A stretch of 64,000 nucleotides of DNA from an uncultured Bacteroidales bacterium. GTDB taxonomy: Bacteria; Bacteroidota; Bacteroidia; Bacteroidales; P3. The DNA lies in NCBI GenBank assembly GCA_944321735.1, contig CALUMK010000006.1, positions 44,845 through 108,844 of the forward strand, read 5' to 3'. A model generated the notes under the pieces. That model was not told the DNA's origin, ran no database searches, and worked only from the letters and a program-made list of their open reading frames with translations. A program made the position numbers and the translations under genes. Positions 1 through 64,000 of the stretch are shown here, in pieces; positions within the stretch are counted from its first letter, which is position 1; every line of letters starts with the position of its first letter.

Positions 1-3000
1 CAATCCTTGTATAGCGGAAAACAGGCATATCTGGTCTCCGCCCCTATGGATATAGCTATGGGAAAGGCTTATCTGAGTTTATTCATTACAGTCGGTTTTC
101 AAGGCAATGGACAAATTCTGTATGGAAGCAGTTCTAATCCACAAGAGATGGAAATTTTACAAGAAATCGCTTATGAAAATTTAGAATTCAAGCATATCCT
201 TTGTCAATTCGAAGCCTCCGGTGAACCTCTATATTTCGCTTTTTTAAACAACGGCAATTTTATAATACCCTTTTTATCCATTGATGCCATTGAAATAGGC
301 CAAGGCGAATATGAACCTCATCCGCGTTGCCAAATCTTGGAAATGGAGTTACCTGCTTCGGGCTATGATTTGGATTTGATTGATTTTTCGGTAACGATTG
401 CCAATGAAGGCACCGCCCCGGCTTATGGCAAGGATATGACATTGCTATACAATGTAAACGAACAGGTGCATCGCTCCATTACATTGAATCAGGACACTAT
501 TCCAAGCAACGGCAGCAGCCTGATAGAACTGCTTGATATTGCCATGTTTCCCGGCCGGAATAAGATTTCCGTTCAATTGGAAGATGCAGATAGCATCTAT
601 TCCGGTATTGTTTACAACAATCAGCCTCTATATCCACCCCATCGAATCAATTTGGGAAGAGGGGAAATGTATGCCGGAAGCGAAGAGGCCGGGGGCTATG
701 AATATGAACTCGGTTCTTTTGTAGGTGAAGACGATTTCCGACATTATCCTAAGGTGGAAGCTTCCGTTATCCAGAGCACAAGCCCTGTAGACTTCCCTTT
801 TATTTCCATTCCATTTCATTTAGAGGAGGGAGTAGAGTATACAATCGGTTTTGAATACCAAGGAGGTTTCTATGCGGGCAGAATTGACTATGGCAATATT
901 CAGTTGATTGTAGGCCAGCAAGGGCAGGATTATGAGACATGGAACACCCTTTGGCATGACTCCGCCATTTATACGTTCAATTGGACAGAAAAGGAAGTTT
1001 CGTTTTCCGTAGCGGAATCCGGACTGTATTCTTTCGGTTTTTGGAATCATGGCCATATGATGTATATTCAAAATCCCAGAATTGAATTAGCCAATGATGA
1101 AAATGAATACGATATAGCCTTGACAGATACCTATGGGGGATACCTTCCTCTATCCGGGTGCGGTTTGGACCAGTTAGAAGTAACGGCCATGGTACAAAAC
1201 CTCGGCAGCTCGGCAATACATGGTTTTGATGCCTATTATATATTGAATGAAACAGATACCGTAAGGGAATATATCTATGCCGATATTGCACCGGATGCCA
1301 CCGCAGAAATAGCCTTTAACGAATATGCGCTTTTGAACAAAGGCAAAAATACCGTAAGGGTCAATCTTGACATGTATAATGACAGGGATTATTCCAATAA
1401 TATTTCTAAATTAACTGAACGGCATGTTATCTATAATCATCTCCCCTTGCAAACACCGCACACCATAGATTTTACCAAAGAAGAAATGGGAATCAGCACA
1501 GCGGAATCCTATAGAGGATGGAGTCTCGCTCAATTGGCAAATGGAGAATGGGCAATTGGTATGACAAACGTAATTTCTCTAATATCATCCACCTGTTTTG
1601 AATTACAAGCAGGAAAAACCTATTGCCTGAACTTTGAATATTGCGGTGGTTCTCTCTTTGCATCGGGACATACTTATATAATAGAACCCTATATTTCGCT
1701 ATATTCTATTTCTGACGGCATTGAAAACGGCATAGAAATATGGAGCGAAAGCGACGTGTTAACGTATGACTACCAGAAACGGGAAGTTTATTTCAGCGTT
1801 GAAGAAGACGGCTTTTATGCTTTTTCTTTTGGGAAAAAAGATAATCCATTTCAGCAAATGGGGCGTCTATCATACAAAAATATCTCATTAACCGAAGTTT
1901 TAGAATATGACATCAGTACAGAATTGTTATCGGACATCCCTTGCCGTATGCCCATAGAACATGTCAATGGAAATCTTCCAATCTCTGTGTTGGTAGAAAA
2001 CAATGGCCTATTGGAAGCAAACGCAAGGCTTGATATATTGCTGAACGATAAAACCGCCGGGACAGGTACCACAAACCTGCTTCCTGACGAAACAGGTGTC
2101 TTGGCTATTTCAGCAAAAAGTGAAAACATGGAAATCGGTGACACTGTCACCCTATTTATACAAGGCTCTATCGATGGACATGAAAACGAAGATATCAATC
2201 CCGGACATGAACTTTCAAGAACATTTACCATCAGCGATACAAGCATGTCCTATTATTCGTCTCCTGTTTTAGGTGTCGGTTGGGGTTTTTACATTGCATC
2301 CTACGTCGTTAATGGGCCAAGAGGCATTGCCATGCCGTTCCGTTTCTCTCATCCAGACACCGTAACATCCCTTAGCATAGGATGGAGTTCTCTCGAACAG
2401 TATCCTTTGCCGCAACTCCAATTGTCCGTTTATCCCTTTGATGCCGCAAACCAAAAGATTGCCGATATAGCCATATACCAACAAGACATAAGCCGTCCTA
2501 GGGATTCAGGATGGATGGTGTACGATATTCCCGATTTGCTGCTAAGCGGCGATGTCTTGATATGCATCATGCAAATGGATGCCAATATTATGGGAATAGC
2601 TGTGGATCGTACTTTGGAGGGGTATTATTACCGCTATACTTTGATGACCGATTCTTTATGGAAAGAAGACATTGCCGGTTATCCTGCCATTGCCTTGAAT
2701 TTGGGTCATGACGGAGTACTGGATTTGAAACAGGATGTTGAAATGCTTGCTTTTGCCAATCCTTCCGCCAACACAGGAGCTTTTGCCGCCAACGAGCCTG
2801 TAACCGTCAGGGTCAAGAACAACAGCGCCGACAGCGTGGACGTTCCCGTGCATCTGTTCATCAATAACCAGGAAGCAGGTTCTACTACCCTGCGCATTGC
2901 CCCCTATGTCTCCGGCAATGCCGTCATCGAAGCCGATTTGTCCCAGCCCAACACCCAATACGATATCTGCGTGTTCGCGGACATGGAAAACGATGAAGAC

Positions 3001-3882
3001 CGAAGCAACGATACCCTGCGGATGAGCCTGGCCACCGTTCCCGCCATGGATCCCTACGTGATGGACTTTGAATACACGCCCGACTTTGCCATCTCCGATT
3101 TCCAACCGGAATGGACAACGATGGATAATGACGGGATGCCCACTTACGGATGGCAATATGTGTCATTCCCGCATACTTTTGAAGCTTTCGGTTTTATTTC
3201 TTTCAACCCCGCCTCCACCACGCCCCCTATCATGGATGATTATGAAATGGATCCTATTCAAGGCCGAAGGTTCGGTGCCAGCTTCAGCACGAACGCGAAC
3301 GATGCCGATGATTGGCTGATTTCCCCGAAACTCCAGATGCCGGCTTCCGGATCCAAAATCAGTTTCTGGGTAAAGAGCTTTACCAAAGACTACGGTTATG
3401 ACCAATACCGGGTTTTGGTATCGACCACGACCAACGCGCTTGAAAGCTTTGAGGCGGTAACGGATTTCCGGGAAGCTCCGGATTGGGACTGGAAACAAGA
3501 GGTAGTAGACTTAAGTGCCTATAACGGCAAGGAAATCCATATCGCCATACAAAGATACCAAGGCGAACAAGGATACGGCTTTGTATTCATGATTGACGAT
3601 ATCCGGGTGGACAAGACCGGCACCGGCACGGAATCCGATGCTTCTATCTTGGACGCAAGCCTTTACCCGAACCCGGCACAGGAAAAAGTCACTATCTTCT
3701 GCGATGCCGGTATCCAAGAAGTGGAAATCATAGACATGAACGGCCGTGTCCTATTTGCCAAGCAAGGTTTGAACCAAGACACTTTTGTCTATAACGTAGA
3801 AAGCCTGTCTCCCGGCCTGTACTTTGCCAAAGTCCGTAGCAGCCAAGGCTTGCAGGTATTGAAATTCACAGTTATTGAATAA
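1..3882 (+). CDS. T9SS-sorted cell-surface/secreted adhesin-like protein (5' end outside window)
   Basis: The frame is open from base 1, so the true start and signal peptide lie upstream; 1293 codons are visible. The protein is built of repeated modules resembling CARDB/choice-of-anchor folds (for example 'YDIALTDTYGGYLPLSG' near residue 370 and 'YDISTELLSDIPC' near 635). A MAM/cleaved-adhesin-like domain at about 1030-1205 includes 'DDWLISPKLQMPASG'. The last ~75 residues form a Por secretion tail ('LDASLYPNPAQEKVTI' to 'LSPGLYFAKV'). Such tails direct export through the type IX system and anchoring or release at the cell surface. Function is inferred from domain class only; binding target unknown. 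A strong hairpin follows the stop. Confidence 0.85.
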   Translation, partial: QSLYSGKQAYLVSAPMDIAMGKAYLSLFITVGFQGNGQILYGSSSNPQEMEILQEIAYENLEFKHILCQFEASGEPLYFAFLNNGNFIIPFLSIDAIEIGQGEYEPHPRCQILEMELPASGYDLDLIDFSVTIANEGTAPAYGKDMTLLYNVNEQVHRSITLNQDTIPSNGSSLIELLDIAMFPGRNKISVQLEDADSIYSGIVYNNQPLYPPHRINLGRGEMYAGSEEAGGYEYELGSFVGEDDFRHYPKVEASVIQSTSPVDFPFISIPFHLEEGVEYTIGFEYQGGFYAGRIDYGNIQLIVGQQGQDYETWNTLWHDSAIYTFNWTEKEVSFSVAESGLYSFGFWNHGHMMYIQNPRIELANDENEYDIALTDTYGGYLPLSGCGLDQLEVTAMVQNLGSSAIHGFDAYYILNETDTVREYIYADIAPDATAEIAFNEYALLNKGKNTVRVNLDMYNDRDYSNNISKLTERHVIYNHLPLQTPHTIDFTKEEMGISTAESYRGWSLAQLANGEWAIGMTNVISLISSTCFELQAGKTYCLNFEYCGGSLFASGHTYIIEPYISLYSISDGIENGIEIWSESDVLTYDYQKREVYFSVEEDGFYAFSFGKKDNPFQQMGRLSYKNISLTEVLEYDISTELLSDIPCRMPIEHVNGNLPISVLVENNGLLEANARLDILLNDKTAGTGTTNLLPDETGVLAISAKSENMEIGDTVTLFIQGSIDGHENEDINPGHELSRTFTISDTSMSYYSSPVLGVGWGFYIASYVVNGPRGIAMPFRFSHPDTVTSLSIGWSSLEQYPLPQLQLSVYPFDAANQKIADIAIYQQDISRPRDSGWMVYDIPDLLLSGDVLICIMQMDANIMGIAVDRTLEGYYYRYTLMTDSLWKEDIAGYPAIALNLGHDGVLDLKQDVEMLAFANPSANTGAFAANEPVTVRVKNNSADSVDVPVHLFINNQEAGSTTLRIAPYVSGNAVIEADLSQPNTQYDICVFADMENDEDRSNDTLRMSLATVPAMDPYVMDFEYTPDFAISDFQPEWTTMDNDGMPTYGWQYVSFPHTFEAFGFISFNPASTTPPIMDDYEMDPIQGRRFGASFSTNANDADDWLISPKLQMPASGSKISFWVKSFTKDYGYDQYRVLVSTTTNALESFEAVTDFREAPDWDWKQEVVDLSAYNGKEIHIAIQRYQGEQGYGFVFMIDDIRVDKTGTGTESDASILDASLYPNPAQEKVTIFCDAGIQEVEIIDMNGRVLFAKQGLNQDTFVYNVESLSPGLYFAKVRSSQGLQVLKFTVIE

Positions 3883-3895
3883 TCACGATTTCCTT

Positions 3896-3936
3896 CCGTG
3901 TGCCAAGGCTTTGCATCCAAGGATCTTGGCACACGG
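3896..3936. terminator. Perfect 12-bp hairpin between two T9SS genes
   Basis: The arms CCGTGTGCCAAG and CTTGGCACACGG are perfectly complementary around a 17-nt loop, just after the stop of the first gene. No T-tract follows, so it may be a weak or Rho-assisted terminator or an mRNA 3'-end stabiliser. Confidence 0.5.
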
Positions 3937-4000
3937 CCTATCAGGATAGAAGCACATCGTCCTGCAAAATCAAATAGAAAACACTTTAAGACCTTTGATC

Positions 4001-5914
4001 ATGAAACAATATTTCTTGCTTGTCGCCGGATTCCTCTTGGGAATTCCTGTTCTCCAAGCGCAAGGACAGACGGCTATACCGGACTATCAGCCGGATGCGC
4101 TGTATCTGAAATTCAAAGCCGGAAGCCTTGATTTGCCCAAAGGAGACAGCCGTCATGTCCCGGTTTCCGCTTTGTTCCCAACAGCAGACAAAGGAGACTT
4201 TCGCAAATACGGGCTTCGGGCAGAGGCGTTCTGCCTGCGTTCGGGCAACAATCCGGCATTGCAATACGCTTTCAAGCTCCGCTTCGACAGCGTGCAGAAT
4301 GCCGGTTTGCTGTTAAGGCAATTGCAACAAGACCCTCGCATCGAGTTGGTGGAACGGGTACCCTTGTATCGGGCATCGGCCTGTCCTTCGGATGGATTTC
4401 CCCGAAAAAACAACCCTAAAGACACACCCAATGATTCTTTTTACGGAATCGTGGACAGCATCCATGCTTCCTGGCATTTGGACATGATGGGCTTCGATGA
4501 ACTTTATGGAAAATACACCGGGAATCCCGATATCAAGGTGGCGGTGGTGGACAATGCCGTTTGGAGCGGACATGAAGACTTGGATATTTTGCCTGAAAAC
4601 CTCTACAACACTTGTACCAATGCACAAGGGGAAGCCAACCCTCCATCTCATATTGACAGGGAAATGGTATATGGAGGTGGTTTTGCCGGTATGAACCCCG
4701 CCTACAACTGGTCTCATGGCACGCATTGCGCCGGCTTGATTGCCGCTGTCAACAACAACGGCAAAGGCATCGTTTCCTTGGCTTCCGGGATAAGTCTGAT
4801 GGGGATACGCATAGCGGAATCCGAACCCAACCTCATGGCTAATGCAATGGAAGGCATTGCCTGGGCTGCAGACCATGGGGCCAAAGTAATCAGTCTGAGC
4901 TATGGATCGGAGTATAATAGCAGTATAGAACGAGAGTTTTTCCAATCATGTATTAATCAAGGCATTGTATTTTTCGCATCAGCAGGCAATAAGAGTAGAG
5001 ACAAAGAACAATACCCCGCCTGCTATCCCGGTGTCATTGCTGTGGGTTCGGTCAATTCCGACGGGCATCGTTCCGATTTTTCCAATTACGGGGACTGGGT
5101 GGATGTCTGGGTTCCGGGAGGCTATTACATAGACCATGACACGGTGGTGAAAGACCAGCAGATGCTGAGCACCACTTGGTGCGTCTCCCAATGGTTGGAT
5201 GACAAACCCTCGTTCAGCGGCAAGTATTACGATATGATGGCCGGGACTTCGATGGCCACGCCCTTGGCCGCCTCGGCATCGGCCTTGATCCTGTCCTATT
5301 ACCCAGAACTGAACGGCTATCAAATCAAGGAAATCCTGCAACAGGCCACGCAAGATTCCTGCGTCTATGTGCCGGAAGCGTTCAGGCTGTTGGAAAACGA
5401 CGGGCTTCGCCAAGTCCGGGATTTGCAAGCAGGACGAGATGAAGCCGCAGGCCAGGTGGAAGTAATCTGGAAGGCACCCGAACAGGAAGGCGTAACTGCC
5501 TACCGTCTGTATCACGGGGAAACGTATATCGGGCAGACCGAGGCCGGCACTACCCGCTTCGGCTTTTCCGCCCCCGATACCACCGGTTTCGTGGGAGTAC
5601 GCGCCATCTACGGCCAGGATTCTTCCCTGCTCTGCTGCGTTCCTATCCGCAAAGGAGCACCGGAAGTGAGCAATCAGGAGCAGCCCGAATCGGCTTCCTC
5701 GTTGAGGTTCTGGATAAATCAGACCGAGCGCAGCCTGCATTTACCCGAAGGCAATTGGCATCGCTTGGAAATCTTCGATGTGAAAGGCCGTCTTGTCTTG
5801 GAAAAAAGATACGAAGCAGATGCGGTTTCCTTGCAAGGGCTTCCATCCGGGCTTTACCTGTGCCGGATCTGGAACGATCCGGATTCTTCCACCTTCAAGT
5901 TCATCCTGCCGTGA
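4001..5914 (+). CDS. S8 (subtilisin-like) serine peptidase with T9SS sorting tail
   Basis: A 637-residue secreted protease. I start at the ATG at 4001, which gives the signal peptide 'MKQYFLLVAGFLLGIPVLQAQ'; an in-frame TTG lies two codons earlier. The subtilase triad is visible: Asp184 ('VAVVDNAVW'), His239 ('SHGTHCAG') and Ser417 ('AGTSMATP'). After the catalytic domain comes a fibronectin-like stretch at about 470-545. The last ~75 residues are a Por secretion tail ('LEIFDVKGRLVLEKRY' to 'LPSGLYLCRI'), so the enzyme is expected to be exported by the type IX system. It follows another T9SS cargo on the same strand. Substrate unknown. Confidence 0.92.
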   Translation: MKQYFLLVAGFLLGIPVLQAQGQTAIPDYQPDALYLKFKAGSLDLPKGDSRHVPVSALFPTADKGDFRKYGLRAEAFCLRSGNNPALQYAFKLRFDSVQNAGLLLRQLQQDPRIELVERVPLYRASACPSDGFPRKNNPKDTPNDSFYGIVDSIHASWHLDMMGFDELYGKYTGNPDIKVAVVDNAVWSGHEDLDILPENLYNTCTNAQGEANPPSHIDREMVYGGGFAGMNPAYNWSHGTHCAGLIAAVNNNGKGIVSLASGISLMGIRIAESEPNLMANAMEGIAWAADHGAKVISLSYGSEYNSSIEREFFQSCINQGIVFFASAGNKSRDKEQYPACYPGVIAVGSVNSDGHRSDFSNYGDWVDVWVPGGYYIDHDTVVKDQQMLSTTWCVSQWLDDKPSFSGKYYDMMAGTSMATPLAASASALILSYYPELNGYQIKEILQQATQDSCVYVPEAFRLLENDGLRQVRDLQAGRDEAAGQVEVIWKAPEQEGVTAYRLYHGETYIGQTEAGTTRFGFSAPDTTGFVGVRAIYGQDSSLLCCVPIRKGAPEVSNQEQPESASSLRFWINQTERSLHLPEGNWHRLEIFDVKGRLVLEKRYEADAVSLQGLPSGLYLCRIWNDPDSSTFKFILP

Positions 5915-5988
5915 CACGCGCCCGTCATGGCTTCTCATAAAGAAAGATGGTTGGTTTTGGTTTTCATGGTTTTGGTTGTTGAAGGCAG

Positions 5989-6025
5989 CCCGGTGCGGAA
6001 ACGCCCGGGCTCCTTCGTTTTTATT
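5989..6025 (+). terminator. Rho-independent terminator of the S8 peptidase gene
   Basis: AGCCCGG (5989-5995) pairs with CCGGGCT (6007-6013) and is followed by CCTTCGTTTTTATT. It separates the plus-strand protease from the convergent minus-strand gene, whose stop codon it touches. Confidence 0.75.
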
Positions 6026-7043
6026 CCCCGCTGACAATCTCCCCGGTGGCACGGTCCAGTTCGGAGCCGTTGGCGCTATGGGGCACGCTGAAGATGCCTA
6101 ACATGACGATGGCGGCCGCCAGCACGACCCAGCGGGTCCAGGAACGGTCGCCAGAGAGGCTGGCAGGCTTGCTGCCTTGCATGGCCGCTTTGCCGGTCGC
6201 CGATTCCAAGGGAGCAGTTTCGTCCATCGGCTTGCCGCCTTGCTTCATAACATCCTTTCTCTTAAGCATTTCCGAAACAGCCGGTTCGGTCATTGGCATC
6301 GCACCGCTCTCTTGCCGAGGCTTTTTCCTTGGCAAAAATGACAATACCACCGCTATCAGGAAGGCCAAAACGGCAATCAAGGTCTTGTTGTCGGTCAAGT
6401 CCCCGCCCATCGGGAATCCCGCCCAATAGACATCGAAGGCATGCTTCTGCACCAAGCAGCCGAACACCAAGCCGCCCAAGACGAGCAGCACCAAGGTGAC
6501 CACGCTGTACCGCTTGTACAAGGGATTGTTGAGCAATGCCGCCAAGCCGGCCATCACCGCAAAGAACATGGCCAGGAACATCAAAAGGATATGCGGAACC
6601 AGCACAGCAGCCGGCACAGAACCCTTGTAGCGGATAATCAAAGGAGCTTCCTGATGATAGGAAAGGCCGTCGGCTTCCACGTAATAAGCCAGTTTCCCCG
6701 CCATCGGCTGGCTCGGCAGGAAAGCGACCCAATAGCCCTCTTCCTGGCGCATGGGAACCTCAATCCATTCCTCCCCTTCCAAAAACGGATAATGACGGTA
6801 ATGCAAACGGGCGGCATGATGGGATTCGATAAAGGAAGAATCGCATCCGGAACATGCGGAACCCGGAACTGCGATCCGGGTATCTTCGTCCACCGTGCCG
6901 CTCCGGGGCAAAGAGAACGCGACCCGCTCGCCCCCTCTTTCCACAAAGCCGTCTTCCGGGTGCGTAGGCCCGGTCATTCGCTGAAAAGCCGCAAAGAACA
7001 GCGTCAGCACCACCGAAATCAATATCATCCAGGATTTCTTCAT
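6021..7043 (-). CDS. Conserved membrane protein of unknown function
   Basis: 340 residues. An N-terminal membrane segment ('WMILISVVLTLFFAAF') is followed by an extracytoplasmic region of about 130 residues containing a CxxC ('GSACSGCDSS'). Three or so membrane helices follow at about 150-240 ('VLVPHILLMFLAMFFAVMA', 'VVTLVLLVLGGLVFGCL', 'LIAVLAFLIAVVLSFL'), then a charged linker and a last hydrophobic stretch ('WVVLAAAIVMLGIFSV'). I do not recognise the family. It lies 36 bp downstream of the M28 peptidase on the same strand, so co-transcription is likely. Role unknown. Confidence 0.8.
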   Translation of the reverse strand: MKKSWMILISVVLTLFFAAFQRMTGPTHPEDGFVERGGERVAFSLPRSGTVDEDTRIAVPGSACSGCDSSFIESHHAARLHYRHYPFLEGEEWIEVPMRQEEGYWVAFLPSQPMAGKLAYYVEADGLSYHQEAPLIIRYKGSVPAAVLVPHILLMFLAMFFAVMAGLAALLNNPLYKRYSVVTLVLLVLGGLVFGCLVQKHAFDVYWAGFPMGGDLTDNKTLIAVLAFLIAVVLSFLPRKKPRQESGAMPMTEPAVSEMLKRKDVMKQGGKPMDETAPLESATGKAAMQGSKPASLSGDRSWTRWVVLAAAIVMLGIFSVPHSANGSELDRATGEIVSGE

Positions 7044-7079
7044 TGCATTCCCTTTTGCGAGTCAAAAAAACGCTTTCTT

Positions 7080-8489
7080 CTACCTTTTCCTATTGCCGGC
7101 CACAGCATCCAAATCCACGGTCACCGTCTGTTTCTTCCCGGTTTCCTTGGATATGAAGCGCACTTGAATCTGCTCGCCAAAAGACAAAGTGGCAAGCACG
7201 TCCATATAGTCATCCAGCGTATGCACCCGTTTCCCAGCCACTTTCAAAAGCACGTCCCCGCTGCGGATACCTGCGTTGTGCGCCGGCTTGCCGTCCACCA
7301 CGATCATCGTGCGCAAGCCCCGCCGGTCGGTATTGTTGATATCCGGCATCAAACCCAAAGTGGCCTTGAACTGTCCCATGCCCATCATCTTGCGGTTCGG
7401 CTTGCCCGAAGAGGTAAAAGTCAAGGATTCCGCCTTGCCCGCTTGTTCCAGCAAGTCCCCAATGACGGACGACAGGCGTACCATCCCATCGTAATCCAAG
7501 GTATTCGGGTCGTCGGCCGGAGTATGATAGGTAGCGGTGGGAGGCGTGCTGAAAAAGAAAACGGGTATCTTGCGGTCGTAGAACAACGCATGATCCGAAG
7601 GCCCGTGACCGTCCGGATAGGTGGTCAGCTTCAAATCGGTCCGCTTGGCAGCTTCCTTCACCATGGATTCGGCCTCCTTGCTGGTACCTGTCCCGCAGAT
7701 GCAGAAGGTATTGTCCAGCAAATGCCCTAACATGTCCAAATTGAACATGGCATCGATCTGCCGCACAGGGAAAGGGAACTGGTCCAGGAAAGCCTGAGAT
7801 CCGCAAAGGCCTATTTCCTCTCCGCTGAAAGCCACGAAAACCAAAGTCTTAGGAAGAGGATACTGCTTGTAATAACGCAAAAGCTCCAACAGCATCGCAA
7901 CCCCGCTGGCATTGTCGTCCGCCCCGTTATATACTGCCCGTCCTGCATCACCGCGCGCTGTCCCTACTTTATCGCCCCAACCAAGGTGGTCGTAATGCGC
8001 GCCTATCACGATATAACGATTGGAGAGCGCCGAATCCGTTCCCGGAATCAACCCGACCACATTGCGGCTCTCTAGTTGTTCGCCCCAACGGGCTTTGAAG
8101 CTGTAGGATTGCCAATAATCTTTCGGGTCTTTCCCCGGCTTGGCTTCACCACCTTGCAGATTCATCACCGGAAGCGGCACAAGATGAAACCTCAGAAATT
8201 CCTGAGCTATGTAAAAGGCTGCTTTCCTATCCTGGGCCGAACCGGTCAAGCGTCCTTCCATATCATCGTTGGCCAACATCAGCACATCGTGGCGCAACGC
8301 ATTTTCACGAGCCTGAAACCGCCCGGATGAAAAAGCAGGAATGTCGGGAGATACCAAAAGTTCCCCTGTCGAATCAATCGCAAGTTGACCGATTGATTGC
8401 AGACGAGGTGTCGATCCAGCCTGGAGACCAGGCGAAAGTACGATGCCGAAAGCCAGCAGCAGAGGCAAAGTCCGAAGAATCTTGTTCAT
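7080..8489 (-). CDS. M28-family zinc aminopeptidase with C-terminal PDZ domain
   Basis: 469 residues with a signal peptide ('MNKILRTLPLLLAFGIVLSPGLQAG'). The M28 zinc-binding pattern is present: 'GAHYDHLGW' (His), 'GADDNASG' (bridging Asp), 'SGEEIGLCG' (Glu-Glu), 'NLDMLG' (Asp) and a later His in 'TYHTPADDP'. The last ~110 residues form a PDZ domain ('GIRSGDVLLKVAGKRV') that could bind peptides or partners. M28 proteins of this layout are secreted or periplasmic aminopeptidases. It precedes the membrane protein gene at 6021-7043 on the same strand. Confidence 0.93.
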   Translation of the reverse strand: MNKILRTLPLLLAFGIVLSPGLQAGSTPRLQSIGQLAIDSTGELLVSPDIPAFSSGRFQARENALRHDVLMLANDDMEGRLTGSAQDRKAAFYIAQEFLRFHLVPLPVMNLQGGEAKPGKDPKDYWQSYSFKARWGEQLESRNVVGLIPGTDSALSNRYIVIGAHYDHLGWGDKVGTARGDAGRAVYNGADDNASGVAMLLELLRYYKQYPLPKTLVFVAFSGEEIGLCGSQAFLDQFPFPVRQIDAMFNLDMLGHLLDNTFCICGTGTSKEAESMVKEAAKRTDLKLTTYPDGHGPSDHALFYDRKIPVFFFSTPPTATYHTPADDPNTLDYDGMVRLSSVIGDLLEQAGKAESLTFTSSGKPNRKMMGMGQFKATLGLMPDINNTDRRGLRTMIVVDGKPAHNAGIRSGDVLLKVAGKRVHTLDDYMDVLATLSFGEQIQVRFISKETGKKQTVTVDLDAVAGNRKR

Positions 8490-8633
8490 AATGTTCTGTC
8501 TTTGGATTCGTTATATCCGCCTTGCAAACAAATGCAAGCCGTCCCTGTTCTGTGGTCTCGCTTTCCGCATCGGCCGACGATGCCAAAACGGGCGACCAAC
8601 AGTGGCGATGCATCCTTTGTACAGGCGTCAAGA

Positions 8634-9431
8634 CTAATAATTCAGCCAGCGTTTGAAGCTGTCGGCCTTCTCCTTGCTGACCAGAACCTGGTCCTTGAAA
8701 GCCGGGCTCAAAGTTACGGAAACTTTCCCTTGGAAATAGTTCTCGATCTTGCTCACCGCGCGGCTGCAAAGCAGGATCTGCCGGGTGGCGCGGAAAAAGA
8801 GCGCCGGATCCAGTTCCTCGCCCAAGCGGTCCAAGGAATAATCCACCACCATCGAGCCTTGCTTGAAAGTCTGGGCATAGGTTATCTTGTTCTCGCTGAA
8901 GAAGTATGCCACATCTTCCACCATCAGCACTTCCATCTGGTTGCCCCGCTGCATCAGGAAACGGTTGCGGTAGGTCTTGCCCTGGCCGTTGATTTTCTCC
9001 GGAAACTCCTTCCAGTTGCTCTTTTCGTTGATCTGACGGAAATAGGCCGCTGTCCTTTTCTCGAACTTCTCAATCGCCAAACGCAAGCGGTCGGTCTCGA
9101 TGGGCTTGAGCAGGTAGTCGATGCTGTCCACCGAGAAAGCCCGCACGGCATATTCGTCGTAAGCGGTCGTGAAGACAATCATGCTCTGCGGCCGCACTTC
9201 CTCCAGGAACTCGAACGACACCCCGTCGCTCAATTCTATGTCCAGGAAGAGGATATCGGGCTGGGTCTTGTTGGCCTTGAACCATGCCACCGCTTCCTCG
9301 TTGCTGCCGCCGATATGGGTCACTTCCCAGTCGGGCCGCAGCGAAAGGATCATGCTCTTCAAAAGGCGGGCGGCGGGCAATTCGTCCTCCACAATCGCCA
9401 CCCTCACCAAATTGTCTTGTTTCGTATCCAT
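8634..9431 (-). CDS. LytTR-family response regulator
   Basis: 265 residues from the ATG at 9431. The N-terminal receiver domain carries the acidic pair ('IVEDELPAAR'), the phospho-acceptor Asp in 'ILFLDIELSDG' and the Lys in 'YLLKPIETDRL'. The C-terminal LytTR DNA-binding domain spans about 150-260 ('FLMQRGNQMEVLMVEDVAYFFSE'). It lies 25 bp downstream of its sensor kinase and is surely co-transcribed. LytTR regulators bind direct repeats upstream of target genes; targets here are unknown. Confidence 0.93.
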   Translation of the reverse strand: MDTKQDNLVRVAIVEDELPAARLLKSMILSLRPDWEVTHIGGSNEEAVAWFKANKTQPDILFLDIELSDGVSFEFLEEVRPQSMIVFTTAYDEYAVRAFSVDSIDYLLKPIETDRLRLAIEKFEKRTAAYFRQINEKSNWKEFPEKINGQGKTYRNRFLMQRGNQMEVLMVEDVAYFFSENKITYAQTFKQGSMVVDYSLDRLGEELDPALFFRATRQILLCSRAVSKIENYFQGKVSVTLSPAFKDQVLVSKEKADSFKRWLNY

Positions 9432-9456
9432 TATTTTTTTCGTTTTTTCGTTCCTG

Positions 9457-10557
9457 TCAATCCAGATCCAGCATCGGCAGCTTGACAATAAAGAGATTGC
9501 CTGTCTTCTCCACCACAATCTTCTTGTCGGCCAGCAAACGGTAGCGTTCGGCCAAGTTGTTCAAACCCGTTCCTAACGAATGCACGTTCTTCTTGGGATT
9601 CACATTGTTGGTCACCACCAAATATTCCAGATTTTCGGAAAAGCTCACTTGGATATGCAGGGGCTTGATGGCCGATATCACATTGTGCTTGAGCGCGTTC
9701 TCCACCAAAAGCTGCAAGGAGAGCGAAGGCAGGTACTTTTCCTGAAGGAAGTCGAGGTTGCTGCGGTCGGGATAGACGCATTCGTAATGCAGGCTGTCCC
9801 CCACCCTTATCTGGTTCAGGTTCACATACGATTGCAGGAATCCCAATTCTTCATAGACCGATACCAAGGGCTTGTCCTGCTTCTGCAAGATATAGCGGTA
9901 GACCCCGGCCAGGTCTATCGTGAACTTCTTGGCGCTTTCCGGGTCGTAATCGATCTCGGAAACCAAGGTATTGAGGCTGTTGAAGAGGAAATGAGGATTG
10001 AGCTGCGTCTGCAAGGCACGGATTTCCGCCCTCGCCTGGGTCTGCTTCAGCTCCTCGCCTTCCTTGTAGAGCATGATGGTGTAGCGGGCGGTATGGTTGA
10101 TGGTAATCAAGCACATGATAACCAGCTGCACCAAGGTAATCAGGGTGATTTGCAGCCAGATAGGCTCGGTAGGCACAAAAGGGTTGCCCCCGTCCGTCCC
10201 GGTAGCATAGACTTCGGCCACGTACATCAGGTAGTTGTATCCCCAGAACGAAAGCCCGATCAAGAGGAAGAAGCCCAGCATCCTCGCGCTGGTGTAATAG
10301 GTGACCGGGTAACGGCTGTTGAACACGGTGTTGAGCCGCAGCAGGCCGAAGCACAGGAGACTGAACAATATCGGATTGACAATGAATATCAGAAAGGAGA
10401 ATGCATCCCCGTCGATGCAGCGTTTGAGCACATCGGTATAGAAGATGATGCCCACGTAAGCCACTTCGGACATCAAGGCGAACAGCACCACGTTCAGCAC
10501 ATTGTAGAAGCCATAGCCGTTGATGCCTTCAAAGAAGCCTAATCGTTTCTTAGCCAT
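9457..10557 (-). CDS. LytS-type sensor histidine kinase
   Basis: 366 residues from the ATG at 10557 (MAKKRLGFF). Four membrane segments occupy about 15-165. The His_kinase domain has the phospho-acceptor in 'LNPHFLFNSLNTL' and the ATP-binding end 'LVENALKHNVI' and 'GTGLNNLAERY'. This is the minimal LytS-like architecture common in Bacteroidota, without a distinct sensor domain. It is first in a two-gene operon with the LytTR regulator. Confidence 0.93.
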   Translation of the reverse strand: MAKKRLGFFEGINGYGFYNVLNVVLFALMSEVAYVGIIFYTDVLKRCIDGDAFSFLIFIVNPILFSLLCFGLLRLNTVFNSRYPVTYYTSARMLGFFLLIGLSFWGYNYLMYVAEVYATGTDGGNPFVPTEPIWLQITLITLVQLVIMCLITINHTARYTIMLYKEGEELKQTQARAEIRALQTQLNPHFLFNSLNTLVSEIDYDPESAKKFTIDLAGVYRYILQKQDKPLVSVYEELGFLQSYVNLNQIRVGDSLHYECVYPDRSNLDFLQEKYLPSLSLQLLVENALKHNVISAIKPLHIQVSFSENLEYLVVTNNVNPKKNVHSLGTGLNNLAERYRLLADKKIVVEKTGNLFIVKLPMLDLD

Positions 10558-11288
10558 CGCGCTCTCTTGGGGCGCTTTTGGATTGGGTCTGGGTCTCAAT
10601 TCTTTCTAAATTATCAGTCGAGCTGCATTTTTCCTGTCCAGTCTCGGCCAAGGTCTGTCTTAATCTAAATTATCGGTCGGACTCATCTCATTGCGGCTAT
10701 CCGCTTCCTTTTTGGAACGGGTTCTGGCAAAAATCCCATCGATATCCTCCCTTTCTTCGCCTCCGGCGCATGGCCGGGTTGGATTCGCTCCTGCTGGATT
10801 TCAAAGGATTGCCGCTCCAAGCTTCCATGAGTTTTGCAAAAATAGGAAAAAGGAACTGGCACGACAGGGTTTTTCTTACCGAAAATTTCGTCGGTTTTTC
10901 CTTTTACGATGCCCATTGATGCCGATACGGCAGGAAATGCGACGGAAAGTCAGCCGCGCTCGTGTCAAATTTTCAGTTTAAATGACATATTTTCAGATAT
11001 TTATGACTTTTAAGCAGGTTTTAGTGCCTCAAAAGCGGCTTTCGGTTTCCGGCACGGATATTGCTGATACCTTTCAGTGTCTTTCGGAATGAAAGTCCCG
11101 AAGACAGCCTCAAGCGGCGAGCTTGGAGCAAGCCGGAAGCGGAAGCGCGGCGGGAACGCCAGAACCGAAGCCAAAAGCCGCAGAAAGCTTCGCCAAGGCT
11201 TGGAGGCAAAGAATCCGGCCAAAGTCCCTTCAAAGACGGAGGGCGGATTCAAAAAAGAATGTGAAATTAAATATAGGAGGTTTTAACT
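10558..11288. other. Long non-coding stretch between sensor kinase and small heat-shock gene
   Basis: No convincing gene on either strand in 731 bp. It contains two near-identical copies of TCTAAATTATCRGTCG (about 10605-10620 and 10664-10679), 60 bp apart. Two copies of a CA-ATTTTCAG block lie near 10965-11000. A GC-rich, purine-biased segment (11090-11250) opens several frames but shows no protein-like sequence. The last 50 bp are AT-rich and end in the strong ribosome-binding site of the next gene. Confidence 0.4.
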
Positions 11289-11726
11289 ATGTTACCTGTT
11301 AGAAAAAATCAGAATCAAGCTTGGTTGCCCAGCATTTTCAACGACATTTTCGACACCGATTGGATGGTTCGCCCCAATGCCACAGCGCCTGCCATCAATG
11401 TACTGGAAGATGAAAAGTCTTACAGTCTGGAACTGGCCGCTCCCGGCATGACCAAGGACGATTTCCAAGTACATGTAGATGAAAACGACAACTTGGTCAT
11501 CCGCATGGAAAAGAAGACCGAAAACAAGGACGAAGACAAGAAAAGCGGTCGCTACCTGCGCCGTGAGTTCTCCTACTCCAAGTTCCAGCAAGTGATGTCC
11601 TTGCCTGACAATGTGGACAAGGAAAAAATCTCGGCCCAGGTTGAGAACGGCGTGCTGACGGTGGAAATGCCCAAGATTCAGGAAGAAGAAAAACCAGCCA
11701 GCATCAAGCACATCGAAATCAAGTAA
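11289..11726 (+). CDS. Small heat-shock protein, Hsp20/alpha-crystallin family
   Basis: 145 residues, a normal length for bacterial Hsp20. The alpha-crystallin domain covers about 35-140, with 'YSLELAAPGMTKDDFQVHVDENDNL' cut here to its signature 'ELAAPGM' and the end motif 'ENGVLTVEMPK'. It acts as an ATP-independent holdase that keeps unfolded proteins soluble. A full AGGAGG stands 9 bases before the ATG, unusual for this phylum and a sign of strong translation. A bidirectional terminator follows. Confidence 0.95.
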   Translation: MLPVRKNQNQAWLPSIFNDIFDTDWMVRPNATAPAINVLEDEKSYSLELAAPGMTKDDFQVHVDENDNLVIRMEKKTENKDEDKKSGRYLRREFSYSKFQQVMSLPDNVDKEKISAQVENGVLTVEMPKIQEEEKPASIKHIEIK

Positions 11727-11758
11727 GGGTGTTCCCTTGATGATGGGAATGTGAAAGA

Positions 11759-11797
11759 AAAATCCCGCTGTGGAGCCATGTTCCGCAGCGGGATTTT
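11759..11797. terminator. Bidirectional terminator after hsp20
   Basis: AAAATCCCGCTG (11759-11770) pairs perfectly with CAGCGGGATTTT (11786-11797), with A- and T-rich flanks on both sides. Confidence 0.8.
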
Positions 11798-11869
11798 CTT
11801 TTGCGAGCGCATTCCGGGTCGATATGCCAATTGGCGCAAAGCTCATGCCCATGAAAGTTCGCATTGCCC

Positions 11870-13561
11870 CTATTCCTCCGGGATCCCCAGTTGCCGGAGC
11901 AGTTCCGCCCGGCTGGCTTTCAGTCCGGCCAACAGGGACTTGAAACCAGCCTCCTCGCGCAAGCCATCCCAAAAGGAATCATGTTCAAGATATGGAATAT
12001 CCATAAAATCAGCACCATCCACAAGGCACTTTATAGCCTTTTCTTTCTCCCCCATGCACAGAAAATAATAGGCTGCATCATAAGCATACAACTCCATTTC
12101 ATTGGCATTCAGCCAGTCCTTAAGTTCTTGCTGGTGCATCTCATCTTTCTCAATGACAGCCAAAGTCCATTCTGCATCAAAAAAATCTTCCCTTTCTCCG
12201 CTTTTCAGGCATTCTTTGAAATGTTTTGCAGCCTTCCTCTTTCGTCCCATCTGAAAATACAAAAGCCCCATCTGATAATTGCCTTCATTGCGATAATCTT
12301 CCATGGCAACTTTATCTGGCAAATCCACTGCAAATGAATAGAAAAACTTAGCCATCTCATAATTCCCATCGATTTCCAAAGCCTGCCCCAGTTCTAGAGA
12401 ATGATCCACAAAAGGTTCCAATACATCAGTGCTTTCCCCTATATAAGCGAAAGCTTCTTCCAAATCCGACATGATTTCGTCGTTTCCAATCCATTCTGAT
12501 ATTTCCCCTTTCCTTTCATGTGCGTCCAGGACCGATAACCAATCAACAATCGCACGGCGGGTCTCCCCGATAGCCATGTAACACTTGGCACGCCCTGCGT
12601 GATAAAACATCTTCATGTAATTCAATATGCCATACGCGTATGCGACCTCTATCCTAGTACCATCTTTAGGCAAGTAGAAACTGAAAAAGAAGTCGACATC
12701 GGGTTCTTCCACCTTTTCCAAAACCAAGTCGAGACAATGGATGGTAGCTTGTGTCAGGCCAAGAAATTGATACAAACCCATCTGATTCAACATATTGCAG
12801 TAGGATATGCCGTATTTTGATTCTTGCAGTTTAAGCATCTCGAAATATGGCTTGAGCGTTGACGAATCCATGCTCCAATCGCCATACGCCATTGCACAAT
12901 ACCCCAAATAGCCTAATAGATTGTACAAAGCTGGACTTTCATACCTTGTGCCTGCCAATGCAGACAGGCTATCATAAAGCAGATTCATATACTCCACTGA
13001 ATCAGAAACGATATCTATGGCCTCCAAAATTCTGAAATTTTCCCATAAATGGCTGTATTCCTCATTGGACAAGACCTTGGCATACAACACGATGTTCTCT
13101 ATGCATTCCTGCTTTTTCCCAAGCCAGCAATTCACATCCCCTCTTAAGAGATAGCCAGAGTAATCGTCGGGGTAATGACGTATATACCGATCCATATAGA
13201 GGAGAGCTTCCGGATAGTCCTCGTTCACATAGGCTTCATACACGGCGGCATCGTACAAGGCATCGGGATGCAAGGAGTCCGCCGCCAAGGATTTTTGCAA
13301 ATACTTAATCTGGGCAAGGTCATCGATGGCCGCAAGACTCCTAAGATAAAGGTATTCCGCATTGTCCGGCTCCACCTGCAAGAGCGAATCCACATAGGCG
13401 CCGGCACCTGCCATACCTTCCAGCTCCAATAGTTCAAAAAAACGCTGGTCCACCAGCTCTTCCTTGCTCAGTTCCGTGCTATCCTGTCCGAAAACCGGGG
13501 ACAGGATGACCGCAAAGAGGCTCATTGCCAGAAGGATTCCTTTCATTGTCATTTTCTTCAT
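11870..13561 (-). CDS. Secreted/periplasmic TPR-repeat protein
   Basis: 563 residues starting at 13561 (MKKMTMKGILLAMSLFAVIL, then cleavage near 'PVFGQD'). The rest is helical with TPR-like units, for example 'AEYLYLRSLAAIDDLAQIKYLQ', here seen around residues 60-130, and 'GNYQMGLLYFQMGRKRKAAKHF' near 440. No enzymatic motif is visible. The upstream TACCTTTG box (13660-13667 region) fits a promoter. It lies downstream of the pseudokinase gene and, with the TPR protein at 20112-21758, may belong to the same signalling neighbourhood. Partner unknown. Confidence 0.8.
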   Translation of the reverse strand: MKKMTMKGILLAMSLFAVILSPVFGQDSTELSKEELVDQRFFELLELEGMAGAGAYVDSLLQVEPDNAEYLYLRSLAAIDDLAQIKYLQKSLAADSLHPDALYDAAVYEAYVNEDYPEALLYMDRYIRHYPDDYSGYLLRGDVNCWLGKKQECIENIVLYAKVLSNEEYSHLWENFRILEAIDIVSDSVEYMNLLYDSLSALAGTRYESPALYNLLGYLGYCAMAYGDWSMDSSTLKPYFEMLKLQESKYGISYCNMLNQMGLYQFLGLTQATIHCLDLVLEKVEEPDVDFFFSFYLPKDGTRIEVAYAYGILNYMKMFYHAGRAKCYMAIGETRRAIVDWLSVLDAHERKGEISEWIGNDEIMSDLEEAFAYIGESTDVLEPFVDHSLELGQALEIDGNYEMAKFFYSFAVDLPDKVAMEDYRNEGNYQMGLLYFQMGRKRKAAKHFKECLKSGEREDFFDAEWTLAVIEKDEMHQQELKDWLNANEMELYAYDAAYYFLCMGEKEKAIKCLVDGADFMDIPYLEHDSFWDGLREEAGFKSLLAGLKASRAELLRQLGIPEE

Positions 13562-13669
13562 TGCCATTCTGATTTTGCGAACCTTCCGGCTTCCTTTCGG
13601 GGCAGCCAAGACCGGCTCGGATTCAGATTTCCTTTATACCTTGATATTGTTTTACTGCCAAAGGTAACC

Positions 13670-15604
13670 TCAGTGCTGTTTCACTTTTTCGAGCATGTTT
13701 TCAATGTTGCACCACACATCGAAATCCTCCGGATCGACGCTTCGGAAGCTCCAGTCGAAAAGCGCCTGCAAGTCTTCGGAATACGGGAACGGCAAACGGC
13801 CCAATTCGGCCTCGGACAGGAGCCGGTCCGGTATCGAGGATTGAGCAGAAGCCTTCCGGGAATCCCCGCCTTCATCGTAATAGGCATCATAACCATAACC
13901 ATGAAAAGGCCGCTCGCCTGCCAAGAGTTCGTAAAACAGCCCCATTATATTGCCTATTTCACAGCATCTTTGGACGCAATACTCAATGAAGCCATAGCTG
14001 TCAAAGTCGTCCTCGGTCTTGGGAGCTTGGAAAAATTTTTCACGATTGGCTAAATCAGCGCAAGCAATGTCCTTTCCTTTGCAATAGCGAAGCAACTGGA
14101 GCCGTTCTATCTCTTTCGACAGGCATAGCGCTGGAATCCGGCAATGGCCTTCGTCATCAAGACGCCAGGATTCTATCTTCTGGGCATCGACCCTGACCCT
14201 GTTCTCGTGAAGATAAACCATGCCTTCCAGGATATCCCGGAACCAATGCCAGGCATCGCTTTCTTCCGCTTGCCCTGTTTTTTGCAGTAAGGGCGCATAG
14301 GACGGTGTGACGAGGTAGGCCCGTTTTCCCCAGAGTCCGTTTTTTTCCACCGGAATCAGGTTGGGATGCGTCAAGGCGGCGATTCGATCCAGCTCCTTTT
14401 CTATCTGCGGCAGCGCATTTCCTTCCAAGGGCACGGAAATCCAAAGGCTGAGATGCCGGCCGTGGGAATCGATGGCATTCCACTCGCTGACATTTCCTTC
14501 CGAGACCTGGCGTTGCAGCTGGTAAGCGCCGTCAACGACCCAATCTCCCGGATGAAGGGCGGGAACAGGCTCGCGGCCTTCCTTGTTGAGGATATCATCG
14601 GGATTGAGGATGTCGTCGGGCGATGCCTGCGGCCGGACGGGGACAGCCCAATCGACGTGAGACGCGGCTAGGCTTTGCAGCTTCCAGGCCGAGGGTCGGC
14701 TTTCGGGTTCGGCATCCAAACAGCTCTGAATCGAGACATCGGTTTCCGGCTTGTATGGCTCCCCTGCCCGGCTTTTGGCTTTGCCGAAAAGACTCTTGAA
14801 AAAACCTTTGCTTGCGGACGTTCCGGCTTTCGAAGACCGCGACCATGAAAAACCTTGCGCAAAGACCAGGCTCGCCAAGGCGGGAGAGTAATTCCGGCCG
14901 ATGATTTCTTCCGGATTCTCTATCTTCTTGCCTTTGGGTGCTTTTCCGGAAAAATCGTCCGGCATCACGTTTGTCCTCTTGTCTGTCAACAGATTCCGCA
15001 GGCACATTCCCAAAGCCCATATATCGCTGGCAGGCATGTATTGAGGCTCCCTGTACCATGCTTCGGGCGCCATGTATTCCTTGTTCCCTGTTTCCGGATC
15101 GGCTTCTTCCACCACCAAAGCGTGGCGGCGCAGCAGGATTCTTTGCGTCAGGTTAATGGCGGGCGGTGCCAACAAGAAATGCCCTTGGCCGTCCTGCCAG
15201 ATGTTGCAAGGTTCCACTGCGCCGTGCAGCAAAGCCATGGAATCCAGGTAAGCCAAGGCCGAAGCCGTATCGTGAAGGAAGTTCCAGGCTTCCTGCTCGG
15301 ACAGGGCATCGCTGAAGCGGTCTGCCGAGACAGGATAATACGGGATTGCCACATAGGCTTGCGCATCGCACACATCGAAGGCTTTGACAGGCAAGAGATT
15401 GGGATGCTCCAGTTTGTTCAAATAAGAATATTCCCGGATAAATCCATCGATACCGGCCTGTTCCATCGCGGGGAAAATCCGCAGCAGCACATCCTGGCCG
15501 TCCTGTTCGTCTTTGGCTCGCCATACTTGGGCCAAATCCTGATACTTCTTGAAGCATGTCAAACGGTAGCGCTTGGCAAAAAGTGTGTTTTCTTGGTGTT
15601 TCAT
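13670..15604 (-). CDS. Tandem pseudokinase (two degenerate Ser/Thr kinase-like domains)
   Basis: 644 residues. The first kinase-like domain (about 10-270) keeps the fold pattern ('EHPNLLPVKAFDV', 'YMAPEAWY', 'SDIWALGMCLRNLL') but lacks catalytic residues. The beta-3 Lys is Arg or absent ('VLLRIFPA'), HRD is 'LHGAVEPCNI', and DFG is not found. A second degenerate domain (about 350-630) has 'LTHPNLIPVEKNG' and 'MVYLHENRVRVDAQKI', again without HRD or DFG. No membrane segment is seen. It probably acts as a scaffold or allosteric partner of the active kinases further right. The promoter motif GTTAC-N14-GGTAT stands just upstream. Confidence 0.8.
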   Translation of the reverse strand: MKHQENTLFAKRYRLTCFKKYQDLAQVWRAKDEQDGQDVLLRIFPAMEQAGIDGFIREYSYLNKLEHPNLLPVKAFDVCDAQAYVAIPYYPVSADRFSDALSEQEAWNFLHDTASALAYLDSMALLHGAVEPCNIWQDGQGHFLLAPPAINLTQRILLRRHALVVEEADPETGNKEYMAPEAWYREPQYMPASDIWALGMCLRNLLTDKRTNVMPDDFSGKAPKGKKIENPEEIIGRNYSPALASLVFAQGFSWSRSSKAGTSASKGFFKSLFGKAKSRAGEPYKPETDVSIQSCLDAEPESRPSAWKLQSLAASHVDWAVPVRPQASPDDILNPDDILNKEGREPVPALHPGDWVVDGAYQLQRQVSEGNVSEWNAIDSHGRHLSLWISVPLEGNALPQIEKELDRIAALTHPNLIPVEKNGLWGKRAYLVTPSYAPLLQKTGQAEESDAWHWFRDILEGMVYLHENRVRVDAQKIESWRLDDEGHCRIPALCLSKEIERLQLLRYCKGKDIACADLANREKFFQAPKTEDDFDSYGFIEYCVQRCCEIGNIMGLFYELLAGERPFHGYGYDAYYDEGGDSRKASAQSSIPDRLLSEAELGRLPFPYSEDLQALFDWSFRSVDPEDFDVWCNIENMLEKVKQH

Positions 15605-15627
15605 GTTGCGTTTGTTTTTTCCCTTTT

Positions 15628-15651
15628 ATACCGGAAAACACAAAAAGTAAC
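15628..15651 (-). promoter_or_regulatory. Promoter-like motif GTTAC-N14-GGTAT upstream of pseudokinase
   Basis: On the minus strand GTTAC (15647-15651) and GGTAT (15628-15632) are 14 nt apart and end 24 bp before the ATG at 15604. The same bipartite motif recurs upstream of other signalling genes in this window. Confidence 0.55.
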
Positions 15652-15680
15652 CGGGAAATTTTCTGCAACCAACCAGAGCC

Positions 15681-16799
15681 TCAAAAAAGCCGAGGTTCCA
15701 CAACTTTTATGGCATACACATTGCTTCGCCCTCTCCTGTACTTGCAAACACCTTCGGATTCCATATTCTCCAAAAAGCTCTTTAGTTTCTCTTTCGACCA
15801 ATCGAGCTGCAATTTGATAGCAATGTCTTGGGCTTTCAGTTCGCGACCTGTCAGCAATTCAATCATCTTTCGCTTTATATCCTCTGTCTCAAGTGGTCTT
15901 TTATTTTCTACGACATTCCCCTCGCAATCTACCGGAACAGCTCCGCAAGCAATCAATTCCATGTTCGCGTTCTTTTCGGTCTGGTCCGGCATCCTGACAA
16001 AAATGGAGATATCCTGTGCGTTTTTCCGTTGACGCTGGAGGCCGGCTTGAACACCGCTCCATGTGCCGCCTTTATTGTCGGATTCTGCCACGAAGATATC
16101 TTGCGCCATACCGTAAATGATTTCGTTCCGAGCCATCGCCAAACCCACATCCCAACCGGCCTTGGGTTGAAAATAACTTACTATAAGCAATTTTCCTTGA
16201 ACAAGATATTTGTACAACGCCTTATATCCGCTAGAAAATGTCATAATGCCCTGCGGCAAGACCGCAATGCTTTTCCCCTCTGCTTGCAAAGCCGACTCCA
16301 AGGCTTGCCTGTCCACTCCCTTGGCGTAGCCGCTCACAATCACTTTGCCATGGGCAACTTCTCTTTGCGCCACTTTCCGAGTAAAATCAAGGGAAACCTG
16401 GCCAGACTTCCGAGAGCCAACAATCGCGGTAGCCGGTTTATTGAACAAAGCCCTGTCTCCCCGCGAGTAGAAAAATATCGGCGCATTGTATTTCAAGTTC
16501 GCTTTCAGCTGATTCGGATATTCCCGATCCCATATAGCGGTCATCTCGAAGCCTTGCTCCTGTAGGTTCTCCGCCATGAAAGCGTAATTCGGGATATTGG
16601 CAATGCAGGAGTTTATATTCTCTATCAACTTGGAATCCAGCAAATACTGTACTGTCTTTATCTCATCGGATGCCTTGAAGAAATCGGAAAGCTGTTCTCC
16701 TCTCGTATGACATTGGACTAAAATCTTCATCTTGTCGGCAGTATGGATGCCAGCAAGATGCGCCAAGGCCATCCAATAAGGCAATTCGTTCTTTTCCAT
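15681..16799 (-). CDS. DprA/Smf-like Rossmann-fold protein paired with RecQ-PRTase
   Basis: 372 residues. The central DprA/LOG-like Rossmann domain (about 110-300) shows 'AIVGSRKSGQ', 'IVSGYAKGVDRQALESAL', 'IAVLPQGIM' and 'ARNEIIYGMAQDIFVAES'. A winged-helix-like C-terminal region (about 310-365) resembles the DML1-type tail of DprA. Housekeeping DprA loads RecA on incoming single-stranded DNA. This copy follows a RecQ-PRTase gene with a 19-bp gap, so it is more likely part of a defence or toxin-antitoxin unit. PRTase plus DprA-like pairs are known as ShosTA; assignment to that exact system is inference. Confidence 0.82.
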   Translation of the reverse strand: MEKNELPYWMALAHLAGIHTADKMKILVQCHTRGEQLSDFFKASDEIKTVQYLLDSKLIENINSCIANIPNYAFMAENLQEQGFEMTAIWDREYPNQLKANLKYNAPIFFYSRGDRALFNKPATAIVGSRKSGQVSLDFTRKVAQREVAHGKVIVSGYAKGVDRQALESALQAEGKSIAVLPQGIMTFSSGYKALYKYLVQGKLLIVSYFQPKAGWDVGLAMARNEIIYGMAQDIFVAESDNKGGTWSGVQAGLQRQRKNAQDISIFVRMPDQTEKNANMELIACGAVPVDCEGNVVENKRPLETEDIKRKMIELLTGRELKAQDIAIKLQLDWSKEKLKSFLENMESEGVCKYRRGRSNVYAIKVVEPRLF

Positions 16800-16818
16800 G
16801 GTTTCGTGAATATTATCT

Positions 16819-18861
16819 CTAAATATTGTCGCCTCCCACCGTCTTGGCTATGACAAGGGGGGCCGTTTCAGCAGCTCCTGCCTTGGCCAACATACGGCCT
16901 ATTTCTTTGATGGTAGCTCCGCTGTCGTAAATATCATCTATCAATAGGATGGATTTCCCCATGATTTCCTTTTGATTTTGGCAAGTAAAGGCATCTTTCA
17001 CATTGTCCGCCTTGCCGTAATGTTGCTCAAAAATCTTCTGGGGTTTCGTTTCCTTTTGCTTGACCAAACCGTCCGATACCGGTATTTTCAAGATTTTCCC
17101 TATCGTATGGGCAAAATTCCGCACCAAATCACCTGATTCCGTGGAAGGGACATATAATATAATATCGAATTTCTTGTTCTTGAACCGATACCGGAATGCC
17201 CGGAGTGTCTGCCTGACCAAAACATCCGGGAAATCCCCGCCGTTTTCGTATTTGCAATGATGAATGATTCTTCCCACATTGGAATCGCCATAATAGGAAG
17301 CCGCCACACCGGTGAGCATATTCGGGATTCTTTTGAAGGAAAGTTCCGGGAAAAGATTCTCCTTGAAGTCCTGGACATCCAACCTATCTGCTTCCTGCAC
17401 TTCTATTGTCAACTTGGGCAGGCCGGTATTGTCGCAAGTCCTCGTCCAGTCTATCTCTTCATGGTCGCCTAAATACCGGCACAGGAACTCCATCCTTGGC
17501 TGCTTCGTCTCCACATAATCCAACATCTGCTGCAAATCTTCTAATTTGGCAGCATTGAGGGAACTATAAAGGCTGTAATCGAGTTCAGGGGCATCGTACC
17601 TGTACTCGTAGAATTTTTGCCGTCCCATCGTCACTTCCTTGATGATTCCTTGCTCGATCAAATCCTCCCGGATGACCCTGACGGCCGTCTGTTTCATGTT
17701 CGTGGCCATCATCATGCCCTTTTCACTCAAGGGTTCTTCCTTCAATGCCTCGATGAATTGCAGGTATTTCCTTTCCGAAGGACGGGCAGAGTCGATGAAC
17801 GATCGGGGAAGCCTGTAATCAGCCATAACGCCATTTTCATCTCGCTGTTCATTGAAAAACAAAATGATATCTGTCGGTTTCCCATCTCGTCCCGCCCTGC
17901 CTATTTCCTGATAATAATGGATGGGCGAAGCCGGGATCTGCAAATGAATCACAAAACGGATATCGGGTTTGTCTATACCCATTCCCAATGCATTAGTGGA
18001 GACGATGCATTTCCAACGGTTTGACAAAAATCCTTCTTCTATTTCTTTTCTTGTCTGGGCATCGAGGCCGGCATTATATTCCACGGCATCTATTCCCTGA
18101 CGTTGCAACCATTTCATATACAAAGATGTCTGAGTTCTGGTCCCTGCATAGACAAGCCCTGTACCCGGCAAGCCTTGCAAATGGTGCTTCAGCCAGACCA
18201 TCTTTTCCTCTTCCGATGTGGTCTTGATGACGTAAAGCCGGAAATTGGTTCGCATGAGAGAGCCTCGGATTACCTCCAAATTATTGCCTAGCTGGATTTC
18301 TATATCATGCTGCACTTTTTCCGTTGCCGTAGCGGTGACGGCCAAAATCGGCATGTCCTGCGGCAAATAATTCCGAACCAGATTCTTGATTCGCCGGAAG
18401 GCCGGGCGGAAGTCATGCCCCCATTGAGATATGGTGTGGGCTTCATCGACCACAACCATCGAGAGCCGAATTTTGGACACGGCTTCTAACCAATGTTCGT
18501 TTTCCTGTCTTTCTGGTGCTATGTAAAGGATTTTAAGCTTCCCGTCTATGGCTTCCTGCAAAGATTTTTCGTTATCTTCCGGAGTTTCTTCGCAATTGAT
18601 GCAACGGGCGGCGATACCGCGTCTCCTCAATGCCGTCACTTGATCTCGCATCAAGGCAATCAAGGGGGAAAAGACAATGGTGGTGCCTCCAAAGAGTACT
18701 GCCGGGAATTGATAGCACAAAGACTTCCCGAAACCGGTTCTCTCTATGACCAATATCCGGCGGCCTTGCAGCAATGCGCTGATAGCCTTCCATTGTTCGT
18801 CATAAAAACGCGAAAATCCGAAAATCTGCCGTAACTTTAGCTCCGCTTCTGTCCTTGTCAT
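16819..18861 (-). CDS. RecQ-family DNA helicase fused to a phosphoribosyltransferase domain
   Basis: About 680 residues. Helicase motifs occur in order: Walker A 'RTGFGKSLCYQFPA', 'DEAHTISQWGHDFRP', 'AVTATAT', 'GLVYAGTRTQT', 'STNALGMGIDKPDIRFVIH' and 'YYQEIGRAGRDGKP'. After a winged-helix region, the last ~190 residues form a PRTase-like domain with the ribose-phosphate loop 'LLIDDIYDSGATIKE'. I prefer the ATG at 18861 (MTRTEAEL) over the one at 18870, because the TAAGTTTG box at 18875-18882 would place the transcript start near 18868. The RecQ-PRTase fusion with an adjacent DprA-like gene suggests anti-phage or DNA-conflict function (inference). Confidence 0.9.
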   Translation of the reverse strand: MTRTEAELKLRQIFGFSRFYDEQWKAISALLQGRRILVIERTGFGKSLCYQFPAVLFGGTTIVFSPLIALMRDQVTALRRRGIAARCINCEETPEDNEKSLQEAIDGKLKILYIAPERQENEHWLEAVSKIRLSMVVVDEAHTISQWGHDFRPAFRRIKNLVRNYLPQDMPILAVTATATEKVQHDIEIQLGNNLEVIRGSLMRTNFRLYVIKTTSEEEKMVWLKHHLQGLPGTGLVYAGTRTQTSLYMKWLQRQGIDAVEYNAGLDAQTRKEIEEGFLSNRWKCIVSTNALGMGIDKPDIRFVIHLQIPASPIHYYQEIGRAGRDGKPTDIILFFNEQRDENGVMADYRLPRSFIDSARPSERKYLQFIEALKEEPLSEKGMMMATNMKQTAVRVIREDLIEQGIIKEVTMGRQKFYEYRYDAPELDYSLYSSLNAAKLEDLQQMLDYVETKQPRMEFLCRYLGDHEEIDWTRTCDNTGLPKLTIEVQEADRLDVQDFKENLFPELSFKRIPNMLTGVAASYYGDSNVGRIIHHCKYENGGDFPDVLVRQTLRAFRYRFKNKKFDIILYVPSTESGDLVRNFAHTIGKILKIPVSDGLVKQKETKPQKIFEQHYGKADNVKDAFTCQNQKEIMGKSILLIDDIYDSGATIKEIGRMLAKAGAAETAPLVIAKTVGGDNI

Positions 18862-18874
18862 GGATAACATGCCA

Positions 18875-18882
18875 CAAACTTA
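18875..18882 (-). promoter_or_regulatory. TAnnTTTG promoter box of the recQ-dprA-like operon
   Basis: Minus-strand TAAGTTTG, the -7 element of Bacteroidota promoters, only 5-14 bp before the two candidate start codons. Confidence 0.55.
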
Positions 18883-18967
18883 CACATAATTTCTGGTTCA
18901 TACCTGCATGCGCTTATCAATCGAACCGGCCAGGGAACCTTCGAAACTAAAAAAAATGCGGGAGGAA

Positions 18968-19605
18968 TCAATCCAAGAGATATTCCGACCGCATCAAATC
19001 CGAGGGAGCCACGGCAAGCTGATCCTTGCCCATGCCTCGCCTTTTCATGACTTTCCTCATGCCGAGCAGGTTGAAATCCCCTATTTTGCGCGGTTTGGAT
19101 AGCTCGATGCCGAACTGCTTCTTGTAAATCTCATAAATCAGCTCCGAGCAATACATCTTGCCATTGTCAAACCTGAAGCTCCAGTCGTAAGCCTGTCCTA
19201 AATACTGCTTGTACCGGATTTTGATTGGTTTTTCAAGTACTCTTCGGCTAATCACATGTTTGAAACGCCCTTTGTCGCACCATTGCTGCAAGGGCGTGAG
19301 CTTCACCGGCCCGGTGGCTTCCAGCAGTACCATTTCCCTTGCTTCTCCACCAGGATGCCGCAATGCGTATAAACCGAGCCGGTTGCCAAGGCAATCAGAG
19401 GCGACTGGGCCGACTTGGATATCTGGAACAGCAAATCGCCTTCTTTCAGATCTTCCATGTCCTCCATCCGGGCGAGGGACAGATAGACCACGATACCTGC
19501 CACCGACAGCAGAGCCACGGCAATCAGGAATATTTTCAGGATTTTTTCATGCCAACTTAAAACCAAGCATTTATGATAAAAAATCATTTTACTAGCGATA
19601 TCCAA
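18968..19605 (-). pseudogene. Frameshifted YiiX-type permuted papain-like amidase
   Basis: Two frames join into one YiiX/YebB-like protein of about 210 residues. The first half (from 19605) has a membrane anchor, 'EGDLLFQISKSAQSPLIALA' and the catalytic His in 'VYTHCGILVE'. The second half (to 18968) has the catalytic Cys in 'KMYCSELIYEIYKK'. The junction is near 19327-19331: 'GKWY' runs into a wrong frame, while 'VLLEATGPVKL' continues one base off. One missing base restores the protein. This may be a real inactivation or a sequencing error. The family comprises permuted NlpC/P60-like amidases that are often membrane-anchored. Confidence 0.75.
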
Positions 19606-19618
19606 CCATACATACCCA

Positions 19619-20023
19619 CTACCGTGCTTCTATATTATAGACGATTATTATATTCGAATAATCTATGTATAATTGCATCTCATCAGAATTACTATTATGG
19701 AGCAAACGCACTCCACAACGATTTCCATCTTGATCCACACAAGACATCGACAAACAAAAATCTCCATCGGAATCGTATTGATCTTCATCAACATCATAAA
19801 TGTCATATTCCTGACGCTCATCTGTATAGATCGTAATTCTCTCCCGCCCCAAATCTACTACGACCAACAAATTGCTATATTCCCAAGCGCTCCATTCCCC
19901 CCAATAGCCATAGGTTTCATTATATGATTTATACGAGAATCCTGTCGTGCTGTACTTAAACACTTGCGCATGTACTACTACAGATGCAAAAAACACCACA
20001 CAAAATAAAATAATCCGTTTCAT
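19619..20023 (-). CDS. Small secreted protein of unknown function
   Basis: 134 residues from the ATG at 20023, which gives the signal peptide 'MKRIILFCVVFFASVVVHAQ'. The mature part is beta-rich with many Asp/Tyr ('YDIYDVDEDQYDSDGDF'), and I recognise no family. The gene is AT-rich compared with its neighbours. It ends 13 bp before the YiiX-like gene and may be co-transcribed with it. Confidence 0.65.
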   Translation of the reverse strand: MKRIILFCVVFFASVVVHAQVFKYSTTGFSYKSYNETYGYWGEWSAWEYSNLLVVVDLGRERITIYTDERQEYDIYDVDEDQYDSDGDFCLSMSCVDQDGNRCGVRLLHNSNSDEMQLYIDYSNIIIVYNIEAR

Positions 20024-20052
20024 ATATACACTGAATATTTGATAAGTTGTTT

Positions 20053-20099
20053 TCCCCGACAAGGCACTTGATTGTCGGCAAGTAACCTTGTCGAGGAAA
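20053..20099. other. Intergenic inverted repeat CGACAAGG/CCTTGTCG
   Basis: CCCCGACAAGG and CCTTGTCGAGG face each other around about 21 nt, between the stop of the TPR gene (20112) and the start of the small secreted gene (20023). There is no clear T-tract. It may be an mRNA end hairpin or an operator. Confidence 0.4.
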
Positions 20100-20111
20100 A
20101 TCCAAATTCTA

Positions 20112-21758
20112 TCACTTTTTCTTATACTCTTTAATTAAAACCGAATATTCTGATCTTGATCTAATCGGATCCAAATCATCATCAGCTTCAATATGAGCAA
20201 AATCTCGATACCCATGTTTCAATGTTTGCTCTAATGCCGCAATAGACTCGTCTAACATTCCCATTCTTGCGTATAGACAGGCCTTATCATAATAATGACC
20301 AGCATTTTCCGGATCGGATTCAATTAAATCTTCCATCCATTGGATTGCCTCTTCATCATGTCCCAAGAAAAATAAAGCATATTGGCGACAAGTTCCATTC
20401 ATAACAATTGTATCCAATTTCAAAATTGTTTCAAAATCGGACTCAGCTAAATCCTTTTTCCCCTGCTTCAGATATTGCTCTCCTCTCATCAGATACAAAT
20501 AGGCATAATCAGGATTCATGATAATCCCCTTTTGATAATCTTGCATTGCAGCCTCATCATCATGCTGTAGTTCGGAACACCAGCCTCTACGATAATACGC
20601 ATAGCCGCTACTAGGGTCGTATTCTATAGCCTTGTTAAAATCGTTCATGGCAGCTTTGTAGTTTCCTGCAGACTGATTATTTGTCCCTCTTACAACATAA
20701 GCATAGCTGTAGTCCGAACGTTCTTCAAGTTGCCCTGACGAAATAATATCGTCAATTTGCCGAACAGCCAACGCAAACTTACCCATTCCCGAATAACAAC
20801 TGGCAATATTATACAACAGCCATGGAGACTTTCCCAACTGGCTTTCCAAGGTCTCATACCAAACCAAAGCTGGCTCGTAAGAATACATGGATTGGTACAA
20901 TGATGCTATCCACCAAGCCCACTGCCACTCTTTATTTTGTGCATACAGTACCTGCAATTTAGCCAATGCATATTCACGATTTTTTCCAAAGCAGGATATT
21001 ACCGAAGCAATATCTACATTTTCAATGCTTAATGTTTGATCTAAACTTTCCAACATATTATTGATGGAAGATTGTATATCTCCTCGTTTTTGTTCAACCT
21101 GGGATTTCCAGAAATACCCCGCAGGATTATTTTGGTTGTCATACAAAAGGCTTTTCTCTGCATAGGACATGGCTCCGTCATAGTCACTGCGAAGGAAAGC
21201 AATTTTGGCCAGCCCATTCATCGCAGATAAATCCCCAGAATTAATTTTTAACATCATCTCATAATCAGCCTCTGCTGCAGAATAATTGTTCAACGATATA
21301 TACACAGATGCTCGCGTTGATAAAATTTTTTGTTCATTGTCAATTCGATATTCCTCATCGCCGCGAAGCAAATACCGATATGCAGAATTGCAATCAGACA
21401 GTGCAGATACATAGTCTCCCAATTTATAATACAACAAACTTCTATTAAAATATGTATTACAAGCCATCACAGCCGATAATGTATTCTCCTTTTGCAATAA
21501 AATAGAATAATATTTGACTGCATTAGCCACATCATCTGTTGCAGCATAAACATATGCTTTATTAAACAATGCGTCAGGGTCGCCTGGCCGCAGTTTCAAT
21601 GCTTCATCCACATACATCATTGCTACCTGCATATCACCATTTGCTCGCATAATATCATAAAACTGCTGCATATAATAAGTATACGAAAAATTACCTTGAC
21701 CGAAACCAGTAAACAGCATCAACATGAACATTGCAACAATCGACACACATCTTTTCAT
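20112..21758 (-). CDS. Secreted/periplasmic TPR-repeat protein
   Basis: 548 residues with a signal peptide ('MKRCVSIVAMFMLMLFTGFGQG'). At least ten TPR units are visible, including 'YEPALVWYETLESQLGKSP', 'YKAAMNDFNKAIEYDPSSGYA', cut to its core 'AYYRRGWCSE', and 'DEAAMQDYQKGIIMNPDYAY'. It is likely a periplasmic or outer-membrane scaffold for protein assembly. AGGAGG stands 10 bases before the ATG. It is AT-rich, like the genes on both sides. Confidence 0.88.
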   Translation of the reverse strand: MKRCVSIVAMFMLMLFTGFGQGNFSYTYYMQQFYDIMRANGDMQVAMMYVDEALKLRPGDPDALFNKAYVYAATDDVANAVKYYSILLQKENTLSAVMACNTYFNRSLLYYKLGDYVSALSDCNSAYRYLLRGDEEYRIDNEQKILSTRASVYISLNNYSAAEADYEMMLKINSGDLSAMNGLAKIAFLRSDYDGAMSYAEKSLLYDNQNNPAGYFWKSQVEQKRGDIQSSINNMLESLDQTLSIENVDIASVISCFGKNREYALAKLQVLYAQNKEWQWAWWIASLYQSMYSYEPALVWYETLESQLGKSPWLLYNIASCYSGMGKFALAVRQIDDIISSGQLEERSDYSYAYVVRGTNNQSAGNYKAAMNDFNKAIEYDPSSGYAYYRRGWCSELQHDDEAAMQDYQKGIIMNPDYAYLYLMRGEQYLKQGKKDLAESDFETILKLDTIVMNGTCRQYALFFLGHDEEAIQWMEDLIESDPENAGHYYDKACLYARMGMLDESIAALEQTLKHGYRDFAHIEADDDLDPIRSRSEYSVLIKEYKKK

Positions 21759-21792
21759 GATAATATCCTCCTATTTTTATTAAACAAATAAA

Positions 21793-22476
21793 CTACATAT
21801 AATAAGAATACCAGCCATTTTTATCTGATATAAAGTAAGTGCCATCCGACAAGAATTTTATTCGAAAAATATCATGGGAACAATCATCCAGTTTCTTCAA
21901 CAGATTAGCAGGAACGTTCCCAAAATATTTATACCCCCACTCATAGCATAAAACCAACCCATCATTTGTCAGATGAGCAGACCACAATTGTCCGTATGCT
22001 TCCATTCCTTCTCTCAAATAACCTTGTAACTCATAATCAGACGCTGACACATGTTCCGTAGATATAACAATCCAATCACCCAAATCATTAAAAGTCACAG
22101 ATGTAACAACTTCTCCCTGCTCGTTATACTCTCGCAGTTTCGATTCGAGACTATATGGAATACGATTCCACCTAAACCCATTATTTCCCCACAAAATCAA
22201 CCAATTACCATTTTCAGCCAGCTGAACATCGTCAATCAATTCATTATCATCATGCAACTCCTCTAATGCATCCGATAATCCTGATGGTATCCCTGAATAG
22301 GCATATGCATTTCGACCATTTAGAGCCAAATCCCCTCCTGTTTTAGTTATGGCTACATTTCGACAACTTCCCCATTCAGAGATAGCATCCTTTATATACT
22401 GCCGACTGCCTTGTGCATATACCAATGGGATACTACACAAAACCGACATCAATACAATTAAAAAATATTTTTTCAT
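21793..22476 (-). CDS. Secreted repeat protein, WG/beta-propeller-like
   Basis: 227 residues with a signal peptide ('MKKYFLIVLMSVLCSIPLVYAQG'). The mature part has four units of about 45 residues, each with a strand pair around a Gly-Trp/Asp-Trp core: 'ENGNWLILWGNNGF', 'DLGDWIVISTEHV', 'NDGLVLCYEWGYKYFG' and 'SDGTYFISDKNGWYSYYM'. This resembles WG-type or small propeller repeats. No catalytic motif. It precedes the TPR gene with a 34-bp gap and is probably in one transcript with it. Confidence 0.7.
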   Translation of the reverse strand: MKKYFLIVLMSVLCSIPLVYAQGSRQYIKDAISEWGSCRNVAITKTGGDLALNGRNAYAYSGIPSGLSDALEELHDDNELIDDVQLAENGNWLILWGNNGFRWNRIPYSLESKLREYNEQGEVVTSVTFNDLGDWIVISTEHVSASDYELQGYLREGMEAYGQLWSAHLTNDGLVLCYEWGYKYFGNVPANLLKKLDDCSHDIFRIKFLSDGTYFISDKNGWYSYYM

Positions 22477-22585
22477 ACAATCTTCGTTATCCTTTTAAGG
22501 TAACTGCAATGACCACACCTTATGCCAATGCATTTATTTCCTATTTTCGTTTTAAATAAATCATAATCTTTGAGCATCCATCTTA

Positions 22586-24004
22586 TCATCCAGCAGGAGT
22601 CAATTTCGTTGAATCCTGCCATTGTCGTATCAAAGAATCAATAGGTCGTACGAATTCTGATTCGCCCGTATTTTCCTTTGCATCAAATTCTTGGCATTCA
22701 ACATCCTCACCGGAGGACAGGCAACAGCCGGATGCATTTTCTTTATCCTCAAAATCTAGTTCTTCAGCATCCCGACTATCTTTCTCAACAGATTGATATG
22801 GCTCACTTTCTGGCTTACATTCAATATCTTCCTTTTGCTCCCCCGTATCTATAATGACACATTTTTTTAAATTTGTCTCTGTAGTCAGTGACAAATCTCC
22901 ATCTTCCATAGATTCCGTAGCAGTCACATCGTTTCCTATTTTATCTTTAATTTCAGGATAAAATTGATATGCCAGCCATCCTAAAACAAGTGCCAGTATT
23001 CCACAAAAAATCCAGATCAATGTCTTTTTCTTGATGCGGATATATCCGTTCTTTTCCAATGGAACTCTGAAGCCACTTTCCTTTGTATCATCGATTTCCA
23101 AGATTACCCCGTTCTGTTCAGCGGCCTTCTCTTTCCATTTCGCCGCCTCGGCAGCCGGCAACTTTTCGCCCTCTGTCACCTCGCACAGGATAGCCGTAAC
23201 ATTATCGTACCAATCCGCCTTTTCCGCCGCCTCCCACAAGGCTTCCCGGCAAGCCACCATGGAATCCCGGTTTCCGTTAATGATATCCTGTATCGTGGAA
23301 TCCCGCAAAACCCCGCTCAAGCCATCGCTGCATACCAAGATGATATCCCCTTTATAGACCTTCATCGTGATGCTGTCCGGCTCGGCATCCTTGTCCGGAT
23401 CGCCCAGGCTGCGCGTGATAATGTTTCCATACGGATGATCAAAAGCCTCGTCCCGCGTAATCTTATTCTCGTCAACCAATTGCTGGACATAGGAATGATC
23501 GTTGGAAACCTGGCAAAGCACCCCGTCCCTCAACACGTAGGCCCGACTGTCGCCGCACCACGTCACCGTCAGCTCATTGCCGCACAGCCAGCCCATGATA
23601 ATCGTGCTACCCATCCCCTCGCAAGCGGAATCAGCGGCAGCCTTCTTGCAGATGTTCCGGCTTGCCTGCACCACCAATTTTTCCATATAAGCCGCCCGCT
23701 GCTTGGCCGTCTCGAATTTCTGAGCCTTTATCTTCTCTTTCCCGAAAAACTCTTTTACCGTGTCGATGGCTATTTTCGATGCCACTTCCCCGGCATTCGC
23801 CCCTCCCATGCCGTCCGCCACAGTCAAGAGGCATCCCTGCTTGGACAGGACTTGTACCTTGTCCGAGCTGAATTCGCCCTGGACATCGTTTGAAAGATCC
23901 GCATCCACATAAAAATTATCCTCGTTGCCCTTATACGGCAATTCGTCGTTCCGTTTGCCCGCCGGATCCGTATAAGCGGTAAGTCTGAATTTGATCTGCT
24001 TCAT
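22586..24004 (-). CDS. PP2C-type protein phosphatase with C-terminal membrane segment
   Basis: 472 residues. The PP2C domain (about 1-265) carries the metal-binding and catalytic motifs 'GNEDNFYVDAD', 'LLTVADGMGGANAGE', 'VTWCGDSRAYVL', 'ILVCSDGLSGVL' and 'WYDNVTAILCEV'. A single membrane helix follows at about 325-350 ('TLIWIFCGILALVLGWLAY'), then an acidic, probably extracytoplasmic tail. PP2C enzymes reverse Ser/Thr kinase phosphorylation. It is last in an operon led by the BACON kinase, with a 3-bp gap to the gene before it. It is the only phosphatase seen here and so may serve all the kinases. Confidence 0.94.
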   Translation of the reverse strand: MKQIKFRLTAYTDPAGKRNDELPYKGNEDNFYVDADLSNDVQGEFSSDKVQVLSKQGCLLTVADGMGGANAGEVASKIAIDTVKEFFGKEKIKAQKFETAKQRAAYMEKLVVQASRNICKKAAADSACEGMGSTIIMGWLCGNELTVTWCGDSRAYVLRDGVLCQVSNDHSYVQQLVDENKITRDEAFDHPYGNIITRSLGDPDKDAEPDSITMKVYKGDIILVCSDGLSGVLRDSTIQDIINGNRDSMVACREALWEAAEKADWYDNVTAILCEVTEGEKLPAAEAAKWKEKAAEQNGVILEIDDTKESGFRVPLEKNGYIRIKKKTLIWIFCGILALVLGWLAYQFYPEIKDKIGNDVTATESMEDGDLSLTTETNLKKCVIIDTGEQKEDIECKPESEPYQSVEKDSRDAEELDFEDKENASGCCLSSGEDVECQEFDAKENTGESEFVRPIDSLIRQWQDSTKLTPAG

Positions 24005-24007
24005 AGC

Positions 24008-24925
24008 TTATTTCCTCCTCTTTTTACCTTTGCCATTGTCTTGATTATCCGTAGCATCTCCATTCGCATCCGAAGCGCCATCGGACTCGGATACCGTCAA
24101 TGGCGTCAATGCGCCTGTTTCCTCTACGGCCTGCGAATATTCTTCCGGAACACCTAGAAGCTGCCAGGCCGTCCCTTCTTTCACCAGCACGCCTCCCAAT
24201 TCAAAACGGACAACGCCAATCGGGTCGAACACCGGTTCCACATAGATGCCGCCTATCACGCTCTTGTCGGTCTTTGGCGATTCCACCGTCGGATTTTCCG
24301 AAGACAAATCTATTTGATAACGATACGAAACCAACGACAAGCGGGCGGACTCCCATTCGTCCCTGTCCGCTTTGTCGGAAGCGAGCCACACCAGCCAGCC
24401 CTCGCGTTTGCCCGCCGATTCCGCCAGCAAGAAGCCTTCGCCTGCAAAGCAAGAATCCTTGACACTCACCCAGCCTGCATCCTCCATGGCAAATATTTCT
24501 GCCGGATCAAGCAAAGATGCCTGCTGCCATTGCGTATCCTGCACCGTGCGGAACGAGGTGCTGGAACGAAGCGGGACAAGGGAACCTGCCCGGCGTTGGA
24601 ACTGGACATCCTGTTTCCAAGGCTCTATCAGACGTTGGGAAGTCACATACCCGTCCTTCAGCAAGACGCAAAACGAAACCCAGCTTCCAAAATCGTCCTG
24701 GTCGTTGAGACCGTACTTCTGCCCAGTGGCCGTATCCTGGACAACATATTCCTGTTTGACCAGCATAAGCCCTCTTTGCACCGCCTCTTCCACCAACTGC
24801 TGGTTATTGGACTGGAACATGCTCAAGTTGAGCTGCGCCCGAACCGTGCCCGAATTCAGCAGCAACAATCCCGCCGCTGCCAGAATACTATAATTAAACC
24901 TCTTGAATCCCATTTTCATTTGCAT
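24008..24925 (-). CDS. Secreted protein of unknown function in the kinase-phosphatase operon
   Basis: 305 residues. The signal peptide is 'FNYSILAAAGLLLLNSGTVRAQ', and the tail is low-complexity and basic ('DATDNQDNGKGKKRRK'). The middle region is predicted mixed alpha/beta and repeats the theme 'ESAGKREGWLVWLASDKAD'. I do not recognise the family. It lies between the FHA-trypsin protein (26-bp gap) and the PP2C phosphatase (3-bp gap), so it is probably a periplasmic component of that signalling module. Confidence 0.75.
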   Translation of the reverse strand: MQMKMGFKRFNYSILAAAGLLLLNSGTVRAQLNLSMFQSNNQQLVEEAVQRGLMLVKQEYVVQDTATGQKYGLNDQDDFGSWVSFCVLLKDGYVTSQRLIEPWKQDVQFQRRAGSLVPLRSSTSFRTVQDTQWQQASLLDPAEIFAMEDAGWVSVKDSCFAGEGFLLAESAGKREGWLVWLASDKADRDEWESARLSLVSYRYQIDLSSENPTVESPKTDKSVIGGIYVEPVFDPIGVVRFELGGVLVKEGTAWQLLGVPEEYSQAVEETGALTPLTVSESDGASDANGDATDNQDNGKGKKRRK

Positions 24926-24951
24926 TTTATTCGATTTCCAAATTTAACAAT

Positions 24952-26484
24952 TTAGCCGATAACCGATATGGGGACAATCATCCCGATGTTCCTGCCCGCG
25001 TAAGCGGAGACAATGCCTATCACCACCAATTCGCCCTCGCTGTTCGTGTAGAACACAGGGCCTCCCGAATTGCCGCTTTCGTAATTGGTATCGGTAGTAA
25101 GGATACTCCCCTGTTGCAAGCCGTCAACCGCCACGATAGCGCTGCCGTAGATAGGCGAAATATCGTCAATAGCGTTGGCGCCCAGTCCCAAGGGGAAGCC
25201 AAGAACCACCAAATTGGTTCCCCGCTCCAAGGAACGGCACTTCTGCCTGTCGTACTTCAAGCCACCGGAAGTCCCCGAAACGCGGCAGTAAGCATAATCG
25301 GCCGCATCCGGCGAGGCAAGGCTCATCACGCCGCCATCTTCCAAAACGCCGGATTGGTCGGCAGAACGGTCGCAATGGAACATATCGCTGCTGAACTCGA
25401 TCTGGCTTCCCGAAGAAGAGACAGCAATGAAATGAGCCACCACTTTCCCGCCATTGTTGGCAATATAATTGAACAGCGCCATGCTTTCGTTGACTCCGTT
25501 GCCGTCTTGCCAGAAATACCAGCCCTCCACCACATGCCTTGCCGTCACAAAACGCCCGTCTGCCAACAAAAATCCCGTGCCGCACCAGGCTGGAACATCC
25601 TCGTTGCCGCATTGGAGACGGGAAACCTCCCCGTTGGGCAATGTTATCTCGAAGCCCATGGTCTGGATGTAATAGACGTAAGGCAAGCATTTGTCAATGG
25701 CGGCATTGTCCACCTTCTTTTTGCTGACGGTCGGTGCCGTTTGTTCCTTGATATCCGAGACTTGCTGCTGCAAACGGGATATCTCTTTGGCCCGCTTTTC
25801 GGCATCAGCTACCAAATCGGCATTCTGACTGTTCAAGTTGTCGATAGTCTCTTGCATCCGTTGCTTTTCCTGAGCCATTTGCTCTTGCGCCTCGGCAATG
25901 CGGTTGTTCAAATCCCTGTTTTCCTGCTTGGTCTCAAACAGGAAATAACCGCCCACACCTATCACCAAGACCAAGAGGCAGGCCAAGGCGGTCAAGGCTT
26001 TCTTGTAGGGACGCAAGGCCTGTTGCCGGAAAAGGTTGAGGCGGTTGGTAAGCCCGAGGCTCTTTACCATGCCCTTGTCGCCTTGCGGCACGATGAAGCC
26101 TAATTTCGGGCCGTTGGTGGAAAGCTGGATTTCGTCCCCGTTTTGCAAATACCACTCTTTCTGAATCTTGTGACCGTTTAGATAGGTGGAGTTGGTCTGG
26201 GAAAGCTGAACCAGCTTCCAGTTGTCGCCATCCCTTACAATGGCGGCATGGCGGCGACTCACCGTTGTGAAGCTCTCGTCGAAGCGCACCTGACATTTCG
26301 GATCTCGGCCTATCTCAATGGCATCCACAATAATCTGCTGGGTCTCCCCGGCTTTGTGGTACTGGCTGGATACCTTATGCACCAATTCATAGTACCGGCG
26401 GCCTCCACCGCCCAGCACCGACTTCATCCCGGCTCCTACCGTGCCGGAAACACTGCGTCTATACGTTTGATTTGTTGATTGCAT
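24952..26484 (-). CDS. FHA domain - membrane helix - coiled coil - trypsin-like protease
   Basis: 510 residues. A cytoplasmic FHA domain (about 50-130: 'IEIGRDPKCQVRF', 'VSRRHAAIV', 'TNSTYLNGHKI') would bind phospho-threonine. One membrane helix follows at about 165-188 ('LACLLVLVIGVGGYFLFET'), then a coiled coil at about 190-245. A trypsin-like domain (about 270-510) has the catalytic His in 'FVTARHVVEGW', a likely Asp in 'DAADYAYCRV' and the Ser in 'ESGNSGGPVFY'. Phosphorylation inside could thus be linked to proteolysis outside. It lies 14 bp after the BACON kinase in the same operon. Confidence 0.9.
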   Translation of the reverse strand: MQSTNQTYRRSVSGTVGAGMKSVLGGGGRRYYELVHKVSSQYHKAGETQQIIVDAIEIGRDPKCQVRFDESFTTVSRRHAAIVRDGDNWKLVQLSQTNSTYLNGHKIQKEWYLQNGDEIQLSTNGPKLGFIVPQGDKGMVKSLGLTNRLNLFRQQALRPYKKALTALACLLVLVIGVGGYFLFETKQENRDLNNRIAEAQEQMAQEKQRMQETIDNLNSQNADLVADAEKRAKEISRLQQQVSDIKEQTAPTVSKKKVDNAAIDKCLPYVYYIQTMGFEITLPNGEVSRLQCGNEDVPAWCGTGFLLADGRFVTARHVVEGWYFWQDGNGVNESMALFNYIANNGGKVVAHFIAVSSSGSQIEFSSDMFHCDRSADQSGVLEDGGVMSLASPDAADYAYCRVSGTSGGLKYDRQKCRSLERGTNLVVLGFPLGLGANAIDDISPIYGSAIVAVDGLQQGSILTTDTNYESGNSGGPVFYTNSEGELVVIGIVSAYAGRNIGMIVPISVIG

Positions 26485-26498
26485 AGTGTTTTAATTCT

Positions 26499-29438
26499 TT
26501 AGTATGTCATTGTAAACGATGTCCATGCTGAATCCTCTGATATTGTATTGTGATTATACCAAACTGTAACATAAAACTTAAAACTGCCGCTTCGACTTAT
26601 ATGCAATTCGGAATAGGGCATAAACAAGGTGAAATCCTCGTAGTAGGTATTTTCATACCCTGGCGTGAAGTCTTTCCCGCAGCTTACTTTTCCATCCGTA
26701 GTACAATATCTATCGTTCAAGTCAACCAAAGCAGTCCCATCATCCTTATGGAAATAGGCAGAACATCTTCCTGTTTTCCCTTTCATATTATCGGCATCCA
26801 AACGGAAATGTATCCTCATCCCTTTCTTGCCATCTTCATAAACATTATGTTCCACCCACAAATTGCTGATTGTTGCCTTTGGCGGCGCAGACGACTTCTT
26901 CGCAGCCGTTTGCCGGATGTAAACTCTTATTTCCTCTCCTCCACTAACAACCGAGAACCAATCGCTTCTATAATCAGTTGTATTCGCATTAATCCGCAGT
27001 TTAAACGAATTCGAATATTTATCGGTCACCGTACACCAAGAAGGCAAATAAGATATCTTATAAGAACCCGGGGCAGACACAGTAAATGTCTGCGTCTGCG
27101 CAGAAGACGAAACATCATAATATTGTTTGGATTGGGAACTCCCATTGACCATCAAACGAGAGGATTTATTACTGTTGCCAGCTTGCTGAATATAGATTCT
27201 TACCGATTTGCCCCCGCATTCCACCGTGAACCAGTCGCTCCGGTAAGAGGACTTGTTCGCATTAATCTTCAAACTGAAAGAACCGGAATACTTATTAGTT
27301 ACACTGCACCAAGATGGCAGATTGCGCACATAATAACTATCGGAAGATGACACATTGAACGTCTTAGTTTGGGAAGATGCCGACACATCGTAGTACTGCG
27401 TACTGCTGCTGCCGTTCACGCTCAAATAAGACGCCTTGCCCGCTTGGGATACATTGACACGCACTGAATATTCCCCTGCGGTGACAGAAAAACTACCGGA
27501 ACGGCTGCTTGTACTTGAATTATTGCTGCACGAAAGCGTAAAGCCGTTCTTAGTCTGGTTACTGATGCTGCACCAGGAAGGCAACTCCTCTATTTCATAC
27601 TCTCCATCCGTGGTCACCGAAACAGTCTCGGAATCGTACCCGGATGAAAAATTCAAGCTTTCCGATGAAGTGTTGCCATTGACTCTCAAAAAGCTCACAT
27701 TCGCCTCTTGCGATATATCTTCCCGATATGTTTTAGACCCGGATTTAATCACAATAGTCCCTCGTCTTAGCTTTCCTGTGGTATTTTTGCTATACCACAA
27801 ATCAAAACCATGGATGCTTTTGCTATTGATACTGCACCAAGAAGGGGCATCCACGCTATAATCTATCCCATCGGATAATACGATCACGCTTTCATATCCG
27901 CCATCGGATTCCAACTCCAATAAGTTAGTTCCAGAATAATAGATATCTACTTCCGAAGTCCAGCAAAAGAAGCATAAAACGGCAATTACGCCCAAGCTCC
28001 ACCCCAAACCATTCCCCCATAATCTTCCCGTCTCGCCGCTCTCAGACTCTTCTAAAAACAATTTCCATGCAGAAACACCGTTCTTAGGTATCAACATGAA
28101 AATCATCAGTAAAATCGCAAATGCCATCTGAACCCACCACAAGGAAACAAAAGTGGAAGGCCAAAGATATTCAGCAATCAAGCACAAAATGCCACAAAGG
28201 GACATCAGCCAAAGACCGGCACGACCATTGTACCATAAGCCAAAGCCACCAAAGAAATAAGCCAACCCCAGCAATGCCCCTGTCCACATTATTTTTGTTG
28301 TATCATATTCAATGACTGGGACAAAACCTATGACCAAGCCTGCTATCGCTGAAAACCAAATCCAGAAATTGACAAAACCGTTCCTCCGCTGCCAAGGCTT
28401 CAAATCCTTCTCATCCACCTTCTTGACGTTGGGTTTCGGAGCAGAAGCTGCCCTTTGTCCGGCAGGAGCCTGATTGGGAGAACTGGGTGCTGCATTAGCC
28501 GACCCCGCTGCAGCCGAACTCGCCATCCCGGAATCCGACAAGGGTCTCGTGGCATTGAAGGTATCCGATGCCGTGCCGGAAGCCGCTTCGTCCTTCTCCC
28601 CTTTCTTCAGCCAAGGGCAAGGCACCCGCCTCTTTTCCACCCGAGTCTGCGCGTATTCAGCCAATTCTTCCGCCTTGGGTCTGTCCCAAGGGTCTTTGGC
28701 AAGACATGCCTGTATCGTGGCCTGCAATCCCTTGGTGTATTTCTCCGGCAAGTCCGGTATCTCCGCCCCATGCAGCTGCATCCCGCCTCCCTGCCCCATG
28801 AACGGCAAATCCCCGGTCAGAAGCTCGTACAGGGTCACCCCCAAAGCCCAGATGTCCGTAGCTTGCACCGCCTCGGCATGGGAAGAAAACAGCTCCGGTG
28901 CCATATAGCCCACTGTCCCTGCCAGATCCGCGCTGTTCATCGCCCGGGTAGAGTTCCGCCGCAAGGTGCTCCGCATCTTCTTGCTGACCCCGAAATCCGT
29001 AATCACGTATTTGCCATCATAATCCATCAGCACGTTATCCGGCTTGATGTCCCGGTGTATGATATCCTGCCCGTGCAGGTACGCCAGCCCCCGGCCCACA
29101 TCGGCCAGGAACCTCCACGCATCCTCCTCTTTCATTTTCCCCACCATCGAAGCCGACGAACCCGGGCAATACGGCATGATGATATACGGCCTATGCTCGT
29201 ATTCCCCGAAATAGTCGGCATGAAGCAGGTTGGGATGATTCAATGTATTGGCAATCTTGTACTCGGAAATGAACTCGTCCATATCCTGCTTGTTGGGCAG
29301 CGCAATGTAAATCTTGATGGCAAGCTCGTTCCCCACCTGTTCATCTCTGGCTAACCAAACCTCGCCGAAAGAGCCTCGCCCTCTGACCTCGATCAAACGG
29401 TAACGCTCGGCAAACAACTGATTCTGTACTAATTCCAT
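26499..29438 (-). CDS. Transmembrane Ser/Thr protein kinase with four BACON-like domains
   Basis: 979 residues. The kinase domain (about 13-270) is complete: 'GRGSFGEVW', Lys in 'LAIKIYIAL', 'HRDIKPDNVL', 'TDFGVSK' and 'GYMAPELF'. Its activation loop carries 'STLRRNSTR', shared with the other kinases here. After a Pro/Ala-rich linker come about five membrane helices (350-500). Four BACON-like repeats (about 505-860) follow, each with 'PSWCS' or 'PSWCT', then a unique C-terminal domain. An odd helix number puts the BACON domains outside the membrane. BACON domains bind glycans or mucin in other proteins, so this may be a surface-sensing kinase (inference). Confidence 0.92.
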   Translation of the reverse strand: MELVQNQLFAERYRLIEVRGRGSFGEVWLARDEQVGNELAIKIYIALPNKQDMDEFISEYKIANTLNHPNLLHADYFGEYEHRPYIIMPYCPGSSASMVGKMKEEDAWRFLADVGRGLAYLHGQDIIHRDIKPDNVLMDYDGKYVITDFGVSKKMRSTLRRNSTRAMNSADLAGTVGYMAPELFSSHAEAVQATDIWALGVTLYELLTGDLPFMGQGGGMQLHGAEIPDLPEKYTKGLQATIQACLAKDPWDRPKAEELAEYAQTRVEKRRVPCPWLKKGEKDEAASGTASDTFNATRPLSDSGMASSAAAGSANAAPSSPNQAPAGQRAASAPKPNVKKVDEKDLKPWQRRNGFVNFWIWFSAIAGLVIGFVPVIEYDTTKIMWTGALLGLAYFFGGFGLWYNGRAGLWLMSLCGILCLIAEYLWPSTFVSLWWVQMAFAILLMIFMLIPKNGVSAWKLFLEESESGETGRLWGNGLGWSLGVIAVLCFFCWTSEVDIYYSGTNLLELESDGGYESVIVLSDGIDYSVDAPSWCSINSKSIHGFDLWYSKNTTGKLRRGTIVIKSGSKTYREDISQEANVSFLRVNGNTSSESLNFSSGYDSETVSVTTDGEYEIEELPSWCSISNQTKNGFTLSCSNNSSTSSRSGSFSVTAGEYSVRVNVSQAGKASYLSVNGSSSTQYYDVSASSQTKTFNVSSSDSYYVRNLPSWCSVTNKYSGSFSLKINANKSSYRSDWFTVECGGKSVRIYIQQAGNSNKSSRLMVNGSSQSKQYYDVSSSAQTQTFTVSAPGSYKISYLPSWCTVTDKYSNSFKLRINANTTDYRSDWFSVVSGGEEIRVYIRQTAAKKSSAPPKATISNLWVEHNVYEDGKKGMRIHFRLDADNMKGKTGRCSAYFHKDDGTALVDLNDRYCTTDGKVSCGKDFTPGYENTYYEDFTLFMPYSELHISRSGSFKFYVTVWYNHNTISEDSAWTSFTMTY

Positions 29439-29557
29439 AACTTTTTCATTTACTGCTATTCCTACCTTCCTTCCATCCGCACAAAAGTGCCATATCCCCC
29501 ACCAACTGCTTTAGCCATGCTCCACATATCAGGTTCGCTCAGCCGCCGACAAATCAC

Positions 29558-29656
29558 CTCGACCTGATTGATAGAAGCCGACATTTTATAGACAGCCGGC
29601 TTGTCCACCCGGGTCAGCATCTCGACCTGATTGATAGAAGCCGAGATTTTATAGAC
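29558..29656. repeat. Two 36-bp direct repeats upstream of the BACON kinase
   Basis: Copies at 29558-29593 and 29621-29656 differ at one base, start CTCGACCTGATTGATAGAAG and end ATTTTATAGAC. The 27 bp between them are unrelated. They fill the gap between the kinase start and the upstream FHA-DUF805 gene and may be operator sites. Confidence 0.65.
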
Positions 29657-29659
29657 CCT

Positions 29660-30469
29660 TTATTCTATCCCTTTCGGATTCGGGCCGTACTTGTTGCTAC
29701 CCGGCTCGCTATCCAGGCAGAACCACACTAACAGCAAAATGCAACCCACCAAAGGTATCAACGCGAACAGGATATACCACCCGCTCCTTCCCGTATCATG
29801 CAAACGCCTAAAATTCAATGCCAAAGATGGTATCAATATCGCCAAAGACCATAAGGTGGAAAATATCGATAACCCAATCAGCACATCCACTATCAACGTC
29901 CCGATAGAAATCATGAGGTTGAACAGGAAAAAATACCAATACTCCTTCCGCCGGGCACGGCCCGTGAAAGTGGCATATTTGGAAAAGACGCTCGAAATAG
30001 CCTCGCCAAACGACATATCGACAGGTCTTTTATAGGAGTCCTTCGGCGCCGATGCCGGTGTCGATACCGATGCCGGTGCCGACTGCGCCTGTTGCCAAGA
30101 TGCCTGATGTCCATAATCGGCCTCCGAAGACCTGAATTGCGGGGCAGCAGCTTCCGGACTCGGCTGGGAAACCGGTGTCGCAAAACGCTCCGTGCTCTGC
30201 CCTATGCGTACCGTGGAAGAAGAATCCGACAGAACCTTATTCATGTCCAGCATATTGCCGCCGGGAAAACGGATGTCGTCATAGGCATGAATGCCAACAG
30301 TCTCATTCTTGATTTTGCGCCCGTTGACCATGGTGCCGTTGGTGCTGTGGTCGGTCAACGTCATGCTGCCATTGTCTTCCACCATGAGCGTGGCATGATG
30401 CCCGCTGACCGTCGGCTCATTGAACACGATGGTGTTGTCCGGTGTTCTACCAATTGTAATCTTTTTCAT
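29660..30469 (-). CDS. FHA domain fused to a DUF805 membrane domain
   Basis: 269 residues from the ATG at 30469. The N-terminal FHA domain (about 1-80) has 'TIGRTPDNTIVF', 'VSGHHATLMV' and 'STNGTMVNGRKI', covering the phospho-threonine pocket. A Ser/Pro/Ala linker follows. The C-terminal DUF805 (about 155-269) has several membrane helices and the typical 'RARRKEYWYFFLF' and 'LNFRRLHDTGRSGWY'. It probably recruits phosphorylated partners to the membrane. It sits between two Ser/Thr kinase genes on the same strand. Confidence 0.92.
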   Translation of the reverse strand: MKKITIGRTPDNTIVFNEPTVSGHHATLMVEDNGSMTLTDHSTNGTMVNGRKIKNETVGIHAYDDIRFPGGNMLDMNKVLSDSSSTVRIGQSTERFATPVSQPSPEAAAPQFRSSEADYGHQASWQQAQSAPASVSTPASAPKDSYKRPVDMSFGEAISSVFSKYATFTGRARRKEYWYFFLFNLMISIGTLIVDVLIGLSIFSTLWSLAILIPSLALNFRRLHDTGRSGWYILFALIPLVGCILLLVWFCLDSEPGSNKYGPNPKGIE

Positions 30470-30619
30470 AATCACTTATTTATAAATCAATCCGAGAGGA
30501 TTTTTTTCGCTTTTACGTCAGTCTCCCTTCCGGCATTCTCCCCTTGGGATTCCATAACTCTTTCCCGTCTTTGTACGTCTTATGCAGGCGTCCCTCCTTC
30601 GCCTCCTCTTCAACCTCTT

Positions 30620-30644
30620 AATAACATTTTCCCCCTTTTGGTAA
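30620..30644 (-). promoter_or_regulatory. Promoter-like motif GTTAC-N15-GTTAT upstream of FHA-DUF805
   Basis: Minus-strand GTTAC (30640-30644), 15-nt spacer, GTTATTAAG (from 30624 downwards). Same spacing as the motif upstream of the kinases, about 150 bp before the ATG. Confidence 0.45.
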
Positions 30645-30723
30645 CCTTGCCAAGCCGCCGGGCGGACCTCCGCACGCGGAATAATCGCCGGCATCGCCGC
30701 AAACAAGCCCGCCAAGCTGCCGC

Positions 30724-32022
30724 TTAGTACCCTTCCACCCGCAACTTGGCATCTCCGATCGAGATGATGTCGCCGGGATGGATGGCCATGCCGTTCTCGC
30801 CCACTTCGGTGGAGTTGACGTATGTCCCATTCAGGGAAAGCTTCCATTCCCCCCAGCCTCCGGTATTTTGCCATTGCCCGTCCCGGATGAACCAAGTTCC
30901 CGTATGGACATCCTTTTCCAAGGTGCAATGCCGACGGGAAATATAACGGCTCTGTTCCTCTTGAATGTCAATGATATTGCTGCAATCGGTATTTCTCCTG
31001 CCCATCGTGATCAAATGCTTTCCGCCCAGCATCTGGTCCAAATAATAGACCTTGCCGTATTCCTCTCCTTGCATCACCCGCAGCGCAAGCCCGTTCCGGA
31101 CATTCATGAAAGATTTCTGTGCTGCCACAGGCTGTTCCGCCATGGCCGACCTGACACCGCTGGTATGAGGAAGCATGTCCCGAACCTGTGCCGCCGTCTG
31201 CAAGCGCTGCTTGTAATCCGGCACAAGGCATCCCTCGATGATAGGAAGCCAAGAACCGCCCGGATCGACCCTGCGCAAACGCTGGCGGTCCCAGACGCCG
31301 TTCTTGCCATTGGCCAGATATTGATACACGGTATCTTCCCGCAACTCCCCGAAAGGCAGTACCCCGGTAAGCATCTCGTAAAACATCACCCCGAACGAAA
31401 AAATATCCGTGGTAGGCAGCACGGTGGCCTGCCCGCGAGGCGGATTGACCTGTTCGGGCGGCATATACGGAATCGTGCCGAACACCTGGCTCGGCTTGCC
31501 ATTGAAGTTCCTTTCCGTCATCCGCTTGTTCCGGTCGCCGGAGATTCCGAAATCGGTCAGAACCGCCGTGTAATCCGAACGGAGCAGGACATTCTCCGGC
31601 TTGAGATCCCGATGAACCTTGCCGCAAGCATGCAGGTCGTTCAGCCCGCTCAGGATTTCGTAAGCCGCCCTGACAAGGTCGATGCCATGGGAAGCATATT
31701 TGCGCAAATCCCCATTAGGGCAATACTCCATCAACATGTAGGGATTACCCTTTACTTCCCCGTAGCTATAGGAATGCACCAGATAATTGCTCTTGATCCG
31801 GCCTGTTTCGAACTCCATCGTGAAACGAGCGCGGAGCTGCTGGCATTCGGAAGTGGATACAGCCCATAGTTTCAATAACTTGACGGCATAGACCCGGTTC
31901 TGGGCATCGGTCACCTTGTAAACCGCCCCGAAAGAACCCTCGCCCAAGGGCTTCTCGATCCTATAGGCATTGTCGAAAATCTCGCCGCAATCGAACACGC
32001 AGCGTTCGGGTACCGTTGCCAT
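30724..32022 (-). CDS. Ser/Thr protein kinase with C-terminal FHA domain
   Basis: 432 residues, no membrane segment. The kinase domain (about 15-285) has 'GEGSFGAVYKV', Lys in 'YAVKLLKLW', 'HRDLKPENVLL', 'TDFGISGDRN' and 'IPYMPPEQVNPPRG'. The FHA domain (about 330-432) has 'ITMGRRNTDCSNII', 'YISRRHCTLEK' and 'SLNGTYVNSTEV'. A kinase with its own FHA domain can bind phosphorylated substrates or partner kinases. Its loop differs from the 'TLRRNSTR' group. It starts 3 bp after the zinc-ribbon FHA gene, so the two are translated together. Confidence 0.94.
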   Translation of the reverse strand: MATVPERCVFDCGEIFDNAYRIEKPLGEGSFGAVYKVTDAQNRVYAVKLLKLWAVSTSECQQLRARFTMEFETGRIKSNYLVHSYSYGEVKGNPYMLMEYCPNGDLRKYASHGIDLVRAAYEILSGLNDLHACGKVHRDLKPENVLLRSDYTAVLTDFGISGDRNKRMTERNFNGKPSQVFGTIPYMPPEQVNPPRGQATVLPTTDIFSFGVMFYEMLTGVLPFGELREDTVYQYLANGKNGVWDRQRLRRVDPGGSWLPIIEGCLVPDYKQRLQTAAQVRDMLPHTSGVRSAMAEQPVAAQKSFMNVRNGLALRVMQGEEYGKVYYLDQMLGGKHLITMGRRNTDCSNIIDIQEEQSRYISRRHCTLEKDVHTGTWFIRDGQWQNTGGWGEWKLSLNGTYVNSTEVGENGMAIHPGDIISIGDAKLRVEGY

Positions 32023-32025
32023 GAC

Positions 32026-32757
32026 TTATGCCTTGAATTCAAACTGTCTGTTACCCAAAATGATGATGTCCCCGTCTTCCAATTTGGTCTTGCGGGCCAC
32101 ATGGAGATAAGTAGTCTTCAGCGTACTCTTGTCCTCAATGTACCATTCCCCGTTTTCAAAGGTCAGTTCCGCCTGGACTTTCGAGGTAATAGACTGATTG
32201 TTCGGGTCGGTATTGGCCCGGTTCAGTTCCACGGATTCGCCCGAATAGGTCTTGGCCTCGTGCTGGATATTCTCGTTTTCCCAAGAAATGGGACGCAAGG
32301 TGCAGAAAGTGCTGTTTTGGGGTTTCGACCACGGATTGACGGTTCCCATGTAGTGCGGGTTGCCTCCTGCCTTGGGCGGATTCTGGGCGAAACCGGCCTG
32401 GGGCGCAGGCCTGTTCCCCTGGGGAGGCTGGGGCTTGAACGCTTGCGGCGATGCCGGACTTTGCGCTATGGGTTCGTTGCAATTAGGGCAGGCATCCATC
32501 CCCGGACGAACCGGGTATCCGCAATGAGGGCATTGGCTCATGCCAGACGAAGCAGAACCGGACGCTGCCGGGCCTGCCGAACCGAAAACATCGCTCTCGT
32601 GGACGGTTCCCCGCAGTACTTCTTGTTGCGGCGAGGATGCCGCCGGCGATTGCGGGGCTTGGTATGAAACAGGATTGCCTCCTTGCAAGGGAGTATTGCA
32701 CTTTTCGCAGTTCTGGCGGCCTTCCGGGTTTTCCCAGCCGCAATTCTTGCATCTCAT
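32026..32757 (-). CDS. Zinc-ribbon protein with C-terminal FHA domain
   Basis: 243 residues. Two CxxC zinc-ribbon pairs ('MRCKNCGWENPEGRQNCEKC' and 'CPHCGYPVRPGMDACPNC') flank a Pro/Gln-rich linker. A divergent FHA-like domain fills about 150-243 ('SVELNRANTDPNNQSIT', 'LTFENGEWYIEDKS'). It is cytosolic. It is likely an adaptor or substrate of the co-transcribed kinase, as zinc-ribbon FHA proteins often sit next to Ser/Thr kinases. A long leader with a terminator-type hairpin precedes it. Confidence 0.88.
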   Translation of the reverse strand: MRCKNCGWENPEGRQNCEKCNTPLQGGNPVSYQAPQSPAASSPQQEVLRGTVHESDVFGSAGPAASGSASSGMSQCPHCGYPVRPGMDACPNCNEPIAQSPASPQAFKPQPPQGNRPAPQAGFAQNPPKAGGNPHYMGTVNPWSKPQNSTFCTLRPISWENENIQHEAKTYSGESVELNRANTDPNNQSITSKVQAELTFENGEWYIEDKSTLKTTYLHVARKTKLEDGDIIILGNRQFEFKA

Positions 32758-33169
32758 GGTTCCGTATTTTTAGATGTTATTTCCTATATCCATATTGCTT
32801 GGCTAAGGCAGAACCTCGTTGCGGCGATTCCCCTCGCTTTCAAGCGTTCTTCCGGCCTTGCTATAGCCAAGAATCGTTTTCGAAATGGTGAAAAAAAGAA
32901 AAGCGCGAAGCATTTGCCTTCCTTGCCCGGAATTCCGAGGACAAAGAATACAGCAAGCGCTTCACGCAACTTACGGAAACTAAGGTGCATAAAGAATCTG
33001 CCTGCCTCCTTGCCATTGAATTTCCTAGGTTCACCAGCGAAAGCAGTAAGGCCTGTAGGCCCATGGGGAAAACGCTGCAAAGATAGCACATTTTTCTCAT
33101 TCCTGCCATCGCTTTTCCATTAATGGCAAGACACATCAAAAAGTAACCTCACACCGAAAAAAATACAAA
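32758..33169 (-). promoter_or_regulatory. Leader region R0: promoter, conserved block and terminator-type hairpin
   Basis: No gene in 412 bp. Reading toward the zinc-ribbon FHA gene: GTTAC at 33143-33147; TATCTTTG box (33078-33085); the block GGTGAACCTAGGAAATTCAA near 33020-33040; then a 15-bp imperfect hairpin (32903-32967) followed by a T-rich tract (32890-32902). The order matches leaders R1-R3 upstream of other kinases. Confidence 0.6.
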
Positions 33170-35545
33170 TCATTCTATCATCAGGAACGCGGCCCAGTAG
33201 TACGGGCTGGGATTCCATGCCTTCACTTTTTCCTGCGCCATGCGGAACGCTTCCCTCTTCGGTTTGCCGAGCAGGAGCTGCTTGTAAAACTCCCGCATCA
33301 GCAAGGAAGTAGCCTGGTCGTTCACCTCCCACAAACTCATCAACATACAGTCAGCCCCGGCCAATTTGAAGGCCCACTGCAAGCCCCAGACCCCTTCTTG
33401 GGCAATGTCGCCCAATGCGGTCTCGCAAGCCGACAGCACCACGATGGACAGACTGTCAAAACGCATATCGGCTATTTCCCTTGCCGTCAAGATGCCATCA
33501 TCTTCCTCATCTGTCGTATTTCCCAAGAGCCATGCCCGCTGCCCGCCGGAAAGAATCAGGCCGGAACGCTGCAAAGGGTCGATGCTCCTATCGGGGAAAA
33601 GCCCGAGCCGAAACTGTTCGAAATAAGTTTCATCCATTGCCTCCCCGTCCGGTACGAAAAAGCCGTGCGTGGCCATGTGCAGCAATGAAACCGGACTGCC
33701 GGACAAAGCCTTGAACGAGGCTTCCGTACCCTCCATTCCCGTATAAAGTTTGACAGGAATGCCCGCCGAAGCCAATTCTCCCGCAATGAATTCCACTTCC
33801 TCTTTGGATTCCGGCAAGTAACGCCATCCTTGGCGGCTCAGGCTGTCATGGCCTTGGAAGTTGGAAGATGTGGCGGATTGCGAGGAAGCCGGACCTTCCT
33901 TGGCAATTTGCGAGAAAGACGGCTTTTCCGTTTCGGATGAACGGGAGGCCAACAGTTCCGTCCCAGCCTGCACGGTACCGTCCTCGTAAACCAAGCCTCC
34001 GTACAAGACCGCCGAAGCCAGAGGCCGGGCGTGTTTTTCTTCCCTTTGCAGGATTTCCCTTGTTGATAACAATTGGCGCAAAACGTATTTCCCGGCCGTT
34101 TCCTCCTGGGTGCTGAACAAAACGTCCAGATTGAGCCGGTTCAAGATTCCAGCCGAAGCAAAATAAATCGTATCGGATTCTTGCAAATACGGCAGCAAGG
34201 GTCGCACTATCTTATCATAGACTTTGCCTGCCAAATAGCCCGAATAGACACGGTAGCCTTGGTTCATCATCTGTTCCAATTCTTTCTCTTGGCACAAATA
34301 AACCAAGACAGGACGAGACCATCCTCGGCGAAGCAGCAAGGCCCAGTATGCCCCTTCGCTTGCGGTCAGATTTCGGGCATCGGCCTCAAAGCCTTGGGCG
34401 TACACGAATTCTACCGCCAGAGTGTTTCCCGGCAAGTTTCTTTTTATGTCTTCGCTCGATACGCTTGCCAGACGCTCATAAATACCCTCTTGCCCAAGTT
34501 GCTGATGCAATCGGTTTTCCAATCGCAAAATGTCCATCGATTTTTCGAGCTCGGCCATCGCGTCCTGTCCATCTTCCTTCTGCAAACGCTGCCATTCCGC
34601 CCATAGGGACTGCGTTTCCGAATCCAATACGGAGAGCGCCCGATTCCGCCATTGGGAGGAAGTCCAGAGCAGGATGGCCTTGGAGAAAAGGGCGGCATCG
34701 TACAAATCCTGGCTAAAAGAAGAATCCGCTGCCACGCAAGGCTGCCCGTAATAGAACGCCAGCTTGTAGATTTCCTGCGCATTGGCTATGTACGCAGCCA
34801 TGTCCGATTCGGTCAAAAGGAGCGACTTTGCGCCCAGGTCGTGCCTGAGGAGGCGGTCGTATTGCCTGAATAACGGCACGGCTTTGGCGAAATCGCCCTA
34901 CGCGGCCCAGCAGGCGGCACGTACCCGAAGGAATCCCGCATGGTAACTCCGCTGAATCCGCTCGTTGGAAGAAGCGGCAAAGTATTTTTCGGCCTTTTCC
35001 AAGTTGGCAGCGACTTGAGGAAAATCATGGCGGGTCAGCCGACAAAATGCCAGATATGTATATGCCAAGGCCTTGTACTCCGGATTTTTGTCCAAAGGAA
35101 GGGCTATCATGCTCAGTGCATGACGCTCGCTTTCCTCGTAATAGCCCAGGTTCAAGGCTGCCACGGCCATTGCGTTGGCAAGGTTCGCCCGAATCATATC
35201 TTCGCCCATGAGCAAAGAGAGAATGGCAATATAATTCTCTTGGTTTTGCTGCAAGTTCGTGTACGCCTTGGAAAATTCGCCAAGGTAGATATCCAACAGG
35301 CTAAACCTGGATAAATTTAATTACTTCTTGTTTTTTTTCCACCGGTTTCGGATTTCATTCCTCTTTTGAAGCCACTCATAGAGACCGCTGCAAGAATCCG
35401 CTTCTTCCCAAGCACTCCCCTGATCCACAATGTGGGATTTTGGGTTTTGCGGCGGTCTCTCGTAGTATCCTGCATCCAGTACGGACAGTACATTCTCCGC
35501 AAACAAATTTACATGGACAAAAAGACCTATTCCCTGACGATTCTC
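33170..35545 (-). pseudogene. Decayed TPR-CHAT caspase-like protein
   Basis: A homolog of the intact CHAT protein at 51292-54669, with an in-frame TAG at 34898-34900 and a TAA at 35321-35323. The frame continues on both sides ('RVRAACWAA', stop, 'GDFAKAVPLFRQYD', matching 'NGDYPEALRLYRQYD' in the intact copy). The N-terminal half and signal peptide are missing. The CHAT domain itself is intact, with catalytic His in 'LLHMATHGFF' and Cys in 'VVLSACETALGD'. A 569-residue piece could still be made from the GTG at 34879. The left break abuts a remnant of an AAA/PD-(D/E)XK gene. Confidence 0.8.
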
Positions 35546-35556
35546 TTAATCGGTGG

Positions 35557-35605
35557 CGATTTTCCTATTCAAACAAGGCGGATTGCGGAATGGAAAATGG
35601 CATGA
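35557..35605 (+). pseudogene. 3' remnant of an AAA/PD-(D/E)XK-type gene
   Basis: The last codons read 'QTRRIAEWKMA' and stop, identical to the C-terminus of the intact gene at 40010-41551. Nothing of the remaining gene is left, which suggests deletion by recombination between paralogues. Confidence 0.7.
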
Positions 35606-35635
35606 AACCTTCATCTGGCTTTTATCCGGTTGATT

Positions 35636-35751
35636 CTTGCCGATGGCAGGCCGTGGCTTGGCCGCCTTGCTCACTGACGTTCCGCTGGGCGACCCACTTC
35701 GGCCTGCCGCCTTAGCTTAGCGAGCAAGACGGGATGTCCGGCAGGAAAACT
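35636..35751 (-). repeat. Hairpin element H1 (detached from its variable region)
   Basis: Homologous to H2 and H3 downstream of variable regions 2 and 3. The stem CTTGCTC/GAGCAAG surrounds GC-rich inner arms. It ends in CGGCAGGAAAACT, but here the PIN/XRE module follows instead of a kinase 3' end. Confidence 0.7.
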
Positions 35752-35752
35752 A

Positions 35753-36280
35753 TCAAAAAGACTTCATCTCTTCCAATTGCTCTATTTTATCCAAAATAAG
35801 TTTCTTTGGCAGCCTGCTGTTCATGCCAAGCAGCACATTCAACTTCAAAATCATTTCATGGGCTTCAACAAGCCCCTCTTCAACGAACAAATCCACTACC
35901 CACAAAAGCCCCGATACAATAATACCTTTATCGATAGCATGGTGTTTCAGCTTTTTATCTCCTGTCAGAAGCCTGTAGTTATGCTTCTTTGCATAGTGCA
36001 TCACAGAACAGTCAACGAAAGAAAGATTGGTATTGATTGCACAATCCGAATATAGCGAGAATACCTCCGCCATTTCTTCCTGAGAAGTCGTTACCACTTG
36101 CAAAAAACCTTCTTCCACAAGCAAATCAATCGATGGCCGCTTGTAGGGAGAATTGTGCAACTCCTCTATCACCAAATCTGTTGTGTGAAACCTTGTTCCG
36201 GACAAACGCACATATTCCAACAATCCGGCAGCGTGCATATCTATCAAGATATTGGTATCGTTTACAACAATCTCCTTCAT
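35753..36280 (-). CDS. PIN-domain nuclease, putative toxin
   Basis: 175 residues. PIN-type acidic residues occur in 'VVNDTNILIDMHAAG', 'TTDLVIEELHN', 'LSFVDCSVMHYAKKH' and 'LLTGDKKLKHHA', the expected order for a metal-dependent RNase. The start overlaps the stop of the XRE-ImmA gene by 4 bp (ATGA), so the two are translationally coupled. This fits a toxin of a toxin-antitoxin pair in which the regulator is made first. RNA target unknown. Confidence 0.85.
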   Translation of the reverse strand: MKEIVVNDTNILIDMHAAGLLEYVRLSGTRFHTTDLVIEELHNSPYKRPSIDLLVEEGFLQVVTTSQEEMAEVFSLYSDCAINTNLSFVDCSVMHYAKKHNYRLLTGDKKLKHHAIDKGIIVSGLLWVVDLFVEEGLVEAHEMILKLNVLLGMNSRLPKKLILDKIEQLEEMKSF

Positions 36281-37323
36281 TGCACATTTATATGCCCAAG
36301 TATCACATCGACAGGTTCGTTCAAGAGATTTGCCGCCTTTGACACACTGATAAGTTCATCGGAAAGCGCCTTGTACACAATGCGTTCGTACCGAGTCGTA
36401 TGCTCCTGAGGATATACGGACCTCCTGACTTCCTTTTTCAGTTTATCCGATTTGTTGAGTGAAATATAGAAGTTCCGGTACTGGTTCTCTGTGATGATGC
36501 TCAATTGCTGCGCTTTAGCCATGATGGCTTCCACCGAAATACCATACAGCCGCTGAATGTCCTTCAATTCCACAAGCGAAATATGTTTTCTTCTCTCTCC
36601 CACTATCTGCTTCAGCACCGCCGAGGGCAGCAGAACCTCATTGGCAAAAATATTGCATAACTTTTCTTCATCCACATTGTCCGCAAAAGAGAGAACCAGA
36701 TGAGCAAGCTCATGGAATATCGTGAGACGCTTGCGTTCCGAATCAACGTTTTTGTTCAACACGATAACCGGAATATCTTTGTCACACACGCAACTACCGT
36801 CAAACTTGCTGTCAGCTTCCACTTCCATGACTTTTAAACCACGATTCTCCAACACATCGATAGGATTAGGAATGCCGTCTGTACCCAAATCCAATTTTTC
36901 TCGCAACCTGTTAGCAAGCGCCCTCGCATCGTTCGCCGTTGAAACCACATCTTCCCGGAAATCGATATCGAATCGCTTGCCATCATGAGTGATGGATTCC
37001 GCTTCCAAGTATTTTTCAAGCTGTGCAATAATGACTTCTTTCAGCGCGTTTTCCTGCTTTTTCCCCAAGGATGATTTTTTACGGAACTCAAAGCTGTCAG
37101 CATCTATTTGGACAATGAACGGACGAAAGAAATAGTCCACTTCCATATCTAAAGCCCTAGACAAGGCAATAAGGATAGTACTGGAAGGCAGCATCTTCCC
37201 TGTCTCGTACTTGGCAATGGCATTACCCGATACCAGACCTCCCATTTTTTCGCATAAATCCCTTTGCGAAAGGCATCTTATCTTGCGAGCATTGGCAAGT
37301 CTCTTTCCGAATACGCTGTCCAT
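36277..37323 (-). CDS. XRE-family regulator with ImmA/IrrE-like metallopeptidase domain
   Basis: 348 residues from the ATG at 37323. The N-terminal helix-turn-helix (about 1-65) has 'LSQRDLCEKMGG' and 'NAIAKYETGKMLPSS'. The central ImmA/IrrE-type zinc peptidase motif is 'LTIFHELAHLVLSF' (HExxH), with 'NIFANEVLLP' downstream. The C-terminal part (about 240-348) looks like a DNA-binding or toxin-binding extension. It is likely the antitoxin and autorepressor of the PIN toxin. An inverted repeat overlaps its promoter. Confidence 0.88.
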   Translation of the reverse strand: MDSVFGKRLANARKIRCLSQRDLCEKMGGLVSGNAIAKYETGKMLPSSTILIALSRALDMEVDYFFRPFIVQIDADSFEFRKKSSLGKKQENALKEVIIAQLEKYLEAESITHDGKRFDIDFREDVVSTANDARALANRLREKLDLGTDGIPNPIDVLENRGLKVMEVEADSKFDGSCVCDKDIPVIVLNKNVDSERKRLTIFHELAHLVLSFADNVDEEKLCNIFANEVLLPSAVLKQIVGERRKHISLVELKDIQRLYGISVEAIMAKAQQLSIITENQYRNFYISLNKSDKLKKEVRRSVYPQEHTTRYERIVYKALSDELISVSKAANLLNEPVDVILGHINVQ

Positions 37324-37349
37324 AATTCGAGGTTTACTTTTACTTGTTC

Positions 37350-37389
37350 CGGTGTGCAAAAATACAAAAAATCAAAAATCCGCACACCG
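37350..37389 (-). promoter_or_regulatory. Promoter and operator of the XRE-PIN module
   Basis: Minus-strand TATTTTTG (37357-37364) is the TAnnTTTG box. The 8-bp arms CGGTGTGC (37350-37357) and GCACACCG (37382-37389) flank it, the expected position for an autorepressor site. Confidence 0.6.
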
Positions 37390-37437
37390 TCTAAAACACA
37401 AAACACACTTTTACAACAGACAGGAGCGGCAGGAAAA

Positions 37438-39090
37438 CTAAAGGGACAAAACGAGGCGGAGGCCGAAGTTGACGCACCTGCCGCCAGGGTCGCCGTTGAG
37501 CCGGTACGACACCCGGCAGTACCTGGCATTGCCCCAGTCGCTGCCCCCGCGAAGCACGCGATAACGTCCGGATGCCGGCCCGGCCGGGTCTGTCTGCGCC
37601 TCGTCTTTGTACGGCCCGTACCAGTCCTGGCACCACTCCCACACGTTCCCGCTCATGTCGTATAGACCCAATTCGTTCGGCTTCTTCTGCCCCACCGGAT
37701 GCGTCTTTGCCCCTTTCCCAAAGCCAAGGCTGCTGTTCCCATCATGCCATGCCACCTCGTCGGCATCGTCGCTCCCGCTGTAGATGAAGCCTCTGCTCTG
37801 CCGCCCTCCCCGCGCCGCGTACTCCCACTCCGCCTCCCTTGGCAGGCGGAACGCCAATCCCGTCCTATCGTTCAGTTTCTTGATGAACTCCTGGCAATCC
37901 TTCCAGCTCACGTTCTCCACCGGGTAATCGTCCCCAGCCTTGTTGTTGCTCGGATTCCTGCCCGTCACCTCCCTCCACAAGCCTTGCGTCACCGGATACT
38001 GCCCGATATAGTAATCCGACAATGCGACTTCGTGCAAGGGCTTTTCATCGGCAGCCGCCCACGCCCCCTGCTTTTCGTCCGCCCCCATCCGGAATGTCCC
38101 TCCCGCCACCGGCATCATCCTGAACTGCACATTCCCGACCCGGATTTCCCGGACTTCCATTTCCTTGGGACGGTCCTGCAGGCCGTTCATGAATCCCGAA
38201 CCGCCTACCTCCTTCAGCACCACTGTCTTCCTTGCATCTTCCTCCCGCTGCGGCTCTTGCCTGTCCCACCGGAACGCCGCCGGCTCGCCCTTCTGACGCT
38301 TGACCGCGTAATCGCTCAGCTGCTCCGCCGTCGGCCTCTCCCACGTGTCCTTGGACAAACATGACTCCAGCATCGCTTGCAAATCCTTGCTGTATTTGTC
38401 CTCCAGTTCCGGCGTCTCCGCCCCGTGCAGCTGCATCACACCCCCTTGACCCATGAACGGCAATTCCCCGCTCAGCAGCTCGTACAGGCTAGCCCCCATC
38501 GCCCAGATGTCCGTCGCCTTCACCGACTCCGGCTTCTTGGTGAACAGCTCCGGCGCCATGTACCCTATCGTGCCCGCTATGTCCTTCTGGCTCATCTCAC
38601 GCGTCGAGTTCCTTCGCAGCGTGCTCCGCATCCGCGTGCTGATCCCGAAGTCCGATATCAGGAAATTCCCCTCCCTGTCCTGCATGATGTTGTCCGGCTT
38701 GATGTCCCGGTGCACGATGTCCTTTCCATGCAGGTACGACAAGCCCGCCGACACGTCCCGGAGGAACTTCCATGCCTTCCCCTCGTCCATCTTCCCAACC
38801 AACGAGACCGCGGACTCCGGGCAGTACGGCATCACGATGAACGGACGGTTCTCGCAGATGTCGTAGTAGTCGGCATGCAACAGGTTGGGATGAGTCAAGG
38901 CGTTGGCCACCTTGAACTCCTCCGTGAACTCCTTCAACCCCTGCTTGTCCAGGGCGATGTATATCTTCACCGCCACTTCCGCCTCCGTCACCTCGTCCCT
39001 CGCCCGCCATACTTCCCCGAATGACCCCCGGCCCCGTTCCTCCAACAGGCGGTAACGGTCCTTGATCAGCACGTTTTCCTGTAGTTCCAT
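37438..39090 (-). CDS. Cytosolic Ser/Thr kinase with DGR-type variable FGE-sulfatase domain (VR1)
   Basis: 550 residues. The kinase domain (about 15-275) is complete: 'GRGSFGEVWRA', 'VAVKIYIAL', 'HRDIKPDNIM', 'SDFGIST' and the loop 'STLRRNSTRE'. A short linker without membrane helix leads to an FGE-sulfatase domain (about 317-550): 'GTFRMGADEKQGAW', 'PVENVSWKDCQEFI', 'LPREAEWEYAARGG' and 'GNVWEWCQDWYG'. The end, 'VLRGGSDWGNARYC' to 'FGLRLVLSL', is a variable region. The FGE active-site Cys pair is not kept, so this is a ligand-binding fold rather than an enzyme. Kinase half nearly identical to 48446-50287; sensor half nearly identical to 42006-43655. Confidence 0.94.
   Translation of the reverse strand: MELQENVLIKDRYRLLEERGRGSFGEVWRARDEVTEAEVAVKIYIALDKQGLKEFTEEFKVANALTHPNLLHADYYDICENRPFIVMPYCPESAVSLVGKMDEGKAWKFLRDVSAGLSYLHGKDIVHRDIKPDNIMQDREGNFLISDFGISTRMRSTLRRNSTREMSQKDIAGTIGYMAPELFTKKPESVKATDIWAMGASLYELLSGELPFMGQGGVMQLHGAETPELEDKYSKDLQAMLESCLSKDTWERPTAEQLSDYAVKRQKGEPAAFRWDRQEPQREEDARKTVVLKEVGGSGFMNGLQDRPKEMEVREIRVGNVQFRMMPVAGGTFRMGADEKQGAWAAADEKPLHEVALSDYYIGQYPVTQGLWREVTGRNPSNNKAGDDYPVENVSWKDCQEFIKKLNDRTGLAFRLPREAEWEYAARGGRQSRGFIYSGSDDADEVAWHDGNSSLGFGKGAKTHPVGQKKPNELGLYDMSGNVWEWCQDWYGPYKDEAQTDPAGPASGRYRVLRGGSDWGNARYCRVSYRLNGDPGGRCVNFGLRLVLSL
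37441..38366. repeat. Duplicated sensor-domain block, copy A
   Basis: About 0.92 kb encoding linker and FGE domain, nearly identical to 42009-42929 except for the variable codons and a few sites. Identity stops abruptly at the kinase C-lobe near GGACAAACA. Confidence 0.8.
37465..37539 (-). other. DGR-type variable region VR1
   Basis: Fifteen codons differ from VR2 and VR3 only at positions 1 and 2. The codon family is NNC, with one AAT- and one AGG-derived codon. Flanks are identical. Confidence 0.85.
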
Positions 39091-39478
39091 GGTTTCTGTT
39101 CGATTTCTATTGATTTCTTCTACTTTTCCCTGATGCCGCGGATTCCCGGCGATTCCCTTTCGCTTTTTCCTTTCGGCAGACAGCCGCAGATGAAAAAAAA
39201 AGCGCGGGGCTGTCCGCTTCTATCCAGCTGGTCGGCCCTAGGAAGCCTCGGCAATGAATAAAGCAACAGCCCCACGCTTCCCTTGTCTCGCAGGTCTACG
39301 TGGAGAGACTGCTTATTCCCTTGCCTTTGAATTTCCTAGGTTCACCAGCAGGAACAAGCCGGACGCTTTCCGCATCCGGAATTATCGCCCCAAAGGTAAT
39401 GCAAAAAACATTTCCCTCGGCTCATCCGGCATCAAGCATCCTCCTCTCGCGGGCTGTCGCTTATCTTCTTACCGGGGC
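38515..39478. repeat. Duplicated kinase-plus-leader block, copy A
   Basis: About 0.96 kb spanning the kinase N-lobe, start codon and leader R1, nearly identical to about 49710-50668. Together with the sensor block this makes the 37438-39090 gene a mosaic of its two paralogues. Confidence 0.8.
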
Positions 39479-39480
39479 GG
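39091..39480 (-). promoter_or_regulatory. Leader R1: promoter box, conserved block, terminator-type hairpin
   Basis: Toward the kinase: TACCTTTG (39391-39398), the block GGTGAACCTAGGAAATTCAA, then a hairpin with 12-bp arms (39202-39213 and 39266-39277) and a T9 tract (39193-39201). A transcript from the box to the T-tract would be about 190 nt. It may be an attenuator or a small RNA. Confidence 0.65.
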
Positions 39481-40009
39481 GACGCTACCTCTTCTTCGCC
39501 CACAGTATCTTCCTCGTCAAAAAACGACCCGGATTCCCGGCCTCGTCGTATCCATTAATACCAGCTTCGGCAAAAGGTAACCGAGTACCGGCAAAATTGC
39601 CGAAAAATCCCATACGGTCGGGTGCAAAAACCGGATTAGTCACCTCCTGTTGAAAAATCGCATCGGGCAATAACCTGCAGGAATCGCTTTTACTCGCTTG
39701 GACGCAATGGCTTTCCCTTGTCTTATTCGAAATGGAAAAGCCGTAGAATCAATGTAGACCAAGCGAGGATGCTGCCACCGTGCAAATTATTCGTACCTTT
39801 GACTGCGTCGAAGGGTAGGATGCGTCTCGGCCATGCAAAACCGAGCAAGCTCCTTTTGCATGGCGCTCGACCTTCACTACCTTTGACTTCGTCGAAGGGT
39901 AGGAGGCGTCTCGGCAACGCAAATCGAGCAAGCCCGTTTGCGCTGCGCTCGACTTTCACTACCTTTGACCTCTGCAAGCAGACACTCAAAAAAACAAAAG
40001 ACTCCAACC
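39481..40009 (+). promoter_or_regulatory. Divergent regulatory region with tandem TACCTTTG repeats
   Basis: Minus-strand GTTAC-N14-GGTAT lies at 39558-39581 (toward the kinase). On the plus strand, three TACCTTTG boxes at 39794-39801, 39878-39885 and 39960-39967 sit in ~83-bp repeats that also contain GTCGAAGGGTAGG and GCTCGAC-TTCACT. The last is 43 bp before the ATG at 40010. Confidence 0.6.
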
Positions 40010-41551
40010 ATGCTTTATCCGATTGGAATCCAAAACTTTGAAAACATCCGCCAAGGAGGCTTCCTTTATGTGGATAAGACCGATTTGATTTACCGACTCG
40101 CCACCACCGGCAAATATTATTTCCTGAGCCGCCCCCGCCGCTTCGGCAAGAGCCTCTTGGTCTCGACCATGGAAGCCTACTTCCAAGGGAAAAAGGAACG
40201 GTTCAAAGGTTTGGCCATCGAGAAATTGGAAAAGGACTGGACAGACTATCCGGTGCTGCATCTGGATCTGAGCGGAAAGGAATACAACAACATGGAAGAC
40301 CTCGATGCCCGCTTGGACAAACATCTGAATCATTGGGAGGCCACCTTTGATGTCTGCAAGCGCTATCCGATGGCCGATGCCCGGTTCTCTGATGTCATCG
40401 ATGCCGCCTATGAAAAAACCGGCAAGCCGGCGGCCATCCTGATAGACGAATACGACAAGCCGCTACTGGACTCGGCCGGCAACGAACCCCTCCGGGAAGC
40501 CTTCCGCAGCCGCCTCCAAGGCTTCTACAGCGTGATGAAGAGCCAGGACGGCAAAATCCGCTTCGGCTTCCTCACCGGGGTCACCAAACTCGGCAAGCTC
40601 AGCATCTTCAGCGGCCTCAACAACCTCAACGACATCTCCATGGATTGGGAGTTCTCCAGCCTCTGCGGCATCTCGGAATCCGAACTCCATGCCTATTTCG
40701 ACCAAGAAGTGATTGCCATGGCGCAGGCCAACCGATTGACTAAAGAGGAATGCTACGCCAAGCTGAAGGACTACTACGACGGCTACCATTTCTGCGAAGA
40801 ATCCGAAGACATCTACAACCCTTTCAGCCTGCTCAGCGCCTTGCGGAAGAAGCGGTTCAGCGATTACTGGTACGAGACCGGCACCCCGACTTTCGTAGTC
40901 AAGGCCCTGCGCAACGGCAAGTTCAACCTGGAAGATTTGACCTTGGAAGGCGTTCCGGCCTCGGCCTTGGGCGGGGTCAATGCCGACGATTCCGACCCGG
41001 TCCCCGTCCTCTACCAGAGCGGCTACCTGACCATCCAGAGCTACGATGACCAGACGCAGGAATATACTTTGAAATACCCCAACAAGGAAGTGGAACGCGG
41101 CTTCATGGAGGGTCTGGCCAATATCTACGTACCTTCCGCGCGGTACAATAGCCCGTTCGCGGTCAAGAAGTTTGCCGAAGATTTCAAGAAGGGCGATGCC
41201 GAAGGCCTGATGAAACGCTTCGAGGCCTTCTTTGCTGATGCCGACTACGAAATCGTGGGCGATGCCGAACTCTACTTCCAAAACACCATGTACGTGATGT
41301 GTAAACTCATGGGGCAATACACCCAAGTAGAACGCCATACCAGCAACGGACGGATGGACATCGTGGTACAGACAGACAAGTACGTCTACATCATGGAACT
41401 GAAGATGGATGCCAGCGCGGACGAGGCCTTAAAACAAATCGAGGACAAAGGCTATGCCAAGCCCTTTGCCGCCGACCCTCGGAAACTCTTCAAAATCGGG
41501 GTCGATTTCTCCAGCCAGACAAGGCGGATTGCGGAATGGAAAATGGCATAG
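40010..41551 (+). CDS. AAA-family ATPase with C-terminal PD-(D/E)XK nuclease-like domain
   Basis: 513 residues from the ATG at 40010 (MLYPIGIQNFENIRQGGF), the usual start of this Bacteroidota family. The AAA-like domain has 'SRPRRFGKSLLVSTM' (Walker A) and 'AAILIDEYDKPLLD' (Walker B). The C-terminal nuclease-like core is 'MDIVVQTDKYVYIMELKMD' with acidic and Lys residues in PD-(D/E)XK order. These proteins are abundant multi-copy genes of unknown, possibly mobile or conflict-related, role. The end of a lost paralogue is at 35557-35605. Confidence 0.9.
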   Translation: MLYPIGIQNFENIRQGGFLYVDKTDLIYRLATTGKYYFLSRPRRFGKSLLVSTMEAYFQGKKERFKGLAIEKLEKDWTDYPVLHLDLSGKEYNNMEDLDARLDKHLNHWEATFDVCKRYPMADARFSDVIDAAYEKTGKPAAILIDEYDKPLLDSAGNEPLREAFRSRLQGFYSVMKSQDGKIRFGFLTGVTKLGKLSIFSGLNNLNDISMDWEFSSLCGISESELHAYFDQEVIAMAQANRLTKEECYAKLKDYYDGYHFCEESEDIYNPFSLLSALRKKRFSDYWYETGTPTFVVKALRNGKFNLEDLTLEGVPASALGGVNADDSDPVPVLYQSGYLTIQSYDDQTQEYTLKYPNKEVERGFMEGLANIYVPSARYNSPFAVKKFAEDFKKGDAEGLMKRFEAFFADADYEIVGDAELYFQNTMYVMCKLMGQYTQVERHTSNGRMDIVVQTDKYVYIMELKMDASADEALKQIEDKGYAKPFAADPRKLFKIGVDFSSQTRRIAEWKMA

Positions 41552-41728
41552 AACGGCTCGATATTGTTTGCTATCATCCTTGGGACTATTCCTTTAATTT
41601 CAACATTTATAATGTTGGACAATTCTATGATATTGCATATGGAATTAGAGCGGCTGGCAATTTATCATCCCTCTTTGCTTTATCACAAATTTATAATATA
41701 TTTTTGATAAAACACAAAACGAGCGAAA

Positions 41729-41869
41729 ATGCAAAGTGTTTATAATGAAATTAAAAAAAATTATGAAATAATGCAGGAAAACATGATTTACGGAGATTCT
41801 CTTCCGTTCGATGAACTGATAGGGAAAATACAAAAACTAAACAATAAAATTAATCTGATTGATTATTAA
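41729..41869 (+). CDS. Possible small AT-rich gene, 46 residues
   Basis: The frame runs from ATG to TAA and reads 'MQSVYNEIKKNYEIMQENMI', then an amphipathic helical remainder ending 'KINLIDY'. It lies in a very AT-rich gap between the AAA/nuclease gene and H2. No homolog is recognised and no clear ribosome site is seen, so this may be chance. Confidence 0.25.
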   Translation: MQSVYNEIKKNYEIMQENMIYGDSLPFDELIGKIQKLNNKINLIDY

Positions 41870-41901
41870 TATTGCATCATCCAAATACCGACAACAATAA
41901 A

Positions 41902-42005
41902 AATACGACTTGGCCGCCTTGCTCCACTGAAGTTCCGCTGGGCGGCCCGCTTCGGCCTGCCGCTTTAGAGCTTAGTGGGCAAGGATGGGATGCCCGGCAG
42001 GAAAA
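41902..42005 (-). repeat. Hairpin element H2, directly after VR2
   Basis: Arms TTGCTCCACT and AGTGGGCAA enclose GC-rich inner arms (GGGCGGCC, GGCCTGCC). It begins at the kinase stop codon, the position of the hairpin/cruciform that follows variable regions in known DGRs. Confidence 0.7.
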
Positions 42006-43655
42006 CTAAAGGGACAAAACGAGGCGGAGGCCGCCGAAGTCGAGCCTGATGCCAGGGTCGAAGCTGATCCGGTACGACACCCGGCAGTACCTGGCATAGG
42101 ACCAGCTGCTGCCCCCGCGAAGCACGCGATAACGTCCGGATGCCGGCCCGGCCGGGTCTGTCTGCGTCTCGGCAGTGTATTCCCCGTACCAGTCCTGGCA
42201 CCACTCCCACACGTTCCCGCTCATGTCGTATAGACCCAATTCGTTCGGCTTTTTCTGCCCCACCGGATGCGTCCTGCGCCCTTTCCAGAAACCAAGGCTG
42301 CTGTTCCCTTCATGCCATGCCACCTCGTCGGCATTGTCGCTCCCGCTGTAGATGAAGCCTCTGCTCTGCCACCCTCCCCGCGCCGCGTACTCCCACTCCG
42401 CCTCCCTTGGCAGGCGGAACGCCAATCCCGTCCTATCGTTCAGTTTCTTGATGAACTCCTGGCAATCCTTCCAGCTCACGTTCTCCACCGGGTAATCGTC
42501 CCCAGCCTTGTTGTTGCTCGGATTCCTGCCCGTCACCTCCCTCCACAAGCCTTGCGTCACCGGATACTGCCCGATATAGTAATCCGACAATGCGACTTCG
42601 TGCAAGGGCTTTTCATCGGCAGCCGCCCACGCCCCCTGCTTTTCGTCCGCCCCCATCCGGAATGTCCCTCCCGCCACCGGCATCATCCTGAACTGCACAT
42701 TCCCGACCCGGATTTCCCGGACTTCCATTTCCTTGGGACGGTCCTGCAGGCCGTTCATGAATCCCGAACCGCCTACCTCCTTCAGCACCACTGTCTTCCT
42801 TGCATCTTCCTCCCGCTGCGGCTCTTGCCTGTCCCACCGGAACGCCGCCGGTTCGCCCTTCTGCCGCTTGACCGCGTAATCGCTCAGCTGCTCCGCCGTC
42901 GGCCTCTCCCACGTGTCCTTGGACAAACAAGACCTGACAAGCGATTTCAGATCGTCCGAAAAATCCCCATGGACTTCTGGCAGTTCCGCCCCTCGCAGCA
43001 GCATCCCGCCTCCTTGTCCGAAAAAAGGAAGTTCCCCGACCAGCAGCTCGAAAAGGGACACGCCAAAGGCCCATATATCGGTGGCCGCAACCGCCTGCGG
43101 ATTGGCCGAGAACAACTCAGGCGCCATATAGGAGAACGAACCGCCTATGTCGGCATCCATCTTCCGAGTGGAATTTCTTCGAAGGGTGCTCCGCATCTTA
43201 AGGCTGATGCCGAAGTCGGTAATCACAAAATCCCCGTCCTCGTTACGTAGTATGTTGTCCGGTTTGATGTCCCGGTGAACGATGCTTTTGGAATGCAGGT
43301 AGGCCAAGCCTCCGGCCACGTCATGGACAAAACGCCATGCGGTCGGTTCGTCCATTTTCCCTATCAACTCCGTGGTGGAAACGGGACAATACGGCATGGC
43401 CAAGTACGGATGGCTTTCATAGACATCGAAGTAATTTGCTTTCAACAGATTGGAATGATTCAAGGCATAAGTTATCTTGTATTCGCCTTTGAATTCCGAT
43501 ACGCCTCGCTCGTCCAAGGCGATATATACCTTCAATGCCATTTCCAAGTCCAAAGACTCGTCCCGGACCAGCCATACATCCCCGAAAGAGCCTCGCCCTA
43601 CTTCCTTTATCAGCCGATACCGGTTCGCGAACAATTCACCTGCCTGCATTTGCAT
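42006..43655 (-). CDS. Cytosolic Ser/Thr kinase with DGR-type variable FGE-sulfatase domain (VR2)
   Basis: 549 residues. The kinase domain (about 15-275) is complete ('GRGSFGDVWLV', 'MALKVYIAL', 'HRDIKPDNIL', 'TDFGISLK', loop 'STLRRNSTRK') and clearly divergent from the 37438 and 48446 kinases. From about residue 245 onward the protein is almost the same as 37438-39090, including the FGE domain. The C-terminal variable region reads 'GGSSWSYARYC' to 'DFGGLRLVLSL'. No membrane helix is seen. The kinase at 43735-45387 lies 79 bp upstream on the same strand, so an operon of two kinases is likely. Confidence 0.94.
   Translation of the reverse strand: MQMQAGELFANRYRLIKEVGRGSFGDVWLVRDESLDLEMALKVYIALDERGVSEFKGEYKITYALNHSNLLKANYFDVYESHPYLAMPYCPVSTTELIGKMDEPTAWRFVHDVAGGLAYLHSKSIVHRDIKPDNILRNEDGDFVITDFGISLKMRSTLRRNSTRKMDADIGGSFSYMAPELFSANPQAVAATDIWAFGVSLFELLVGELPFFGQGGGMLLRGAELPEVHGDFSDDLKSLVRSCLSKDTWERPTAEQLSDYAVKRQKGEPAAFRWDRQEPQREEDARKTVVLKEVGGSGFMNGLQDRPKEMEVREIRVGNVQFRMMPVAGGTFRMGADEKQGAWAAADEKPLHEVALSDYYIGQYPVTQGLWREVTGRNPSNNKAGDDYPVENVSWKDCQEFIKKLNDRTGLAFRLPREAEWEYAARGGWQSRGFIYSGSDNADEVAWHEGNSSLGFWKGRRTHPVGQKKPNELGLYDMSGNVWEWCQDWYGEYTAETQTDPAGPASGRYRVLRGGSSWSYARYCRVSYRISFDPGIRLDFGGLRLVLSL
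42033..42107 (-). other. DGR-type variable region VR2
   Basis: Aligns without gaps to VR1 and VR3. Variable codons are of the NNC type with constant third bases. Confidence 0.85.
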
Positions 43656-43734
43656 ATGTCATAAGTATTGAATCCAAATCTGTCTTTTTTTCTCGGACAT
43701 GAAGCCCGTCTGTCTCAGTGCTATGTGCCAAAGG

Positions 43735-45387
43735 TCAATATTCAAAATCTTGAGGAAGCCCTTTATGCGGCTTGCCATCCTGCATCCATTTCTCGGGTCT
43801 GAAGCCTAAAGCGAATGCCAAACCTGAAATTATTACACCGAAAATAATATATGTGGGCAGTATAAGCGTCAAGAATGCTGCAAATATTCCCATTACAAAA
43901 ACAATTTCGACAACCAAAAACAACTTGCCAAAAAAACTCTTGCCGATACCTTCTTGCAAGTCACTACCTATATCCCAAGGCAAGTCGAACACCCATTCAC
44001 CCCCTATTCCTGTATAGGCCAGCACCGTTCCTATGACAAATATGATTATCAATATAATCCATATACCCCCCACAATCGGTACGACATAGCCACTTAGCCC
44101 TATCCAATCGAAGGCTAACGGGCATAAATCCCCATTCTGATCATACACATATTTCTTTCCGTTATAAACCACTGCCACCTTTTCCGGAGGATTCGTGAAC
44201 AAATAATAATTTTCCTTCCACGTAGTCCGATCCGTGAACAAATACGAAGAAGTCAGCTGAAGCCGTCCATTGGATTTGAACTCTGCACACGCATAACGCC
44301 CGTTCTCCCCGACAAAGGTCTTTTTCTTGGAAATCTTAGGGCTCACCCAGTCGAATTGCGCTGAAATTCTATTCCCTGCGGTATTTTCGTACCATTGCCG
44401 GCCATGGGAATCCGTGCCTATCCAGATCTCCGAATCGTTTGTTTTTGTTCGCTGAATATCTGCTTGGTTGTTCGAACTCCGTGTGGATACTGGCGGATTG
44501 TTGCTTTTCTGCGTAGGAGCAGAAGGCCGCGGACTACCGGCTGCCGAAGAATAAGCAGCTCTATGAAAAACCGTCGACTGATTTGCCGTTGATACCGTTT
44601 CCAATCCCTTCATCAGCTGTTTGGCCGCAGGCCTGTTAGCCGGATCTGCAGCAAGGCAGGTCGATACCACGCTTTTCAACTTCAACGAAACCGCCAAGGG
44701 GATGACAGGCACATCCGCGCCCTGCTTTTGCATCACGCCGCCTTGCCCACAGAAAGGCAATTCGCCCATAATCAATTCGTACAGACTTGCCCCGAACGCC
44801 CAGATATCAGAAGCCGCGGTCGCTTTAGGCATCGAGCTGAACAATTCGGGTGCCATATAGGGAATCGTGCCGGCATTATCATTCAACTGCATTTGGCGAG
44901 TCGAATTTCTCCGCAAGGTATCCCGCATCCGAGTGCTGATACCAAAATCCGCGATAAGGAATCGGCCAGACCGGTCTCTCAATATATTGGCTGGCTTGAT
45001 GTCCCGATGGATGATACCATTCTCATGCAGATAAGCCAAACCGGCTGCCACCTCCCGGAGGAACTTCCAGGCCGTCTCCTCGTCCATCTTCCCTGCCAAC
45101 GAGAGCGACGAATCCGGGCAGTACGGCATCACGACGAAAGGACGGTTCTCGTAAATGTCATAATAATCGGTGTGGAGCAAATTGGGATGGTTCAGGGCGT
45201 TGGCTATCTTGAATTCCTCTGCAAAGACTTGCTGTCCTTGCCTGTCCAAACCGATTAGCATCTTGACCGCCACCTCGCCGCCGGTCACCTCGTCCCTCGC
45301 CCGCCATACTTCCCCGAATGACCCCCGGCCCCGTTCCTCCAACAAGCGGTAACGGCCCTTGATCAGCACGTTTTCCTGTAGTTCCAT
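43735..45387 (-). CDS. Transmembrane Ser/Thr protein kinase with unique C-terminal region
   Basis: 550 residues. The kinase domain (about 15-275) is complete: 'GRGSFGEVWRA', 'VAVKMLIGL', 'HRDIKPANIL', 'ADFGIST', loop 'DTLRRNSTRQ'. The first ~30 codons match the 37438 and 48446 kinases, then the sequences diverge. A Ser/Asn-rich linker leads to a beta-rich region (about 325-425, 'WIGTDSHGRQWYENTAGNR'). Three membrane helices lie near 435-530 ('YVVPIVGGIWIILIIIFVIG' and following). There is no FGE domain or variable region. It leads the operon with the VR2 kinase, so the two may form a receptor complex (inference). Confidence 0.9.
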   Translation of the reverse strand: MELQENVLIKGRYRLLEERGRGSFGEVWRARDEVTGGEVAVKMLIGLDRQGQQVFAEEFKIANALNHPNLLHTDYYDIYENRPFVVMPYCPDSSLSLAGKMDEETAWKFLREVAAGLAYLHENGIIHRDIKPANILRDRSGRFLIADFGISTRMRDTLRRNSTRQMQLNDNAGTIPYMAPELFSSMPKATAASDIWAFGASLYELIMGELPFCGQGGVMQKQGADVPVIPLAVSLKLKSVVSTCLAADPANRPAAKQLMKGLETVSTANQSTVFHRAAYSSAAGSPRPSAPTQKSNNPPVSTRSSNNQADIQRTKTNDSEIWIGTDSHGRQWYENTAGNRISAQFDWVSPKISKKKTFVGENGRYACAEFKSNGRLQLTSSYLFTDRTTWKENYYLFTNPPEKVAVVYNGKKYVYDQNGDLCPLAFDWIGLSGYVVPIVGGIWIILIIIFVIGTVLAYTGIGGEWVFDLPWDIGSDLQEGIGKSFFGKLFLVVEIVFVMGIFAAFLTLILPTYIIFGVIISGLAFALGFRPEKWMQDGKPHKGLPQDFEY

Positions 45388-45780
45388 AGACTCTTTGGAT
45401 TTCTTTTGCCTTTAATTGGATGTGTGTCAAACAGGAATGACTCCCATTCTCTATTTTGATACACCTTTTTCGCACTTATCTTTCGGCAGACAGCCACAGA
45501 TGAAAAAAAAAGCGCGGGGCTGTCCGCTTCTATCCAGCTGGTCGGCCCTAGGAAGCCTCGGCAATGAATAAAGCAACAGCCCCACGCTTCCCTTGTCTCG
45601 CAGGTCTACGTGGAGAGACTGCTTATTCCCTTGCCTTTGAATTTCCTAGGTTCACCAGCAGGAACAAGCCGGACGCTTTCCGCATCCGGAATTATCGCCC
45701 CAAAGGTAATGCAAAAAACATTTCCCCCGGCTCATCCGACACCAAGCATCCTCCTCTCGCGGGCTGTCGCTTATCTTCTC
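45388..45780 (-). promoter_or_regulatory. Leader R2: promoter box, conserved block, terminator-type hairpin
   Basis: Same arrangement as R1: TACCTTTG (45701-45708), the GGTGAACCTAGG block, hairpin arms 45512-45523 and 45576-45587, and a T-tract on the gene side. It differs from R1 in the ~90 bp nearest the start codon. Confidence 0.65.
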
Positions 45781-45830
45781 TGCAATGGGCGGACATGGCT
45801 TTCCCGCTTTCGACATCCTCCCCTACTGCA

Positions 45831-45958
45831 CTCGCCGCCTCTTCTCCGACATGGTTCCAATCGGAATGCTACAACCATTCTCACCCTTCCCGTACTCGCT
45901 GCCTCTTCTCCGGCATGGTTCCAATCGGGATGCTACAACCATTCCCACCCCTCCCGTA
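45831..45958. repeat. Two tandem 64-bp repeats
   Basis: Copies 45831-45894 and 45895-45958 share CATGGTTCCAATCGG and ATGCTACAACCATTC with a few substitutions. They interrupt a region otherwise shared with 39480-39600. Confidence 0.75.
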
Positions 45959-46035
45959 ATCGATACCACATCTCCGCCCACCGTATCTTCCTCGTCAAAA
46001 AACGACCCGGCTTCCCAGCTTCGTTGTATCCATTA

Positions 46036-46059
46036 ATACCAACTTCGGCAAAAGGTAAC
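46036..46059 (-). promoter_or_regulatory. Promoter-like motif GTTAC-N14-GGTAT upstream of R2
   Basis: GTTAC at 46055-46059 and GGTAT at 46036-46040 (minus strand). The surrounding 50 bp match those at 39545-39595 upstream of R1. From about 46085 to 46217 I see only AT-rich sequence without a gene. Confidence 0.5.
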
Positions 46060-46217
46060 CGAGCCTCGGCAAAATTGCCGAAAATAACATATGAGTCAGC
46101 GCGAATCGCAAGACAGACAAAATGCAAATTTTTATAACAACATGAAAAAACAAAGATATTCGAATACAGATTATCAAATTATTGCATTTGCGCAGTTGCC
46201 CTGATGCAAACAACAGC

Positions 46218-46994
46218 TCACAACGCTTTTACCAAACATTCCCATTGAGACCGAAGATGTTCATAACTTGTTCCAAAAACATCCTTCAAATCAAACAAGG
46301 CACTGCCACCGGGATTCTTTATCTCTTTCTCTATGCACTTCCGATAGTACGCACGCTGCTCGCTCGTCAACAGTACGGATAGATCGAGTCCTAACCAATA
46401 AGCACCAGCTTTGCCAATATCAAAGTCCGGCCACTCATACACTTCCGAATGGGGATTTCTGCTACAATTAGAGGCAAAATAACAAGCCATGATGCAAGCC
46501 ATATCTTCTGCATCTTTGCTTGTCACCGTATGGCGATCCAACCATGCCGCAAGTTTCATCAGAAAGATTCCGGGCAAGGAAGCCATCTTGAAACTGAACT
46601 CGTCATCGACCCTCACCTCCACAGCCGCCCGCAACACCTCTTCAAATCCTTTCACAAGCATGGCCGGAGTCTCTTCAGGCGGCCAATAAACCGTATCATC
46701 CTTGGCCACTCGACCATAAGGCACAACATCCACTTCCATTTTTCCATACAGGAAACGTTGCTTATTCCCTGGATCCTTGCGGAAGCCACTTGCAACCAAC
46801 GCATTGGAAATAACTTCGAATGCACTCCAGTCGGGGATGGCAACCGCAAAATCCAGATCCCGCGTTTTCCGCATCGGCTTTTCGTCAGCCAGTTGCTGAA
46901 ACAAAATATCCCTTGCGGTGGCGCCAATCACATAAAAGACTTGATTTATACGGTCAAAGGTCTTGACCAATTGCCGGAGCGTGTCCGCTATCAT
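46218..46994 (-). CDS. AbiEii-like nucleotidyltransferase, putative toxin
   Basis: 258 residues from the ATG at 46994; an ATG at 47033 is also in frame but would overlap the upstream gene by 80 bp. Nucleotidyltransferase features are 'YVIGATARDIL' and the catalytic acidic pair in 'TRDLDFAVAIPDW', followed by 'KMEVDVVPYG'. The C-terminal half is helical with 'LMKLAAWLDRHTVTSKDAED', typical of AbiEii/COG4849-like proteins. AbiEii toxins inactivate tRNAs by adding nucleotides. It overlaps the AbiEi-like gene, so it is coupled to it as a type IV toxin-antitoxin or abortive-infection pair. Confidence 0.82.
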   Translation of the reverse strand: MIADTLRQLVKTFDRINQVFYVIGATARDILFQQLADEKPMRKTRDLDFAVAIPDWSAFEVISNALVASGFRKDPGNKQRFLYGKMEVDVVPYGRVAKDDTVYWPPEETPAMLVKGFEEVLRAAVEVRVDDEFSFKMASLPGIFLMKLAAWLDRHTVTSKDAEDMACIMACYFASNCSRNPHSEVYEWPDFDIGKAGAYWLGLDLSVLLTSEQRAYYRKCIEKEIKNPGGSALFDLKDVFGTSYEHLRSQWECLVKAL

Positions 46995-48045
46995 TGGCGT
47001 CCCTAACTGCTCGCTCGAAATTGACAATACCATGTTCCAAAAGTTTTTCGGCTGTTTCTATGCAACGGCTATTGCCGCTCCCCATCAAATCGGCATATAC
47101 CAGTATTGGCGAAACAATCCTACTTTCAAGATTCTGTTGATTCCAGAAAACCTGGTAAACCGAAATTTCCCCCTTGTCATCCGGCTGCACGAAGCCGGTT
47201 CGCATCAGGTAGGCAGCCGGTACCGCAGTATAGATATCAAATGCCACCGGCTCCATATAACTGTCTAACAAATAGGCAGCAGGCTCTCCGCTCCATGCCA
47301 TCCCTTGCGGCAAAACCATTTCCGCCCATCGTTTCCTGCACGCTTCGTTCCGGAAACGCATTCTGGCCAAAAGAAGCTTCGGCTTCAACACGTCGCCATA
47401 GTTTTCCGACCACAAGTCCAGCAGTTTCCGGGGATTCCTAAGCAGCCTTCCGTTTGCATGCTCTACAGCAAAACCCTTATCGGAAAGCCCGTCGATGACA
47501 TTTTTCACCGAACCCAGCGATACGCCTGTCGCTTGCTGGATTTGCCTGTAAGGTGCATCGATGCGGGCAAGATCCTGCAACAGGTAGAACAATACTTTTA
47601 TCCCCGTTTCATGGAATACCGGATAAACACGATGATTCCGGGCGGCATTCTTTTCTCCCTGTGTAAGGCAGAAAAAAGATTTCCCTCGGTTGCTATGCCG
47701 AATATGGCTGTTGCCAGTGCAATCCGCAAAATTCATGCCTATTGACGACAATTCTTTCTGTAATGGCAGATTAAGATGCTCTGTGATTAGCAAAATCGGA
47801 AGCTTGCTTCCCTCTGCCAACGATTGCAGATGTTGAATAACCCGGTTGACGGAAGATCGGGTCACGTTCGGGACTACCAGACAACAATAATCCTCGTCCA
47901 TGATACGGATTATCGGCAAAAGCTCGTCCGTGCTTCCAGTGGCGGAATCCAAGCGTTCCACCCGCATAAGGTCTTCCGTCATGGACAGTTTCTCCCGCAT
48001 AACCGCCAAGGCATTTTGCAATATATTATCCTCCTTCAAAGTCAT
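46954..48045 (-). CDS. AbiEi-like winged-helix antitoxin/repressor
   Basis: 363 residues. A central winged-helix segment (about 145-215) has 'HETGIKVLFYLLQD', 'PYRQIQQATGVSLGSVKNVI' and 'LSDKGFAVEHANGRLLRN', as in type IV antitoxins. The N-terminal ~120 residues look like a degenerate nuclease-type fold ('LPILLITEHLNLPLQKEL'). The C-terminal part is the AbiEi-type domain ('PAAYLLDSYMEPVAFDIYT'). It is made first in the operon and is preceded by a palindromic operator overlapping its promoter, so autoregulation is likely. Confidence 0.82.
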   Translation of the reverse strand: MTLKEDNILQNALAVMREKLSMTEDLMRVERLDSATGSTDELLPIIRIMDEDYCCLVVPNVTRSSVNRVIQHLQSLAEGSKLPILLITEHLNLPLQKELSSIGMNFADCTGNSHIRHSNRGKSFFCLTQGEKNAARNHRVYPVFHETGIKVLFYLLQDLARIDAPYRQIQQATGVSLGSVKNVIDGLSDKGFAVEHANGRLLRNPRKLLDLWSENYGDVLKPKLLLARMRFRNEACRKRWAEMVLPQGMAWSGEPAAYLLDSYMEPVAFDIYTAVPAAYLMRTGFVQPDDKGEISVYQVFWNQQNLESRIVSPILVYADLMGSGNSRCIETAEKLLEHGIVNFERAVRDANDSGHAPAIGQDL

Positions 48046-48067
48046 TGCCTGTTCAAAATATTATGCA

Positions 48068-48097
48068 TGTTCAATAAAATTGAACACTGCAAATATA
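48068..48097 (-). promoter_or_regulatory. AbiEi promoter with 19-bp palindromic operator
   Basis: TGTTCAAT-AAA-ATTGAACA (48068-48086) is a perfect palindrome. The minus-strand TATATTTG box (48090-48097) is directly beside it, so a bound repressor would block transcription. A further half-site lies at 48051-48057. Confidence 0.65.
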
Positions 48098-48124
48098 CAA
48101 AACAAAAGGAGAAAATCAATTTAT

Positions 48125-48319
48125 CCCAAATCGGTCATTAGACTTTGGGTAGATTGTCCGCTTATGTCATGCAGCATGCTTCTCGCCTAGCCGAAGGCGT
48201 AGCGGGCTACGTCGAGGCGTAGCGAGGAGCAAGATGCGGACAGAAGCGAACAAGATGCACAAAAGCATCCCTCTTCGAAAACAGGAAACACACTCGGCGA
48301 GTCTAATGACCGATTTGGG
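48125..48319. mobile_element. 195-bp MITE-like element with 19-bp terminal inverted repeats
   Basis: The ends CCCAAATCGGTCATTAGAC (48125-48143) and its exact reverse complement (48301-48319) bound the element. TTTAT occurs on both outer sides (48120-48124 and 48320-48324), which fits a 5-bp target duplication. There is no coding sequence inside. Similar single ends occur near 50890 and 57124. Confidence 0.65.
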
Positions 48320-48337
48320 TTTATGCTTTTCGCCGGC

Positions 48338-48445
48338 GGCAGGCCGTGGCTTGGCCGCCTTGCTCCACTGCCGTTCCGCTGGGCGGCCTGCTTCGGCCTG
48401 CCGCTTCATAGCTTAGTGGACACGATGGGATGCCCGGCAGGAAAA
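48338..48445 (-). repeat. Hairpin element H3, directly after VR3
   Basis: Arms CCACT and AGTGG plus inner GC-rich arms, homologous to H2 and H1. It joins the kinase stop codon through CGGCAGGAAAACT. Confidence 0.7.
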
Positions 48446-50287
48446 CTAAAGGGACAAAACGAGGCGGAGGCCGCGGTAGTCGAACCCGTAGCCAGGGACG
48501 TTGAAGTACCGGATCGACACCCGGCAGATCCTGGCATTGAGCCAGAAGCTGCCCCCGCGAAGCACGCGATGGCCCCCGGATGACGGTCCGGTCGGATTTC
48601 TCTGCGCTTCGGCAGTATAATCCCCGTACCAGTCCTGGCACCACTCCCATACGTTACCGCTCATGTCGTAAAGCCCCAATTCATTCGGGGATTTTCTCCC
48701 CACCGGATGCGTATGGTTTCCGCTATTGCCACTATACCACGCCACGTCCCCTATAGAATTGCTCCCGCTGTACTTGTACCCCCTGCTCTTCCTGCCGCCC
48801 CGTGCCGCGTACTCCCATTCTGCCTCCGTCGGCAAGCGGAATGTCAAGCCCGTCCTCGCGTTCAGCTTCCCTATGAACTCCTGGCAATCCTCCCAACTCA
48901 CATCCTCAACCGGATAATCGTCCCCGGATGGATTGTAGCTCGGATTGCTTCCCATCACCTCCCTCCACAAGCCTTGCGTCACCTCGTACTTCCCGATATG
49001 GAAACTTGAAAGCGTCACGCTATGTACCGGGCGTTCGTCAGATTCAGCGTCGCTGCCTTGCTCAGACGTACCGCCCATCGTGAACGTGCCGCCCTCCACA
49101 TAGACCATCTCAAACGCCACATCTCCTACCCGGATTATTTGATTCGAGGTAGCGTTTCTCCGAGCCTCCGCCAAGGCTATCCGTTCCTGTTCTTCTTGTT
49201 TTACTTGATTCTGCTTGTTCTGCCATAGCAAGATGCCTGCGGCAAACACCGCCAACAGCACAATACCCCAAATCCAGCCGGATTTCTTTTTCCGGACATC
49301 CTCTCTTGCGCCGCTTCCGGCTTCCGCTTTCTTTGAACCTCCCGCAACATTTCCCGGACTGATAGCAACCGTCTGGTTCTCTTTGGGTTTACCAGCCTCT
49401 TCCTTTTTTGGCTTAAGCGTTTCGTTCCGGCCTTCTCGCTTTTCCGATACACTACCCGATTCCCACGGCCTTGCAGGCGTTTCGCCCCGCAGCTTCGCCT
49501 CCGCGTACGACTGCAATTGCTCCGCCGTAGGACGGTTCCAAGTGTTCTTGGCCAGGCAGGCCGCTACCGCCTCACGCAAATCCCGTGAATAAGATTCCGG
49601 TATCTTCGGTGTCTCTGCCCCGTGCAGCTGCATTACCCCGCCTTGACCCATGAACGGCAGTTCCCCTTTCATCAATTCGTACAGGCTCGTACCTAACGCC
49701 CAGATGTCCGTTGCCTTCACCGACTCCGGCTTCTTGGTGAACAGCTCCGGCGCCATGTACCCTATCGTGCCCGCTATGTCCTTCTGGCTCATCTCACGCG
49801 TCGAGTTCCTTCGCAGCGTGCTCCGCATCCGCGTGCTGATCCCGAAGTCCGATATCAGGAAATTCCCCTCCCTGTCCTGCATGATGTTGTCCGGCTTGAT
49901 GTCCCGGTGCACGATGTCCTTTCCATGCAGGTACGACAAGCCCGCCGACACGTCCCGGAGGAACTTCCATGCCTTCCCCTCGTCCATCTTCCCAACCAAC
50001 GAGACCGCGGACTCCGGGCAGTACGGCATCACGATGAACGGACGGTTCTCGCAGATGTCGTAGTAGTCGGCATGCAACAGGTTGGGATGAGTCAAGGCGT
50101 TGGCCACCTTGAACTCCTCCGTGAACTCCTTCAACCCCTGCTTGTCCAGGGCGATGTATATCTTCACCGCCACTTCCGCCTCCGTCACCTCGTCCCTCGC
50201 CCGCCATACTTCCCCGAATGACCCCCGGCCCCGTTCCTCCAACAGGCGGTAACGGTCCTTGATCAGCACGTTTTCCTGTAGTTCCAT
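48446..50287 (-). CDS. Transmembrane Ser/Thr kinase with DGR-type variable FGE-sulfatase domain (VR3)
   Basis: 613 residues. The kinase N-terminal part is virtually identical to 37438-39090 ('GRGSFGEVWRA', 'HRDIKPDNIM', 'SDFGIST', loop 'STLRRNSTRE'). A charged linker is followed by one membrane helix near 337-355 ('GWIWGIVLLAVFAAGILLW'). The FGE-sulfatase domain (about 390-613: 'GTFTMGGTSEQGSDAE', 'LPTEAEWEYAARGG', 'GNVWEWCQDWYG') is therefore extracytoplasmic. The variable end reads 'GGSFWLNARIC' to 'DYRGLRLVLSL'. This architecture is a receptor kinase with a diversifiable ligand-binding domain; ligand unknown. Confidence 0.94.
   Translation of the reverse strand: MELQENVLIKDRYRLLEERGRGSFGEVWRARDEVTEAEVAVKIYIALDKQGLKEFTEEFKVANALTHPNLLHADYYDICENRPFIVMPYCPESAVSLVGKMDEGKAWKFLRDVSAGLSYLHGKDIVHRDIKPDNIMQDREGNFLISDFGISTRMRSTLRRNSTREMSQKDIAGTIGYMAPELFTKKPESVKATDIWALGTSLYELMKGELPFMGQGGVMQLHGAETPKIPESYSRDLREAVAACLAKNTWNRPTAEQLQSYAEAKLRGETPARPWESGSVSEKREGRNETLKPKKEEAGKPKENQTVAISPGNVAGGSKKAEAGSGAREDVRKKKSGWIWGIVLLAVFAAGILLWQNKQNQVKQEEQERIALAEARRNATSNQIIRVGDVAFEMVYVEGGTFTMGGTSEQGSDAESDERPVHSVTLSSFHIGKYEVTQGLWREVMGSNPSYNPSGDDYPVEDVSWEDCQEFIGKLNARTGLTFRLPTEAEWEYAARGGRKSRGYKYSGSNSIGDVAWYSGNSGNHTHPVGRKSPNELGLYDMSGNVWEWCQDWYGDYTAEAQRNPTGPSSGGHRVLRGGSFWLNARICRVSIRYFNVPGYGFDYRGLRLVLSL
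48473..48547 (-). other. DGR-type variable region VR3
   Basis: Gap-free alignment to VR1 and VR2. Differences are confined to first and second codon positions of the same fifteen codons. Confidence 0.85.
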
Positions 50288-50668
50288 GGTTTCTGTTCGA
50301 TTTCTATTGATTTCTTCTACTTTTCCCTGATGCCGCGGATTCCCGGCGATTCCCTTTCGCTTTTTCCTTTCGGCAGACAGCCGCAGATGAAAAAAAAAGC
50401 GCGGGGCTGTCCGCTTCTATCCAGCTGGTCGGCCCTAGGAAGCCTCGGCAATGAATAAAGCAACAGCCCCACGCTTCCCTTGTCTCACAGGTCAACGTGG
50501 AGAGACCGCTTATTCCCTTGCCTTTGAATTTCCTAGGTTCACCAGCAGGAACAAGCCGGACGCTTTCCGCATCCGGAAATATCGCCCCAAAGGTAATGAA
50601 AAAAACACTCCCCCGGCTCATCCGGCGCCAAGCATCCTCCCTCGTGGGCTGTCGCCTATCTTCTTACC
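50288..50668 (-). promoter_or_regulatory. Leader R3: promoter box, conserved block, terminator-type hairpin
   Basis: Nearly identical to R1 down to the start codon. TACCTTTG at 50588-50595, hairpin arms 50399-50410 and 50463-50474, T-tract 50390-50398. Confidence 0.65.
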
Positions 50669-50971
50669 AGAGCAGGATCCCCCGAAGCCTCATGGCCGGA
50701 ATCCCCTCAATGCCTTAGGGATAAAAGCAATCCTGCCCCGGAATTTCAAGCATCAATGCGCCATGCCCTTGCAAGGCACTCTCTTGCCTTTCCCGAACAA
50801 TTCCGCAATGCTTCCGACCCCTTTGCCTACAATGAAAATATTGGCCAATGACACTAAAAGAACTACAATCATGACAATCGTTTTTTTTACCCAAATCGAT
50901 CATCAGACGCACTACCGTTCCCGATTCCGAGATTTGAGTTTAAGGTTAAACTTCCGTTTCTTTACCCTTTA

Positions 50972-50996
50972 ATACCTATTCCCCGCAAAAAGTAAC
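50972..50996 (-). promoter_or_regulatory. Promoter-like motif GTTAC-N15-GGTAT
   Basis: GTTAC at 50992-50996 and GGTATTAAAG from 50976 downwards, about 690 bp before the VR3 kinase start. The 300 bp between it and R3 hold no gene but include a transposon-end-like sequence near 50890. Confidence 0.5.
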
Positions 50997-51150
50997 CCGC
51001 CAAACAAAATAATCGGAATCCTCGGCCGATAGTCGCCCTTGGCTTCGTGCTGCAACCCAAAAGCAACCCACCAAACAAAACAATCGGAATCCTCGGCCGA
51101 TAGTCGCCCTTGGCTTCGTGCTGCAACCCAAAAGCAACCCGCCGAACAAT
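50992..51150. repeat. 71-bp tandem repeat, two full copies and a partial third
   Basis: Units begin at 50992, 51063 and 51134 with GYAACCCRCC and contain CCTCGGCCGATAGTCG. The first unit overlaps the promoter-like motif. From 51150 to the CHAT stop at 51292 nothing else is seen. Confidence 0.75.
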
Positions 51151-51291
51151 CCGCCCTCCTGCTCCATGACATGGCCGAAGCAGACGTAATTCCCAAGTCA
51201 TAAAATCGACCACTAAACAATCGCTTTGTAAAAAAAACGAACATTGCCGCCATCAAAAAAAAGCCAGCCAGCCTTACTCCACAATCCAGCT

Positions 51292-54200
51292 CTATTCCAC
51301 CATGATAAACCCCGCCCAGTAATACGGATCCGAATTCCAGGCCTTCACCTTTTCCTGCGCCAGACGCAGCGCCTCTCGACGGGGTTCGCCCGCCGCCAGC
51401 TGACGGTAGAACTCCTGCATAAGCAAGGAAGTGGCATAATCGTTCACCTGCCACAAACTCATCACGACGCAATCCACCCCGGCCAGCATGAAACTGTACT
51501 GCAAGCCCATCACTCCTTCTTGCCGGATATCCCCCAAGGCGGTCTCGCAAGCCGACAACACCACCACCGACACCCCGCTCAAATCCAGTTCCAGAATCTC
51601 ATGCGGCAGCAAGATCCCGTCCTCCACCTCCTGCGGAATCGTTTCCCCCAACCAAGCCCTCTGCCCACCGGAAAAAATCAAGCCCGAACGGTACAACGCG
51701 CCCAATTCCGGTTCGAAAGGACTCTCGTAACGTTCAAAATAAATCTTATCCTTGTATTCCGCCTGATCCAGATAGAACCCATGCGTGGCCAGATGCAACA
51801 CTGAAGCCTTTCGCTTCGACAAAGCCTTGAACGATTCCTCCGATCCCTCCTTGCCTACATAGACAGAAGTCCCGATGCCCTTTGAATCCAACAGGCGGGC
51901 AATAGCGTTCACCTCGTTCTTGGATGCCGGCAAATCCTTCCAGCCCGCCCGCAACCCGGCACCGGCAAAGCCGCGCGAAGCCTGGTATCCCTCTCTCCGC
52001 CCATACTCTTGCCCGACCGCATAGAGTTCGTCCCATTCCAAATCATAGGTCAAGCCCCCGTACAAGACCGCATTTTCAATGGCATTCTCCGAAGCAATCC
52101 CGTCATTATCCAGCAATTCCTTGGTCGATACCAAACGCCGCAGATGGTAACGCGCATCGGCCTGGATCCCTTCGGCATCACGCAAGACCTCCATATTGAC
52201 CCGGCAGAACAAGCCGCCCGGCGAGAAATAGACCGTTTCCCCTTCTTCCAAGTAAGGCCGGAGCCGTCCCCAGCATAAATCGTAAAGCTTTTCCGTCCAA
52301 GGCGAAGCATACACAACCGTCCCCTCGGCAAGCAAAGCGTCCAAGTCCGTATCCCGGCACAGGTACACCAACTTGGGATATGCCCAGCCCGGACGCAAGA
52401 CCAGCGCCCAATAGCTGATTCCGTTCTTGTACAGCCAGGCCGTATCCGTTTCGGTGGGCGACATCGCATAGGAATAGAAGAACTCCACCGCCACCTCGTC
52501 CTCGCCCAAGGCCGACTGAATCTCCCGATAGGATTCGCCAAGCCTGATATCCGGGTCGGAAACAATCTTCTGGCAAAGCTGCGACATGATGTGCTTCGCC
52601 GTATCCCCCAAGGCTTCCCACAATGAGAAATTCCCGGCGGCCTCCCTTTGTTTCTTCCGGTACGAATCATATTTGACAAAAGCTATCACATTCAACAGGC
52701 TCTGGTCCTTCACCTCGTCCCGCTGGCGGTAAGCCATCAGCAGATTCCCTTTCGTGAAGAGCATGGCATCGTACAGATTCCCCGTAAAAGCCGGATCAAG
52801 ACGGCTCAGTTCCGGGCCGTACTGGCTGATAGTACTGAAGAAATCCTCATACTCTCCCACCCGCTTCGCCCCGGCATCGATATCCACTATCCATTCCGCC
52901 CGTTGCCAAGAATCCAGCCGAAACAAACTGTCGTACTGCCGATAGAGCCGCAAGGCTTCAGGATAGTCCCCGTTCAAGGCTTTGAGCAGGCCGTACCGAG
53001 CCAATACCGGGCCGTAATAATCCTTCATTTCCTTGTCTCCTTGCCCCAACTGCCCGGCAAGAGACCAGTATTGCTCGGCTTTGGCATAGCGCATGGTATG
53101 GAAATAATAGTCCCCGCTGGCATCCAAGACTTGTATCGCGGCTCTCTTCCAAACAGGATTGGCCAAAGAATCGGCGTTCTGTTCAATGGCTTTCAAGCAA
53201 ATATCCAGAATGCGCTCAGTCGTGCGCCCGCTTTCATCCCAAAGGGCATGACTTGCCGATTTTTGCAGAAAACGCAGCAGACCGGCATCGAACCGGTCTT
53301 GGTTCAACACTTGCTCGCAGACCATGACGCCCATCATGGGAAACAATTCGCTCCTATCCGGGTTCTGGCTTTGCATATCAAAGAAAAAGCGTTGTTCCGC
53401 CAAAGCCCGGGCATTGATTTCCTCCGTGCTTGCCTTACCGCCAATCCGAAGCCCGCCTAACAAGGAGTAATACCGCACCATCCTTTCCGCGCTACGGTAA
53501 AGCAGCATCCGCAAGGTCTCGGTCGCATCCATGGGCCGAGCGACCGCCATGGCTTCCTCCCGATTGCGCAAAGCCTGCCGTTGAAAGTCCGCGATTTCCT
53601 GCCGACCCAGCGGCGCATCCTGCCAGATTGACGCAAGGTCTTCCGCGTAATCCGGGGAAAGAAACAGGATTGCAGCCGCATTTGCCGATATCGGCGCATC
53701 CGACGCAGCCCTCTCCGGATTGTCCTCGGCATCTTGAACCGCTACCGTTCCAGACAAAGAGTAATCCCAATAATCCAGAAGCGTGTTCATGGCCTCGAAC
53801 AGGCAGGCATCGGCCGCATCGAAATACCCGGCATTAGCCAGATGCGTCACGTCCTCTTGCAGGACGCTCCATTGCCCGTGCCAGTCCAAGGGACGGTTCT
53901 TTTTCAGCCAAACCCAGCTCTCGGCAAGAATCCGCGCCCCTTCCTTGTAATGATCGCTTTTCCCGGCATACAAGGCCTCGGCTCTTGCCAAGGAGAGATT
54001 CCGGATGCCATCCATGTCCGGGGAATCCATTTTCTCCAAGCAGTCCCGAGCCTGTTGCAGATGCTTCTCTGCCAAAGCCAGTTCGTTCTTGTCGGCATAG
54101 GCATAGGCTTGCACGATATGCCCTATCGCTTTGATGTCCCACTGATCCGGCCTTGACAATTCTACTGCCCTATCCGCCGAGGCCAAGGCAGAGAGGGCAT

Positions 54201-54669
54201 CCCGGCTGTCGAGCGATGCCAAAGCCATGGAAAGGTAAAGGTATTGATATCCCAAGGAGTCAAGCCCCAAATCCTGCATCGCTTTGGCGTATGTATGCAG
54301 ATTCTTGGTCAGTTCGTCGCCTCCCGTCTTGTACAGGCCTTGGTTTATCTGGCACAATGCCCGCAATAGGGAAAACCACGTTTGTTTTCTCTTCGGCAGG
54401 GAGGCTTCCGCCAACACCGTATCCAAAGAACGCAATGCCGCCGCATAATCTTCCACCATCAAGTACCCGGCCAATTCCGCCGGACAGATGCCGGCTTTCC
54501 ATGCCTTCCCGGCCTTGATTTCAGAAGTCCTGGAGATGCGGGCATTTTCCGCTTCGGAATCAAAGGGAATCATCAAAAAGCAGCAACAGGCTGCCAGCAT
54601 GCACAGGAAACGGAATGTTTTTCCATGAACTGTTTTTTCCGTGCAGCGGGATTGAGCGAAACTATCCAT
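51292..54669 (-). CDS. Secreted TPR-CHAT caspase-like peptidase
   Basis: 1125 residues from the ATG at 54669. It begins with a signal-like segment ('FRFLCMLAACCCFLMIPF'). A helical TPR superstructure covers about 60-720 ('YAKAEQYWSLAGQLGQGDKE', 'NGDYPEALRLYRQYD'). The C-terminal CHAT domain (about 820-1125) has catalytic His in 'VLHLATHGFYL' and Cys in 'VVVLSACETALGD'. CHAT proteases are caspase relatives used as effectors in several bacterial immune systems. If exported, this one would act in the periplasm. It is the intact relative of the decayed gene at 33170-35545. Confidence 0.92.
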   Translation of the reverse strand: MDSFAQSRCTEKTVHGKTFRFLCMLAACCCFLMIPFDSEAENARISRTSEIKAGKAWKAGICPAELAGYLMVEDYAAALRSLDTVLAEASLPKRKQTWFSLLRALCQINQGLYKTGGDELTKNLHTYAKAMQDLGLDSLGYQYLYLSMALASLDSRDALSALASADRAVELSRPDQWDIKAIGHIVQAYAYADKNELALAEKHLQQARDCLEKMDSPDMDGIRNLSLARAEALYAGKSDHYKEGARILAESWVWLKKNRPLDWHGQWSVLQEDVTHLANAGYFDAADACLFEAMNTLLDYWDYSLSGTVAVQDAEDNPERAASDAPISANAAAILFLSPDYAEDLASIWQDAPLGRQEIADFQRQALRNREEAMAVARPMDATETLRMLLYRSAERMVRYYSLLGGLRIGGKASTEEINARALAEQRFFFDMQSQNPDRSELFPMMGVMVCEQVLNQDRFDAGLLRFLQKSASHALWDESGRTTERILDICLKAIEQNADSLANPVWKRAAIQVLDASGDYYFHTMRYAKAEQYWSLAGQLGQGDKEMKDYYGPVLARYGLLKALNGDYPEALRLYRQYDSLFRLDSWQRAEWIVDIDAGAKRVGEYEDFFSTISQYGPELSRLDPAFTGNLYDAMLFTKGNLLMAYRQRDEVKDQSLLNVIAFVKYDSYRKKQREAAGNFSLWEALGDTAKHIMSQLCQKIVSDPDIRLGESYREIQSALGEDEVAVEFFYSYAMSPTETDTAWLYKNGISYWALVLRPGWAYPKLVYLCRDTDLDALLAEGTVVYASPWTEKLYDLCWGRLRPYLEEGETVYFSPGGLFCRVNMEVLRDAEGIQADARYHLRRLVSTKELLDNDGIASENAIENAVLYGGLTYDLEWDELYAVGQEYGRREGYQASRGFAGAGLRAGWKDLPASKNEVNAIARLLDSKGIGTSVYVGKEGSEESFKALSKRKASVLHLATHGFYLDQAEYKDKIYFERYESPFEPELGALYRSGLIFSGGQRAWLGETIPQEVEDGILLPHEILELDLSGVSVVVLSACETALGDIRQEGVMGLQYSFMLAGVDCVVMSLWQVNDYATSLLMQEFYRQLAAGEPRREALRLAQEKVKAWNSDPYYWAGFIMVE

Positions 54670-54693
54670 AATGTCTTTCTTTGCAACAAAGTG

Positions 54694-54701
54694 CAAAGAT
54701 A
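54694..54701 (-). promoter_or_regulatory. TAnnTTTG promoter box of the TPR-CHAT gene
   Basis: Minus-strand TATCTTTG, 25 bp before the ATG at 54669. It supports this start over the longer frame that begins at 54747, upstream of the promoter. Confidence 0.65.
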
Positions 54702-54768
54702 GCGAGATAGTGGAAGCCGATGATAGCGGAAGCCGAGCGCAGCGCAAGCAATTTTTCAGACCGCTTTG

Positions 54769-55272
54769 CTAAAATCCATCGTAATAAGGCGAATTCGTAC
54801 CACCCTCCCGGAGAGTCACCGTGTTTCCATATACATCAACTGAAATAGAATTCGACTTGATTACATCCCCCTTTGGATAATAGAATTCCTCGTAACAATA
54901 CCCATTTCCACTGCTATCGGTGATTTTCCAATGATCCGGATTCGAAATACAGGCTTTCTTCAAACGCTCGTAAAACGATTCGTCAACGTCCTCCGGAAGC
55001 ACATACTTATGCGTCATACTTCTATAAACATCCATGTCCCATGCTTCATATTCCGACGAATCCACCGGAGTGATTTCGGGAAATTCGACTCCGGTCAGCT
55101 CATAAAGGGCTTCCGCCGTTCCGTATTTGGTGGCACCGACATCCTTTCCACTGTAATGAACCTCACCAATATCAATGAAAGCACCCCCTACGAGCAACAA
55201 ACCGGCCCTGCCTCCCGCCGTTTTCCCCCTATTGGCTTCGGCCGCTTCATCCCCGAAAGGATTCCACGGCAC
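54769..55272 (-). CDS. Hypothetical protein, possibly 5'-truncated
   Basis: 167 residues if it starts at the GTG at 55272; there is no ATG, and an in-frame TAA lies at 55294. It reads 'GRAGLLLVGGAFIDIGEVHY' near the start, followed by an acidic, soluble-looking region ('YVLPEDVDESFYERLKKACI'). I recognise no family. Immediately upstream are four copies of the GTTAC-N15-GGTAT motif, the nearest ending 24 bp before the GTG. It may be a remnant of a longer gene. Confidence 0.5.
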   Translation of the reverse strand: MPWNPFGDEAAEANRGKTAGGRAGLLLVGGAFIDIGEVHYSGKDVGATKYGTAEALYELTGVEFPEITPVDSSEYEAWDMDVYRSMTHKYVLPEDVDESFYERLKKACISNPDHWKITDSSGNGYCYEEFYYPKGDVIKSNSISVDVYGNTVTLREGGTNSPYYDGF

Positions 55273-55295
55273 GGCAGGAACCGGTCTGTCTCTTT

Positions 55296-55605
55296 ATACC
55301 GAACCGAACTAAAAAGTAACCCGGCACGCCCCCATCAAAAAACTCCGTCTTACATTTCCTTTATACCGAACCGATCCAAAATGTAACCCGGTCCGCATCA
55401 ATCTTTCTCAAAAACGCCATCTTCAATCCTTAATACCGATCCGAAGCACAAGGTAACCCGACCCGCATGAATTCCTTTTCAAACCCTGCCTTGTCTTTAT
55501 GGCCAAGCGCTGGAGAAACTCCCGGCATCCATTGTTTGCCTCCGGCATCGCCCCCTCTCATAGAACGGGCTTTATTCATAATGCCGCACCCTATCAAAAG
55601 GTAAC
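55296..55605 (-). promoter_or_regulatory. Array of four GTTAC-N15-GGTAT promoter-like motifs
   Basis: GGTAT/GTTAC pairs at 55296-55320, 55363-55387, 55433-55457 and 55581-55605 (last with GGCAT). All have a 15-nt spacer on the minus strand, and each is followed by CGG-rich sequence. There is no gene in 55273-55630. Confidence 0.6.
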
Positions 55606-55633
55606 CCGGCGCAAAAACAACACCATTCAATTA

Positions 55634-55717
55634 TGGAAGTTCACCCTTCTTTTTTATCAAAAATATGGAAGTTTGCAAGCCATTTTCTTTCATTTTATGG
55701 AAGTTTATGTATCTTTG
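55634..55717 (+). promoter_or_regulatory. Promoter of the DUF4143 ATPase with three ATGGAAGTT repeats
   Basis: ATGGAAGTT recurs at about 55634, 55667 and 55697, roughly one helical triple-turn apart. TATCTTTG (55710-55717) is 20 bp before the ATG. The repeats may be operator sites. Confidence 0.5.
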
Positions 55718-55737
55718 CAACTGAAAAACAAATTATT

Positions 55738-57006
55738 ATGGAAACACAGGCCTTACTCGGCATCCTAAGTGACCAACGCGAAGAATTCAAAACAAGAGAC
55801 ACGGCTGGATTCTGCCTGCGCGAAGAAGAGAACCTATTGTCTATCAATAGTAAACTTGCACAAGTTGTCATCGGGGTCCGCCGTTGCGGAAAATCCACAC
55901 TCTGCGAACAATTCATCCGGCATCACAAAATTGCATGCGCTTATGTGAATTTTGACGATGAACGCCTCGCCTTCATGAAAACCGAGGATTTGAACCGCCT
56001 GATAGAAGCCATCTATGTCCTATACGGGGATGTCCATACCTTTTTCTTCGATGAAATCCAAAACATTGCGGCCTGGCCCCTGTTCATCAACCGGCTTCTC
56101 CGTGAACAGAAACACATATTCCTGACGGGTTCCAATGCCAAACTCTTGAGCAACGAGCTGATGACGCATCTTACCGGGAGACACAACAAAGTGGAGCTAT
56201 ACCCTTTTTCCTTCAAAGAATATTGCCAAATGAAGCGAGTGGACTTGGAGTCGCTTTCCACCAAGGCAAAAGCCGCCCGCAAGGCCGCACTGCACAGCTA
56301 TTTGACGGAAGGCGGTTTTCCCGAACTCATCAATGAAACCAATAAGAAAGGGTATATGAACGGCTTATTGGATGCCATTATCAAAAAGGACATCGCACAG
56401 CGGTTCAAAATCCGCCACATCGACACTCTCCACAGAATGGCCGGATACTTGGCCGACAATTTTGCCCAGGAGTTCACGGCCAAAAACATTGGCAAACTGT
56501 TTGAAATATCCAACCATACTGCGGAAAACTATTATTCCTACCTCAAAGAAGCCTTCTTATTGGTAGGAATCCCCAAATTCTCCTACAAGGCAAAAGAACG
56601 CATCAGAGGAGAGAAAGTCTATGTCATAGATCCTGCCTTTGTTTCCGAACGTTCCGGGACTTTCTCGCTGGCGAACTTAGGCTGGCGATTGGAAAATGCA
56701 GTCTGCATAGAACTGCTACGCCGATCCCATCCGCTTTACTACGAAGTCTTTTACTACAAGCAATCAAACTGGGAAGTGGATTTTGTCATAGCCGACAGGG
56801 GGCAAGTGACCCAACTGATCCAAGTCAGCTACGATATTTCCAATCCCAAAACCAAGGAACGGGAAATCAGAGGATTGTTCAATGCCGCTAAAATGTTCCA
56901 CTGCAGCAACCTGCTACTACTGACCTATGAGAATCACCTCGACATAACGCAAGACGGCATCAGCATTGTGGTAAAAGATGTATCCGAATGGCTTTGTGAA
57001 AAATAA
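55738..57006 (+). CDS. AAA_14/DUF4143 ATP-binding protein
   Basis: 422 residues from the ATG at 55738. The N-terminal ATPase has Walker A 'IGVRRCGKSTLCEQF', Walker B 'HTFFFDEIQNIAAW' and sensor-like 'IFLTGSNAKLLSNE'. The C-terminal DUF4143 domain (about 200-420) includes 'VYVIDPAFVSERSG' and the nuclease-like 'NWEVDFVIADRGQVTQLIQV'. This is a common multi-copy Bacteroidota family without a firm function, sometimes linked to mobile DNA. It is monocistronic with its own promoter. Confidence 0.9.
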   Translation: METQALLGILSDQREEFKTRDTAGFCLREEENLLSINSKLAQVVIGVRRCGKSTLCEQFIRHHKIACAYVNFDDERLAFMKTEDLNRLIEAIYVLYGDVHTFFFDEIQNIAAWPLFINRLLREQKHIFLTGSNAKLLSNELMTHLTGRHNKVELYPFSFKEYCQMKRVDLESLSTKAKAARKAALHSYLTEGGFPELINETNKKGYMNGLLDAIIKKDIAQRFKIRHIDTLHRMAGYLADNFAQEFTAKNIGKLFEISNHTAENYYSYLKEAFLLVGIPKFSYKAKERIRGEKVYVIDPAFVSERSGTFSLANLGWRLENAVCIELLRRSHPLYYEVFYYKQSNWEVDFVIADRGQVTQLIQVSYDISNPKTKEREIRGLFNAAKMFHCSNLLLLTYENHLDITQDGISIVVKDVSEWLCEK

Positions 57007-57076
57007 ATAGGCGCACCCAAAATCGGCCAAAACAAACCAGCCTCCTCCCCCGGATGCAAAAGAACGCAGCCTTTTG

Positions 57077-57084
57077 TACTTTTG
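57077..57084 (+). promoter_or_regulatory. TAnnTTTG box upstream of ispH
   Basis: TACTTTTG, 160 bp before the ATG. The leader contains CCAATCGGTCATTAGACGC, which matches the end of the MITE-like element at 48125. Confidence 0.45.
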
Positions 57085-57243
57085 CAGGACGATATGCCGT
57101 AGTGGCAACGCAAACGCTTAAACCCCAATCGGTCATTAGACGCACCGAGTCCGGTTCCCATCGCGGATCGACTCCTTTGGCATCTTGCGCGCCGCCGCCC
57201 GCAAACCACATGCCCGGCACATCCACCTAAACCATTTGAAACC

Positions 57244-58416
57244 ATGCCCATTATCACGATAGATACCCATTCCGGCTTTTGTTTCGGCGTGGTTCGCGCC
57301 ATAGCTGAAGCCGAACGTCAGCTTTCAGACAGAAACGCCAGCCGTCGGCAGACGAAAGACGGCACCAGCCCATGCAACCCAGCCGATGGCCATGCAGCCA
57401 ACAATCAAGACAATTCCTCTTTGCTTAACCCCGCCCCCCTCTACTGCTTGGGCGAAATCGTCCACAACACCGAGGAAGTCCAGCGGCTCGAATCCTTGGG
57501 ACTCCGGATCATCGACATGGAACAGTTCCGCCAGCTCAAGGATGCCAAAGTCCTGATCCGCGCCCATGGCGAGCCCCCATCCACCTACCAAATTGCCCAG
57601 GAGAACCGTATCCAGCTAATCGATGCCACCTGCCCCATCGTACTCAAGCTCCAGCAGCGCATCAAGGCCGGTTTCGAGCAGATGCAGGCCCAAGGCGGCC
57701 AAGTGCTGATTTTCGGCAAGGCCGGGCATGCCGAAGTCATCGGGCTCAACGGCCAGACCGGCAACCGCGCCATCGTGGTCGGATCCTTGCAGGAAGTGGA
57801 AAAGCTCGACTTCTCCAAGCCCACCATGCTCTTTTCCCAGACCACGATGGATGCCGAGAAGTACGCCGAAATAGCCCGATACATCGCCGCCCAGTGCCAA
57901 AAGTACCAAGTGGAATTCAAGTCGGTGGACAGCATCTGCAAGAGCATGAGCCAGCGCGCCGGACAGCTCCGGGAGTTCGCCCTCCAACAGGATGCCATCG
58001 TCTTTGTGAGCGGCAAGCAGAGTTCCAACGGCAAATACCTCTATTCCATCTGCCGCAGCTACAATCCCGACACCTTCTTTGTCAGCAGCGCCGACGAACT
58101 CAAGGCCGGAGATTTCCTCGATGCCCAAGGCCAAAACCGCTTTGCACGAATCGGCGTCTGCGGCGCCACCTCCACCCCGATGTGGCTGATGGAGGATGTA
58201 GCCCGGCATATCCACCAGTTCTGTCCCGAGCCGACCGATGCCGCTGGGAGCGAATCCCATACCGCGGTGTCCCCAAACCCAAAATGCACACCTAGCTCCG
58301 CCGTTCCCCAATCCGGTCATACTGTAGAAAAACGCCCGGCATCGGAAGAGATCCGACAGCCGATCCCGGCATCGGACAATTCCAAACAGCCCGGCCCGGA
58401 ACCGGAATCCCTCTAA
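57244..58416 (+). CDS. ispH: 4-hydroxy-3-methylbut-2-enyl diphosphate reductase
   Basis: 390 residues; the last enzyme of the MEP isoprenoid pathway, an iron-sulfur protein. The three cluster cysteines lie in 'GFCFGVVRAI', 'DATCPIVLK' and 'GVCGATSTPMWL'. The conserved 'IRAHGEPPSTY' is present. Two additions are unusual: an insert of about 45 polar residues after the first motif (about 28-70) and a Pro/Ser-rich tail of about 60 residues. Both are probably disordered. It is followed 12 bp later by recF. Confidence 0.95.
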   Translation: MPIITIDTHSGFCFGVVRAIAEAERQLSDRNASRRQTKDGTSPCNPADGHAANNQDNSSLLNPAPLYCLGEIVHNTEEVQRLESLGLRIIDMEQFRQLKDAKVLIRAHGEPPSTYQIAQENRIQLIDATCPIVLKLQQRIKAGFEQMQAQGGQVLIFGKAGHAEVIGLNGQTGNRAIVVGSLQEVEKLDFSKPTMLFSQTTMDAEKYAEIARYIAAQCQKYQVEFKSVDSICKSMSQRAGQLREFALQQDAIVFVSGKQSSNGKYLYSICRSYNPDTFFVSSADELKAGDFLDAQGQNRFARIGVCGATSTPMWLMEDVARHIHQFCPEPTDAAGSESHTAVSPNPKCTPSSAVPQSGHTVEKRPASEEIRQPIPASDNSKQPGPEPESL

Positions 58417-58428
58417 AACCTTGCCGCC

Positions 58429-59523
58429 ATGCACCTGAAACACCTCTATTTGAGCAACTTCAAGAACTATACCGAGGCCGAGCTCGACTTCTGCCCCCGG
58501 ATTAACTGCTTTGTGGGCAACAACGGCAGCGGCAAGACCAACCTCCTGGACGCGATTCATTACCTTTCCTTTTCCAAGAGCTATTTCGGTTCGGCCGACC
58601 GCGACAACATCCGCCACGGACAGGATTACTTTGCCCTCAATGGCCTGTACGAAACGGGCGATGCCGAAGCCCAAGTGAACCTCGTCCAAAAGCGAGGGCA
58701 ACGAAAATCGCTCAAGTTCAACCAAAAGGAATACGAACGCATGTCCCAGCACGTGGGGCGCATCCCCCTTATCATGGTCAGCCCGCAGGACCAGGAAATG
58801 GTTTACGGGGGCAGCGAACTGCGGCGCAAGTTCCTCGACACGGTGATTTCCCAGTTCAACCACCCCTATCTGGAACATCTCATCCTCTATAACAAAGCAC
58901 TCGAACAACGCAACCGCCTGCTCAAGCAGGACAACATCGATCTTTCCCTGCTCGAAGTCTTCGATTTCCAGCTCTGCCAGCACGGCGGACCGCTCTACGA
59001 GGAACGCAGGAAGTTCGTGGAATCCTTCATCCCTGTGTTCCAACGTTATTACCAAGAAATTGCCGGACAAGGCGAAGAAGCATCCTTGGCGTACCGTTCC
59101 TCTCTAAGCGAGAAAAGCATGGAAGACTGCCTCCGGGAGTCGGCCCAGAGAGACCGGATCCTGCAATACACCTCTTCCGGCCCGCACAAAGACGACCTGG
59201 ATCTCCTGCTCGATGCCTATCCGGTGCGCCGCTGCGGTTCCCAAGGCCAGCAGAAATCCTACTTATTGGCGTTGCGCTTGGCCCAGATGCAATATATCTC
59301 GGACATCCGTTCCGAGTTCCCTATCCTGCTCTTGGACGACATCTTCGACAAATTGGACAAGGAAAGGGTGAGCCGCCTGATGGACTTGGTGGGCCAGGAC
59401 AATTTCGGCCAAGTCTTCCTGAGCGACACCCATCACACGCGGGTTCAGGAGCTTTTTGCCCATAAACCCGTGGAACACAGAATATTCTTTATCCGGGAAG
59501 CGATGCCGGAACGAATCGAATAA
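58429..59523 (+). CDS. recF: DNA replication and repair protein RecF
   Basis: 364 residues. SMC-like ATPase motifs: Walker A 'GNNGSGKTNLLDAIHYL', signature 'SQGQQKSYLLALRL' and Walker B 'LLLDDIFDKLD', with 'SSGPHKDDLDL' in between. RecF helps load RecA at gapped DNA with RecO and RecR. The DUF721 gene begins 2 bp after its stop, an arrangement common in Bacteroidota. Confidence 0.97.
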   Translation: MHLKHLYLSNFKNYTEAELDFCPRINCFVGNNGSGKTNLLDAIHYLSFSKSYFGSADRDNIRHGQDYFALNGLYETGDAEAQVNLVQKRGQRKSLKFNQKEYERMSQHVGRIPLIMVSPQDQEMVYGGSELRRKFLDTVISQFNHPYLEHLILYNKALEQRNRLLKQDNIDLSLLEVFDFQLCQHGGPLYEERRKFVESFIPVFQRYYQEIAGQGEEASLAYRSSLSEKSMEDCLRESAQRDRILQYTSSGPHKDDLDLLLDAYPVRRCGSQGQQKSYLLALRLAQMQYISDIRSEFPILLLDDIFDKLDKERVSRLMDLVGQDNFGQVFLSDTHHTRVQELFAHKPVEHRIFFIREAMPERIE

Positions 59524-59525
59524 AA

Positions 59526-59831
59526 ATGGACACACCCAAGAAAGACCACCTCCAGGTCTCCGACCTGCACGACATCATCGAAACGATATCCAGCCGCTAT
59601 GGCTGGGATTCACATTTAGCGGAAGAACATGCCAAAGAGGTTTTCAAATCCTTGCTCGATGCCAAGACGGCGGACCGACTTGTTTCGCTTTCTGTCCATG
59701 ATGGCGTCCTCTTTGCCCGGCTCGACAGCGCGGCTGCCCGGCAAGAACTGTCCTACCGAAAGGAGATGCTACGCCAATCCATCAACGAGAAACTCCACGG
59801 GGAAGTCATCAAGACTATCGTGATACAATAA
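59526..59831 (+). CDS. DUF721/DciA-like protein
   Basis: 101 residues with the DUF721 pattern: 'DGVLFARLDSAAARQELSYR' followed by 'MLRQSINEKL' and a short strand end. DciA proteins of this family load the replicative helicase DnaB in many bacteria; this short version may do so here. It lies in an operon with recF. Confidence 0.88.
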   Translation: MDTPKKDHLQVSDLHDIIETISSRYGWDSHLAEEHAKEVFKSLLDAKTADRLVSLSVHDGVLFARLDSAAARQELSYRKEMLRQSINEKLHGEVIKTIVIQ

Positions 59832-59941
59832 TATATGGAGTCCGGGCATCTTGACACAAGAATCGGAAGCCGTGCAAGCCCCATGCAAATAGCTCATTCT
59901 GAACGATGAAAAATTTTTAGCAAAAAAAACTTCCCGAAAAG

Positions 59942-59972
59942 TTTGCAGATATCAAAAAAGGCTGTACATTTG
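59942..59972 (+). promoter_or_regulatory. Consensus promoter of tRNA-Asn
   Basis: TTTG (59942-59945), 19-bp spacer, TACATTTG (59965-59972). This is the full Bacteroidota -33/-7 consensus, 38 bp before the tRNA. Confidence 0.85.
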
Positions 59973-60010
59973 CAGCCTCAATCGCGGGGATGACCCCCGG
60001 TGAGAAACAA

Positions 60011-60084
60011 GCTTCCTTAGCTCAGCCGGTTAGAGCATCTGACTGTTAATCAGAGGGTCCTAGGTTCAAGTCCTAGAGGGAGCG
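60011..60084 (+). tRNA. tRNA-Asn (anticodon GTT)
   Basis: A complete cloverleaf. Acceptor GCTTCCT/AGGGAGC, D-arm GCTC...GAGC, anticodon arm TCTGA-CTGTTAA-TCAGA with anticodon GTT, T-arm CTAGG-TTCAAGT-CCTAG. No CCA is encoded. Confidence 0.97.
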
Positions 60085-60088
60085 CAAG

Positions 60089-60119
60089 AAAAGCCCCAGA
60101 TGTTTCTGGGGCTTTTTTC
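60089..60119 (+). terminator. Terminator of tRNA-Asn
   Basis: AAAGCCCCAGA-TGTT-TCTGGGGCTTTTTT, a perfect stem with a T6 tract. Confidence 0.92.
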
Positions 60120-60194
60120 GTATAAATCCATCGCAAGCTACGGAACGGGATTGAATCATCCTTCCGACACCTTGGCTTGACGCTCAGCTTTCGT

Positions 60195-60202
60195 TATATT
60201 TG
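60195..60202 (+). promoter_or_regulatory. TAnnTTTG promoter box of ftsK
   Basis: TATATTTG, 30 bp before the ATG at 60233. It supports that start over an earlier in-frame codon at 60200, which lies inside the box. Confidence 0.65.
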
Positions 60203-60232
60203 CGGCCACCGCACGCTCATAGACAAAAAACG

Positions 60233-63058
60233 ATGACAAAAAATAGAAGAAGAATCCCTGCACCGCAACCCGAACCGCCTGCCGCACTGGTTCAGGAAGA
60301 TGCCGTCCCCGAAAGCGAACCTCAGGCTGCGCCGCAGGCAGAAACAGAAACGGAAAAAGACAGTAATCATCCGGAAAAGCCGAGCCTGAGCCAGAAAATC
60401 GCCAACCTTATCGCCGGACTGCCCGCCCAGAAAGCCAAACGAATCACAGGCTTCTTATGTCTTACGGTCAGCATACTTCTCTTCCTGGCCATGCTTTCCC
60501 ACTTCTTCTACTGGTGGATGGACTACGATGTGGTGCAGCAGATGCAAAAAGGCAACATCTGGTCCGACAACGGCTGGCAGGTCCGTAACTTCGGAGGACG
60601 GCTTGGAGCTTATATATCCTATGCGCTGGTAAACCAAGGTTTCGGCTTAGCCTCTTTCTTCCTGCCCATAGCCCTTTTCCTGGCCGGCATCCATATCCTC
60701 GGCATCCGCCAAATCCATTGGCGCCGCACCATCCTGCAAATGCTGTTCGGACTCCTTTGGATATCCATTTTTCTGGGAAGCCTCTTCAACGGGGGTAGCA
60801 ATTACATCTTCGGGGGTAGCGCCGGGATGTACGCCAGCCGCTACCTGCAAGGGCTCATCGGGAAAGTAGGGCTCATTCTTTTATTGGCATTCCTGTTAGC
60901 TTGCTACTTGATTGCCTGCTACAATATGCTCAAGATTCAGATAAACAGAAGGAAAAGGCCCCGTCCCGCAAGTCTCCCATCCCTATCGGCATCGCCCGCT
61001 TATGGACAGCAAACAGCTTCGTCCTACCGCCGTCCCCAAGCAAACGACCCGCAAGAAAACCATGCATTCCAAGAAGAGGATGACGACTTGGATAGCATGA
61101 CCCTCAGCACCCGGCTCCGTCAGGACGGGTTCAGGACATCCCCGGCATCGCACCCGGCAGACCCGACAGACCGGCTCCACAACCAAACGCAAGAACCTGA
61201 ATTCGAATTGCATATTCGCAAAGCCGAAGAAATGCCGGCACAAGCCCCTGCGAATCCGGGACGCATCGTTTACACCTTGGAAAACGAAGACGAGGAAGAA
61301 GATGCCAGCATTCCGACAGCCAGCCATCAACAAAGCCCGGTGACAGACAAGGAGGAAACCCGCTCTGCCAGCGTGGCATTGAGCTTGTCCGCACAACCGG
61401 AAGCCGCCCAGGCAGGCAAAGAAGAAGACGCGAAATCCGAAGAAGCCGAGCTGGAAGTCATCGACCTCCGGGCCAATCAGGAACAAGCGGCCACTACAGG
61501 CTCGGCGACACCCCGGCCGGACCACTTCGGCATCGACACACCCTTTGATCCCTGCTTGGAACTTTCCGACTACCAATTCCCTACCCTGAACCTCTTGGAG
61601 GACTTCGGCGACCAATCGCAGAAGATTCAAGACATGGAAGAAGAATTGGTTGCCAACAAAGACCAGATTGTCAATACCTTGCTCAACTACGGCATTGCCA
61701 TCGACAAGATTTCGGCCACGATCGGCCCGACCGTCACCTTGTACGAAATCGTGCCAGCGCCCGGAGTCCGTATCAGCAAAATCAAGAATCTGGAGGACGA
61801 TATCGCACTGAGCCTCTCAGCTTTGGGCATCCGTATCATCGCGCCGATCCCTGGCAAGGGAACTATCGGTATCGAAGTCCCGAACCGGCAAAAGCAGATT
61901 GTGCCGATGCGCGACATGCTCACCAGCGACAAGTTCCTGCACAGCGGCTTCGCCCTGCCGGTCGCTTTGGGCAAGACCATCTCGAACGAGGTGTTCGTGG
62001 CCGACTTAGCCAAAATGCCCCACCTGTTGGTAGCCGGAGCCACCGGGCAAGGGAAATCGGTCGGCCTGAATGCGATTATCGCTTCCCTGCTCTACTCCAA
62101 GCATCCGGCCGAGCTCAAATTTGTCATGGTGGATCCCAAAAAGGTGGAACTGAGCCTTTTCAATAAAATCGAACGCCAATATTTGGCCAAGCTGCCCGAT
62201 AGCGAGGAAGCCGTCATCACCGATACCCGCAAGGTGGTCCGCACGCTCAATTCGCTCTGCATCGAGATGGACAGCCGTTACGACCTGCTCAAAGAGGCCG
62301 GAGCCAAGAACATCAAGGAATACAACAAGAAATTCATTTCGCGGCGTTTGAACCCGGAAGAAGGCCACCGGTTCTTGCCCTATATCGTCCTGATTATCGA
62401 TGAGTTTGCCGATTTGATCATGACAGCGGGCAAGGAAGTGGAACTCCCCATAGCCCGTCTGGCGCAGCTGGCACGAGCCATCGGCATCCACTTGGTCATC
62501 GCTACCCAACGGCCTTCGGTCAATATCATCACCGGCCTTATCAAAGCCAACTTCCCGGCCCGTATCGCCTTCAAAGTCAGCCAGAAAATCGACTCTCGGA
62601 CGATTCTGGACGCAGGCGGTGCCGACCAGCTGATCGGACGGGGAGACATGCTCATCTCGATGGGCGAAGGGCTGAAACGTCTGCAATGCGCCTTTATCGA
62701 CACACCGGAAATCGAAAGAATCACGGAATTCATCGGTTCGCAACGGGGCTACCCTACCGCCTATCTGCTGCCCGAATGCCCGGACGAGAACGGAGAAGGT
62801 GGCAAAGCGGTCGATATGGAAGGAGACGAATGGGATTCCTTGTTCAAGGAAGCGGCCGAAATGGTGGTCAGCAGCCAGCAGGGTTCCACTTCGATGCTGC
62901 AAAGGAAGTTCAAATTGGGCTACAACCGTGCCGGACGTATCATGGACCAATTGGAGGCTGCCGGCATCGTCGGGGCTTTCGACGGCAAGAAGACAAGGGA
63001 AGTCCGCATCAAGGACCCGGCGGCATTGGAAGTGGTTTTCAAGACCTTGAACCTGTAG
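60233..63058 (+). CDS. ftsK: DNA translocase FtsK/SpoIIIE family
   Basis: 941 residues from the ATG at 60233. The N-terminal half has four membrane helices (about 80-235, for example 'ITGFLCLTVSILLFLAMLS'). An acidic, Pro/Gln-rich linker follows to about 435. The motor domain has Walker A 'VAGATGQGKSVGLNAII', Walker B 'IVLIIDEFADLI' and 'ATQRPSVNIITGLIKANFP'. The C-terminal gamma winged helix ('FKLGYNRAGRIMDQLEAAGI') would read polar KOPS-like sites. It moves chromosome ends across the division septum. Confidence 0.97.
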   Translation: MTKNRRRIPAPQPEPPAALVQEDAVPESEPQAAPQAETETEKDSNHPEKPSLSQKIANLIAGLPAQKAKRITGFLCLTVSILLFLAMLSHFFYWWMDYDVVQQMQKGNIWSDNGWQVRNFGGRLGAYISYALVNQGFGLASFFLPIALFLAGIHILGIRQIHWRRTILQMLFGLLWISIFLGSLFNGGSNYIFGGSAGMYASRYLQGLIGKVGLILLLAFLLACYLIACYNMLKIQINRRKRPRPASLPSLSASPAYGQQTASSYRRPQANDPQENHAFQEEDDDLDSMTLSTRLRQDGFRTSPASHPADPTDRLHNQTQEPEFELHIRKAEEMPAQAPANPGRIVYTLENEDEEEDASIPTASHQQSPVTDKEETRSASVALSLSAQPEAAQAGKEEDAKSEEAELEVIDLRANQEQAATTGSATPRPDHFGIDTPFDPCLELSDYQFPTLNLLEDFGDQSQKIQDMEEELVANKDQIVNTLLNYGIAIDKISATIGPTVTLYEIVPAPGVRISKIKNLEDDIALSLSALGIRIIAPIPGKGTIGIEVPNRQKQIVPMRDMLTSDKFLHSGFALPVALGKTISNEVFVADLAKMPHLLVAGATGQGKSVGLNAIIASLLYSKHPAELKFVMVDPKKVELSLFNKIERQYLAKLPDSEEAVITDTRKVVRTLNSLCIEMDSRYDLLKEAGAKNIKEYNKKFISRRLNPEEGHRFLPYIVLIIDEFADLIMTAGKEVELPIARLAQLARAIGIHLVIATQRPSVNIITGLIKANFPARIAFKVSQKIDSRTILDAGGADQLIGRGDMLISMGEGLKRLQCAFIDTPEIERITEFIGSQRGYPTAYLLPECPDENGEGGKAVDMEGDEWDSLFKEAAEMVVSSQQGSTSMLQRKFKLGYNRAGRIMDQLEAAGIVGAFDGKKTREVRIKDPAALEVVFKTLNL

Positions 63059-63125
63059 GGCGGCGGAAAATGCAGGCATCGCCTCGGCAACCGGATTGAA
63101 GCTGTAAACTGAAACGAAAGATAAG

Positions 63126-63809
63126 ATGAAACGCATGCTCTGGATCCTGCTGGCAGGATTACTTTCTTTGAACGTCATAGAAGCGCAGGAAGCTCCTTTG
63201 AATTCGGTCAAGACCGAAAGAGGTGCCAACGACCCGATAGCGCACCAGTATCTGAGCAAGACCCGCAAATGGATGAACGCTTCCAAAGCGCTGGAAGCCT
63301 ATTTCATGGTCTGCATGGGGCAGGACGAACACTCCGCTTTCCTGAACTGCCAGCCGGGTTCCATCCTGCTTTCGGGCGAGAAATACCGCCTGCTGATGGG
63401 TGGAGAGGAATACTATTGCGATGCCAAGAATATCTGGACTTATTCCCAATCCACGCAAGAAGCTTCTGTCTATCCGTACGATAAGTCGCAAGCCGATCTG
63501 AACCCGTTCCTGCTGATACGTAACTACGAGAAGTATTACCGGGCTAAATACATACGCCAGGAAAGCATCGAGGGCTCGATGCGGAACATCATCGACTTGA
63601 TTCCCTTGGAGGCTTCCGAATTCCTCAAAATCCGGATTTTCCTGAACGAGAGCGATAACCGGATTTTCCGAATCAGCATGTACCTGCCTCAAAGCCAGCT
63701 CTATATCTATTCCGTGACCAAGTACATAGACGAACCGCAAATCAACGAGAACACCTTTGTCTTCGACCAGAGCAAGCATCCGGACGTGATGCTGATTGAC
63801 ATGAGGTAA
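63126..63809 (+). CDS. LolA-like outer-membrane lipoprotein carrier protein
   Basis: 227 residues with a signal peptide ('MKRMLWILLAGLLSLNVIEAQ'). The mature part follows the LolA fold: 'SKALEAYFMVCMG', 'SGEKYRLLMGGEEYYCDAKN', 'IWTYSQSTQEASVYPYD' and 'LKIRIFLNESDNRIFRI'. LolA carries lipoproteins through the periplasm to the outer membrane. The ftsK-lolA order is common in Bacteroidota. The gap to ftsK is 67 bp. Confidence 0.9.
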   Translation: MKRMLWILLAGLLSLNVIEAQEAPLNSVKTERGANDPIAHQYLSKTRKWMNASKALEAYFMVCMGQDEHSAFLNCQPGSILLSGEKYRLLMGGEEYYCDAKNIWTYSQSTQEASVYPYDKSQADLNPFLLIRNYEKYYRAKYIRQESIEGSMRNIIDLIPLEASEFLKIRIFLNESDNRIFRISMYLPQSQLYIYSVTKYIDEPQINENTFVFDQSKHPDVMLIDMR

Positions 63810-63818
63810 AAAGGGAAA

Positions 63819-64000
63819 AACGATTTCTGGCGAGCAGATACGAGGCGTCGAGACTTCGACACAACCTGCCCTCACGTCAAAGGCGTTTATATCGAGCAAA
63901 CGCAAGATTTAACCAGACAGAAAAAAAACGATTTCTGGCGAGCAGATACGAGGCGTCGAGACTTCGACACAACCTGCCCTCACGTCAAAGGCGTTTATAT
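63819..64000 (+). repeat. 108-bp tandem repeat running off the window
   Basis: Two units start at 63821 and 63929 with CGATTTCTGGCGAGCAGATA; the first 72 bases of each are identical. The period is 36 codons and the LolA frame stays open through both units after its stop ('DFWRADTRRRDFDTTCPHVK'). No start codon is seen. The array may continue beyond base 64000. Confidence 0.75.

Follow-up and report, generated by a model that had tools for sequence, protein, structure and literature searches.

Kinase-FGE genes of an uncultured gut Bacteroidales bacterium with 3' ends resembling orphan or remote DGR targets

The HRDC-type diversity-generating retroelement (DGR) of Treponema denticola serves TvpA-like FGE targets, and some isolates carry targets but no reverse transcriptase (RT) and no template (PMC4891356). 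For Thiohalocapsa PB-PSB1, DGR-diversified proteins are described as putative antigen sensors (PMC10907252). Targets that are kinases, that lie remote from the RT or that occur in RT-less strains have already been described in print. The window analyzed here, a stretch of 64,000 nucleotides from an uncultured Bacteroidales bacterium, contains three kinase genes whose 3' ends vary in a way that very probably originates from a DGR; uncultured gut Bacteroidales would thereby join the organisms known to host hypermutated kinase sensors.

Kinase-FGE genes and their variable regions

All three genes lie on the minus strand. Gene 1 (37438..39090) encodes a Ser/Thr kinase domain (residues 14-259) and an FGE-sulfatase domain (325-547) and has no strong hydrophobic segment, gene 2 (42006..43655) encodes the same two domains (13-258 and 324-546), and in gene 3 (48446..50287) a likely transmembrane segment (336-354), called by a hydropathy scan only, is located between the kinase domain (14-259) and the FGE-sulfatase domain (393-610). 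Pfam confirms both domains and hence the attachment of an FGE-sulfatase domain to a Ser/Thr kinase that had been proposed in the preliminary description. The variable regions (VRs) lie within this domain, which by sequence is of the C-type-lectin/FGE type, and among solved structures its best sequence match is TvpA, the variable protein of T. denticola (2y3c, E 4e-38). In alignment to solved FGEs, one of two cysteines, which we take to be the FGE active-site pair, is retained in the aligned segment, encoded by TGC in all three VRs. The statement that the pair is not kept is thus correct for the pair as such and not for each of its members, and with one of the two present the domain lacks the cysteine pair of an FGE-sulfatase enzyme. 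The predicted structure of the gene 3 FGE domain has a mean pLDDT of 70 and falls below 50 at residues 189-225, and due to this low confidence the VR could not be placed on the surface.

VR1 (37465..37539), VR2 (42033..42107) and VR3 (48473..48547), all on the minus strand and at the 3' ends of genes 1, 2 and 3, can be aligned codon by codon without gaps, and 15 codons are variable. In the last 41 codons of the three genes, stop included, the variable columns are distributed 13/13/0 over bases 1/2/3, as compared to 9/6/16 in the 48 codons directly 5' of that stretch, so that third bases account for 0/26 variable columns in the VR versus 16/31 upstream, and the constant third base that had been noted at the outset is borne out. 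Between VR3 and VR2 or VR1, third bases differ at 0/40 positions in the VR and at 40/112 or 42/112 positions upstream (Fisher p 5.7e-7 and 2.4e-7, respectively), whereas the comparison of VR1 with VR2 alone (0/40 versus 7/118; p 0.19) is not significant. Within the window VRs, GAC and AGG vary solely at their A, and AAT solely at an A. Selection for diversity on a binding face, acting on ordinary point mutations, would agree with the location of the varying residues in one patch and with the amino acid changes that some upstream codons also show between genes 1 and 2, but it accounts neither for the restriction of third-base changes to the upstream columns nor for the match of the variable columns to adenines of homologous templates, and we regard it as extremely improbable.

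Gene 1 is a chimera, with a 5' part of the gene 3 type and a 3' part of the gene 2 type. Over the first 575 nt it matches gene 3 exactly, and in its FGE half 450 nt (375-825 nt from the 3' end) show 0 differences to gene 2, with 13 differences in the last 75 nt. Could cassettes be shuffled, or gene conversion act among the paralogues, so as to generate and spread the variants without any RT? The chimera demonstrates that these genes do recombine, but such exchange would move whole tracts and would not spare third bases or the non-A bases of GAC, AGG and AAT, and no silent VR copies that could serve as donors were seen in the own genome, in which the searches gave VR genes and a 21-bp match only. 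This makes shuffling a very unlikely source of the variation. Three further kinase-FGE genes are found on another contig (C4), resulting in six in this one genome in two clusters, and the three VR ends on that contig look older and do differ at third bases.

A GC-rich element, possibly a DGR target-recognition element, directly follows the stop codon after VR3 (48337..48445, minus strand). The same element follows VR2 (41900..42005, minus strand), and a third copy (35637..35752, minus strand) lies 1.7 kb downstream of VR1, beyond an inserted-looking two-gene module (35753..37359, minus strand) that encodes a PIN domain protein and an HTH plus Peptidase_M78 protein, RmrA-like in PADLOC. A 14-bp direct repeat (copies at 35739-35752 and 37427-37440) flanks this module. 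The element is conserved as a hairpin or cruciform candidate, with shuffle z values of -2.7 for VR3, -1.1 for VR2 and -0.5 for VR1, and only the one downstream of VR3 folds clearly better than its shuffles. As the covariation term is unfavourable, we do not accept that the hairpin proves a DGR target. The surrounding cluster encodes, likewise on the minus strand, a related Ser/Thr kinase without FGE domain (43735..45387), a kinase-FHA protein (30724..32022), a zinc-ribbon/FHA protein (32026..32757) and two CHAT proteins (33170..34879 and 51292..54747) that are possible effectors. The cluster on C4 encodes PP2C and FHA-trypsin proteins.

Homologous DGR loci and the shared backbone

The family to which the host belongs contains DGR loci (L164-L174) with RT and template-VR pairs, and the window genes are homologous to targets that are accompanied by both. 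In locus L170, RT, template, a kinase-FGE target and an accessory that is 49% identical to an HRDC protein occur together. The set of template pairs came from 12 loci chosen out of the 38 genomes with an RT-profile match (12 of the 13 best-scoring, G002 being omitted; in DNA, L164 and L165 are identical to L086 and L123). Nine templates, from 9 of these 12 loci (L169 shortened, L174 and L175 omitted, the templates of L092 unused), carry A at 21/26 variable versus 7/61 invariant window columns (p 5.9e-10), some of them being incomplete, so that 7 or 8 templates cover the late columns, and 12/87 tested columns disagree with the templates. The window VRs are 3'-terminal and vary at bases 1 and 2 at adenines of a template that is deduced from the homologous loci. 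The bases at the AAC-type codons (A20 C5 G13 T28) do not differ from those at verified sites (A58 C13 G44 T47; p 0.26). This comparison used 10/17 pairs, leaving aside both pairs of L165, the pairs of L172 and L175, and, for L167, L169 and L170, the second pair of each, and because the pairs were preselected for few non-A mismatches, the 0/389 obtained there is no test. The alignment of 30 sequences was made without L084, L090, L095, L097 and many further loci.

The VR backbone is common to the window genes and to two other species (G006 and G001), although the third-base divergence between species that share it is about 50% in GldJ, one core gene. Gene 3 differs from the VRs of G006 and G001 at 0-2/23 unselected third bases (0/23 for G006), as compared to 42-49/112 upstream. 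The nine genes of the first VR comparison had been chosen by their fixed 3' tail, most of them first met via the VR pattern, and the count of 23 third bases is a repeat without the codons fixed by that selection. Third-base changes in relatives, which the preliminary description had named as evidence against a DGR, are not seen in VRs of the window type (0-2/23), but they are present in the three ends on C4. Altogether, codon pattern, family templates, base spectra, locus L170 and the VRs of other species support the DGR origin, and adenine-directed rewriting from an AAC-rich template, as had been proposed from the sequence alone, is strongly supported by the family templates and the other-species VRs.

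The whereabouts of RT, template and accessory

A DGR RT and a template repeat had been expected to be detectable in the whole genome, and neither was found in the assembly (39 contigs, 94.7% complete). On this point the outcome speaks against the preliminary description, which had named their absence from a complete genome, a stricter case than the present assembly, as a refutation. There was no RT match to PF00078 at E<=1, to P0007 at E<=10 or to profile A1 at E<=1e-10. The template pattern, with as many as 3 mismatches allowed, recovered only the three window VRs and one VR end on C4, a DNA search gave only VRs and one 21-bp match, and around the latter (L022, C1:270001-289000) a template-like pattern and AAC counts revealed nothing template-like. 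For a DGR-type HRDC accessory, the own genome contains only a partial match (positions 80-153) in a 738-aa frame that presumably is RecQ. As RT, accessory and template were not found, we class the genes as targets of a DGR, orphan or remote, and not as a DGR in themselves.

In 13 genomes of the genus, the template pattern gave VRs or chance matches only. Six of the 13 match it, and five have VRs after removal of chance-like matches (the sole match of G003 and one each in G004 and G005). A longer template pattern again gave only VRs or chance matches in 393 genomes of the order, a draw in which the own genome is the sole representative of its genus. In a viral collection, the short backbone occurs in 4 stretches and the 3' tail in 0, and the identity of RT relatives does not exceed 38%. 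No RT of this kind was found in the assemblies of G001, G004, G005 and G006, all of which have such VRs. Within the genus, only G002 has a full match to the HRDC accessory. This congener possesses RT and accessory, its target is out of frame, and the template-VR pair finder detected no pair there (L045) or in G005 (L046).

What do these negative results imply? One branch of the DGR reading is that the DGR has recently been lost from the lineage and that the VRs are now fixed alleles. The missing components in the own genome, the orphan VRs in several congeners, and G002 with its out-of-frame target and no template pair would fit such a loss, for which T. denticola offers a precedent in isolates that retained targets without RT and template (PMC4891356). 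However, neither among the three VR copies (0 third-base differences) nor relative to G006 (0/23) has the backbone drifted, so that in at least two species any loss must have happened very recently, and we consider such fossil targets to be possible but not probable. With roughly even probability, RT and template may instead act in trans from DNA that is absent from the assembly. A further reading, which we regard as rather unlikely, places RT and template on an element, mobile or poorly binned, that travels from one species of gut Bacteroidales to another and that most assembled genomes lack; the same rather unlikely reading would have this element rewrite resident orphan FGE sensor repertoires, kinases included. 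Such a travelling mutator would explain how one backbone can exist in three species with about 50% GldJ third-base divergence although neither an RT of this kind nor a template was found in their three assemblies.

Proposed mechanism and relation to described systems

If the DGR reading holds, mutagenic retrohoming would write copies of a single AAC-rich template into the 3' ends of the genes. Any base could be placed opposite the template adenines, by which as many as 15 codons in the FGE domain with its C-type-lectin fold would be rewritten, and the remaining VR bases would be reset to the template sequence. The diversified domain is joined to the kinase, in gene 3 via a likely membrane segment and in genes 1 and 2 without such a segment. 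The diversified patch presumably binds a ligand, and binding by this face probably controls the kinase, which then might signal to the surrounding FHA, kinase and CHAT proteins in a surveillance or defence circuit. With this system it can be asked whether a shared or mobile mutator, in place of a resident one, is able to serve diversified immune-like sensors.

The published Ser/Thr kinase targets of DGRs, from another phylum, have a C-terminal diversified CLec-type domain and are located away from the RT, as is the case here, but their genomes hold a DGR with template, and none was found in the genome of the window. The sensors of Thiohalocapsa PB-PSB1 similarly combine a diversified CLec/FGE domain with signalling domains, lie close to genes of the CHAT or protease type, and include loci without RT in the reference genome; they differ in being mostly STAND NTPase or vWA proteins of multicellular hosts (PMC10907252). 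With the T. denticola DGR, the window shares the FGE-type target (2y3c being the best sequence match), the HRDC accessory, here in the homologous family loci, and the existence of orphan targets, whereas its own targets are kinases with a backbone common to distinct species. The family loci L164-L174 differ from the window in that RT and template are located at the locus, and yet they are alike, above all L170, in that the template peptides have asparagines at the same codons and that the target of L170 is a kinase-FGE protein as well.

Codon pattern and family templates

Each of the three minus-strand genes, gene 1 (37438-39090), gene 2 (42006-43655) and gene 3 (48446-50287), encodes a protein in which a Ser/Thr kinase domain is joined to an FGE-sulfatase domain, and closes at its 3' end with a variable region (VR1, VR2 and VR3, respectively). 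All three kinases contain HRDIKPDN and DFG, which are marks of active kinases, and a simple hydropathy scan placed a strongly hydrophobic segment between kinase and FGE domains in gene 3, with no such segment in genes 1 and 2. The codon pattern claimed in the preliminary description is borne out: in the gene-to-gene comparison, 15 codons vary among the 3' ends while the intervening codons are identical, and the variable columns at first, second and third codon bases number 13, 13 and 0 in the final 41 codons, versus 9, 6 and 16 in the 48 codons upstream of the VRs.

Homologous loci of diversity-generating retroelements (DGRs) supply independent templates for comparison. With a cut-off of E<=1e-10, a profile built from four DGR reverse transcriptases (RTs) has matches in 38 of the 190 genomes of the family, and a template-VR pair finder that allowed mismatches at template adenines, run on 12 of the strongest RT loci, identified at least one pair at each of them. 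Eleven of these loci have a template peptide of the type RGG-W-NNN, and at nine the fetched stretch holds a target gene that passes the FGE motif test; the targets of L168 and L174 are cut by a contig end or failed this test, and L175 is of another kind. At one locus (L170, genome G139), RT, accessory (49% identity to an HRDC protein), template and a kinase-FGE target occur together. In another genome (G045, L164:9341-10462), the 3' end of the RT frame contains the template, so that the frame terminates in a template-like peptide.

Among the 26 variable columns of the window, 21 have A in at least half of nine family templates; among the 61 invariant columns, 7 do (Fisher p 5.9e-10). An adenine-directed origin of the variation is well supported. 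Four of the 12 disagreeing columns are where the window tryptophan sits one codon later. At the AAC-type codons, the window bases (A20 C5 G13 T28) are not significantly different from those of verified sites (A58 C13 G44 T47; p 0.26), nor are the pooled bases of the congeners G001 and G006 (A53 C7 G34 T38; p 0.75), and C is the rarest base in all three spectra.

Over seven sources, the 3'-tail pattern yields nine VR genes, of which the window has three, G001 five and G006 one. Sequence identity is complete between one contig of G001 and a Candidatus Pullibacteroides excrementavium record, and between the G006 contig, over its initial 12,000 bases, and an uncultured Bacteroidales record. The targets of both congeners are FGE proteins with N-terminal parts that are unlike those of the window or lost at contig ends. 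When the codons selected for by the searches are excluded, the third bases of the VR of gene 3 differ at 0 of 23 positions from G006 and at 0, 0, 1, 2 and 2 of 23 from the five G001 genes, while 42-49 of 112 differ upstream; for GldJ, the genome differs at 258 of 505 third bases from G006 and at 247 of 504 from G001. Templates do drift: among four genomes of a different genus, they vary pairwise at 8-15 of 33 third bases. The common VR backbone suggests either a shared template that has spread recently or some unseen constraint.

Search for reverse transcriptase, accessory and template

In the genome carrying the window (2.71 Mb, 39 contigs, 94.7% complete), PF00078 gave no match at E<=0.001 or even E<=1, nor did a congener RT at E<=10 or the DGR RT profile at E<=1e-10; the HRDC accessory gave just one partial match, within a 738-aa frame, and the VR template was not found in the 39 contigs. 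Of the earlier DGR reading, the adenine-directed variation stands. The genes are not classed as a DGR, since searches for RT, template and accessory did not find them in this incomplete genome. The window genes are orphan or remote targets of a DGR.

Among 13 genus genomes, two possess an RT: G002 has a DGR-type RT (IGNLTSQ) with accessory, and the RT of G005 is longer and more distant. The VR pattern has matches in six, of which five, G005 included, look real. VRs therefore turn up repeatedly in this genus in the absence of a matching RT. The 483-codon RT frame of G005 (L046:12902-14550; motif IGFQCSQ) adjoins a stretch with 12 AAC in 75 bases, and the pair finder returned no VR on L046; this is possibly another DGR or RT system. 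Judged by eye, G001 (L049:10500-15070) and G161 (L167:657-5285) have a similar gene order, a ~555-aa protein followed by FGE targets, behind which accessory, RT and template are present only in G161; the site is a candidate for gain or loss.

Gene recombination and the element downstream of the variable regions

The kinase-FGE genes of the window recombine. Genes 1 and 3 are identical over their first 575 nt and agree at 199 of the preceding 200 nt, and genes 1 and 2 differ, in 75-nt bins from the 3' end, at 13, 5, 7, 8 and 3 places, followed by six bins with 0. The VR is the most divergent stretch of an FGE half that is otherwise recently common to both, although the 225 nt preceding it also differ at 18 places.

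A PF03781 search located 10 FGE stretches in the genome. Those of contig C2 lie in proteins that resemble GldJ/GldK-type lipoproteins. Contig C4 carries three further minus-strand kinase-FGE genes with VR-like ends (L019:9794-11794, 11977-13857 and 15128-17134); the two ends in register also vary at third bases (6 of 36), so the C4 ends are older or from other templates.

A GC-rich element lies 3' of the stop codon. Within the genome it occurs at length only three times, behind VR2, behind VR3 and 1.7 kb past VR1; it also follows the G001 and G006 VR genes, with 3-6 differences from that of VR3 in 27-36 nt. In BPP-1, a hairpin at the corresponding position is required for retrohoming (PMC3240598). 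The element of VR3 folds better than 200 of 200 shuffles, that of VR2 not clearly so, and covariation in the element is unfavourable to a hairpin; the case for a retrohoming hairpin is weak. A two-gene module behind VR1 (35739-37440; HTH-Peptidase_M78, RmrA-like in PADLOC, and a PIN protein) looks inserted; it is bounded on both sides by a 14-bp direct repeat whose first bases are the kinase stop codon. As the module separates VR1 from its element, VR1 may have ceased to be a good target.

Repeats with 88-97% identity lie upstream of gene 1 (39158-39457), an FGE-less kinase gene (45468-45767) and gene 3 (50355-50654), and short tandem duplications at 45820-45947 (64 bp units, 88% identical) and 50988-51129 (71 bp units, 96%). 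A 24-31 bp sequence at 48300-48326 has a second copy near 48127 and at least 37 further matches across the genome.

Gene neighbourhood and known systems

The window neighbours encode kinase-FHA, zinc-ribbon/FHA, FHA-DUF805 and kinase-BACON proteins and two CHAT proteins, and the C4 cluster encodes PP2C, FHA-trypsin and FHA proteins, two of its FHA proteins resembling window ones. The kinase domains fit the PADLOC kinase models mad6 and PD-T4-6, which may fit many kinases in general. Between two kinase genes (46218-48045) lie an AbiEi-like regulator (PF09952) and an overlapping nucleotidyltransferase just below the AbiEii cut-off.

Searches of an open-licence library brought up no title dealing with this genus. 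DGRs with kinase targets and with remote targets (PMC7517822), HRDC-type DGRs and target genes in isolates that lack an RT (PMC4891356) and loci without an RT (PMC10907252) have been described. For DGR-diversified antigen sensors, the last study proposes a layout of sensor, signalling domain and protease-type effector, as does another for related conflict systems (PMC7159879). Judged from gene content, the window and C4 clusters would share the layout proposed for these antigen sensors.
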